A DNA stretch of 37,323 nucleotides from a virus. The position numbers were made by a program, and so were the translations under genes. Below the pieces are notes generated by a model. The model was given only the letters and a program-made list of their open reading frames with translations, was not told the DNA's origin and did not search any database. Below, one piece after another: positions 1 through 37,323 of this stretch (its first letter is position 1; each line of letters opens with the position of its first letter). The stretch is from the IMG/VR virus record IMGVR_UViG_3300027719_000284, positions 1 through 37,323 of that record; one strand, given 5' to 3'.

Positions 1-540
1 ATGGAAACTATCATCAGCCAAGACAAGGAAGCCAAGCGCGTCAAGCCGCTAGGCCAGCCCGTCCCGCCCCCTCCTCCTTCACCAACATCACCCCTCACCG
101 ATTGCGACCGCGCTTTCGCCTTCCTCCTGGCCACTACCACCCTCACCCAACCCGAAGCCTATCTTCGCGCCTACCAACCCGGCCAGATGACATCAGCGGC
201 CCTCTGCAAAGCCTCCAACCGCAAACGCCAGGTTCCCGCCATCATCGACGAGGTCGAACGCGTCAAGCGCATGTACCAAGCGGATCAGGCCACCACCATC
301 CTCACCAGGCAAGAGGCGTTGGTGGCCTTGTCGCAGATCGCACGAAGCGAGGCTGTCGCCGCGCGCGATAGGATCGACTCCATCAACCTCGCCATCAAGC
401 TCCAGGGGACCGACAAACCGCCCGCCAACGAGGGGCAGAGCATGCAGGATCTCGCTATGTCCGCAGGTGGAAGCCAACTGCTCGCGCTGGGTAAATCACT
501 CATCCAAAACCCCGAAACGGTACTAGGTGGTACCGACTGA
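1..540 (+). CDS. terS: Putative terminase small subunit
   Basis: Probable DNA-recognition subunit of the packaging motor. The 179-aa product has a proline-rich N-terminus (residues 18-31), then a segment at about 46-75 with the spacing of a terminase-type helix-turn-helix (PEAYLRAYQP...AALCKASN), and a helical C-terminal half (about 100-135, EALVALSQIARSEA) like the oligomerisation helices of this family. It lies directly upstream of the large subunit, which is the strongest support. The start is the first base of the window, so an upstream start cannot be excluded. Its coding strand is C-rich, unlike the G-rich coding strand of the next gene. The family call rests on context and helix pattern, not on a diagnostic motif. 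Confidence 0.65.
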   Translation: METIISQDKEAKRVKPLGQPVPPPPPSPTSPLTDCDRAFAFLLATTTLTQPEAYLRAYQPGQMTSAALCKASNRKRQVPAIIDEVERVKRMYQADQATTILTRQEALVALSQIARSEAVAARDRIDSINLAIKLQGTDKPPANEGQSMQDLAMSAGGSQLLALGKSLIQNPETVLGGTD

Positions 541-547
541 GCTTGTT

Positions 548-651
548 TTGAGGCTGATAATGGTTCCCTGCATAGGAGCCATACCGTAGTCGCCAGCCTC
601 AAGGGCATGCATGATCTCGCAGGCGTGAGAGGGGGGCGTCGAGGCTGGCGA
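548..651 (+). promoter_or_regulatory. Competing stem-loops between the terminase genes
   Basis: The 206-nt gap between the two terminase genes has no gene but is highly structured. TTGAGGCTG (548-556) pairs perfectly with CAGCCTCAA (594-602), enclosing a hairpin ATGGTTCC (560-567)/GGAGCCAT (575-582) with one G-U pair. The same 3' arm, TCGCCAGCCTC (590-600), also pairs perfectly over 11 bp with GAGGCTGGCGA (641-651). The two long stems exclude each other. As DNA, GAGGCTG occurs twice directly and once inverted, as expected for repeated small-terminase binding sites near pac or cos. Attenuator or packaging site are both inference. The rest of the gap (652-746) is G-rich and I see no convincing promoter in it. 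Confidence 0.5.
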
Positions 652-746
652 GGAGAGTCGGCAGGGGGTGGGTGGGGAGGGGCGGAAAATCCGGATTAAG
701 GTACCATATAGGGGTGCTTTCGGAATAGACAGTCGAAAAACAATTT

Positions 747-2234
747 ATGGACAAAACGGGGTGTGCGATGGACAAGATGGCGATCGAGGGGTTGAAGGCG
801 CTGGCGACGCCGTCGGTGTTCGTTAAGAACGTGCTGGGTGTGGAGCAGTACCCGTGGCAGGCGGAGATCACGGACATCTGCTGCAAGAAGGGCGGGAAGG
901 CCGCGGCGGTGGTCTGCAACGAGGGGGGCAAGACCTCGAAGACCGTGGCGCCGACGATCGTCGCGGCGATGCAACTCTGGCCGGGGGCGTTGGTGGTGAG
1001 CACGGCGGGCGTCAGCCGGCAAGTGACGGACCAGCTGGTGCCGAACTTGCACGGGCTGCTCAAGGAGCATCCGAGCTGGAGGTGCACGAAGAACACGGTG
1101 ACGGCGCCGAACGGGTCGAGGTACATCGGCTTCGCGACCGACGACGCGGGGAAGTTCGAGGGGTGGCACACGCCGGACTCGCCGATGAGCGGTCGGGGGG
1201 AGGAGCTCGACGAGCTGGCGAAGTCGTGGGGGCACAAGGGGAAGTTGAAGCTCGACGAGAAGAGCTTCCTGCTGATGGTGCTTGACGAGGCGAAGAGTAT
1301 CGACCAGGGGATTTTTGACGCCGTCGAGCGTTGCAGACCGGACGCCTTGCTGGTTTGCTCGAGCCCTGGGGCTCCGATGGGGCCGTTCTACGATTGCTTC
1401 CACAGCCAAGCGGCGAAGTACAAGACGTTCGTGGTGCCTTACACGGAATGCCCGCACTTGCTGGAGCCGGGGAAGCTGGCGGTGATTGAGGAGCAGATAC
1501 GGACGCTGCCGCAGGACCTGGTGGATTCGATGATCTACGCCAAGTTCCCGACGGCCGGCGACAAGATGGTGTTCGACATGAACAAGGTCGAGGTGGCGAT
1601 GTCGGGGCGGCTTGACCAGTGGGGGGTGGAGCGGCGGGGGGCGGTGGACTTGTCGGGGGGCGGGGACGAGCAGCCGTTCTACGTGCGGGAGGGGAACCGG
1701 ATCATCCATGAGCGGATCTTCCGGGAGCGGGACTCGACGATTTTGGCGAGGATGCTGCTGGAGGAGTTCAGGAAGTGGGAGTTGCGGCCGGAGTGGATCG
1801 TGGCGGACAACGGGGGGATCGGGGAGGCGATCATCGACCAGTTGGGGGCGTTGGGGTGGCCGGTGGGGCGGATCGACTTTGGCGGGCGGCCGAAGAACGC
1901 CAAGTATTACCGGAACGTCAGGACGGAGATGTTCTTCGAGCTGTCGGGCCGGGTGACGGCGGGGGACGTGCTGCTGAACCGGGACGGGGACGTGAAGGAG
2001 CAGTTCTCCTGGCAAAAATACAAGCTGGACGAGAAACAGAAGCTGGCGTTGCGTCCGAAGGAGGAGATGCCGCACTCGCCGGACCGGGCGGACGCTCTGG
2101 CGATGCTCTTCTATAACATGCCGAGCAAGCGGAATTACTTGGCGACTCAGAAGGCCGAGGGCTGGAAGCTCATGGAAGGGCGGGGCTCGGAGGGCGGGAC
2201 GGGGTGGATGGACGAGATGCACATGTTCAAGTGA
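747..2234 (+). CDS. terL: Terminase large subunit
   Basis: ATPase and nuclease that translocates DNA into the procapsid and cuts the concatemer. The 495-aa product has a deviant Walker A (CNEGGKTS, 57-64), a Walker B with catalytic glutamate (LLMVLDEAKSI, 175-185), a coupling motif (CSSPG, 204-208) and a C-terminal RNase H-like nuclease with acidic residues at D301 (AVDLSGGGD), D354 (VADNGG) and D446/D449 (HSPDRADAL). The length is normal for the family. The start at 747 lacks a good Shine-Dalgarno; an in-frame ATG at 768, seven codons in and behind a G-run, is an alternative. It is followed by an intergenic promoter and the portal gene. Confidence 0.93.
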   Translation: MDKTGCAMDKMAIEGLKALATPSVFVKNVLGVEQYPWQAEITDICCKKGGKAAAVVCNEGGKTSKTVAPTIVAAMQLWPGALVVSTAGVSRQVTDQLVPNLHGLLKEHPSWRCTKNTVTAPNGSRYIGFATDDAGKFEGWHTPDSPMSGRGEELDELAKSWGHKGKLKLDEKSFLLMVLDEAKSIDQGIFDAVERCRPDALLVCSSPGAPMGPFYDCFHSQAAKYKTFVVPYTECPHLLEPGKLAVIEEQIRTLPQDLVDSMIYAKFPTAGDKMVFDMNKVEVAMSGRLDQWGVERRGAVDLSGGGDEQPFYVREGNRIIHERIFRERDSTILARMLLEEFRKWELRPEWIVADNGGIGEAIIDQLGALGWPVGRIDFGGRPKNAKYYRNVRTEMFFELSGRVTAGDVLLNRDGDVKEQFSWQKYKLDEKQKLALRPKEEMPHSPDRADALAMLFYNMPSKRNYLATQKAEGWKLMEGRGSEGGTGWMDEMHMFK

Positions 2235-2252
2235 AAAGAATTTTTAAACGGC

Positions 2253-2280
2253 TTGACATTTGCGCTGATCGGGTTAGATT
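2253..2280 (+). promoter_or_regulatory. Sigma70-like promoter upstream of the portal gene
   Basis: A perfect -35 hexamer TTGACA (2253-2258) is followed after 16 nt by TAGATT (2275-2280), four of six matches to the -10 consensus. It sits in the 103-nt gap between terminase and portal, the only sizeable gap in the head region apart from the one upstream of the large terminase. It would start transcription near 2287, just before the leader hairpin. The spacing and hexamers resemble the candidate promoter at 25702-25729. Confidence 0.6.
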
Positions 2281-2300
2281 ACGTATAGCCAAGGGCCGCT

Positions 2301-2320
2301 GGCGATCCGAAGGGATCGCC
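2301..2320 (+). promoter_or_regulatory. Perfect hairpin in the portal mRNA leader
   Basis: GGCGATCC (2301-2308) and GGATCGCC (2313-2320) form an uninterrupted 8-bp stem closed by the loop GAAG. No T-run follows, so it is not an intrinsic terminator. It lies 17 nt upstream of the portal start and just after the predicted transcription start, so it could stabilise the 5' end of the mRNA or control access to the ribosome site (GGAG at 2327-2330). Confidence 0.55.
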
Positions 2321-2337
2321 GTGTTCGGAGCCTTTGG

Positions 2338-4161
2338 ATGGAAGACGACGACAAAAGCGTAAGGCATCGGCTGAAAGAGGCCATCGACCGGGACATCAGC
2401 GACCGGAAGGAATGGGAGACCTATTGCCGCGCCCTTGAGGACAAGCGAATTTCCGCCAATCGTCCGAAGAAAACCACGCCCTTCCCCGGGGCGGCCAATT
2501 TTGTCGTACCAATCGTCGACAACTCCGTGAACGAGAAGACCTCGCAGGAGATGGCGATGCTATTCAACGCCAAGTTTTTGTGCTATTTCAAGGCCATGAG
2601 GCCGGAGCACGAGCAGTTGGCGATGAAGGCGGCCTATGGTTTCGACTGGTTCCTGCGCTGCAAGATGCGGGTGCGGGCGAAGCTGGAGGAGATCGTCGAC
2701 AAGAAGAACTGCATTGGCATGGGGTTGGCCAAGCGGGTTTGGGACGAGGACGCGGGGTGCATGGGGTTCATGCCCATCGACCCCTACGAGGTGATCGTCC
2801 CTTGGGAAACCAGTTCGTTGAAGGACCCGGAGCGGGTTTGCCACGTGATCCGGCTGACGGAGCGGGAGCTGCTCGACCGGGGGCTGGAGAAGCGCTGGAA
2901 GAACACCGAGGATATCGTCAAGCGGGCCACGGCGAAGCATGATTCCGGCCTGGTCCCTCCCGCCGTCGGGAGGGACTTCCGCTCCGACGCCGAGTATGAG
3001 CTTTGGGAGGTCTACCACTGGCGAAAGGCGGGGACTGGCGGGCTGTTCGGGCTTGCCGCCGGGGAGCGCGACGAGAAGGGCGTGAAATACGCCGGCTCCG
3101 AGCGTTGGGTGACGGTGATGTCGCCTGATTTTCCTGACCTTGAGATCATGGACTACCCCTACACCGACTATCGAGTCTGGCCGTTCGTGCAGTTCAGGGA
3201 CGAGGGGCGGTCTTCGAAATGGTATGATGTCAGGGGCGCGGCCCATAAGACCATCGACAACCAGCTTTCGGCCACGGCCGCGAAGAACGCCAAGTGCAAC
3301 TCGCTGTCCTATCATGAAAGCCCGCTGTTCACCGGCAACATCCAGAACGCCGGGAACATGAGGTTCTCGCCCGGGTCGATTCTTCCGGACGGGTTGAAGC
3401 CGGTGCAGATGCCGCAAATCCCCGCCCAGTTCGACTATGAGATCAACCAGGAAGAGGACGCCGCCAGGAAGCGGATCGGGGTTCAAGGGCAGGCGTTGAG
3501 CACCAGCCGCCCAGGTTTCGCCGGGGAGGCCAAGACGGCGACTGAAGTGGCGACGGCTTCGGACTTGTCGGGGATGTTCAACTCGAACAGCGTGGCGGCG
3601 TTCAACGAACCATTGCAACGTCTCTTCGAGTTGATCTGGCAGGGGATGGGCAAAGAGAAGGTGGAGTTTCTCTTTGGTTCGCCTGAAAACTCCGGGATGT
3701 TCGACAAGAGCATGTATGACGCCAGTTTTTGGTTGATTCCGGCGGGGACGTGCCAGACGGCCAGCCCGATGCGCTACTTGGCGGAGCTGCGGAACCTGGT
3801 TCCTGAGTTGGTGCAGTTTCCCAACGTCAAGACGGAGAATATCCCCGCGTTGCTTGTCGGGGCGTTGAGTCCCGGCTTGGTGTCGCAGTTGGTCTACGAT
3901 CCGACGCAGGGCGGGGGCGGGGTGCCGCCGATGATCCCACAAATGCAGCAGCAGGGGCAGCAAGTGCAGCAGCTCGCGCAGGTGGTGCAGGAGATCGGGA
4001 ACGCCATGAAGGCGATGGGTGAGGATGTCGTGGGGACGAAGGACGCGGCGGTGAGAAACGAAGAGGCTCTCCGGGAACTGTCGGATGCGATAATGAAAAT
4101 CGTCGGTGGGGCTCAGTCCGCGCCGCAACTAGCCGGGGGGCAAAATGTTCAAATGCGTTGA
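2338..4161 (+). CDS. Portal protein
   Basis: Dodecameric ring at the unique capsid vertex through which DNA enters and leaves. The 607-aa protein has the layout of podoviral portals: an N-terminal alpha-helical wing (KTTPFPGAANFVVPIVDN, residues about 44-62, a conserved entry segment), a mixed core with IDPYEVIVPW (near 150), and a C-terminal glutamine-rich helical tail (MQQQGQQVQQLAQVVQEIG, about 540-560) like the barrel helix of P22/N4-type portals. The ATG is preceded by GGAG at a suitable distance. It follows the terminase and precedes scaffold and capsid, the canonical order. It overlaps the next small gene by 17 nt. Confidence 0.9.
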   Translation: MEDDDKSVRHRLKEAIDRDISDRKEWETYCRALEDKRISANRPKKTTPFPGAANFVVPIVDNSVNEKTSQEMAMLFNAKFLCYFKAMRPEHEQLAMKAAYGFDWFLRCKMRVRAKLEEIVDKKNCIGMGLAKRVWDEDAGCMGFMPIDPYEVIVPWETSSLKDPERVCHVIRLTERELLDRGLEKRWKNTEDIVKRATAKHDSGLVPPAVGRDFRSDAEYELWEVYHWRKAGTGGLFGLAAGERDEKGVKYAGSERWVTVMSPDFPDLEIMDYPYTDYRVWPFVQFRDEGRSSKWYDVRGAAHKTIDNQLSATAAKNAKCNSLSYHESPLFTGNIQNAGNMRFSPGSILPDGLKPVQMPQIPAQFDYEINQEEDAARKRIGVQGQALSTSRPGFAGEAKTATEVATASDLSGMFNSNSVAAFNEPLQRLFELIWQGMGKEKVEFLFGSPENSGMFDKSMYDASFWLIPAGTCQTASPMRYLAELRNLVPELVQFPNVKTENIPALLVGALSPGLVSQLVYDPTQGGGGVPPMIPQMQQQGQQVQQLAQVVQEIGNAMKAMGEDVVGTKDAAVRNEEALRELSDAIMKIVGGAQSAPQLAGGQNVQMR

Positions 4162-4525
4162 AAGAGCTATAAGACGTATAGTATACGAGGAGCTTCAATG
4201 CGTTCCCCCGGTCTACCCGCAGCGGGTGATTGTGGAGTTGCCTGAGTTGGAATGGACGCCGGGGGATGGGCGCAACTGGAAGCTTTTCATGGGGACGGAG
4301 ACGGGGAAGAAGCTGTTGGCGGAGATGAAGAGCGTCGCGTTCAACGAGCGGTCGAAGTTGTCGCCGTCCTGGAACGCGCCGGAGATCAGCTACCAGGCGG
4401 GACGGGCGGACGGGTTGGCTTTGGCGGCCGCGCACATCGAGGGGATGGTGCCGCCGGAGGACGGAAAAAGTGAAGAACCGGGCTTGGGGCCGGATAAAAC
4501 TCCATGGTTCACGAAGGAGGCATAA
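4145..4525 (+). CDS. Small conserved head-region protein, unknown function
   Basis: 126-aa protein I do not recognise. It starts inside the last codons of the portal gene, behind a G-run that can act as ribosome site, and ends 3 nt before the scaffold gene, so it is translationally embedded between portal and scaffold. The N-terminus is basic (RAIRRIVYEEL). The C-terminal half carries YQAGRADGLALAAAHIEG, an amphipathic helix. Genes in this position are often small head-assembly factors, but nothing in the sequence proves this. A 13-nt palindrome (4175-4187) lies within codons 11-15. Confidence 0.65.
   Translation: MFKCVERAIRRIVYEELQCVPPVYPQRVIVELPELEWTPGDGRNWKLFMGTETGKKLLAEMKSVAFNERSKLSPSWNAPEISYQAGRADGLALAAAHIEGMVPPEDGKSEEPGLGPDKTPWFTKEA
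4175..4187. repeat. Palindrome CGTATA-G-TATACG
   Basis: A perfect 6+1+6 inverted repeat in an AT-rich island at the start of a GC-rich gene. Its left half includes ACGTATAG, an 8-mer also present at 2281-2288 between the portal promoter and the leader hairpin. It could be an operator-like protein site, or part of a weak promoter (TTGAAA at 4158-4163 lies upstream). There is no direct evidence for either. Confidence 0.35.
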
Positions 4526-4528
4526 GAG

Positions 4529-5584
4529 ATGGCGGACGGGGAAATGGATTTAGACGCCCAGGTGGATCAGCTTCTTGGAAGCGATCAAAAAGAGCTTCAG
4601 GGCGTCAACTCTGGCGAGGTTGAGGCTGACGGGGGACTGGCGCCCGGACAAAAGAGCCAGGAGACGGCCCAGCCGAAACCGGAGGAGATCAAGGAACCTG
4701 TCCAGGCGGAGGCGAAAGCCCCCGAGGCGGATGAGCTGCCAGACTTGCCGGAGGGGCAGGCGCCCCACCGGGAGGACTGGAAGAACTTGCGCGAGAAGGC
4801 CAAGGCGCTGAAGGCGGAGCTGGCGGAGCTCAAGGCGGCGAAGGCCAAGGCCCCGGAGACTCTCCCGGAAAGGGACGTGCCGGCCACCACCTTCCCGAAG
4901 CAGGACGCTCCGGCCACCACGGGGAAGTCGAAGTACCCGCTGGAGAACGTGCTGGGGCTGGTGGCGCGGGGACTTCGCGGCGAGGTCGACCAGGACACAT
5001 TCCGGGCGGCGCAAGCCGAGTTGCGGCGGTTTCCGGCGAGTGAGCTCGTTGCGGCCGTCGAGCGGGCCGAGGGCGGTAACTTCGGGGCGGAGTCGGAGGA
5101 GTTGGGGGCGCTGTTGCGTTCCGAGATTCCGCTGGCGATGACCGTGGAGCACAAGGAGCGCGAGGCGGTTTCCCGGCAACGGGAGGCGCAGCGCAACTAC
5201 GAGTCCGTGGTTTCCAAAGTCCACGCCGACTACCCGGAGCTCAAGGACCCGGCCAGCGAGTTCAGCCAGCAGTTCCGCGCCATCGGCGACCAGCTGCTGG
5301 GCAAGTTTGACGGCGAGAAGTTCGTGTCCGAGGGGATGTTCCCGCAACTCAGGAACGACCCGAACGCCATCGCGGCCGCCGCCTACATCACCAAGCTGGA
5401 GCTCTCTAGCAAGAAGCTCCCGGAGCTGGAGGCCGAGCTGGCCCGGCTGCGGGAAGTCGAGACGAACTACAAAAAAATCACCAGGCCTGAGGACACCACC
5501 CGGACCGGAGCGCACAGGGAGCCCGTCGACGACGAGAAGGCTGTCCTGGACGAAATCCGGCGGGACCTCGGCTGGAAAACCTGA
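4529..5584 (+). CDS. Putative capsid scaffolding protein
   Basis: Probable internal scaffold for procapsid assembly. The 351-aa product is highly charged and low in aromatic residues. It has an acidic, proline-rich N-terminal third (about 40-80, rich in PKPEE and QAEAKAPEADE), a coiled-coil segment (about 85-110, LREKAKALKAELAELKAAK), a second charged helical region (about 200-260) and a leucine-rich helix near the end (LPELEAELARLREVE, about 292-306). This composition and the place immediately before the major capsid gene are typical of scaffolds. I see no protease signature, so self-cleavage is not supported. The start is preceded by AGGAGG (4515-4520). Confidence 0.75.
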   Translation: MADGEMDLDAQVDQLLGSDQKELQGVNSGEVEADGGLAPGQKSQETAQPKPEEIKEPVQAEAKAPEADELPDLPEGQAPHREDWKNLREKAKALKAELAELKAAKAKAPETLPERDVPATTFPKQDAPATTGKSKYPLENVLGLVARGLRGEVDQDTFRAAQAELRRFPASELVAAVERAEGGNFGAESEELGALLRSEIPLAMTVEHKEREAVSRQREAQRNYESVVSKVHADYPELKDPASEFSQQFRAIGDQLLGKFDGEKFVSEGMFPQLRNDPNAIAAAAYITKLELSSKKLPELEAELARLREVETNYKKITRPEDTTRTGAHREPVDDEKAVLDEIRRDLGWKT

Positions 5585-5600
5585 CAAGGAGTAAGGCAAC

Positions 5601-6623
5601 ATGGCTAATTCCATCGCCGCCGGCGACAAGGTCGGAGCCGTCCAGAAGTTTATCAACCGGACGCTGTTCAAGGAGAAGGACTTTCTCGTCCCCTTCACCA
5701 GCGGCCCGTACGCCACCAAGACCACGCTGCCGTTGCACGGCGGCCAGATGGTGGAGTTCCGCTGGTTCGGCGACATGGGGTTGCCGGAGGAGGTTTCCGA
5801 GGGGGCCGACCCGGCGACCGGCGCCAGCGCGCCGAGCGAGACCTTGACCCGGCCCATCTATGAGGTGGCCGAGTGGTTCGAGTTGACCAACCTGCTGCAA
5901 GCGACCGACTGGGTCTCCGAGCTGCCGAAGCTCAAGGAGGCGATGCAGACCGCCTTCAAGCGCAAGGCGCACCGGATGTTCCAGGACTGCATGGCGAAGA
6001 CTATCTCGCGCACCCTCTACGGCCAGACCTTCGTCAATCCCCCGCTGCCCAGGGCTTACGCCTGCGGCAAGCAGTCGTTCGGGCAGATCACCGAGTCGGA
6101 CTTCTTCACCCTGGCCGACATCCGGCGTTGCGTGATGATGCTCCGCAACAGCCGCGTCCCGACCATCGACGACAAGTATGTCTGCGTGATGAGCGCTGGC
6201 GTCGAGGCGACGTTGATGGATGACGTGGAGTTCCGGGACGCCGTGAAGCGGCATGAGTCCATGGTGAAGGAGTCGACCATCCCGTTCCATATCATGGACT
6301 GGGCTGGCGTCCGCTTCATCCGCCAGACCGAGGCGTACAAGCTGGAGCCCGGCGGCGACGGGGTCACCCGGATCGAGGACGGCCCGGTGGAGATCGTCCA
6401 CATCTTCGGGAAGAACGCCTTCGGGAGCCTGGAGATGGGCGCGGCCGAGGGGCAGAAGACCGGCGGCACCATGAACTCCATCAAGTACAAGGTGCAGGAC
6501 ATCAGCAAGACAGACTGCTGCCCGACCGTCGGTGCCCGCGTGGCATTCGCGACCCACACCTTGCAGAAAGAGCATGGCATCTGCTTGGTCGGTGCCAACA
6601 AGTACAGCGAAACCAACGCCTAA
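5601..6623 (+). CDS. Major capsid protein, N4-gp56 family
   Basis: Shell-forming capsid subunit of HK97 fold. The 340-aa sequence has features of the N4-gp56 family: an N-terminal segment with FINRTLFKEKDFLVPFTSGP, the capsid strand TTLPLHGGQMVEFRWFGDM (about 37-55), the helix LTRPIYEVAEWFELTNLL (about 83-100) and a C-terminal domain with IVHIFGKNAFGSLEM. The start has a strong Shine-Dalgarno (AAGGAG, 5585-5590). Codon choice leans to C-ending codons (ATC, GCC, ACC), whereas neighbours use many TTG, GCG and GGG codons, consistent with selection for high expression. It is followed at 15 nt by a small virion-protein candidate. Confidence 0.9.
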   Translation: MANSIAAGDKVGAVQKFINRTLFKEKDFLVPFTSGPYATKTTLPLHGGQMVEFRWFGDMGLPEEVSEGADPATGASAPSETLTRPIYEVAEWFELTNLLQATDWVSELPKLKEAMQTAFKRKAHRMFQDCMAKTISRTLYGQTFVNPPLPRAYACGKQSFGQITESDFFTLADIRRCVMMLRNSRVPTIDDKYVCVMSAGVEATLMDDVEFRDAVKRHESMVKESTIPFHIMDWAGVRFIRQTEAYKLEPGGDGVTRIEDGPVEIVHIFGKNAFGSLEMGAAEGQKTGGTMNSIKYKVQDISKTDCCPTVGARVAFATHTLQKEHGICLVGANKYSETNA

Positions 6624-6638
6624 GGAGGCAGGGACAAC

Positions 6639-7157
6639 ATGAAGAAGTCTTCTTTCAACAAGAGCGGCACCACTTTGGCGGCCGTGTTGCTGTCGCCCGG
6701 AAACGGGCAGCAGCACATCGAGTCCATCTACGCCACCAGCGACCTGGCCACCAGCGTGCTGAAGGTCTATCCCGGGGCGGTGTGCTACAAGTGCAGCGCG
6801 GCCTCCCCAAGCGGCGCCAAAAACCTGTTCATCGGCAAGACCGCGGTGAACGGCTACACGCCGCAGGCCGGGGACACCATCCTCGCCATCCTGGCCGCGG
6901 GCGGCTACGTGGTGGGGGCCGTCGCCAGCGTGACCGAGAACACCAAGATCGTGACCAGCGCCAACCTGTCCGATAGCGTCGCCGTGGGCGATTACGTCTA
7001 CGTCGTCAAGCAGGGGGACGTGTGGAGCTTGCTGGTCGGCGCGGCCACCAAGGCGATCCCCACCGAGTTCTATGTGGGCAAGGACAAGATGCCGGTCTAT
7101 GTGACCATCGATGGCACCAGTGCCTGCTCGGTGTTCGGCGTGGCGAACAATAACTAA
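6639..7157 (+). CDS. Putative capsid decoration or minor head protein
   Basis: 172-aa protein directly behind the capsid gene with a good ribosome site (AAGGAGG, 6622-6628). It is small, glycine/alanine/valine/serine-rich and mostly beta in appearance (GDTILAILAAGGYVVGAVAS, about 78-97), with little charge. It shares the C-ending codon preference of the capsid gene, which argues for a high copy number. Position and composition fit a decoration (cement) protein, but I recognise no family motif. It is the last gene before a terminator-like hairpin. Confidence 0.6.
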   Translation: MKKSSFNKSGTTLAAVLLSPGNGQQHIESIYATSDLATSVLKVYPGAVCYKCSAASPSGAKNLFIGKTAVNGYTPQAGDTILAILAAGGYVVGAVASVTENTKIVTSANLSDSVAVGDYVYVVKQGDVWSLLVGAATKAIPTEFYVGKDKMPVYVTIDGTSACSVFGVANNN

Positions 7158-7164
7158 CCCCCCT

Positions 7165-7210
7165 GGGGGTGGCGGCGCGGCCTTGATAAGCGGCCGCCGC
7201 CCCCTTCTTA
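7165..7210 (+). terminator. Terminator-like hairpin after the head genes
   Basis: GGGGGTGGCGGC (7165-7176) pairs with GCCGCCGCCCCC (7193-7204) over 12 bp with one G-U pair, followed by TTCTT (7205-7209). The U tract is short, so partial termination is more likely than complete. It would lower transcription of tail genes relative to capsid and decoration genes. It ends 15 nt before the next start codon. Confidence 0.6.
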
Positions 7211-7224
7211 CTGGAGTTGGAGCG

Positions 7225-8151
7225 ATGACGCTGAAGGACATGATCGAGTACGCGGTGAGCAAGGCCAGCCTGGGGAATCCCGGCGAGGTCGACGCCAAGG
7301 TCTGGTCTTTCGCCGTCATGGCTTTGAACCGGCAGGCGGAATTGATTTGGAACCGGCGGGACTGGCTCAACAGCAAAGTGGTCAATTTGGCCGTGACGAC
7401 CAGTGAGCAGATCGTGACGTTGCCGGACTACGTGGATTTCGTCATGGCGGCCAGGATCGGGGCGACGGCGTTGGAGGTTAGGGACGTGGTGCTGATGAAC
7501 TACCAGAGCCCGTTGGACTTCGAGGCGGTCGGGGCCAACGTCGACTTCTACCCGCTGCCGCATGCGCCGACGTTGCGGCAGCCTGCGGAATTGACGGAGC
7601 TGGTGTTCCGGTCGGAGAACAAGGGCGACACGACGCAGACCGTCCGGTTGTCCGGGGTGAACGAGGCGGGCGTCCTCAACTGGGAGGAGCTCGTGTTGCA
7701 GGGGCTCGATCCAACCAGGACGGCGCAGCGGTACACGGAGGTCAAGGGGATCAGCAAGGAAGCGACGGCGGGGGCGGTGAGCCTTTACGCCGGGGACGAG
7801 GTTATCGCCCGGCTGGGGGCGCGGGACTCGTTGAGCGCGTACCGTCGGGTGGCGCTGGGCAAGAGGCCGGAGAAGGAGATCACGGTCGTTTTTCAGGCGA
7901 AGCGGAAGTTCGTGTGGATGACCAGCAATTTCGACGTGTTCCCGGTGGCCGAGGCAGAGGGGGCGGTGGTCGACGCGCTGGTGGCCGAGCTCTACGAGTT
8001 CGCCGGGAAGCCGGAGCTGGCCGTACAGTCGAAGGCGCAGAGCGAGGAGAAGCTGCGGACGCTGGAGCGGGCGTTGGATTGCCAGGCGGCCAGGGAGTGC
8101 AGGATTGTCCCGATGAACCCGATGTACGCGGAAATCGGGATGTTCAACTAG
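7225..8151 (+). CDS. Putative head-tail adaptor (connector) protein
   Basis: Likely ring protein that joins the portal to the short tail. I chose the ATG at 7225 (GGAG at 7212-7215) over an in-frame upstream ATG at 7111, because that start lies inside the previous gene and reads through the terminator hairpin. The 308-aa product begins with helices containing VMALNRQAELIWNRRDWLNS (about 32-51), the arginine/tryptophan-rich pattern found near the start of podoviral adaptor proteins, then a beta-rich middle and a C-terminal helical segment (LVAELYEFAGKPELAVQS, about 252-269). Position between head and tail-propeller genes supports the role. A T7 gp11-like identity is an inference from order. 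Confidence 0.6.
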   Translation: MTLKDMIEYAVSKASLGNPGEVDAKVWSFAVMALNRQAELIWNRRDWLNSKVVNLAVTTSEQIVTLPDYVDFVMAARIGATALEVRDVVLMNYQSPLDFEAVGANVDFYPLPHAPTLRQPAELTELVFRSENKGDTTQTVRLSGVNEAGVLNWEELVLQGLDPTRTAQRYTEVKGISKEATAGAVSLYAGDEVIARLGARDSLSAYRRVALGKRPEKEITVVFQAKRKFVWMTSNFDVFPVAEAEGAVVDALVAELYEFAGKPELAVQSKAQSEEKLRTLERALDCQAARECRIVPMNPMYAEIGMFN

Positions 8152-8163
8152 GAGGAGTGAGAG

Positions 8164-8463
8164 ATGAGCGCAGGCGGCAGCAACGGGTGGAGCGACGGGC
8201 AGATGACGGTAACGTCGCTGTCGATCAATTCCGGCTACGGGGTGAAGTGGCTGGTGTCGGCCAGGAATAGTGATGGTCGGACGCTCCGGGCGGACATTGA
8301 GGCGGCTTGGGACGCGCTCGGCGAGAACCTGCGACAGGGGGCGAAGCTGGTGGGCTCTGAGGGGCTGGTGTTTGAAGTGGTGGTCGAGGGAGGGTTCGTC
8401 AAGTTGGCGGTGACGCCGGATGACGCGAACTGGAGTTGGCGGACGAACGCTTACATCATTTGA
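8164..8463 (+). CDS. Small virion-associated protein, unknown
   Basis: 99-aa protein starting behind a strong ribosome site (AGGAGG, 8151-8156). It contains alternating hydrophobic strands (MTVTSLSINSGYGVKWLVSA, about 14-33; GLVFEVVVEGGFVKLAVT, about 67-84) around one helix (LRADIEAAWDALGENL), which suggests a small beta-rich structural protein. It lies 12 nt after the adaptor gene and 9 nt before a fibre gene. I do not recognise the family. Confidence 0.6.
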   Translation: MSAGGSNGWSDGQMTVTSLSINSGYGVKWLVSARNSDGRTLRADIEAAWDALGENLRQGAKLVGSEGLVFEVVVEGGFVKLAVTPDDANWSWRTNAYII

Positions 8464-8472
8464 GGTGCTGGA

Positions 8473-10131
8473 ATGGCTGAGATCACAAGGTTTGCGGCGG
8501 GGATTGGCGTCGAGATGGTCGCGGGCGTTGACCCGATATTGGCGAAGCTGGGCGGAAACGAGATTTTTCGCGTCGCCGTCGACGGGAAGATTTACACCAA
8601 TGGGGAGATGTTCGCAGCGGGGAACAACTACAAGGGCAGTTGGACGCCAAGCTCGGAGTCGCCGTCGCCGCCGGACGCGCTTCCTGGCGCTGGAGACATC
8701 TGGTTTTGCTTGGGGGATTGGGGTTTGTCCTGGGTTGCCGGAGACTTCGCCGTCTGGATCGACGACTATGGCTGGATGCGGATACCCGGCAGGGTCGCAC
8801 TAGACCGCAAAGCGGACCTCGTGGAAGGCAAGGGGCTTTCCGTCGAGGATTTCACCGCGGAACTGAAGGCGAAGTTGGAGGGGTTGAGCGACAACTACCG
8901 GGGATACCATGAAGACCAGGCGGCCTTGATGGCGGCCCTCCCGGTGGGGCAAGGGGGTTGGTACGCCACGGTGGAGAGCACCGACACGATCTGGATTTGG
9001 GACACGAAGACGGAGGCCTGGGTAAACACGGGGAGCAGCTCGGCGAACGGTAGCGGGGAGAACGTCGGGACGGGCGTTGAAGTCTTCGCGGGGCTGGACG
9101 TGGGGACGATGTTGTTTCGGACGATTGCGGGAGCCGATGGGGTATCGGTGTTTCGTGTCGGAACGGCACCAACGATACAGATCAAGTACCAAGTCGAGGC
9201 AAGAACCAGCGATTATGCCGCCAACGCTGACAATTTGGGAAAGATGTGGATGCGGAGCGACATTGCGGAGACCTTGAAGGTAGTGGTTCCGGGGTCGGGC
9301 GGAGCGATGGCGTGGAGTGCCGGAGCAACAATGCTTGCCACCAACAACCAACGTTGTGGTTTTGGCGGCATAACTTCCGCGGTCTGCGCGGGAGGCAGTT
9401 ATACCGCCATTGGCGGGGAAAAGTTTAACGGTGTGACGTGGACGGCTTACGGCCTATTATGGATTGGCGCGCATTCCGGAGCTTGCGGGAGCGAAAACGC
9501 GGCGCTGCTGGTGGCCGGGCGAGTAGGCGCAAGCATCTTGTCCCCGAGTGTTTCCCGTTGGGACGGGGTGGCGCTAAGCGCCGCTGCTTCCCTTGCGGCT
9601 GGTGAACGCTTTGCATTGTTTGGCACGGCGTCCGCCGCCGTGTTGGCGGGGGGCAACGTGGCGGCGAACACATCGACCTACACGCCAACCACGTCGTCGG
9701 CGGTGTTCAATGGGGTAACATGGAGCGTCACCGGCAGTGTTGGTGTGGCAAAAGATATGAATGGTGGTTGTGGCACGCCCACGGCTGGGATTGAGTTCGG
9801 AGGACAACATTCAAACTCTGGCTACAGGATTGACGATGGCACGGCTCACTTGTTCAATGGTCTTGCATGGACATCGGCAAGCCCGTTGAACTCAAGTTAC
9901 ACCAATGCTCTCCATGTGTCTGGCTGCGGCACGCAGACGCAGGCATTGTGCTGCAAGCGGTATGCGGAAAAATATGAGGCTGGAAGTTGGGTGAGCCAGT
10001 CCGAGATCGGCTCGGTCACTTGTTCGGCCGGCGGAGTGGGTGGAGCCGTGGCTTATGGTTACAACAGGGCTATGATCTATGGGATGCCGGTGGTGGGCTT
10101 TTGCGTTAAAAAAATTAAATTAGAAGACTAA
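8473..10131 (+). CDS. Tail fibre/receptor-binding protein with kelch-like repeats
   Basis: 552-aa fibre candidate. The N-terminal 110 residues probably anchor it. A stalk-like region with GKGLSVEDFTAELKAKLEG (about 119-137) follows. The C-terminal half contains at least five repeats spaced 40-50 residues apart, each with an aromatic-glycine-tryptophan core: FNGVTWTA (318), WDGVALSA (363), FNGVTWSV (412), FNGLAWTS (461) and YEAGSWVS (501). Between them are alanine/glycine strands such as AALLVAGR and AAVLAGGN, the pattern of kelch/BNR beta-propellers that bind sugars. Base composition drifts toward AT after about 9100, as expected for exchangeable host-range domains. The exact fold needs a structure prediction. 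Confidence 0.7.
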   Translation: MAEITRFAAGIGVEMVAGVDPILAKLGGNEIFRVAVDGKIYTNGEMFAAGNNYKGSWTPSSESPSPPDALPGAGDIWFCLGDWGLSWVAGDFAVWIDDYGWMRIPGRVALDRKADLVEGKGLSVEDFTAELKAKLEGLSDNYRGYHEDQAALMAALPVGQGGWYATVESTDTIWIWDTKTEAWVNTGSSSANGSGENVGTGVEVFAGLDVGTMLFRTIAGADGVSVFRVGTAPTIQIKYQVEARTSDYAANADNLGKMWMRSDIAETLKVVVPGSGGAMAWSAGATMLATNNQRCGFGGITSAVCAGGSYTAIGGEKFNGVTWTAYGLLWIGAHSGACGSENAALLVAGRVGASILSPSVSRWDGVALSAAASLAAGERFALFGTASAAVLAGGNVAANTSTYTPTTSSAVFNGVTWSVTGSVGVAKDMNGGCGTPTAGIEFGGQHSNSGYRIDDGTAHLFNGLAWTSASPLNSSYTNALHVSGCGTQTQALCCKRYAEKYEAGSWVSQSEIGSVTCSAGGVGGAVAYGYNRAMIYGMPVVGFCVKKIKLED

Positions 10132-10148
10132 TCACAGGGAGAGTTGAG

Positions 10149-10862
10149 ATGGAAGATTTGACCGCGAAACAGGCGTTGGACATCGTGAGGCCGAGCAAGT
10201 TCCTGGGCGTCGAGGACTGGGGCGCGCTGGAGGGGATGATGCCGGAGCTGCTGGACACGAACCGGAAGAAACAGATTTGGCGCACCGAGACGGAGATGCG
10301 GATCAGCGTGCTCAATGACATGAAGCACCCGACCGACGGCTCGAAGTATTGGCAGGCTGTCAGGGAGCAGGCTTGCTTCTTCGACGCCCTGGTGTCGTTA
10401 AGCTTCGAGTACCGGAAGAACAATTTGAAGTTGCGGCGGTTGGCCGTAAAGCTGGCGTCGCTGGAGGACGAGCTGGACATCGAGGAGTGCCAGATCGACA
10501 TCGAGGAGCTGGACTACCGGCGTGCGGACATGGAGCTGCAAGCGAAAGACCGGATGCGGGAACTGAAGCTCTGGAGCGAGATCAAGGGCGAGCTGGAGTC
10601 CAAGGGCGGGTTCGACAAGGAGAACGTCGACACGGACCAGCTCGTCGGCTACGCCAAGCGGTTCATCCTGGAGGCGCACAATGCCATGGCGACGGGGGCT
10701 AACTTGTCGGTGAGCGAGGCGGGAAACCTGTTCGGGCTGGCGCAGGCGGCGGTGTCCAAGGCGAACGAGAAGGGGTTGCTCGGCCAGGTGCTGGCGGGTT
10801 TGCCGTTGGCGTTGGTTGACGCCGTGCTGCCCGCTATTGGCTTCAAAAAACTGGAGGCTTGA
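10149..10862 (+). CDS. Coiled-coil protein of the tail region, unknown
   Basis: 237-aa protein, strongly helical and charged in the middle (residues about 90-150, with LASLEDELDIEECQIDIEEL), then a more neutral C-terminal half with GLAQAAVSKANEKG and a hydrophobic end (LAGLPLALVDAVLPAIGF, about 214-231) that could insert in or lie against a membrane. The start has GGGAGAG upstream. It sits between two fibre genes and its stop is separated from the next ATG by one base. It may be a fibre connector or chaperone, but I recognise no family. Confidence 0.6.
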   Translation: MEDLTAKQALDIVRPSKFLGVEDWGALEGMMPELLDTNRKKQIWRTETEMRISVLNDMKHPTDGSKYWQAVREQACFFDALVSLSFEYRKNNLKLRRLAVKLASLEDELDIEECQIDIEELDYRRADMELQAKDRMRELKLWSEIKGELESKGGFDKENVDTDQLVGYAKRFILEAHNAMATGANLSVSEAGNLFGLAQAAVSKANEKGLLGQVLAGLPLALVDAVLPAIGFKKLEA

Positions 10863-10863
10863 A

Positions 10864-11967
10864 ATGGACGGAACAGCTTTGATTCAATTTGGCGGAGGGA
10901 AGAGCGGCGGGACGGGGGCGGTCGCCAGCGTCAACGGGCGGGCGGGGGCGATCGTCCTGGCGAAGGGCGACGTGGGGCTGGGGGACGTGGACAACACGGC
11001 GGACAGCGCCAAGCCCGTGTCCACGGCGCAAGCCGCGGCGCTGGCGCTCAAGGCCGACACGTTGACGGCGGACACCACCGCCACTATCGGCGTGTCGGGG
11101 AAGGCTAGCGTTCCGCTTTCCGCTGTCGCCTGCACCGACGAAGGATCGGGGCTGGTAGGTTTCGCCGTGCCGTCACACACCTTCACCCCCGGAGACGTGC
11201 TGCGGTTGCCGTCCTCCACGCTCACCAATTATAACAGCGTGGACTTGACGGTTGACGCAGCGACAACCACCACGAAGGTTGTCGTCTCTGGCGCCGCCTA
11301 CGCCGCAGAGACGATGGTGGCGACGCAGTTCCTCTTGTACAAACAACCCGCCACGGCGGCGCAGATCCAGGCGTTGATCGACGCCGTGCCCAAGAATCTC
11401 AACGGCAAAACGCTTATTTTTCAGTTCCAGGACGGTCTATATAATTTATCAACGGGGCTCACGTTCACGTTTTTTTCCAACGGTATCCTGCGTATCTACG
11501 GCAAAGCGGTGGATAATACAACGGGCGAGAACAAACGTGTTGTATTGGTATCTGGCAGCACCGCCGCAGTAATCGTGTCCTATGGTTCGGCTGTCGTCAT
11601 GGTTAGATACCTCAAAACTCGCATTGCGGTAGGATCGACAACCGCGGCCGCGATCTCCTTTGTCGCCGTGCCCCATGGTTGCTCCATCCAATATTGCTCA
11701 ACCGTCTGCGATAGCGATGGTGCGGGAATTGCAGTCGCCGCCAGCCCCGCCGTCTTGTTGTCATATAACTTTTTCAGCGGTGGGACATATGGTGTCAGCG
11801 CCACCGCAACATCTGAGCTCGCATCTAATTACGGGCTATCTTCGCCAATACTTCCCCCCGCCTACGGACTACGTAGCGATGCGTCAACCATCTACAAATA
11901 TAACACCACACAACCCACAGGATCAACACAAGCGGAGCTAAAGGCGAACGGTGGACAGATATACTAG
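10864..11967 (+). CDS. Tail fibre with beta-helix-like C-terminus
   Basis: 367-aa fibre. I use the ATG at 10864, one base after the upstream stop and behind GGAGG (10853-10857). Residues about 18-55 (ASVNGRAGAIVLAKGDVGLG, then DVDNTADSAKPVSTAQAAAL) are the classic phage fibre module found in many unrelated tail fibres. From about 170 onward the protein is rich in short strands and turns (GLTFTFFSNGILRIYG; HGCSIQYCSTVCDSDGAGI), like the right-handed beta-helices of tailspikes, ending in LKANGGQIY. The C-terminal half is clearly more AT-rich than the N-terminal half, which indicates a swapped receptor-binding part. No catalytic residues can be assigned. Confidence 0.75.
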   Translation: MDGTALIQFGGGKSGGTGAVASVNGRAGAIVLAKGDVGLGDVDNTADSAKPVSTAQAAALALKADTLTADTTATIGVSGKASVPLSAVACTDEGSGLVGFAVPSHTFTPGDVLRLPSSTLTNYNSVDLTVDAATTTTKVVVSGAAYAAETMVATQFLLYKQPATAAQIQALIDAVPKNLNGKTLIFQFQDGLYNLSTGLTFTFFSNGILRIYGKAVDNTTGENKRVVLVSGSTAAVIVSYGSAVVMVRYLKTRIAVGSTTAAAISFVAVPHGCSIQYCSTVCDSDGAGIAVAASPAVLLSYNFFSGGTYGVSATATSELASNYGLSSPILPPAYGLRSDASTIYKYNTTQPTGSTQAELKANGGQIY

Positions 11968-11996
11968 TCAAGGCAATCAATAACAGAAGGTGCAAA

Positions 11997-12512
11997 ATGA
12001 AAATCGCTTATCGCAAAGACAACGCTGGTATCGTCGCCATCGAAGATGGTCTCAACGCCGACCTCTTGGCCGGCGGGCTTGCGTTGCTGGTGTGTGGCGA
12101 CGTTCCCGGCGTGCTCGACGCCGACGGGCAAGTCATCCCCGGCAAAACACTGGCGGACGCGCCTGGAGCCGCGGAGCTTCTTAAAGCCGACATCTGCGCT
12201 CGAATCGACAATAAGACCGGGGCGGACATCCTAGCGGGATTCGACTATCGTGGCGTCCATTTCAAATTGACCGCGGAGGATCAACTCAATTTCGCGAACG
12301 CCTATGTGGCCCGCGAGGACTTGCCCTATCCACTTCCTGTCAAGGGTGCGGGGCTGGTGTTCCTGACACTGGCGGACGCCGCGGAGGTCAAGGCGTTCTA
12401 TCTGGCGGGATTGGCGTTCGTCCAGGGACGGCTGGCCGCGGGCTGGGCGGCCAAGCTGGCGTTGGATTCCTTGACACTGGCCGAACTGGCGGCTTATGAG
12501 GTGGCGGCATGA
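11997..12512 (+). CDS. Tail-fibre-associated protein with DUF4376-like domain
   Basis: 171-aa protein behind a fibre gene. The second half resembles DUF4376, found in tail fibre assembly-type proteins: ICARIDNKTGADILAGFDY (about 64-82), YVAREDLPYPLPVKG (about 103-117) and VKAFYLAGLAFVQGRLAAGW (about 131-150). The N-terminal 55 residues look like the small strand-rich part seen ahead of this domain. By family position it may help fold or attach the preceding fibre. It overlaps the next gene by the 4-nt sequence ATGA (12509-12512). Confidence 0.7.
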   Translation: MKIAYRKDNAGIVAIEDGLNADLLAGGLALLVCGDVPGVLDADGQVIPGKTLADAPGAAELLKADICARIDNKTGADILAGFDYRGVHFKLTAEDQLNFANAYVAREDLPYPLPVKGAGLVFLTLADAAEVKAFYLAGLAFVQGRLAAGWAAKLALDSLTLAELAAYEVAA

Positions 12513-12721
12513 CGATCACCGGGGACATTGTGACGTTGTACATGGCGATCATGACGCCGATCCTAGGGGTGCTGGGGTTCCTGTGGCGCGAGCTGGTCGG
12601 AATCCGCAAGGACATCGCGGCGACAGTCACCCATGAGACCTGCGAGAAGCGCCGGGACAAGTGCCCCTGCGTGAAAGAGGTGATGGAGCTGAAGAGGCGG
12701 CTTGAACATGGCGAGCACTGA
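12509..12721 (+). CDS. Small membrane protein, holin-like topology
   Basis: 70-aa protein with one predicted membrane segment (about 8-28, TLYMAIMTPILGVLGFLW) followed by a charged cytoplasm-type tail with three cysteines (ETCEKRRDKCPCVKEV) and a basic helix (ELKRRLEHGEH). It is translationally coupled to the preceding gene by ATGA and overlaps the next gene. The topology would fit a small holin or other tail-region membrane protein. No endolysin is adjacent, so lysis function is only one possibility. Confidence 0.6.
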   Translation: MTITGDIVTLYMAIMTPILGVLGFLWRELVGIRKDIAATVTHETCEKRRDKCPCVKEVMELKRRLEHGEH

Positions 12722-14714
12722 CTACCAGGTGGATTTCAGCGGCGGGATGGACGGTCGCAAAGAGCCGGGGCTTCTGGCTCCAACCCAATTCGCTTCCATG
12801 CGGAACGGGGAGCTGGAGGGTGGCAAACCCCGGACTCGGCGCGGCTGTCTGTTCCACCGCTCGTTGCCGGGGGCGGGGGCGGTTCGCGGTTCCTGCGTGT
12901 TCACGGACCAGGACACGGGGCTGCAACGTGGCGTCGTGGCGGTCAACAGGACGGGCGGGGGGCTGGCGTTCCATGTGTGGTCGGAGCACTCGGTCACGGT
13001 GGAGATTCTCGACGCGCCGGAGGAGGACGCCCGGGAGGGGGAGGTTAATTTCTGCCAGGCGGGCGGGTTTCTTTACGTCTTCCGGGGCGAGGGCTTCACG
13101 CCCTGGCGTTGGGATGGGAAGGGGGCGTTCGAGAAGGTGGAGACGCGGCGCTGGTCGGTGATCGCCAACAGCTACTGGACGGGCGGGAGCGTCTACGTCT
13201 CCACCGAGAAGGCGGTGTGCTGGAGGAAGGGCGATGTGGTGAGGAACTTCGTCGGGGCGATGCTAGACTGGGACAAGTTGACGGACAAGCGCAAGAAGGA
13301 GTTCGGCAGCCAGGCGAAGTACGAGGCCTGGCGGGACGAGCGGGAAGTCAAGGAGTGGAGCGAGCTGACCGACGAGGAACGGGGGTTCTGGGAGACCGCC
13401 GAAGCGTACAACGCCCGGATGACGGAGCGGAAGGCGGCCACGGCCAACGTCAACAAGGTTATCAGCCCGACGGAGTTTTTGCTGGACGGGCTCGACGACG
13501 ACGAGGAGCTTTGGGTGGTCGGTGATCCGCTCGAGGTGACGACGGCGGAGATGGACAAATTACCGTCCTCCGGACGGGCCGAGTACGCCGGGAACCGGCT
13601 CTGGGTCGCCACGGGCTGGGCGGAGCTCTACGCTTCGGACATCCTGGACGTGGAGACGTTCGACTACGCCAAGGCCAGCTTCCAGGTCAATAGCGGCGAC
13701 GGCGGGCGGATCGCGCGGACGCTGGGATACCAGGACAGCAGCATCCTGGTGTTCAAGGACAACGCCGTCTACGTGGTGGAGAACATCTACGCCAGCGTCG
13801 GCTCGCAGACGGTGAAGATGCTGACGCCGGACGGTTGCGCGGCTGCGGGGAGCGTCTGCCAGGCGGGGGACGAGGTGTTGTTCCTGAGCCGCCGGGGGGT
13901 GTTGGGGCTGCGGCAGACGGAGAGCCAGCGGTCGCAGGCTATCGTCGCCGCCTTGAGCGACCCGGTGAAGCCGCTGCTCGACGCGGCCAACTGGGGCTAC
14001 GCCGACAAGATGCGGGCGGTGGTGTTCGGCAACTACTACATCTTGGCGTTGCCGATGGACGGGCAGACGACGAACCGCTCGGCGTTGGTCTATGACCTGG
14101 CCCTGCGCTGCTGGCTGGGGCGCTGGGATTTTCAGACGGGGGTGAAGGAATGGGCCGTGCTGCGGCGCGCCGGAAGGGATTGCCTGTTCTTCGTCGGGGA
14201 GGATTGCGAGGTTTACCGGATGTTCGCCGACGAGTACCGCGACGCCGGGGAGCCGCTGGCGTTCGAGTTGATGAGCCGTTCCTTCGCGCCTGGGGCTCCG
14301 CTGGGGGGCAAGGTGACGCGGAAGGGCTTCGCGGGGCTCTGGAGCAGGGGGGCGGCGTTCGGCGTCGATTTGACGAGCCGGAAGCGGCCCTTCGAGGGGC
14401 AAGCGGGAGTGGTGGGGCGGACGCCGAACTACGTGAAGTTCACGACGGCGGGCAAGGGGGATTTCGTGGAGGACAACCGCAACGGCGACCAGAGGACTCC
14501 GGGCCGGGAGGATTACGCACCAGTGGTGGTGCCGGCTGAAGGGCTGCTGGTGCCGGCCGAGGGCGTGGGGGTCGACGCGGCGCAGTACTGGGAGGAGACG
14601 TTCAACGCTCCGGACTACGGGAACGGGTTCCAGTTGACGGTGAGGGCGACGGGCGGGACGGTGAAGGTGGACGCTTTGGCGATCATGGCCGACGACACTA
14701 TCAGGGCGAAATAA
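12708..14714 (+). CDS. Beta-propeller tail (hub/tubular) protein
   Basis: 668-aa structural protein. The N-terminal DFSGGMDGRKEPGLLAPTQF (about 8-27) and the next stretch with RNGELEGGKPRTRRG are characteristic of podoviral tail proteins that thread through the hub (T7 gp12/P22 gp10-like in role). The middle and C-terminal parts repeat short beta blades, including VLFLSRRGVLGLRQT (near 390) and FGNYYILALPMDGQT (near 443) followed by a WLGRWDF blade. A helical, highly charged insertion occurs at about 195-245 (LTDKRKKEFGSQAKYEAW). The ATG at 12708 is used; it overlaps the preceding gene by 14 nt. T7/P22 correspondence is inferred from pattern and gene order. Confidence 0.7.
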   Translation: MASTDYQVDFSGGMDGRKEPGLLAPTQFASMRNGELEGGKPRTRRGCLFHRSLPGAGAVRGSCVFTDQDTGLQRGVVAVNRTGGGLAFHVWSEHSVTVEILDAPEEDAREGEVNFCQAGGFLYVFRGEGFTPWRWDGKGAFEKVETRRWSVIANSYWTGGSVYVSTEKAVCWRKGDVVRNFVGAMLDWDKLTDKRKKEFGSQAKYEAWRDEREVKEWSELTDEERGFWETAEAYNARMTERKAATANVNKVISPTEFLLDGLDDDEELWVVGDPLEVTTAEMDKLPSSGRAEYAGNRLWVATGWAELYASDILDVETFDYAKASFQVNSGDGGRIARTLGYQDSSILVFKDNAVYVVENIYASVGSQTVKMLTPDGCAAAGSVCQAGDEVLFLSRRGVLGLRQTESQRSQAIVAALSDPVKPLLDAANWGYADKMRAVVFGNYYILALPMDGQTTNRSALVYDLALRCWLGRWDFQTGVKEWAVLRRAGRDCLFFVGEDCEVYRMFADEYRDAGEPLAFELMSRSFAPGAPLGGKVTRKGFAGLWSRGAAFGVDLTSRKRPFEGQAGVVGRTPNYVKFTTAGKGDFVEDNRNGDQRTPGREDYAPVVVPAEGLLVPAEGVGVDAAQYWEETFNAPDYGNGFQLTVRATGGTVKVDALAIMADDTIRAK

Positions 14715-14732
14715 TTTTCAAGGAGACGGAAT

Positions 14733-16772
14733 ATGGCTGGCGAATGCAAGGTTACGGCGGGACAGGTGTTCAACGAGCTGGGCGACACGGTCACCACCAA
14801 GAAGCTGAACGACCTGGGTAAGCCCGTGGTCGAGGTGGAGGACGGGGCGATTTCGCTGGCGAAGCTGGCTCCGGGGCTGGAGTTGACGGCCGATTTCCTG
14901 GGCGAGAACAGCGTCGGGGCGAAGCAGTTGGCGACGGACGCCGTGGACGAGGACGCCATATTGGCGAAGGCGGTGAGCGACGACAAGCTGGCTGACGACG
15001 CCGTGACGGCTAGGGCTATCGAGGACGGCGCCGTGGGGACCATCGCCATCGAGGACGGGGCGGTGACCGGTGACAAGTTGGCGGCCTCGCTGAAGGCGTC
15101 GTTGCCCGCGGTGGAGCGGATCGACAAGGGCGGGGACTGGTCGGCGGCCGAGGTTTGGAGCCCCTCGCTGGCGCAGGCCTCGGCGGGGATTCCGCCGCTG
15201 GTGCAGGTCTACGCCAACACCTCCAACACGAAAGAACTGACGCTGGACGCCGCGGGGAAGCTGGCCTTAGAGGACTTCAAAAACTGCGGGTCCGAGACTA
15301 TCGCCACGTTCAAGGTGTCCGACGGGGCGACCGGGCGGTTCCAGAACGCCACGCCCGCCGACTTGACGCTGGGGGCGGGCGGGATGATGCTGAAGGTCGC
15401 GCCGGGGTGCCGGGTGGAGTTCGGGACGGAGATTCGCCACATCAAGAGCGTGGCGTCGGACAAGATGACGGTGGAGCTTTCGGCGACGGTGGTGGACGGC
15501 TCGGCGGTGACGGGGATCTTCGGCATGGCGGTGTCGGACGGGCAACTGCGGCCGGAGTCGACGCTGGGGGCGGGCACGGACGAGGCGAAACCCTCGTTGG
15601 ACGCCGCGGGCTGCGTGGGGCTGTGGCCGCACCAGGTGACGAAGGACAAGCTCTACTACGCTTTCGACGCCGACCGGGATTTGCTCGGAAAGTTCGCCAA
15701 CTCCGAGTTGGGCGGGTTCAACGGTTACGCGGCTTCCTGGAAAGCGGGGAAGGTGAACGCCTTGGCCGTGGACCTGGGGACGGAGAAGACCATCGTGACG
15801 TTCCGGCTGTTCAACTACCACGACGAGACCAGCGCGGGCAAGGCCATCAATCTCGACTACGGAATCAAGCAGTTCGTGCTTTACGGGACGAACGACCCGG
15901 ACAAGTGGGACGCTTTCGCGGACAAGGAGACCAAGACCAGCATTCCGTTGACGGGGTGGGACGCCATCGGCGGCGCGCCGAGCGCCTATGCCGCGGCCCG
16001 CTACGACGACACCAAGGAGGAGGAGGAGAACTGGCAGGAGTTCAGCGTCGCCACGCCGAAGTCATACCGTTACTACGCGGTGAAGGTCCTGAGCAACTTC
16101 AAGACCTCGACGGGGTGGTGGGGGTTCCGCCGGGCGATGTTCATGGCGGGCGACGTGATCGCGGTCAACGGGCAGTGGATGGCGGCGACGACCTCGGCGA
16201 CGGGGCAGCTCGCCACGGGCGAGGCTCCGACCGATTGCTCCGACGTGACGGAGAACGAGAACATCGTCTCCGGGAACCTGCTGCGCTACGCCGTGAACGG
16301 GATCGGGGCGACGGAGACGGCCAAGAATTGGAAGGTTTGGCACGCCGGAGCCTGGCGGATCATCGCCAGCAACCAGATCGCCGATCACGGTGTTGCTGGC
16401 GACGAGGGGAAATGGTACTACCAGGCGGACGCCGCGGGGACGTGGGTGAAATGCAGCGTCGAGGCGGATGAGCGGCTTTGTTTGGCTGAGGCGATGAAGG
16501 TGGCCAACAACCAGATGCCGAAGGCGACGATGCTGGACATCAACGGCGGCTGGGCGTCGCTGACCGGGGCGGGGACGCAGTTGAACCTGGCGGTCATTGC
16601 CTGGCCGCTCGACGCCTCCTGTTCGCTGGCGGGCGTCGAGTTCAACAGCCCGGTGTTCGAGCGGCTGTCGGACAGCGGCTACAGCGTGAAGGTCACGGAC
16701 GGGGCGGGACTCATCTTGACGAATGGGGCGACGAACGTGAAGTCCCCAAGAGTGGTGGTGGTTCATGGTTGA
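14733..16772 (+). CDS. Tail fibre with repeat stalk and discoidin-like domain
   Basis: 679-aa fibre. Residues about 33-120 form a stalk of degenerate repeats built on DGAISLAKLA, DAVTARAIEDGAV and DGAVTGDKLAAS, typical of trimeric phage fibres. Residues about 300-475 resemble an F5/8 type C (discoidin) carbohydrate-binding domain: NALAVDLGTEKTIVTFRLFN, FVLYGTNDPDKWDAFAD, WQEFSVATPKSYRYYAVKVL and TGWWGFRRAMFM, the usual succession of strands ending in an aromatic-arginine strand. The C-terminal 200 residues are another beta-rich module. This would bind surface sugar on the host. It overlaps the GNAT gene by 8 nt. Confidence 0.75.
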   Translation: MAGECKVTAGQVFNELGDTVTTKKLNDLGKPVVEVEDGAISLAKLAPGLELTADFLGENSVGAKQLATDAVDEDAILAKAVSDDKLADDAVTARAIEDGAVGTIAIEDGAVTGDKLAASLKASLPAVERIDKGGDWSAAEVWSPSLAQASAGIPPLVQVYANTSNTKELTLDAAGKLALEDFKNCGSETIATFKVSDGATGRFQNATPADLTLGAGGMMLKVAPGCRVEFGTEIRHIKSVASDKMTVELSATVVDGSAVTGIFGMAVSDGQLRPESTLGAGTDEAKPSLDAAGCVGLWPHQVTKDKLYYAFDADRDLLGKFANSELGGFNGYAASWKAGKVNALAVDLGTEKTIVTFRLFNYHDETSAGKAINLDYGIKQFVLYGTNDPDKWDAFADKETKTSIPLTGWDAIGGAPSAYAAARYDDTKEEEENWQEFSVATPKSYRYYAVKVLSNFKTSTGWWGFRRAMFMAGDVIAVNGQWMAATTSATGQLATGEAPTDCSDVTENENIVSGNLLRYAVNGIGATETAKNWKVWHAGAWRIIASNQIADHGVAGDEGKWYYQADAAGTWVKCSVEADERLCLAEAMKVANNQMPKATMLDINGGWASLTGAGTQLNLAVIAWPLDASCSLAGVEFNSPVFERLSDSGYSVKVTDGAGLILTNGATNVKSPRVVVVHG

Positions 16773-17262
16773 GCAAAAGAAACTGGAGCTGGCGCGGCTG
16801 GCGTGGTCGGAGACGACCTGGGATTTTTTGGTGAAACTGCGTTTCATCCCGGAGATCGACGGACACATGGAGCAGAGCGAGCGGGAATGGTTCGGCGTCT
16901 GGCTCGACCGGGCGTTGCGGAGCCCCAAGTCGGTGTTCTTGGCGGGCTACGCCGACGGGGAGTTTTGCGGGGTGTTCTTCGCCACGCAGCACCATCCCCA
17001 CAGCTACGAGTGCCACTTCATCTTCAGACCCGGGACGGAGTTTCGCCGCTGGTCGGTGCCGCTGGGGCGGATGGCCGTCGAGGAGTTTTGGCGGATCGCC
17101 CCGGATATCACGCACGTTTTTAGCTACACGCCGGCGGCGAACTTGACAGCGTGCCGGGCGTGTGCTCTAATAGGGTTCGAGAAGGTGGGCGTTATTCCCG
17201 GCTACGCCATCATGAAGGACGGGGTTTCGGACGTGAACATCTATTTGAATAGGAGGAAGTAG
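16765..17262 (+). CDS. GNAT-fold protein in the virion operon
   Basis: 165-aa protein with the secondary-structure order of GNAT acyltransferases: N-terminal helices, a central strand pair (SVFLAGYADGEFCGVFFATQ, about 54-73), a helix (LGRMAVEEFWRI, near 98), then THVFSYTPAANLTACRACAL and GFEKVGVIPGYAI, matching the last conserved GNAT helix/strand where an acetylated-side substrate would sit. A clear acetyl-CoA loop (Q/RxxGxG/A) is missing, so it may be non-catalytic. T7 gp13, encoded just before the T7 internal virion proteins, is also a GNAT-fold protein, and this gene has the same relative place. Its ATGGTTGA overlap with the fibre gene implies coupled translation. Confidence 0.7.
   Translation: MVEQKKLELARLAWSETTWDFLVKLRFIPEIDGHMEQSEREWFGVWLDRALRSPKSVFLAGYADGEFCGVFFATQHHPHSYECHFIFRPGTEFRRWSVPLGRMAVEEFWRIAPDITHVFSYTPAANLTACRACALIGFEKVGVIPGYAIMKDGVSDVNIYLNRRK
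17143..17171 (+). promoter_or_regulatory. Consensus promoter inside the GNAT gene
   Basis: TTGACA (17143-17148), a 17-nt spacer and TCTAAT (17166-17171) give a near-ideal sigma70-type promoter. It lies in the last 120 nt of the GNAT coding region and points at the three ejection-protein genes that begin at 17265. Transcription would start near 17178, leaving an 85-nt leader. Confidence 0.6.
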
Positions 17263-17264
17263 CC

Positions 17265-18236
17265 ATGGGGATGACCGGAGGGAGTTTTCTAGGGGACAAC
17301 GCCGGGGATTACGCGGGCTACGACACGCCCCGCGCCCCGCAGTTCAAGGACGCGGTGAACCAGGTGCGGCGGGGCATGCCGAACATGGTGGCGCTGGAGA
17401 AGGATTACGCCCCGCAGCTCAACCAGATGCAGTACGACCAGATGGCGCGGTTCGCCCCGATGTACAACGAGTTGACCAACAAGATGACCGAGGCGCAACG
17501 CGGTTCAGACCTGGGGGCGGTGCGGAGCTGGGGCGGCAAATACAAGGCGGCCATGGAGGACGCCAACCCGACGGAGACGGCGATGAAGGCCGAGTTGGGC
17601 AAGCAGATCGGCGACGACCTGAAGCTCGGCGGGGACATTGGCGGCGACCTGGGGCGGGAGATGACGCAGGGCATCCGGGCGGGGCAGTCGGCGCGGGGCA
17701 TGACACAGGGCAACGCCCCGGTGACGGCGGAGGCCCTCGGCCGCGGCAGTCTGAGCCAGAGCCTCAAGGGCCAGCGGCAGAACGACGCCTCTAGCTACAT
17801 GAACATGCCGCACTTCGACGCCTTCAACGCCGTGCTCGGCAGGAGCGCGCAGCAGCAGGTCGAGGGCTCGCAAGGGAACTTCGGGAACCGGGGCCAGGGC
17901 CTCGGCGGGATGGTGGGCAACGTGCTGGGGCAGTCGAGCAACAACTGGGCGACGAAGGCCAAGATCGGCAATGCGAACAACGCCGCCAGCAACAACCGCA
18001 ACTACCAGAACTGGGAGTTCGACAACGAGAAGACGCCGATCAGTTTGCTCAGTAAGGGGTGGGGGATGGTATCGCCTTTGGCTGGGGGATTCATGAGCGG
18101 CATGGGGAGCGGCATGGGTAGTTCGGCCTGGGGGTCGATGTCCAGCGGAGGAGGAGGAGCCGGCGGTGGCTCTGGTGGCGGGTTCACGCCCTATGTCGAT
18201 AGTTGGGGTGACACGCATATCGGGCATCCGGGCTGA
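17265..18236 (+). CDS. Putative internal virion (ejection) protein 1
   Basis: 323-aa protein with a strong ribosome site (AGGAGG, 17251-17256). The N-terminal half is helical and rich in Q, M and N (YAPQLNQMQYDQMARFAPMY, about 45-64). The C-terminal part is glycine/serine-rich with low complexity, including a tandem SGMG SGMG encoded by a 12-nt DNA repeat (18095-18118), and a possible hydrophobic segment around 266-285. It is the first of three consecutive genes of increasing size behind the GNAT gene, like T7 gp14-gp15-gp16. The role as ejection protein is inferred from order and composition. Confidence 0.6.
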   Translation: MGMTGGSFLGDNAGDYAGYDTPRAPQFKDAVNQVRRGMPNMVALEKDYAPQLNQMQYDQMARFAPMYNELTNKMTEAQRGSDLGAVRSWGGKYKAAMEDANPTETAMKAELGKQIGDDLKLGGDIGGDLGREMTQGIRAGQSARGMTQGNAPVTAEALGRGSLSQSLKGQRQNDASSYMNMPHFDAFNAVLGRSAQQQVEGSQGNFGNRGQGLGGMVGNVLGQSSNNWATKAKIGNANNAASNNRNYQNWEFDNEKTPISLLSKGWGMVSPLAGGFMSGMGSGMGSSAWGSMSSGGGGAGGGSGGGFTPYVDSWGDTHIGHPG

Positions 18237-18259
18237 TCGCTAAAAAACTGGAGGATATC

Positions 18260-19114
18260 ATGGGACTTTTAAGCAGCGTGGGAGAGAACCAGCCGGGGCA
18301 GTCGGGCGCGCTCGTCAAGGGCGACAACTGGTATAACCGCAACGTCCAGCCGGTGGCGGCGAGCGACACGGCGCAGGGCTTGTTCAAGGGGGTCGGCCGG
18401 ACGCTGCAATTGCTGGCGGCGAACCGTCCGGGGCAGTCGCAGAAGTTGCAGATGCAGTTCAATGGCGAGGATCAGGAGGCGCAGCAAAACGCCCTCGACC
18501 GGGCGTTACGGCAACAGGAGAACGCCAGCAGCCGGGACTTGAGGATGGATTTGGAAGAGTTCGGCGCGGACAGGGCGGACGCCAGGCAGAGCAACGCCAA
18601 CACCAGCGCGGACGCCCGGCAAGAGAAGGTGTTCCAGAACCAGAACCAGCAGGACGCCAATCGGCTCGCCCGTCAGGACGCAAAAGCGAAAGAGAAATTG
18701 AGGCGAGAGCTGGATAAACGCAATCTGGACTTGCAGGCGCAATTGATCGACGTGGAGACGAGGCGGGCGGGGAAACCGCTTTTTGGCCGAGTCGACGACG
18801 ACAATTATGATCTTGCGCTCGACCATTACGCCAAGCAAAGAGCTGTCCTTGACAAAGCCATGGCCGAACAGAACGCCGCGGTTGGCGTGGCGGATCGGAC
18901 GGGCAAGGCACAATTGAACGCGGAGCGGCAAAAGCTTCTACAGGCGAGGACGGCGGCGGCCAAGGCGGCGGCCAACAAGGATGAGACGCAAGCTAGGCTT
19001 TGGACGCAGGAGGCTCCGGGCGGAGCGCAGCCGCCGCAATCGGCGCAGCCAGGCGGGCAGGCTACGCCCTTCGCCAAGTGGTACGACCAGCGCAGCAAAT
19101 TTCCGGGGCAGTGA
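18260..19114 (+). CDS. Putative internal virion (ejection) protein 2, coiled coil
   Basis: 284-aa protein starting behind GGAGG (18251-18255). From about residue 65 onward it is almost entirely charged helix: repeated asparagine/aspartate/glutamine/arginine segments (QNALDRALRQQENASSRDLR; RLARQDAKAKEKLRRELDKR) with long coiled-coil potential, and a short globular break at VDDDNYDLALDHY (about 177-189). The C-terminal 45 residues are proline/glutamine-rich. Long helical proteins of this kind form the ejection conduit in T7-like phages. No sequence motif proves it. Confidence 0.6.
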   Translation: MGLLSSVGENQPGQSGALVKGDNWYNRNVQPVAASDTAQGLFKGVGRTLQLLAANRPGQSQKLQMQFNGEDQEAQQNALDRALRQQENASSRDLRMDLEEFGADRADARQSNANTSADARQEKVFQNQNQQDANRLARQDAKAKEKLRRELDKRNLDLQAQLIDVETRRAGKPLFGRVDDDNYDLALDHYAKQRAVLDKAMAEQNAAVGVADRTGKAQLNAERQKLLQARTAAAKAAANKDETQARLWTQEAPGGAQPPQSAQPGGQATPFAKWYDQRSKFPGQ

Positions 19115-19116
19115 GC

Positions 19117-22100
19117 ATGAACTACTTCAAGGTCAACGGTGAGACGCTTTACATCGACGACAGCGATGTCCCCAAGTTCAAGGCGGCGTTGCGCCAGGAT
19201 GACAAGGTCGAGTCGGTGCATCCGAAATATGATGGCGGGGGGAACCGCTACCTGGTGCCGGAGAGCGAGCTGCCGGAGTTCCACAAGACGGCCTCCACTC
19301 ATGGGGTGGAGATGTTCGACCACCTGGTGGACGCCGTGCCGAAGGAGGGGCCGGGGCTGGGCTTGCGGGCGCTCTCGACGGCGGCGGACGCCGACAACGC
19401 GGTGTTCGGGGGCTGGCGCAAGGGCGTCGAGGCGGTCGACAGCGGCATGAAGTCGGCCGGCGACTACGCCGGGGAGAAGATCCCGTACAAGGCCATGGAG
19501 TGGATGGACAGCCCGGCGGGGAAGGCGCTGGAGTCGGGGGCGTTGAACGCCATAGCCACGGCGAACCAGGGGCCGGACGTGTTCGCAGGGGGCGTCTACG
19601 GCGGGCTCCGGGAGATCGACAAGCTCGTCAAGGGCGGCCAGTCTTCCATGCCGGAATACCGGGACATCCCCGGCAACCCTGTCAGGGAATGGGCGAAGGG
19701 CGTGGAGCCGTTGGCGGCCGAGGCCGCGGCGAAGGCTCCGCAAGTGGGGCCGATCATCTCCGAGGCGGGCAAGGGCAACTACGGCGAGGCCGCGAAGAAC
19801 CTGGGGCTGGCGGCGTTGCAGAACGCCCCGACGCAGGGGGTGAACTGGGCGTTGGCTTTGGCGGGGCATCCGGCGGCGGGCTTGAACCTGTTCGCTTTGC
19901 AGGGGGCTGGCGACGAGTACAACAAGCTGGGCGCGGCCGAGGAGCGGGGGCTGATCACGCCGACGCAGCGCAGCGTCTCCGGGGTGTTGTCCGGCGTGAC
20001 GGAGAAGTACACCGAGAGTCTGGCGTTGCCGTCAATGCTCAAGGCGTTCAAGACGATGCCGGTGGATCAGGTGGCGAAGACGGTGAACCAGGCCGTTACC
20101 CGCTCCGTGGCGAACGTCGCCAGCGTGGCCGGGACGCAGGGGGCGCAGGAGGCGGCGGCGAGTTTGACCAATGACGCCATTGAGAAGGGCGTGGGGCTGG
20201 ACGTGGGGACGCTGGGGCAGTCGTTGGAGCGGGCCGGGGACGCGGCGGCCGTCGGGGCGGCCATGGGCGGCGGTATGGCTGGCGTTGGCGCGGGGCGGCA
20301 GTTCGGGCAGGATATGCAGGGCGTCGAGCAGGAGCGGCAACGGCAACTTGACGAGGCGATGCGTTTGGACGCCAGGGAAATGAACGGCGTCGTCGACAGG
20401 CAGGACGCCACGGTCCAGGATGTCCGGGAGGGGATGCCGGTGGAGCGGGCGGCGCCGGAATTAACGCCAAGGCCGCGAGAGGCGCAAGAGGAACTGCCGC
20501 CGCCGGAATACCAGAGAGAATACACCGGGCCGAACAAGAACCGGACGAAGTCTATCCGCTACGCCATGACCGGCGAGAAGCGGCTGACCGAGCCGGAGCG
20601 GGCCGCGCTCGAGAACCCCGTGGAGGGGCCAAGCCGTAGCGTCGAGCAGATCCGGGACGCCCTCGAGTTCGGAGACCGCTACGCCGAACAGGCCGGGCCG
20701 GGCGCGCCGGTTAGGGAGTTCCATCCTAGCGGCGTCCGGGCTCCCCAGGCGGGCGACAAGATGGAATGGCGGGCGACGGCCACGCAGAAGCAGCCGTACC
20801 GCGTCGAGGTGATGCAGACCAATGAGGACGGTTCGGCCCGGGTCTTCCTGCCGCCGCATAGCCGCAAGGGGCAGGTGGCGGGGCAGTACATCGACGTGCC
20901 GGCCGCGGACTTGTCGACGCCGGACAGCGTGGCGGCGGGCCGGGCGCGGCGTGAGCGTTTGGCGACGCTCGACCCGGACGTGCGGGCGAAGGTGGAGGAG
21001 GACGCCAAGGCGTTCGACCGGGAGCTCTGGAGCTCGCCGGACTTCGTGGAACACTTCGAGCGGGAGGGCAACGGCAACCCGCAAAACAAGCAGGAGGCCA
21101 TGGGGCAAAAGCACAGCTTGCGGCGCGCCAGGCGGGCCGCGGGGGAGTTGCTGGGCGTCGAAGAGGACATGGACGATCCGGTGGTTCGGGCGCATGCGCT
21201 CACGGCGTTGCGGAATTTAACGCGAAAGACGCAGGAGACGCAAGGGACGCTAGAAGAGGATGGGGTTGATTTCGATCCGGAGACGCTGGGGGAACCTGTA
21301 AGGATTCCTGATGAGTTGCGGGAACAGGTGGCTGAAAAGGCACCTGCCGTCGACATGGGGCCAAAAGCGTTGCGCAAAGAGTTGCGGAAGAAACTAAACG
21401 TGCTCCATGCGCAACTTGGCGATTACGACCCGACGCAGGCGGTTCACAAGGTGGACGGAAAGTGGATATTCAAGAGCGTCCAAGGCGTAGACACACGGAG
21501 ACGCTACGATACAATGGATGAAGCCGCAATGGCCGCCGAGGATCATCACGGGATATGGAAGACATCATACGCCAACGCGGAGAAGCTGCACACCGAAATG
21601 GGGGAGTTCTCCACGCCCCACAGTATGGCGAGGGCGAAGGAATTTTTGGCTGTTTTAGACCCGAAGACGGAACATTCCCGATTCGGTGAGCAGGTGGCTG
21701 AAAATCCGCCTGAGGACGGCTACGCCATGGAGGAGCCGTCGCCGAAGGAGTTGCCGGAGCCGCGCTACTTCCAGAAGCCCGACGGCGACCGCCGTTTACC
21801 GGACCTGCCGGGCGAAGTGCTGGAGGCCGTCGGGAAGCCGAGGAAGCCGCTGGTGCTCAAGTGGAACATCGTGGAGAAGAACAAGTTGGGGCATCCGGAG
21901 CTGCTGGGCAAGGATCAGCGCGAACGGCTATCGGAAGCCTTGTATGGCGCCACGTTGGTCATTCAGCCCGATCCACAGGCACATCCCGACTATTATATGT
22001 TGGTGAAGCGTGACGCCAGCTCGAAACAATCGCTCGTGGAAATGAGTCTGAGTAAAGAGCAATACGAAGTAGTCAACTGGCATTCCTTGTACGGGAGGAC

Positions 22101-25100
22101 GCTTCAGCAAAAAATTGACCGGGCATTGCGAAATGGCGGCATAGTAAAAGAACTGGCTCCGGGAGGACTGCCACAGGGCTCCTCCATAACCGAGGGCGCT
22201 AGCGCCCAAGGGGCAGCAGGCAGGCTTTCTGCTCTTCGGGCCAGCTCTTCTGATGAGAGTATAGCCGCGGCTCCCGAAAAAGTCAAGGGGGAAAGCGAGA
22301 GCTATGATTACGTCGAGCAGCCGGGCGAGGCCAGGCGGCCGGCGACGGGGACGGTCGCGGCTCCGGTGCGGCGTTCGGACATGGTGCGGCTGGTGCGGGA
22401 GAAGTTGCTGGCGGTGCGGACGGGGCGGATGAGAAGCGGACGCAAGGGGATCGCCTCGGTGCTGGGACGCTACTACCCGAAGGTCCATGAGACGCGGTTG
22501 AAGTGGCGCAACGACATCGAGACGCTGGCGCACGAGTTCGGGCATTATCTCCATGAGCGGTTCCTGGGGCGCAGCAAGGGCGGCGGGCTCGGCGAGGAGA
22601 AGCTGGCGGACTGGCGCAAGGAGCTTGTGCCGCTGGCCTATGACGGGGCGCCGCAAGGGAGCCTGGCCGCCGAGGGGCTGGCGGAATTCGTGCGCCGCTG
22701 GGCGACCGACGCCGAGCATGAGGGGGTGAAGGAGAAGGCCCCGAAGTTTTTCGAGGAGTTCGAGCGGCTATTGGGGACGGACAAGGAGCTCGGCGACGCC
22801 GTGCGGGAATACCGGCGGCTGTACCAGGAGTTCCGGGCGCAGGACCCGGAGGCGCTGGTGGCGGCGAGGATACACCACGGCGAGGGAAAAGGGCTGGTCA
22901 GGTTCTTCAAGAACTTCGACATGTCCACTTTCGTGCGGCGGACGGTGACGAACCTCTGGGACGAGATTTACCCGTTGCGGGCGCGGCTGGACGCCATGGA
23001 GAAGGCCAGGGCGGACTTGTTCGGCGTCGGGGAGCGGATATGGAACGCCGCTTGGGCGTTGCGGGGCGAAGCCGGGCGGGCGGAGCTGTTCCTGCGCCAC
23101 GAGGTGTTCGGCGTCGATTTCAAGCCGGTCGAGGGCGTCAAGCCGTTGGTGAAGACGCTGGAGCCGATCGAGAAGGCCGGGGACTTGAAGCGCTTCGAGA
23201 CCTACTTGGTGGCGAAGCGCGACCTGGAGTTGGCGGGGCGGGGAAAAAGCTCGACGGAGTACGCGCTGGAGTCGGCGGCGGTGGTCGAGAAGCTCGACGG
23301 CGAGAAGCCGCATTTCAAGCAGGCGGCGGACGAGGTGCACAAGTTCAACCACACCTTGCTCGACTACGTGCGGGATAGCGGGATGCTGTCCGAGGAGGAG
23401 GCCGAGCTGGTGAAGTCCATGAATGAGCAGTACGTGCCGTTCAAGACTTGGTTCGACCCGGACACGTTGCTGCCGGACAAGGGGGGCGGCAAGCGGATGG
23501 GCGGGAACATCGCCAACCAGGGCAAGGGGATCAAGGGTATCGGAGAGGAGCGTTACCGGGAGATAGAGAGCCCGCTGGAGTCGATGGTCGAGAACACTTA
23601 TTTCCTGTTGGCGTTGGCGGACAAGAACCTAGTGAACAAGAAGCTGGCGGAGCTGGCCGAGGCCGAGGGGGCGGCGGAGTGGGTGCGGAAGTTGCCGCAG
23701 CAGAAGTTCTTCTCGCCGGCGAACGTGCAGGGGAAGGAGGCGTTGCGCTTCCTGGAGGAGAACGGGGTGGACTTGCGGAACAAGTTCAGCGCCCAGGACC
23801 TGGAGCGGCTGGCGGGCGAGCTGATGCAGGTGTTCCACAAGACGGCGCTCTACCCGAAGCCGGACGAGCATATCGTGAGCGTCTGGGACGACGGCAAGCG
23901 GCAATACTACCAGCTCGACCCGGAGCTCTACCAGGCGTTGTCGGCGGTGGACAGACAGAGCGTGGGGGTGGTCGGGGCGTTGATGCGCTTCATGAATATC
24001 CCGGTGCAGTGGATCAGGTTGGGCTCGACGTTGACGCCCTCGTTCATGGTCAAGAACTTCATGCGCGACCAGCATCAGGCCTGGCTCTACTCCGACAGCT
24101 ACGTGCCAGGGGTGGATTTCGTCCGGGGACTGGGGCATTACTTCATGAAGGACGAGGTCTACAAGGACTGGGCGAAGGGCGGCGGGGCGCACAGCATGTT
24201 CGTCTCGCCCGATCTGGAGGCGTTGCGCTCGGAGTTCCTCAAGGGAGGCAAGGGCGGCGCCGCCTATTGGGCTCGGCACCCGATGATGGGGATGCAGAAG
24301 CTTGGGGAGTTCTTCGAGATGGGGACGCGTCTGGGCATCGCCGCGAAAGAGCAGGCCAAGGCCAAGGACGAGCCGGAGGATCTCCGGGACGGCAACCGCG
24401 GCCAGCTGGAGCGGGCGGCGATACCGAGCCGAGACAACACGCTGGACTTCAGCCGCGTGGGGCGTTACGGGCGGGTGGCGAACCAGTTGATCCCGTTCTG
24501 GAACGCCAACGTCCAGGACGTGAACAAATTTTACCGGACGATGAAGGAGAACCCGAAGCGGACGGCGATCCGGGCGCTGCTGACCATGACCGTGCCAGCC
24601 GTGTTGCAAGAGCTGCTCTATCACGGCGACCCCGACTATGACGACATCCCGGAGTGGCAGAAGAACCTCTTCCATATCGTCCGACTGCCGGAGTTCATGG
24701 CGGCGCCGTGGCGGAAGCTGTGGGGATTGCCTGAGGGCCAGCATGTCTACGTGAGGGCGTTCCCGAAGATATTTTTTGTCAACGCCTTGTTCGGCAACGT
24801 TCCCCGGGCGGCCTTGGCGTCGATGATGGACGAGGCGAAGAGCAAGGATGGCGACTTCCTGAAGAAGCAGGGGGCGGCGCTCGGCGGCGTGGTGAGCCAG
24901 ACCTTCGTTCCAGCTATGGCGTTGCCGTTCCTTGAGCTGTGGGCGAACCGCAGCATGTTCTTCGGGACGGAGATCAAGCCGCCGGACATCGACGGGCGCG
25001 AGGCGCAGGACCAGTACACGGCCTTCACCAGCGCGGCCGTCCGGGAGACGACGGCGATTCTCAACAAGGCGACGGGGGGGGCGGTGGACATCAGCCCGGC

Positions 25101-25698
25101 GGCGTTGCAGCACGTGATCGTCGGCTACACGTCGAGCGTCGGCAAGTTCGCGCTCGACGCCGCCGACCAGGTGGTGGAACGGCTCGACAAGGGCATGGCC
25201 GGGGCGAAGCCGTTGCGGATGCCCTGGGATTATCCGGTGTTGAAGAACATCGCCTTCGACCAGAGCCGGACGCGGGGGCTGGAATTGTTTTACGCCGCGT
25301 ATGATCACGCCGCGCGGATGGTCGAGAGCTACAACTACAACACCAAAACCGGGGACGGGGAGCGGGTGGCACAGATCGAGGGCGAGCGGGATTTCGAAAA
25401 ATACGTGCATGTCGGCGAGGACGGCAAAGCGCGGAACAAGTTGGCGGCGCTGGGCAAGGAGATATCGGCGTTGCGGCGCGAGGCGCACGTGGTCGGCGCG
25501 GACGCCGACGGCGCCTGGAAAGGCAACGCCTCCGGGCAACGCCGGGAGATGAACCGGCTGCTCTACGACCTCGCCAAGAAGGCCCGGACGATGGACGCCG
25601 CGGCGGCCGAGAGCGAGCCGGAGGGCAGGAAGAAGAAAGGCCACGGCCTGCGGATGCCGGGAATGAAAATGCCGTCCTTAAAAATGCCGGGTTTTTGA
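19117..25698 (+). CDS. Giant polyvalent ejection protein: HExxH protease, PBECR-like, LPD38-like
   Basis: 2193-aa multidomain protein, last of the three ejection-type genes. I use the ATG at 19117; an in-frame earlier start at 19000 lies inside the preceding gene. In order: a small N-terminal domain (1-70); an alanine/glycine-rich helical domain about 262-391, as in other large polyvalent phage proteins; a module at about 742-858 bracketed by a direct repeat; a PBECR-like nuclease domain about 905-1010, with ALYGATLVIQPDPQAHPDYY and VVNWHSL (H989), followed by the tail LSALRASSSDESI; a gluzincin-type metallopeptidase motif HEFGH (1139-1143) with EGLAEF (1186-1191) as candidate third-ligand region; and a long C-terminal part resembling LPD38 (TPSFMVKNFMRDQHQAW near 1641; NQLIPFWNANVQDVNKFY near 1790). 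The end is basic (RKKKGHGLRM). It likely enters the host with the DNA. Domain names are from memory of the families. Confidence 0.8.
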   Translation: MNYFKVNGETLYIDDSDVPKFKAALRQDDKVESVHPKYDGGGNRYLVPESELPEFHKTASTHGVEMFDHLVDAVPKEGPGLGLRALSTAADADNAVFGGWRKGVEAVDSGMKSAGDYAGEKIPYKAMEWMDSPAGKALESGALNAIATANQGPDVFAGGVYGGLREIDKLVKGGQSSMPEYRDIPGNPVREWAKGVEPLAAEAAAKAPQVGPIISEAGKGNYGEAAKNLGLAALQNAPTQGVNWALALAGHPAAGLNLFALQGAGDEYNKLGAAEERGLITPTQRSVSGVLSGVTEKYTESLALPSMLKAFKTMPVDQVAKTVNQAVTRSVANVASVAGTQGAQEAAASLTNDAIEKGVGLDVGTLGQSLERAGDAAAVGAAMGGGMAGVGAGRQFGQDMQGVEQERQRQLDEAMRLDAREMNGVVDRQDATVQDVREGMPVERAAPELTPRPREAQEELPPPEYQREYTGPNKNRTKSIRYAMTGEKRLTEPERAALENPVEGPSRSVEQIRDALEFGDRYAEQAGPGAPVREFHPSGVRAPQAGDKMEWRATATQKQPYRVEVMQTNEDGSARVFLPPHSRKGQVAGQYIDVPAADLSTPDSVAAGRARRERLATLDPDVRAKVEEDAKAFDRELWSSPDFVEHFEREGNGNPQNKQEAMGQKHSLRRARRAAGELLGVEEDMDDPVVRAHALTALRNLTRKTQETQGTLEEDGVDFDPETLGEPVRIPDELREQVAEKAPAVDMGPKALRKELRKKLNVLHAQLGDYDPTQAVHKVDGKWIFKSVQGVDTRRRYDTMDEAAMAAEDHHGIWKTSYANAEKLHTEMGEFSTPHSMARAKEFLAVLDPKTEHSRFGEQVAENPPEDGYAMEEPSPKELPEPRYFQKPDGDRRLPDLPGEVLEAVGKPRKPLVLKWNIVEKNKLGHPELLGKDQRERLSEALYGATLVIQPDPQAHPDYYMLVKRDASSKQSLVEMSLSKEQYEVVNWHSLYGRTLQQKIDRALRNGGIVKELAPGGLPQGSSITEGASAQGAAGRLSALRASSSDESIAAAPEKVKGESESYDYVEQPGEARRPATGTVAAPVRRSDMVRLVREKLLAVRTGRMRSGRKGIASVLGRYYPKVHETRLKWRNDIETLAHEFGHYLHERFLGRSKGGGLGEEKLADWRKELVPLAYDGAPQGSLAAEGLAEFVRRWATDAEHEGVKEKAPKFFEEFERLLGTDKELGDAVREYRRLYQEFRAQDPEALVAARIHHGEGKGLVRFFKNFDMSTFVRRTVTNLWDEIYPLRARLDAMEKARADLFGVGERIWNAAWALRGEAGRAELFLRHEVFGVDFKPVEGVKPLVKTLEPIEKAGDLKRFETYLVAKRDLELAGRGKSSTEYALESAAVVEKLDGEKPHFKQAADEVHKFNHTLLDYVRDSGMLSEEEAELVKSMNEQYVPFKTWFDPDTLLPDKGGGKRMGGNIANQGKGIKGIGEERYREIESPLESMVENTYFLLALADKNLVNKKLAELAEAEGAAEWVRKLPQQKFFSPANVQGKEALRFLEENGVDLRNKFSAQDLERLAGELMQVFHKTALYPKPDEHIVSVWDDGKRQYYQLDPELYQALSAVDRQSVGVVGALMRFMNIPVQWIRLGSTLTPSFMVKNFMRDQHQAWLYSDSYVPGVDFVRGLGHYFMKDEVYKDWAKGGGAHSMFVSPDLEALRSEFLKGGKGGAAYWARHPMMGMQKLGEFFEMGTRLGIAAKEQAKAKDEPEDLRDGNRGQLERAAIPSRDNTLDFSRVGRYGRVANQLIPFWNANVQDVNKFYRTMKENPKRTAIRALLTMTVPAVLQELLYHGDPDYDDIPEWQKNLFHIVRLPEFMAAPWRKLWGLPEGQHVYVRAFPKIFFVNALFGNVPRAALASMMDEAKSKDGDFLKKQGAALGGVVSQTFVPAMALPFLELWANRSMFFGTEIKPPDIDGREAQDQYTAFTSAAVRETTAILNKATGGAVDISPAALQHVIVGYTSSVGKFALDAADQVVERLDKGMAGAKPLRMPWDYPVLKNIAFDQSRTRGLELFYAAYDHAARMVESYNYNTKTGDGERVAQIEGERDFEKYVHVGEDGKARNKLAALGKEISALRREAHVVGADADGAWKGNASGQRREMNRLLYDLAKKARTMDAAAAESEPEGRKKKGHGLRMPGMKMPSLKMPGF
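21325..21704 (+). repeat. 14-nt direct repeats flanking a module in the giant gene
   Basis: CAGGTGGCTGAAAA occurs at 21325-21338 and again at 21691-21704, in the same reading frame (EQVAE...EQVAE). The roughly 350 nt between them are less GC-rich and use different codons from the flanks (for example AAACTAAACGTGCTC, TACGATACAATGGAT). This is the pattern left when a domain cassette is inserted, or can be deleted, by recombination between short repeats. Confidence 0.6.
22163..22235 (+). repeat. Cluster of inverted repeats after the PBECR-like module
   Basis: Three stems follow one another within about 70 nt of coding sequence: GGAGGA/TCCTCC (from 22163), the perfect 14-nt palindrome GGGCGCTAGCGCCC (22194-22207), and AGCAG/CTGCT (from about 22216). 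They encode the low-complexity linker after the nuclease-like domain. They may mark a recombination joint or form a structured mRNA segment. Confidence 0.4.
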
Positions 25699-25701
25699 GC
25701 C

Positions 25702-25729
25702 TTGCAATTTGCAATGCCGGTGCTAGGTT
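25702..25729 (+). promoter_or_regulatory. Putative promoter of the accessory cluster
   Basis: TTGCAA (25702-25707), 16 nt, then TAGGTT (25724-25729) preceded by TGC as in extended -10 elements. It occupies the 75-nt gap after the giant gene, with the same spacing and a similar -10 to the portal promoter. It would allow the five following small genes to be expressed independently of the ejection operon. Confidence 0.4.
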
Positions 25730-25773
25730 ATCGTGCGCAACAAAGGAGTTATACAACGTGAAAGGCAAACGCA

Positions 25774-26070
25774 ATGAGCGAAAAAATCAACTTTCATCCG
25801 TCGACGAAACCGAGCGTGCCGTCGGGGGCGTGGACAGCGGTGTTGCCGGCGAACCGGGCCAGGAAGGCGTTGGCACTGGCGAACGAGTCGGCGAGCGTGA
25901 ATTGCCGGGTGGCCTTGCAGGAGTTCGCGCCGACCACGGCGGGCGAAGGGTTCGGGTTTGGCCCGTCCTTCCCAATCCAGACGCAGACAGCGCAGTATGA
26001 CGGGCCGGTGTACGTGTATCAATCCAGCGGCACCGCTTGGGCGGAGCTGGTAATCCAGGAGGGCTTTTGA
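25774..26070 (+). CDS. Small virion-type protein
   Basis: 98-aa beta-rich protein. The string AVLPANRARKALALANESAS (about 22-41), a middle GFGPSFPIQ stretch, and YDGPVYVYQSSGTAWAELVIQE near the end follow the pattern of a small family of phage proteins of the type 'A-N-x-x-R-x-x-L...GPVY', probably surface or head/tail accessory beta-sandwiches. The nearest strong ribosome site (AAGGAG, 25743-25748) is 25 nt upstream and is better placed for a GTG at 25758 in another frame, so initiation here may depend on that leader or on the weak GAAAGG at 25760-25765. Confidence 0.6.
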   Translation: MSEKINFHPSTKPSVPSGAWTAVLPANRARKALALANESASVNCRVALQEFAPTTAGEGFGFGPSFPIQTQTAQYDGPVYVYQSSGTAWAELVIQEGF

Positions 26071-26071
26071 A

Positions 26072-26575
26072 ATGATGTGCAAAACTTACATTGACGCCGC
26101 CAACCACAACAACCACCGGGCGAAGGTGTTGCTCTGCTTCCTGTTGGCCTGTGCGCTGATAGGGTTGCTTGGCGTCTTGTCGGGCTGCAACAGCGAGACG
26201 AGCTGGGGCGGGACTGGCACGGTCGAGGCGCTGCGTATCGAGCCGATGGGCGGCGGGGCCTCCAGCGGCGGCATTCCGTTGCCGAATATCACCATGGGCG
26301 GCGGGTCGAGCAGTTTCGCCAAGACCGTCACGGGCGAGGACAAGCCGCAGATGCACGTGTCCTACAACAAGACGATCCTCGGCCAGATCTTCGGCATCGG
26401 GGCGTCGAGCTTCTCTTGCAGCTACGTCGGCACCAAGAGCGAGACGGCGACGCAGACCAGGGATAGGCTGGGCGCCATGGCTGGGCTGGTGGATTCCGCC
26501 AATGACCTGGGCGAGGTGGACAGCGGCGTCGCGGAATTGAGTCAAACCGTCAAAGAAGGAGTATCGACGAAATGA
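26072..26575 (+). CDS. Putative phage-encoded lipoprotein
   Basis: 167-aa protein with a long N-terminus (1-17), a hydrophobic segment AKVLLCFLLACALIGLLGVL (about 17-36) and a lipobox LSGC, so C38 would be lipid-modified after signal peptidase II cleavage. The mature part is glycine/serine-rich, then mixed (TILGQIFGIGASSFSCSYVG, about 107-126), and ends in a charged helix. It starts one base after the previous stop and overlaps the Tad2-like gene by ATGA. It could be a superinfection-exclusion or spanin-type lipoprotein. It is too long for a typical Rz1 and has no C-terminal membrane segment for a one-piece spanin, so I leave the function open. Confidence 0.65.
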   Translation: MMCKTYIDAANHNNHRAKVLLCFLLACALIGLLGVLSGCNSETSWGGTGTVEALRIEPMGGGASSGGIPLPNITMGGGSSSFAKTVTGEDKPQMHVSYNKTILGQIFGIGASSFSCSYVGTKSETATQTRDRLGAMAGLVDSANDLGEVDSGVAELSQTVKEGVSTK

Positions 26576-26877
26576 AGAATATGAATTTTGGTCAAGCCAT
26601 TGAGGCGCTCAAGGCTGGAAAACGTGTTGCCCGCCAGGGGTGGAACGGTAAAGGCATGTTCCTGTGGCTCAAGCCCGCCGTCGAAGTCAAGGCTGAGTGG
26701 TGCAAAGACCCAGTCCTCAAGGGGTTGGCTGAAGGCAACGGCGGCACGATTTCCGCACTGGGTACAGTCTGCATGTTCACGCATGACAGCACTGGGCGCA
26801 AAGCTATTCTCACCGGATGGCTCGCCTCGCAAAGCGATATGCTTTGCGAGGACTGGCTGGAGGTTTCCATCGACTAA
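26572..26877 (+). CDS. tad2: Tad2-family (DUF2829) putative Thoeris anti-defence protein
   Basis: 101-aa protein matching DUF2829 along its length. It has the N-terminal block MNFGQAIEALKAGKRVARQG with WNGKGMFLWL after it (residues 4-33), a variable middle, and the C-terminal block GWLASQSDMLCEDWLEV (about 82-98). Characterised members (Tad2, e.g. of phage SPO1) are small sponges that bind and sequester the cyclic-ADP-ribose-type signal of Thoeris immunity; some also bind CBASS nucleotides. That activity here is inferred from the family. The ATG at 26572 overlaps the upstream stop (ATGA) and has AAGGAG at 26556-26561; a second in-frame ATG at 26581 begins the conserved block. A perfect hairpin lies in its 3' end. 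Confidence 0.85.
   Translation: MKNMNFGQAIEALKAGKRVARQGWNGKGMFLWLKPAVEVKAEWCKDPVLKGLAEGNGGTISALGTVCMFTHDSTGRKAILTGWLASQSDMLCEDWLEVSID
26825..26851 (+). repeat. Perfect 11-bp hairpin in the 3' end of tad2
   Basis: CCTCGCAAAGC (26825-26835), loop GATAT (26836-26840) and GCTTTGCGAGG (26841-26851) form an uninterrupted 11-bp stem within the codons of the conserved C-terminal block. There is no T-run behind it, so it is not an intrinsic terminator. It may protect the mRNA 3' side, be an RNase site, or be a protein-binding operator. Confidence 0.6.
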
Positions 26878-27015
26878 ATGGACGAGATGGATCAGATATT
26901 CGACGAGTGCCGGGACAAGTGCCAAGAGTTGGGGTTGCCGTGGGACATAAACAAGGCGTTGTGGGAGCTGGAAGATGATTATCCAAGAAGGGGCGATAAT
27001 CGACAAGTGGCTTGA
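26878..27015 (+). CDS. 45-aa acidic ORF, unknown
   Basis: ATG immediately follows the TAA of the Tad2-like gene. The product is MDEMDQIFDECRDKCQELGL followed by PWDINKALWELEDDYPRRGD and NRQVA. It is acidic, probably helical, with two cysteines spaced CxxxC. It overlaps the DUF1353 gene by 41 nt in another frame. A GGAGG lies 14 nt upstream, further than usual, so translation would rely on coupling. I do not recognise a family; it could be spurious. Confidence 0.45.
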   Translation: MDEMDQIFDECRDKCQELGLPWDINKALWELEDDYPRRGDNRQVA

Positions 27016-27385
27016 CGAGACCTTCTCGGAGCTGCACGACCCGGTCTCGTTCGTCGTGGAGAGCCTCGACGCCAAGATCACCATCCTGCCTGGCTTCCGC
27101 TGGGACGGGGCGAGCGTGCCGCGGTTCTTCTGGCGGTTGGTCGGCGCCCCGATGAATGGCAAGTATGTCCCCGCCGCCTTGCTGCATGACGCCCTCTACG
27201 CCTCGGAGATGTTCGCGCGGGTCAAGTGCGACGCCGTGTTCCTGGAGTTCATGGCGCAGCTCGGCGTCCCCTGGTGGCGGCGTAAGGCGATGTGGCTGGC
27301 AGTCCGGCTAGGCGGCGGCGCGGTCTGGAAGCAGCACACGGCCAGGTCCATCGCCGAGGCGAGAGAGTTGGTAAGCAAGTCATAG
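26975..27385 (+). CDS. DUF1353 family protein
   Basis: 136-aa protein with the DUF1353 signature: FRWDGASVPRFFWRLVGAP (about 42-60), followed by the histidine/aspartate motif ALLHDALYASE (about 69-79), and a C-terminal WWRRKAMWLAVRLGGGAVWK. The family is common in tailed phages and its role is not established. The start is preceded by GGGAG (26963-26967). It is the last protein gene of the plus-strand operon, ending 9 nt before the tRNA-like gene. Confidence 0.8.
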   Translation: MIIQEGAIIDKWLDETFSELHDPVSFVVESLDAKITILPGFRWDGASVPRFFWRLVGAPMNGKYVPAALLHDALYASEMFARVKCDAVFLEFMAQLGVPWWRRKAMWLAVRLGGGAVWKQHTARSIAEARELVSKS

Positions 27386-27394
27386 GATGAACAA

Positions 27395-27470
27395 GCCAGC
27401 GTAGCTCAGTTGGTAGAGCAATGCCCCCGTAATGCGAAGGTCGCCGGTTCGAGTCCGGCCGCTGGCTCCA
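27395..27470 (+). tRNA. tRNA-Thr(CGT)-like gene with aberrant anticodon arm
   Basis: A 76-nt cloverleaf with encoded CCA. The acceptor GCCAGCG/CGCTGGC pairs perfectly (discriminator T), the D-arm is GCTC/GAGC, and the T-arm is GCCGG-TTCGAGT-CCGGC. Counting from the D-arm, the anticodon is CGT (27428-27430), reading ACG (Thr). The anticodon stem is poor: ATGCC (27-31) against TGCGA (39-43) gives only two Watson-Crick pairs plus one wobble, and position 33, almost always U, is C. From the anticodon to the 3' end the sequence looks fully canonical, like bacterial tRNA-Thr(CGU). It may be a degenerate tRNA, an attachment-site relic, or an unusual functional tRNA. Confidence 0.75.
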
Positions 27471-27501
27471 ATAGAAAATAGCGGCGCAAGCCGTTCCCCC
27501 C

Positions 27502-27544
27502 GCCCCTCCCGGTTGTGGCCCTTCCGGGAGGGGCTTCTTTTTTT
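27502..27544 (+). terminator. Rho-independent terminator of the late operon
   Basis: GCCCCTCCCGG (27502-27512) pairs with CCGGGAGGGGC (27524-27534) over 11 bp, followed by TTCTTTTTTT (27535-27544). It lies behind the tRNA-like gene and ends plus-strand transcription just before the convergent minus-strand operon. In the opposite direction no U-run follows, so it serves only the plus strand. Confidence 0.92.
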
Positions 27545-27555
27545 ACGAGATGTTT

Positions 27556-27572
27556 ACGCGTAAATTACGCGT
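27556..27572. repeat. Palindrome at the point of convergence
   Basis: ACGCGTAA-A-TTACGCGT is a perfect 8+1+8 inverted repeat that includes the stop codon of the last minus-strand gene (27565-27567). It is AT-richer than its surroundings and has no U-run on either strand. It might be a weak minus-strand terminator or a protein-binding site. Confidence 0.45.
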
Positions 27573-27861
27573 TCCCCGCCCCCGCGGTGAACGCCACCTC
27601 GACCCCGATGGCCTCAGCGAACGCCTTCTCCGCCTTGGCGCCCTTGGAGTTCTCCCAGCCCGGCAACATCAACACCCGTTCCGCCGCCGCGACCATGGCC
27701 AGGTCGATCAACATGTACTCGCGCTGTGTCCATCCGTCCGGGTGCATGGCGGGATTCAAGGCGCGGTGGCCTTCGCGCTCCAGTTGCTCCGCCGCCCGAT
27801 CGAACGCCGGGCGGTTGAAGTCCTCGATGCCCCGCATGGGGCCGCTGATATAGATTTTCAT
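27565..27861 (-). CDS. DUF4406 family protein (deoxyribosyltransferase-like)
   Basis: 98-aa protein beginning MKIYISGPMRGIEDFNRPAF and containing LNPAMHPDGWTQREYMLIDL (about 35-54) and VLMLPGWENSKGAKAE (about 63-78). This is the pattern of DUF4406, a small phage/plasmid branch of the nucleoside 2-deoxyribosyltransferase-like fold, thought to bind or process nucleotides; no activity is proven for this group. The start at 27861 overlaps the upstream stop by ATGA. It is the last gene of the minus-strand operon. Confidence 0.85.
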   Translation of the reverse strand: MKIYISGPMRGIEDFNRPAFDRAAEQLEREGHRALNPAMHPDGWTQREYMLIDLAMVAAAERVLMLPGWENSKGAKAEKAFAEAIGVEVAFTAGAGNA

Positions 27862-28394
27862 CTCTCCCCCTTCCCCGCCAGCAGCCCACGGGCGGCGCCG
27901 ATGGCGTTTTCCCGCTCGTAGTGGGCGCCGTGAATGCTTACGGTGTAGCCGTCGAGCATCTCCCTGCCCACGGCGGCATCCGCCTTCACGATCCTCTCCA
28001 GCATCTCCCTCAGTTCGGCGTTCTCGCGGGCGAGGTCGGGGGCGGAATGGAGCAGCCTGCCTAGGGCGAGGCTTTCCTCCGGGTCTGGCAACGCGCCACG
28101 GGAAACCATGCTTATCCCGTGTTTCATCTCCGGCCACGGCTTGAGTATCTCGAAGCAACCATAACGGCTGTCTCTCGGGTCGGCGCACTCCCAAAGGCGC
28201 CAATTCTCAAAGTTGTATTTCTCACTCATTCCCTTGTCCCTTTCCTGTGAGTTTTTCATCTCCTCCAACTCCTTTCTTTTCTCCGCCAACCGCTCCTCGA
28301 AACCTTTACGCTCGATCACGTCCCCCTCTGGGACATGCCGGAGCAAAAACTCCAACTCATGCACCTCCGACGCCACAAAATCACGTTCGCTCAC
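27858..28394 (-). CDS. Two-part accessory protein, unknown
   Basis: 178-aa protein. The GTG start at 28394 is chosen because it forms a GTGA overlap with the upstream gene and has AAGGAGG eight nt upstream. Residues 1-50 (ASEVHELEFLLRHVPEGDVI; ERKGFEERLAEKRKELEEM) form one small helical domain. A second part starts at an internal ATG (residue 56, 28229) with its own ribosome-site-like AGGAAAGGG: MSEKYNFENWRLWECADPRD, then LGRLLHSAPDLARENAELRE and a helical end, resembling many small phage proteins. It may be a fusion of two genes, or one gene with two starts. No function assigned. Confidence 0.65.
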   Translation of the reverse strand: MSERDFVASEVHELEFLLRHVPEGDVIERKGFEERLAEKRKELEEMKNSQERDKGMSEKYNFENWRLWECADPRDSRYGCFEILKPWPEMKHGISMVSRGALPDPEESLALGRLLHSAPDLARENAELREMLERIVKADAAVGREMLDGYTVSIHGAHYERENAIGAARGLLAGKGER

Positions 28395-28585
28395 TTCCAC
28401 ACCTCCTTCAACGCTTTTCTCAGTTCTTCCATGCGGGCTTCCGTCAGTTTCTCGGCGTTGTCCCATTCCCGCATCTTGCTTCTTGTTGATATTCCCAAGC
28501 AGCATTCACGCACTACCTTTTCATTTTTCACCGCCGCCATGAGTTTGTACGCGGCGATACGGATTTTATCCATATTCTCGCTCAT
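28391..28585 (-). CDS. Small helical protein, unknown
   Basis: 64-aa product, mostly helical and charged (MDKIRIAAYKLMAAVKNEKV; KLTEARMEELRKALKEVW) with a vicinal cysteine pair (RECCLG, near 27). Start and stop are both in 4-nt overlaps (ATGA at 28582-28585, GTGA at 28391-28394). I do not recognise the family. Size and place fit a small early regulatory or anti-host protein, which is inference. Confidence 0.6.
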   Translation of the reverse strand: MSENMDKIRIAAYKLMAAVKNEKVVRECCLGISTRSKMREWDNAEKLTEARMEELRKALKEVWK

Positions 28586-28959
28586 TTCCTCAGCCCTTTC
28601 TCTTCTTGCACGCTGTAAATTATGCTATTCCAAAACCCGCCATTGTTTGTGGCATAGGCGTTCTTGTGCTTCACTTGCTCCTCATTGACAACCACCCCAT
28701 CTTTGCGCAACATCGAGACAATTTTTACCCATTCCCGATGCTGGTACATGGTCGAATCGGTTTTGCCGCAGCACTCCCGCCATCCTACTTCAACTCTCCC
28801 GGTTTTCACGAGCGTGTTGATAAAACCGGCCAAGGTGTTTGCGTTCCATCCTGAGCGTTCATTGAGTTTTGCGTCACCAGATGCGACACGTGCCATTGTT
28901 TTCTCGCTTATTCGCGAGCTGTCAAGGAATCCTTGACAGCTGCGATGGTCGTCGCTCAC
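28582..28959 (-). CDS. Unknown protein, possible winged-helix type
   Basis: 125-aa protein whose middle (LNERSGWNANTLAGFINTLV, about 32-51; then EWVKIVSMLRKDGVV, about 76-90) has helices and a turn that could be DNA-binding, followed by a polar C-terminus. The base composition is more AT-rich than the replication genes, as in the whole 28200-29100 block. A 25-nt palindrome overlaps codons 7-14. Coupled to both neighbours by ATGA. The family is not recognised. Confidence 0.55.
   Translation of the reverse strand: MSDDHRSCQGFLDSSRISEKTMARVASGDAKLNERSGWNANTLAGFINTLVKTGRVEVGWRECCGKTDSTMYQHREWVKIVSMLRKDGVVVNEEQVKHKNAYATNNGGFWNSIIYSVQEEKGLRK
28917..28941. repeat. Long near-perfect palindrome, operator-like
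   Basis: AGCTGTCAAGGA, a single A, and TCCTTGACAGCT form a perfect 12+1+12 inverted repeat within the 5' part of a minus-strand gene. Each half carries TTGACA on one strand. Immediately beside it (28904-28919) is a smaller stem, CTCGC/GCGAG. No U-run follows in either direction. The size and symmetry fit a dimeric DNA-binding protein site or a strong mRNA hairpin. Confidence 0.6.
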
Positions 28960-29420
28960 CTGACCACCTCCAGCGCCTGCTCGACCCTGGAGACATAGGC
29001 GTCCCAGGCTGCTGACTTGGCGGCGGCGATGCCTCCCTTTACTCTTGTGGTTTCGCCATTAACAAGTCGCCCAGTTATTGACCAACCGTGTTTCCCCCCG
29101 GATGGCGTAACGACAACATATCCGAGAGGTGTATGCGCGATCCACCCTCCATAGAAGTGTTTCCACTCCAGTGACTTGATCGCGTAGAGCTTGCCGACTG
29201 GGCGCAGTCCGAGCACCACATAGCCCTCCGCCAACCCGTACTGGCCGCCGGGCAGGATGTACCCGACCTCCCGCTCTAGCGTCTCGTCGTTGTCGAGATC
29301 CACAAGCCGCAGCGTGTCGCCGACGGCAAAGCCCCGGTCGTCTTTGCGCACCTCGAAGGTCTTAGCACTGGACTTGACGGCCTCGAAGTATGCGTTGTGG
29401 ATCTTGAGTTCGTGCGTCAT
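28956..29420 (-). CDS. DUF3850 (ASCH-like) protein with C-terminal extension
   Basis: 154-aa protein. Residues 1-70 match DUF3850, an ASCH/PUA-like RNA-binding fold: MTHELKIHNAYFEAVKSSAK, then TFEVRKDDRGFAVGDTLRL and GYVVLGL. Residues about 80-154 form a second module typical of small phage proteins (LEWKHFYGGWIAHTPLGYVV; ...AKSAAWDAYVSRVEQALEVV). ATG at 29420 is in an ATGA overlap. DUF3850 is usually a stand-alone protein of 70-90 residues, so this is a two-domain fusion. Its role in RNA binding or early regulation is inferred from the fold. Confidence 0.75.
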   Translation of the reverse strand: MTHELKIHNAYFEAVKSSAKTFEVRKDDRGFAVGDTLRLVDLDNDETLEREVGYILPGGQYGLAEGYVVLGLRPVGKLYAIKSLEWKHFYGGWIAHTPLGYVVVTPSGGKHGWSITGRLVNGETTRVKGGIAAAKSAAWDAYVSRVEQALEVVR

Positions 29421-29620
29421 TTCTTCAGCTCCAGTTTGTGGTTCCAGATTCTGACCCTTCCCTTCGGCGTCACCCGTATGGTCAACGCCCCGCCGCCGTG
29501 CTCCACGAGCCACGGCGTCGACAGCTCCAGCGACAAACCTTTCTCGTCGCCGTGGAGGTAGGTAAATTCCGTCTCACCGATCTTGAGGCCGTGTTCCGTG
29601 CGGATCGATTTAGGCTTCAT
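29417..29620 (-). CDS. Small beta-rich protein, unknown
   Basis: 67-aa product with alternating strands (GLKIGETEFTYLHGDEKGLS; LTIRVTPKGRVRIWNHKLEL) and no cysteine. ATGA overlaps bound it on both sides. Not recognised; it could be a small inhibitor or regulator. Confidence 0.55.
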   Translation of the reverse strand: MKPKSIRTEHGLKIGETEFTYLHGDEKGLSLELSTPWLVEHGGGALTIRVTPKGRVRIWNHKLELKK

Positions 29621-30102
29621 TCCGGCACCTGCCGGGGGCCGCCTTTCCTTTTCGGGTTGAGCATCTGGTCGGCGAGGAGGCCGATCATCACGGCGTCGGC
29701 CTCGTTGTCGTCGAGCGGCGGGCGTCCGAGCTTCTTCTCGGCGGCCTCCATCATCTCCGGCTTCCCGGCGTTGCCCTTGCCGGTGGCGAACTTCTTGATC
29801 TCGGCGGTGTGCAGCGGGAGGAATTCGTAATGCTCGGCGGCGCAGAATTCCTGGACACAGCAGAAGAGGTGGACGCCGATCTCGGTGGCGGCGCCGCCCC
29901 GGTGGTGCGCTTTCTCGCAGGCGACGACTTTGACGTTCTGGTAGGCGAACTCGTTCAGCCAGGTCCGGAAGCGCAGGAACATGACGCCGTTGCTCTCGCC
30001 GCGGCGCTTGCTGAAGTCCATGGTGCCGGACTCGACGATCTTGCCGTCCTCGATCAAGGCCCAGCCGGTGTGGGTGGCGCAGTCGAACGATGCGATTCTC
30101 AT
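29617..30102 (-). CDS. RuvC-like Holliday junction resolvase
   Basis: 161-aa RNase H-fold nuclease. Catalytic acids in order: D7 (MRIASFDCATHTGW), E63 (VVACEKAHHRGG), and D132/D136 in the last helix (LDDNEADAVMIGLL). The segment HTAEIKKFATGKGNAGK (about 98-114) with its lysine-rich loop is the conserved RuvC DNA-binding motif. The start at 30102 is supported by the ATGA overlap with the primase gene. It would resolve branched DNA before packaging. Confidence 0.85.
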   Translation of the reverse strand: MRIASFDCATHTGWALIEDGKIVESGTMDFSKRRGESNGVMFLRFRTWLNEFAYQNVKVVACEKAHHRGGAATEIGVHLFCCVQEFCAAEHYEFLPLHTAEIKKFATGKGNAGKPEMMEAAEKKLGRPPLDDNEADAVMIGLLADQMLNPKRKGGPRQVPE

Positions 30103-30965
30103 AATGCTTTCCCTGTTCTGTAAGGTGAGTTGTTGATGAGGGACTCGACCATGACCGGGGTCGCCCCGGTATTGAGCCATTCCCGGATGTCCTTGGCCGG
30201 GGGGATTATGAGCTTGTGCCGGAGCGGTAACGCCTCCGACAACGCCAGGGAGCCGTCCTGACCGGGGCGGTAGGTGGTGCCGTCGGGGCGCGTCTTTAAC
30301 GGGTCGTTGTCGGAGACGATCACCGGCGTCCCGCCATGGAGGCGGAAGAACTCCAGCAATTGCTCATGCGAGCCGCGGCAGGCGGGGCGGCCGACGGCGC
30401 GGAAGCCCAACGCCATCGCGGCGCAGGCGTCGGTCGGGCCTTCGCAGACCAACACCAGGCCAGGCTTTCCCTTGAACTCCGGCGGGTGGAAGAAGAGGCC
30501 GGAGCGCGAGCCCTTGACCGCCCATTTGTGTCCGTCGGGAGAGCGCAGCCGGACGCCGATCACCTGCCGTTCCGGGGAGCGCATCGGGAACACCCAGGCT
30601 TGGTGCCGCTTCGACCAGCCATAACACATCTTCCTGAACTCCGGGACAGGCAACCCCAATTCCCTAGCAAGTTGGTCGACAATTGCCAAAGGGGTGTTCT
30701 CGTCGCAGTCGGCGACGAACTCCAGGAAGTCGGGGGCGGGTTCCTCCGGCTCCGGTGTCGGGGCGGGGCGGGGAGCGCAACAGGGAGCATCCTTCCGCTC
30801 TCCCAGGGGGTAAGCCCAGCCGCCACAGTCCAGCCGCTTGCCGCCGGGGTTCCTCATGCAGACGGCCATAAGTCCGTCCTTGCTGACGCTGCACCAGTCG
30901 GGCTTGCCACAGATGGGGCATGGGCGCTTCCGGGTGACGTGATCCCAGTCAGAACGGGGGGGCAT
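30099..30965 (-). CDS. DNA primase (zinc-binding and TOPRIM domains)
   Basis: 288-aa primase without helicase domain. The N-terminal zinc motif has C16 and C19 (CPICGK) and further cysteines C25 and C36. The TOPRIM domain has the catalytic glutamate E175 (VLVCEGPTDACAAMAL) and the acidic pair D219/D221 (VIVSDND). A region with KDIREWLN follows near the end. Strong ribosome site GGAGG before the ATG. The gene overlaps the helicase gene by 17 nt, so the helicase and primase are separate proteins here, unlike T7 gp4. Confidence 0.88.
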   Translation of the reverse strand: MPPRSDWDHVTRKRPCPICGKPDWCSVSKDGLMAVCMRNPGGKRLDCGGWAYPLGERKDAPCCAPRPAPTPEPEEPAPDFLEFVADCDENTPLAIVDQLARELGLPVPEFRKMCYGWSKRHQAWVFPMRSPERQVIGVRLRSPDGHKWAVKGSRSGLFFHPPEFKGKPGLVLVCEGPTDACAAMALGFRAVGRPACRGSHEQLLEFFRLHGGTPVIVSDNDPLKTRPDGTTYRPGQDGSLALSEALPLRHKLIIPPAKDIREWLNTGATPVMVESLINNSPYRTGKAL

Positions 30966-32619
30966 TTTGCACCTCCAATCCGGCCGGACGTTTCCAGTCG
31001 TTGGCGACGATGGCGTCGATCAGGCGCTTGGCTTCGTCGCGGGACACGTCGCCGGGGAAGTTGTACTTCTGCAAAACCTTCGCTTGGCCGTAGGTGGCCA
31101 GACCGTTGTCGTAGCGGCGGAACTGCTCGTCGAGCAACTGCTTTTGCAGGGTGTAGGACAGCCCGGCATAGGGTATCTTCGCCTTGTCGAGCACGGCGAG
31201 CTGTTTCTCCGTGAGCGACTTCCCGGCGTCCCAGGCGCGTTCACGCCGGGGCGGGACGTTGAACACGTCAAAGGGATCGACGGTCTGGGCGTGGTATTGC
31301 GCCTTGGCGACAAGTTTGACGCGGCTGGCGGCCTCCCGGCGCTTCTTCTCCTTGACTTCCATCTCAGCCAGGGCCATGGCTTCCTCCATGTCCACGGGGC
31401 CGCCCGCCTCCTTGAGTTTTTCCCGGACGGCCTCGGCCGCTTCCTCCGAGACTTTTCCGCCGAGAATGTCGGCGGTGCTGATGAGCTTGTGCCGGCCGGA
31501 ATTGCCGCAGAAGTCGAGGATCTCGACGTGGGGCTTGGCGCTGGCGGCGATGGCGGCGCGGCGTTCGGTGATGGAGTCGAGGCCGTCGACGACGCCGGGA
31601 AGCGGGCGGGTGCCGCGCCCGGCCATCTGGGCGTAGAGCGACCGGCTCTTGGTGGGGCGGCCCATGACCACGAGGCCGACGGCGGGCTCGTCGAAGCCCT
31701 CGGTCAAGCAGCCGACGTTCACCAGGAACTGGACTTTGCCCTCGTGGTAGTCGGCAAGCGTCTGGCGACGGGCGTCGGTGGGCGTCTTGCCGCAAACCCA
31801 CGCCGCGGAGCCGCCCCGGTGCCGGTTGAAGATTTCGGCGAGCCGCTCGGCGTGTTTTACGCTGGCGGCGAAGACGAGCGTCTTCCTGTCCCCGGCGATG
31901 TCGATGGTCGGGGCGGCGATCTCCTGCAAGTTGCGCTCGTCCTCCATGAGGGCGGCGAGCTCGGCGCCGTTGAGGTCGCCCGCCGTGGTGCGCATGCCGG
32001 AGAAGTCCAGCGTGCCGACAGTGACCATGCGCTGGTGGACGGGGACGAGCCAGCCTTGGGCGATGGCGTCGGTCACCTCGTAGTCGAAGGCGACGGACTC
32101 GTAGATTTGCCCGAGCGCCTCCTCGTCGGCGCGGTCGGGGGTGGCGGTGATGCCGAGGACCTTCAGGTCGGGGTTCTGGCGGTAGTAGTCGATCACCCGC
32201 CGGTAGGAGTCGGCGGTGGCGTGGTGCGCCTCGTCGATCACCAGCAGCCCGAACTGCATCGGGTCGAACTTGGTCATGCGCCCGGCGCCGTCGCCCCCGG
32301 CGTTCTGCGTCTGGATGGAGGACACGACGACATGCGAGTGGCCGAAGAGCCCGGAGTTTTGCTCGTCGAGCCGCTGCTCGGCCATTTCCACCCCGACGGA
32401 GAAGCCCGTCATGCGCTCGATGGTGCGCTTCCCCTGGAAGATGAGCTCCTCGCGATGGGCGAGGAACATTGTCCGGGCGGGGAAGCGGCGACGCACGATG
32501 TCGGCGGCAAGCACGGTCTTGCCGCAGCCGGTCGGCAAGACGACCAGCGTTGACTGGCAGGCTTTCCAGGCGTCGACGCAGGCCAGGCTGGCGGCGGTCT
32601 GATAATCTCTTAGTTGCAT
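30949..32619 (-). CDS. Superfamily 2 DEAH-box helicase
   Basis: 556-aa ATP-dependent helicase. Walker A PTGCGKT (29-35), DEAH box (129-132, VIDEAHHA), motif III TATP (158-161), and a RecA-like second domain with SVKHAERLAEIFNRH (about 253-267) and motif VI QMAGRGTRP (331-339). The start at 32619 has GGAGGCAAAGGA upstream. The C-terminal 160 residues are lysine-rich and probably contact DNA or partners. It lies between the primase and a ParB-like gene, suggesting origin opening or fork restart. Confidence 0.88.
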   Translation of the reverse strand: MQLRDYQTAASLACVDAWKACQSTLVVLPTGCGKTVLAADIVRRRFPARTMFLAHREELIFQGKRTIERMTGFSVGVEMAEQRLDEQNSGLFGHSHVVVSSIQTQNAGGDGAGRMTKFDPMQFGLLVIDEAHHATADSYRRVIDYYRQNPDLKVLGITATPDRADEEALGQIYESVAFDYEVTDAIAQGWLVPVHQRMVTVGTLDFSGMRTTAGDLNGAELAALMEDERNLQEIAAPTIDIAGDRKTLVFAASVKHAERLAEIFNRHRGGSAAWVCGKTPTDARRQTLADYHEGKVQFLVNVGCLTEGFDEPAVGLVVMGRPTKSRSLYAQMAGRGTRPLPGVVDGLDSITERRAAIAASAKPHVEILDFCGNSGRHKLISTADILGGKVSEEAAEAVREKLKEAGGPVDMEEAMALAEMEVKEKKRREAASRVKLVAKAQYHAQTVDPFDVFNVPPRRERAWDAGKSLTEKQLAVLDKAKIPYAGLSYTLQKQLLDEQFRRYDNGLATYGQAKVLQKYNFPGDVSRDEAKRLIDAIVANDWKRPAGLEVQNAPPF

Positions 32620-33521
32620 TCCTTTGCCTCCTGGATGGCCTTGTCCTTGTATTCCTGGGCGCAGGCCGTGTCCCAGCGGTGCTTGCTGACGAGGCCCCGC
32701 CCGCCGCAGGTGTTGCAGCCGCCGGGGACGCCGTTGCAGTAGGGGCAGACGGCGAACGGGACGGCTACCTTGAGCGAGGCGTAGGCGTTGCCTAGGTCGA
32801 GGACGGCGCTGTTGGCGTTCACCTCGGCGTAGAGCTGGTCGCCCGCCTCCTGGAGCTTCGTCACCGTGGCCCGGACGTGGGCGAGCTGGCGCAACAGCTC
32901 CTCCGGCTCGCCTTTGCGGTTCCAGAGCTCCAGCAGGTGCGCCGGAACCCGCCGGCCGATGCCGTCGCGGGGGACGGGCGGGGCCTTGGGGGGCTTGGGG
33001 ACGGGCATGGGGTAGCTTTTGCCGTCGAGCCCCGTCCTTGTCGGCGGGGCGGTCGGGACGGGAGGCACGGCGGGTGTCTTTTCAGTCACCTGGGGCGGGC
33101 CATGGAGAGCCGCCCGGACGATGGCGACGAGCGAATGCCCGACGCCGCAATGGGCGGCGAGGGCGCGGTCCGACATGTCCGGTTTGAGGCGCAACGCCGA
33201 CTCCACGGCGCGGCGTTTGTCCTCGTTGCCACGGCGGAGGCCGTGGCGGGCGTTGGCGGCGAGCGACGCCCAGATAGCGTCGGAGAGCTCGCCGGGCTTC
33301 ACGTTCGCCTCGAAGTCCACCTTTCCGGCCCGGCGGGCTCCGAAGTAGCGGTGGAAACCGTCGGTCAGGTAGTTATCGCTGCCGTCGGTGACGATTTCCA
33401 AGGGCGGGAACTCGACGCCGTCGGCCATGGCGGCGGCGTAGTCGTCCACGACCTCGGGGTCGAGTTTGGCGCGGGGCTGTGTGCCAGCCCCGCAGTTAAT
33501 CTTGTCGAGCGACAGCCTCAT
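32610..33521 (-). CDS. ParB-like protein with C-terminal zinc ribbon
   Basis: 303-aa protein. N-terminal ParB/Srx-like domain: INCGAGTQPRAKLDPEVVDD (about 8-27), FPPLEIVTDGSDNYLTDGFH (38-57) and RYFGARRAGK (58-67). A helix-turn-helix-like segment follows (LRLKPDMSDRALAAHCGVGH, near 115). A proline-rich linker precedes a C-terminal zinc-ribbon: CPYCNG (259-264) and CNTCGGRG (269-276), like DnaJ cysteine knots. ATG at 33521 is in an ATGA overlap. ParB-type folds with NTPase/nuclease relatives act in DNA binding; a regulator or partition-like role is inferred. Confidence 0.75.
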   Translation of the reverse strand: MRLSLDKINCGAGTQPRAKLDPEVVDDYAAAMADGVEFPPLEIVTDGSDNYLTDGFHRYFGARRAGKVDFEANVKPGELSDAIWASLAANARHGLRRGNEDKRRAVESALRLKPDMSDRALAAHCGVGHSLVAIVRAALHGPPQVTEKTPAVPPVPTAPPTRTGLDGKSYPMPVPKPPKAPPVPRDGIGRRVPAHLLELWNRKGEPEELLRQLAHVRATVTKLQEAGDQLYAEVNANSAVLDLGNAYASLKVAVPFAVCPYCNGVPGGCNTCGGRGLVSKHRWDTACAQEYKDKAIQEAKECN

Positions 33522-34243
33522 ACCGCCACCTTGTCGTTGAAGTAGCCCGCTTTGACGGCGGCGACGAAGGCGCCCCAGCCCTCCGGCGTGACCTGCGTCT
33601 GCTCTTTGCCGCAAAGGGCCGCGACGGCGGCGAACCACTCCTGGCTGAGCCCCGGCTGCGTCCACTTGCCGCCGGAAGCGTCGCAGAAGGCCGCCCAGGC
33701 TTCGGGCATGGTGCAGGGGGCGACGGGTGCGCCTTTGGGTGCGTAGTTGACCTCCGCCGACTGGACAGCGGGGGGCATGGACGGCTTGGGCGGTGCGGGC
33801 TTCGGCGCGGGCTTCGTCGTCATCGTCCCGGCGATGGCGCGGAGTTGCGCCCCGAACTTGGCTCGAAGGGAATCTTTGGTGGCCTTCTCCATCTTCGCCG
33901 GGGTGGCGCCGTGTTCGCCGGGGCGGTTGAGCCATTTCACATTCGGACGGAGGACGCCTTTCAGGTCGGGCTCCTCGTTGACGACAATTTGGACGGGGAC
34001 GCCGGAGAGGTCGGTCTCGTCCAGCCAAAAGAAATCCTGGCCGTCCCAGCCGTAGACGTTGCGGAGGTTCTCGACGGTCTTGGCTGAGATACTGCCGTCC
34101 TTGAGTACGAGCGTGAAGTAGCCGGTGATAGTGGTGTCGGGTGCCGTCTCGAAGACGGCGGCCATGATGACGACGCCGGTGTCCTTCTGGTAGACGGTGG
34201 TCTCGACGGTCTTGGCTTGGTAGGTTCCGGGGACTGGAAGCAT
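33518..34243 (-). CDS. Putative ssDNA-binding (OB-fold-like) protein
   Basis: 241-aa protein from ATG 34243, chosen for its ideal ribosome site (AAGGAG, 8-nt spacing). N-terminal half is beta-rich (VPGTYQAKTVETTVYQKDTG; TITGYFTLVLKDGSIS, up to about residue 115), then a proline/lysine linker and a helical C-terminal domain (MPEAWAAFCDASGGKW; TPEGWGAFVAAVKAGYF). It lies next to a Sak4-like ATPase and a PD-(D/E)XK nuclease, where phages often carry an ssDNA-binding protein. An in-frame ATG at 34360 would add 39 residues and overlap the neighbour by 17 nt. Function is inferred from context. Confidence 0.5.
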   Translation of the reverse strand: MLPVPGTYQAKTVETTVYQKDTGVVIMAAVFETAPDTTITGYFTLVLKDGSISAKTVENLRNVYGWDGQDFFWLDETDLSGVPVQIVVNEEPDLKGVLRPNVKWLNRPGEHGATPAKMEKATKDSLRAKFGAQLRAIAGTMTTKPAPKPAPPKPSMPPAVQSAEVNYAPKGAPVAPCTMPEAWAAFCDASGGKWTQPGLSQEWFAAVAALCGKEQTQVTPEGWGAFVAAVKAGYFNDKVAV

Positions 34244-34343
34244 TTGGAAGGCTCCTTGGCTAAAGTTTATGTTGATGGTCACCGCCCGGCCATACTTGAG
34301 CCAGGCGATGGGGTTGAAATTCTCAGGTACGGTTTGGGGTTCC

Positions 34344-35180
34344 CTAGGCTTGCTGACCATTGCGGACGAGCTCCCAGAATTCGGGGGACGGGGCGGCGAC
34401 CGGGACGGGCTGCCTCAACGTCCGGGATTTCGCCATGCAGTGCGGCAGTTCCGCCGGGTAGACGGTGCGGGTGCCGCCGCCTTTGCCTTTGCCGTCCTTG
34501 ACCGCCACGTCGTAGCCGTAGAACAGGACGTGGTCGGCCCATTCCCGGACGCGGAGGCGGATGGAGTCCTTGCCGGACTTCGGCGCCGCCAGGCGGGGCT
34601 CGTATCGAATCCAGTCGTCGCCGCTGGGGTTGGGGACATTGGAGACGCAGTCATGGCAGAGCATAACGACGTTGCGCCCCTGTCGGGCGTGGGCGTCGAG
34701 ATCGGCCAGCAGCGGCAGAAAGGCGTCGAACAGGTGGCCGGGGCCTTTGCCCCAACCGTAGTCGTCGAGGCACTTGATCTTGACTTGCGCCCCTTTCTCG
34801 TGGGGGATGGTGTTGATGACGTGCTCGACGCAGAGCTCCTCCGCCCGGGTGCCGGAGTCGATGACGATGGTACCGATTCCGTCCCAGCCGGGGGAGCGGA
34901 GCGCGTCGCGCAACGCCTTCCAGTCGGGGCAGTCAAGGGGCTTGATGTTGTCGGCGACGCCGAGTTCCTGGAGTTGCGGCAGCAGCCGGCCGAGCGAGTC
35001 GTCGAGGTCGAAGAAGGCCACGGGCGCCTTGCTCATGCAGGCCAACGTGGTCTTGCCGATGCCGCCGGGGCCGTAGAGGACGACCCGGTGGCCGCCGGAC
35101 GTGTTGATGGGTTTGAAGCGCAGCCCGCCAGCGACGGCGGGGGCTTTCGGCGGGGGCATGGTGGGGACGGGGGCGGTCAT
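34344..35180 (-). CDS. Sak4-like AAA ATPase (single-strand annealing)
   Basis: 278-aa P-loop NTPase. Walker A GPGGIGKTT (37-45) preceded by the strand HRVVLYG, Walker B GTIVIDSGT (103-111), and a sensor region (GRNVVMLCHDCVSNVP, about 178-193). The layout matches AAA_24/Sak4 proteins, RecA-derived recombinases or annealing proteins of phages that work with an SSB. The start at 35180 forms an ATGA overlap with the upstream nuclease. The gene order nuclease-Sak4-SSB is a common phage recombination module. Confidence 0.82.
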   Translation of the reverse strand: MTAPVPTMPPPKAPAVAGGLRFKPINTSGGHRVVLYGPGGIGKTTLACMSKAPVAFFDLDDSLGRLLPQLQELGVADNIKPLDCPDWKALRDALRSPGWDGIGTIVIDSGTRAEELCVEHVINTIPHEKGAQVKIKCLDDYGWGKGPGHLFDAFLPLLADLDAHARQGRNVVMLCHDCVSNVPNPSGDDWIRYEPRLAAPKSGKDSIRLRVREWADHVLFYGYDVAVKDGKGKGGGTRTVYPAELPHCMAKSRTLRQPVPVAAPSPEFWELVRNGQQA

Positions 35181-36214
35181 TGGGCGTTCTCCTCGGTTTG
35201 GGTTAGCTCTTCGTGCTTGTCCCCCAGGCGGAAGCCGGAGGGAAGTTGGTTGGGGATGTTGACCTCCACGCACTGGAGGCAGAAATTGACGAACGGGCAG
35301 GTTCCGCAGGCCATCTTGGCGATGTTGCGGGGCCAGGCGTTCTCCGGGCGGCCGCTGGTCTTCTGGGCGCGGCGGCGATCGAGGATCATCCGGGCAATCT
35401 GCGTCCGGGAGGACAGGAACTCGTCGAGCTCCTGGTCCAGCACCGGCACCTCCCGAACCGCGAAGTAGAACTCCGGCCGGGCGGCGATGTCGGCGGCGAG
35501 ACGGGCGCCATACTCCTCGGCGGTCTCGGTGCGGCTGACGAGCGTCTGGGTGTCGTCGAACGCCGCTTGCCGGGGCTTGCCGCTACCGAGCATGACGCGC
35601 TCGCCGGTGGAGTTGTCGATCACGACCTTGAAGCCGTCGGCGTCGAGCTGGGGAATCTCCTTGGGCTTGATGCCCGGCTTTTTGGCGACGGCGTAGTAGA
35701 TGGACTGGATCTCGTAACCCAGGCGGCGGGCCGCGTCCACGTACTGGAGTATCTGCGGGTTCATCCGCAGGCGTTCCCAATAGGTGGAGCCCGGCTCGAC
35801 GCTGTCGCTGGTGGTCTTGTTCTCCACCAGGCAGAGCCGCCCTTCCACTTTCGCCAGCAGGTCGAGCTTCCCGGCCAGGGCGAAACGCTTGGAGGAGGTG
35901 AGCGGCAGGTGGAACTCCAACTCGGAAGCCACGACGGCCTCGAACCGCGCCTTGGGGAAGTTCGCCCAGCCGCCCAGCATGGCCGAGAGCGTCGCCAGCG
36001 TCACCTCGTCGAACTCCTTTCCCTCGGTGGCTATGTCGAAGGCGTCGGCCAATTCCTTGCCCAGGGCGAGGGCCTCCAAGGCGGCGTGCCAAGCCGTGCC
36101 GAAGCGCAAGGCGTTGGCCTCGGCGACGGGCTTCAACCCGACTTCGTAAGCCCAGTAGTGTTTGCGGGGGCAAGCGAGAAACGCCCCCATTCTGCTTGCG
36201 GTGAGAAAATCCAT
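35177..36214 (-). CDS. PD-(D/E)XK nuclease with Fe-S cysteines (Cas4/RecB-like)
   Basis: 345-aa exonuclease candidate. Active-site residues: H43 (GTAWHAAL), D118 (GKLDLL), E131 and K133 (LVENKT), and Q154/Q157 (NPQILQY). Four cysteines fit a 4Fe-4S cluster as in Cas4/AddB: C15 near the N-terminus (CPRKHYWAYE) and C303, C306, C312 near the end (CGTCPFVNFCLQC). The start at 36214 has AAGGAT upstream. It probably resects DNA for annealing by the Sak4-like ATPase. Confidence 0.85.
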   Translation of the reverse strand: MDFLTASRMGAFLACPRKHYWAYEVGLKPVAEANALRFGTAWHAALEALALGKELADAFDIATEGKEFDEVTLATLSAMLGGWANFPKARFEAVVASELEFHLPLTSSKRFALAGKLDLLAKVEGRLCLVENKTTSDSVEPGSTYWERLRMNPQILQYVDAARRLGYEIQSIYYAVAKKPGIKPKEIPQLDADGFKVVIDNSTGERVMLGSGKPRQAAFDDTQTLVSRTETAEEYGARLAADIAARPEFYFAVREVPVLDQELDEFLSSRTQIARMILDRRRAQKTSGRPENAWPRNIAKMACGTCPFVNFCLQCVEVNIPNQLPSGFRLGDKHEELTQTEENAQ

Positions 36215-36219
36215 GATGC

Positions 36220-36495
36220 TTATCCTTTTGGTTGCTGGTGGAAGAGGTCGGGCTGGTACTGGAAGTCGATGACGACCGGCTCGCCTTCGTCCTTGTGCTT
36301 GGTCTTGACCTCCCACTCCAGCTTCTCGGTGTGGATGGCGTTGGTGCTATTGAGTTCGAGCTCCGACTTGACGGAGACGGTGATGTCTTTCACCTTCTCC
36401 AGGTCGACGATGATGTCCGACCAGTTCGAGGCGATGAGGGCGGCCGTCTCTTGTTGGACGGACTCCAGTAGCTTGTCGCTTTGTTCACGGGTCAT
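36220..36495 (-). CDS. Small protein of the recombination operon, unknown
   Basis: 91-aa protein: N-terminal helix (MTREQSDKLLESVQQETAAL), a central strand pair (VKDITVSVKSELELNS) and a C-terminal beta segment (KLEWEVKTKHKDEGEPVVID). It is acidic overall. It resembles small phage proteins found just upstream of nuclease/annealing genes, but I cannot name a family. It starts behind AAAGGATAAC at 36495 and ends 5 nt before the nuclease. Confidence 0.6.
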   Translation of the reverse strand: MTREQSDKLLESVQQETAALIASNWSDIIVDLEKVKDITVSVKSELELNSTNAIHTEKLEWEVKTKHKDEGEPVVIDFQYQPDLFHQQPKG

Positions 36496-36502
36496 GATGG
36501 CG

Positions 36503-36988
36503 TTATCCTTTCTTGGGGTTGGATGTTTTTCCTTTGGGATGCACGTGGATTGCGGTGCGTTTGATCGCAAGCGCCATGCGGTTGTTTTCGGCCTGCAACT
36601 CATAGATGGCCTTGTTGCGCTGGCGCAGGGCGTCCTCAAGCTCAGCAACGCGGTCGAGTTGCGTGGCGAGCGCGGTATCGTGGCTGGCCTTGGTCTTGCC
36701 GAGCTTGCCCTCAAGCTCCTGGATGCGGTCGCGTTGGTTGCGGATCGTCTCCCCCTGGGCCTGTCTCACCTCTTGGAGAAAAGCCTCGTTGGATTCCAGT
36801 GTCTCGATCTTTTTCAGCCGATCGTTTGCGACTGTGATTGTCGCGTTGTGGTTGGCTCTTTCCTCCTGGTTGACTTTGATTTGTGTCTGGAGCTGTTTTT
36901 CCAGCCGATCGGCTTCTTCGTGCGTCTCGACGGCCAGGTCAGTCAGCCCGGAGACGGCGCGGAGCATAAACGTTTGGTCGAGCTTCAT
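36503..36988 (-). CDS. Coiled-coil protein, unknown
   Basis: 161-aa protein, almost wholly heptad-like helix (THEEADRLEKQLQTQIKVNQ; QRDRIQELEGKLGKTKASHD; LATQLDRVAELEDALRQRNK) with a short basic tail (HVHPKGKTSNPKKG). ATGA overlap with the pentapeptide gene at 36985-36988. A structural or nucleic-acid-associated early protein is possible. No family recognised. Confidence 0.65.
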   Translation of the reverse strand: MKLDQTFMLRAVSGLTDLAVETHEEADRLEKQLQTQIKVNQEERANHNATITVANDRLKKIETLESNEAFLQEVRQAQGETIRNQRDRIQELEGKLGKTKASHDTALATQLDRVAELEDALRQRNKAIYELQAENNRMALAIKRTAIHVHPKGKTSNPKKG

Positions 36989-37323
36989 GATTTCTTCCCC
37001 TCGAAGCCACCGACCTCGTCGAAGCGGTGGAATTTAGCGCAAACATCCCGGAACGACTTGAGCTTGAGAAGCCGCTTGATGGCGGGGTCTTCGATCTCTT
37101 TCCCGGCGCGGGCAGCGTGAAAGACGAGCTGGCGAAATATCCGGTCGTCGATCTTGGCGTCCAGCGACCCGCACCAGAGCGGCCAAACGGCCATGTCCAC
37201 GTTCGCCCCCTGGAGGTTCGCCCACTGGAGTTTCGCCCCCTGGAGTTTCGCGTCCTGGAGGTTCGCCCACTGGAGTTTCGCGTCCTGGAGGTTCGCCCAC
37301 TGGAGGTTCGCCCCCTGGAGGTT
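36985..37323 (-). CDS. Pentapeptide-repeat protein, 5' end outside the window
   Basis: C-terminal 112 residues of a gene that continues past the right edge. The first 40 visible residues are eight pentapeptides of the form A(N/K)LQx (ANLQG, ANLQW, ANLQD, AKLQW ...), which build a right-handed quadrilateral beta-helix. A C-terminal domain follows (MAVWPLWCGSLDAKIDDRIF; RQLVFHAARAGKEIEDPAIK; ...VCAKFHRFDEVGG), common behind phage pentapeptide repeats. An apparent start within the frame at 37200 (GTG) is probably internal, because the repeat reads through it without a stop. Such proteins can mimic DNA, but function here is unknown. Confidence 0.85.
   Translation of the reverse strand, partial: NLQGANLQWANLQDAKLQWANLQDAKLQGAKLQWANLQGANVDMAVWPLWCGSLDAKIDDRIFRQLVFHAARAGKEIEDPAIKRLLKLKSFRDVCAKFHRFDEVGGFEGKKS
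37204..37323 (-). repeat. Tandem 15-nt repeats encoding pentapeptides
   Basis: Eight consecutive 15-nt units of the form AA(C/A)CTCCAG(GG/TG/AC)..GCG, differing at only a few positions, run off the window edge; a ninth unit (37189-37203) is degenerate. Such near-identity at the DNA level indicates recent slippage or unequal recombination. There are no spacers, so this is not a CRISPR array. Confidence 0.85.

What the first reader, a model, noticed from the sequence alone, without database searches (positions are those of the whole stretch)
19117..25698. 2193-aa ejected protein joining protease, nuclease-like and LPD38-like parts
One protein carries an HEFGH...EGLAEF metallopeptidase motif, a PBECR-like nuclease/toxin domain and a long LPD38-like C-terminus. 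If ejected with the DNA it would deliver two potential host-targeting activities before any gene is expressed. It could be an early anti-host or anti-defence effector.
Basis: partly seen in the sequence, partly recalled or inferred. Interest (0 to 1): 0.7.

Follow-up and report, generated by a model that had tools for sequence, protein, structure and literature searches.

The report
Phage ejection protein carrying swappable payload
A short-tailed phage encodes a giant protein that sits where such phages keep the last protein they inject with their DNA; its rear half and a built-in zinc peptidase are an old shared module, while its front half is an exchangeable cargo, so it is a new example of a known class rather than a new kind of weapon.

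Summary
The ORF is real (2193 aa, 19117-25698). Two of three parts hold. HEFGH...EGLAEF is a conserved zincin of lethal-factor-like type; its zinc-site residues are kept in nearly all homologues. The C-terminus matches Pfam LPD38, which is only part of a ~900-aa, mostly helical module shared by at least 69 viral proteins. The 'PBECR-like nuclease' is not supported as stated: the domain is LPD13 (E 1e-16), function unknown; no PBECR model hits it and fold tests were uninformative. Gene order (P22 gp14-like, two small genes, this gene) puts it in the third-ejection-protein slot of P22-like podoviruses; an LPD38 protein of phage JC1 is in purified virions. The peptidase sits a fixed 129-160 aa before the core and follows it down the tree, whereas the domain in front is swapped (LPD13, PBECR1/3, ParB, methylase, lysozyme, Zeta toxin). 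So the peptidase more likely processes or matures the protein than attacks the host, and the front part is the likelier effector. Virion presence, cleavage and activity in this phage are untested. A new member of the polyvalent proteins (Iyer 2017).

The parts
19117..25698 (+). 2193-aa polyvalent-type ejection protein: N-terminal payload, LPD13, zincin peptidase, LPD38 C-terminal module
19117..21720 (+). N-terminal region aa 1-868, no known domain; aa 192-507 has weak similarity to the N-terminus of Vibrio phage 1.183 (BLAST E about 1e-6, not significant with phmmer)
21766..22110 (+).
   Evidence: E 1.3e-16; single-sequence model unreliable (pLDDT 42.7)
22114..22368 (+). low-complexity linker aa about 1000-1084 between LPD13 and peptidase; a possible but untested processing region
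   Evidence: sequence; no or low-confidence structure
22369..22890 (+). zincin metallopeptidase domain, aa about 1085-1258, lethal-factor-like fold
22531..22545 (+). HEFGH, aa 1139-1143: two predicted zinc-binding His and the catalytic Glu
22672..22674 (+). Glu1186 of EGLAEF, aligned with the third zinc ligand of lethal factor
22984..25611 (+). conserved mostly helical C-terminal module, aa about 1290-2165
24628..25188 (+). LPD38 Pfam match, aa 1838-2024
   Evidence: E 4.8e-26
16765..17262 (+). P22 gp14-like protein (DUF2824, phrog_651), first gene of the ejection cassette
17265..18236 (+). 323-aa protein in the P22 gp7 slot (by position only)
18260..19114 (+). 284-aa Gln/Ala-rich protein in the P22 gp20 slot (by position only)

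Best explanation
This is the third ejection protein of a P22-like podovirus, built as a polyvalent protein. Inferred working: it is packaged in the head, is ejected through the tail ahead of or with the DNA, and its ~900-aa C-terminal helical (LPD38) module serves packaging and/or the trans-envelope conduit. The zincin just before that module cleaves the polypeptide itself (before packaging, in the head, or after entry) to free or mature the N-terminal cargo. The cargo, here an unknown N-terminus plus LPD13, is the exchangeable part and the likelier early effector. Shown: domain content, zinc-site conservation, gene slot, fixed peptidase-core spacing, swapped front domains. Inferred: virion presence in this phage, ejection, peptidase activity, self-cleavage, cargo function.
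For: Gene slot: the upstream gene is P22 gp14-like. P22 gp14 itself hits DUF2824 at 6e-53 and phrog_651 at 6e-76; the window gene hits them at 1e-4 (below Pfam's cut-off) and 4.5e-6, and P22 gp14 directly at 3e-9 in a 16-protein set. The order gp14 / 7 / 20 / 16 of P22 matches gp14-like / 323 aa / 284 aa / this protein. LPD38 proteins follow an acetyltransferase and internal virion proteins in Pelagibacter phage Lederberg and ct8d5349; in Vibrio phage 1.183 a DNA-ejection (phrog_598) protein lies two genes upstream. Virion presence of a relative: JC1 gp69, LPD38 at 4195-4401, 51 unique peptides from CsCl virions (PMC9144972). Module: AF2 model of aa 1085-2193 with mean pLDDT 77.7, pTM 0.71; 69 viral structures at E <= 1e-3, some carried by proteins annotated RelA/SpoT, LT_GEWL, Zeta toxin, ART, methylase. 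Peptidase: HExxH to core distance 129-160 aa in all 14 complete carriers; presence needs 4 changes on the tree of the core against a shuffled mean of 14.6, 0 of 500 as low. Swapped front domains: PBECR1, PBECR3, ddrB-ParB, methylase, SLT, lysozyme, Zeta toxin. Precedents: P1 DdrB is processed before packaging (PMC5512222); P22 gp7 is annotated as cleaved by host OpdA.
Against: No virion, cleavage or activity data for this phage. The C-terminal module has no sequence similarity to P22 gp16 (phmmer E 1.1) and no solved structural relative was found. N4 vRNAP, with an HExxH domain before a large helical C-terminus, is packaged uncleaved (PMC5512222), so the domain need not self-cleave. Many relatives lack the peptidase (37 of 54 scored). 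No clear transmembrane segment. The tree is a quick one with a long window branch, and the relatives were found through short peptide patterns, so sampling is uneven.
Confidence: 0.5

Rival explanations
1. The zincin is a structural or packaging domain: it binds zinc and is needed for encapsidation, but neither cleaves the protein nor attacks the host, as is known for the region holding the HExxH domain of N4 vRNAP.
For: N4 vRNAP is packaged unprocessed although the region around its HExxH domain is needed for encapsidation (PMC5512222); its HExxH domain precedes a large helical C-terminal domain, the same order as here (PMC12633501). The peptidase travels with the core, not with the cargo.
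Against: The catalytic Glu is invariant in the 15-sequence alignment; a purely structural site would not need it.
Confidence: 0.25
2. The zincin is a host-targeting protease effector: it cuts a host protein, such as a defence factor, right after entry.
For: Zincins act as effectors in toxin systems and Iyer et al. keep this option open (PMC5512222); the fold is closest to an effector protease.
Against: It is inherited with the C-terminal module at fixed spacing, whereas effector domains in these proteins are swapped. The nearest solved fold says nothing about substrate.
Confidence: 0.2
3. LPD13 is a highly diverged BECR-fold RNase, so the reader's nuclease idea is right in substance although not in family.
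For: It sits in the slot that holds PBECR1 or PBECR3 in homologues L073, L055 and L065; a low-confidence model gives a helix, then three strands; it has a His near the predicted N-terminal helix and a Ser after the last predicted strand (sequence).
Against: No PBECR model hits at E <= 10; profile score equals shuffles; model pLDDT 42.7. Iyer et al. do not list LPD13 among the LPDs that look enzymatic.
Confidence: 0.25
4. The whole protein is purely a structural ejection protein with no effector activity; the N-terminus only fills space or contacts other virion proteins.
For: Relatives of about 1200 aa with short N-termini are common.
Against: Known catalytic domains recur at the N-terminus of homologues.
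Confidence: 0.2

Closest known systems
Polyvalent proteins of phages (Iyer et al. 2017, PMC5512222)
   Same: Several unrelated domains in one chain next to virion genes; zincin peptidase hub; [quoted passage not shown] LPD13.
   Different: The combination LPD13 + zincin + LPD38 was not found in any relative scanned here; the text of the paper does not discuss LPD13.
LPD38 / DarB-like giant proteins of Bcep22-like podoviruses (JC1 gp69)
   Same: C-terminal LPD38, downstream of an acetyltransferase and virion proteins, found in virions (PMC9144972).
   Different: JC1 gp69 is 4515 aa with methylase, helicase and lytic transglycosylase-like parts; the window protein has LPD13 and a zincin instead.
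Vibrio phage 1.183 and Thalassomonas phage BA3 giant proteins
   Same: Zincin plus C-terminal module alignable along about 1050 aa at 25% identity.
   Different: Vibrio phage 1.183 carries a methyltransferase in front of the zincin instead of LPD13.
Phage N4 virion RNA polymerase
   Same: Third ejection protein; HExxH domain followed by a large helical C-terminal domain (PMC12633501).
   Different: No RNA polymerase domain here; no significant sequence or fold match to solved N4 structures.
P22 gp16 / T7 gp16
   Same: Last gene of the ejection cassette by position.
   Different: No sequence similarity to P22 gp16 and more than three times its length (609 aa).
Anthrax lethal factor catalytic domain (ATLF, zincin fold)
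   Same: Zinc-site pattern and fold of the peptidase domain: VIA Z 6.0-6.8, 20-27% identity over 95-121 residues; profile E 0.0041.
   Different: Only a fold relative: no shared targeting parts, no evidence of a shared substrate; the window domain itself does not match the Pfam ATLF model.

Membership tests
Phage-type polyvalent protein | Several functionally unrelated domains in one polypeptide, from the catalogued set | tested here: met
   LPD13 and LPD38 by Pfam, zincin by homology and conserved motif
Phage-type polyvalent protein | Encoded among virion (late) genes | tested here: met
   Terminase, capsid, tail and P22 gp14-like genes upstream
Phage-type polyvalent protein | Packaged and injected with DNA | not testable with these tools
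   Only by analogy: JC1 gp69 is in virions (PMC9144972)
Zincin metallopeptidase | HExxH plus downstream Glu ligand, conserved | tested here: met
   Invariant H, E, H and E1186 in 15 homologues; one relative, L064, has Lys at the ligand Glu
Zincin metallopeptidase | Proteolytic activity | not testable with these tools
   needs purified protein
ATLF / lethal-factor-like zincin | Fold of the lethal factor catalytic domain | tested here: inconclusive
   VIA Z 6.0-6.8 to many lethal factor entries, below the level the tool calls safe; profile E 0.0041; 5 of 15 relatives hit Pfam ATLF, the window member does not
LPD38 proteins | Match to PF18857 over its cut-off | tested here: met
   92.4 bits against a cut-off of 27
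LPD13 | Match to PF18825 over its cut-off | tested here: met
   61.2 bits against a cut-off of 27
PBECR nuclease | Match to a PBECR Pfam model | tested here: not met
   No PBECR family at E <= 10
[quoted passage not shown]
   Model pLDDT 42.7; profile test no better than shuffles and of low power
Podovirus third ejection protein (P22/T7 gp16 type) | Last gene of the ejection cassette | tested here: met
   P22 gp14-like gene, two small genes, then this one
Podovirus third ejection protein (P22/T7 gp16 type) | Sequence homology to P22 gp16 | tested here: not met
   phmmer E 1.1; no phrog_770 match
N4 virion RNA polymerase | Single-subunit RNA polymerase domain | tested here: not met
   No polymerase model in Pfam; only a phrog_2206 hit at E 0.13 over aa 313-462

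The most novel reading that the evidence does not exclude
The zincin plus the ~900-aa helical module is a general delivery chassis: a third ejection protein that carries interchangeable effectors across the envelope of hosts in many phyla and frees them by its own peptidase, so that any domain found in front of it is a candidate early effector (anti-defence RNase, ParB nuclease, methylase, kinase-like toxin). LPD13 would then be a new, uncharacterised effector family.
Probability: 0.35. Interest if true: 0.65.

Novelty: new member of a known kind. Interest (0 to 1): 0.4.

Why it matters
Polyvalent proteins were predicted computationally in 2017, but how their cargo is delivered and what the widespread peptidase does remain open. 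The data here separate a conserved part (peptidase and helical module in the third-ejection-protein slot) from an exchangeable part (front domains), which turns the peptidase question into a simple mutant test and gives a rule for finding new early phage effectors: read what stands in front of the module.

Tried and rejected
Close relatives of the whole protein, of LPD13 and of the peptidase in viral contigs by exact peptide patterns: none. The first seven-sequence alignment had no stretch conserved enough to search with. LPD13 by tblastn in phages and plasmids: none; by family search in about 1200 genomes: one hit below the cut-off, which is a histidine kinase, so its spread was not established. 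LPD13 structure from a single sequence: too poor to search with. LPD13 against a PBECR2 profile: not above shuffles; controls with known PBECR1 and PBECR3 domains also failed, so no conclusion. Profile of the C-terminal module against solved structures: nothing real; Foldseek against PDB gave only noise (N4 vRNAP ranks first at E 0.18 with TM 0.07, not meaningful). Link between having the peptidase and a longer front part: raw p 1.5e-4, but only 3-4 independent pairs on the tree, so not claimed. Other window proteins against the relatives by tblastn: two matches only, none in the ejection cassette. Peptidase M3 as family: the hit covers only 17 residues round the HExxH motif.

Full report
What is there. 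The window is a 37,323-base IMG/VR virus record with podovirus-type genes: large terminase, capsid and tail genes. The ORF 19117-25698 is intact, 2193 aa, starts three bases after the last base of the previous gene's stop codon, and has GC 0.654/0.427/0.864 at the three codon positions. Pfam finds two domains: LPD13 at aa 884-998 (E 1.3e-16) and LPD38 at aa 1838-2024 (E 4.8e-26). There is no PBECR match at E <= 10.

The peptidase. HEFGH lies at aa 1139-1143 and EGLAEF at 1186-1191. HExxH alone would turn up in 8% of shuffles of this protein, the pair of motifs in 0.015%. The stretch around it matches giant proteins of Vibrio, Shewanella and Thalassomonas phages at 31-33% identity, E about 1e-12, and a set of prophage-like loci from bacterial genomes at E down to 1e-24. 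In a 15-sequence alignment both His, the first Glu, the Gly before the second His, Glu1169, Glu1186 and Gly1187 are invariant. A profile of these domains finds lethal factor as the best solved structure (E 0.0041), with HExxH on HExxH and Glu1186 on the Glu that is known (established knowledge) to be its third zinc ligand. The AlphaFold model of aa 1085-2193 (mean pLDDT 77.7) gives the same answer through VIA-align: Z 6.0-6.8, 20-27% identity over 95-121 residues, for many lethal factor entries. Each of these is modest; together with the invariance they make a zinc site likely. I could not measure distances in the model. Iyer et al. drew the same comparison for phage zincins (PMC5512222). One natural relative, L064 from Veillonella, has Lys where the ligand Glu should be.

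The C-terminus. LPD38 is the visible tip of a larger unit. The alignment of 57 relatives runs from about aa 1290 to near the end, and the model matches 69 viral structures at E <= 1e-3, best E 3.9e-42, with up to TM 0.66/0.74 and rmsd 5.9 A over 955 columns. No solved structure was found to resemble it. The secondary structure is almost all helix and there is no clear membrane span.

The slot. The gene at 16765-17262 is like P22 gp14: P22 gp14 itself is DUF2824 and phrog_651, the window gene hits both more weakly and P22 gp14 directly at E 3e-9 in a small set. P22 then has genes 7, 20 and 16, its three ejection proteins. The window has a 323-aa gene, a 284-aa Gln/Ala-rich gene and the 2193-aa gene. 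In Pelagibacter phage Lederberg and ct8d5349 the LPD38 protein follows an acetyltransferase and an internal virion protein; in Vibrio phage 1.183 a DNA-ejection family protein lies two genes upstream. In Burkholderia phage JC1 the LPD38 protein gp69 is downstream of an acetyltransferase and virion-associated proteins and was found in CsCl-purified virions with 51 unique peptides (PMC9144972). The window protein has no sequence similarity to P22 gp16, so the statement is about the slot, not about descent.

Conserved chassis, swapped cargo. In the relatives the domains in front of the module differ: PBECR1 in L073, PBECR3 in L055 and L065, ddrB-ParB in L068, methylases in L053 and the Vibrio phage, SLT in L059, phage lysozyme in L062, Zeta toxin in three viral loci; structural matches add proteins named RelA/SpoT, ART and LT_GEWL. 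LPD13 appears in none of them and in none of about 1200 genomes searched. The peptidase behaves in the opposite way: where present it lies 129-160 aa before the core in all 14 complete proteins, and on a tree of the core its presence needs 4 changes against a shuffled mean of 14.6, with none of 500 shuffles as low. Proteins with it tend to have longer front parts, but this rests on only 3-4 independent comparisons and is not claimed.

Mechanism. The simplest reading is that the peptidase belongs to the delivery module and acts on the protein itself, and that the front part is what is delivered. P1 DdrB is processed before packaging (PMC5512222), and P22 gp7 is annotated as cleaved by the host metallopeptidase OpdA, so proteolytic maturation of ejected proteins has precedents. 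The counter-example is N4 vRNAP, whose HExxH domain precedes a large helical domain in the same order (PMC12633501) and which is packaged uncleaved (PMC5512222). Self-cleavage is therefore an inference, at about even odds.

LPD13. It occupies the position held by PBECR domains in three relatives, and the low-confidence model shows a helix followed by three strands, which would fit a BECR fold. But the model is too poor to search with, and profile comparison gave nothing.

Verdict. A real and well-formed protein; a new member, with a domain combination not seen in the relatives scanned, of the polyvalent proteins described in 2017.

Noticed in passing
L064, HExxH region near aa 854-900 of the LPD38 protein (L064:7058-12370): A Veillonella prophage copy has Lys instead of Glu at the third zinc-ligand position (KGFAEF) while its near sister L062 keeps EGFAEF: perhaps a natural loss of peptidase activity.
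   Followed up: no
L069:8282-11401: The peptidase-LPD38 ORF begins only about 15 aa before HExxH; the front part is missing or on a separate ORF.
   Followed up: no
L043:8498-12766: An HExxH motif (aa 767) lies inside, not before, the C-terminal module, with a different spacing.
   Followed up: no
27395-27470: tRNA-Tyr (gta) just downstream of the late gene block, where GC skew changes sign; it could be a boundary or an attachment site.
   Followed up: no
26975-27385: DUF1353 protein (Pfam E 1e-22), listed in PHROGs as tail assembly chaperone.
   Followed up: no
28956-29513 (- strand): DUF3850/ASCH-type small protein (E 2e-22) with a match in locus L073.
   Followed up: no
30949-32619 (- strand): SF2 helicase with ResIII and SWI2/SNF2 matches, probably the replication helicase.
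   Followed up: no
NC_002371, gene 7 (L110:9369-10058): P22 ejection protein gp7 is annotated as cleaved by the host protease OpdA, a useful precedent for maturation of ejection proteins by a metallopeptidase.
   Followed up: partly
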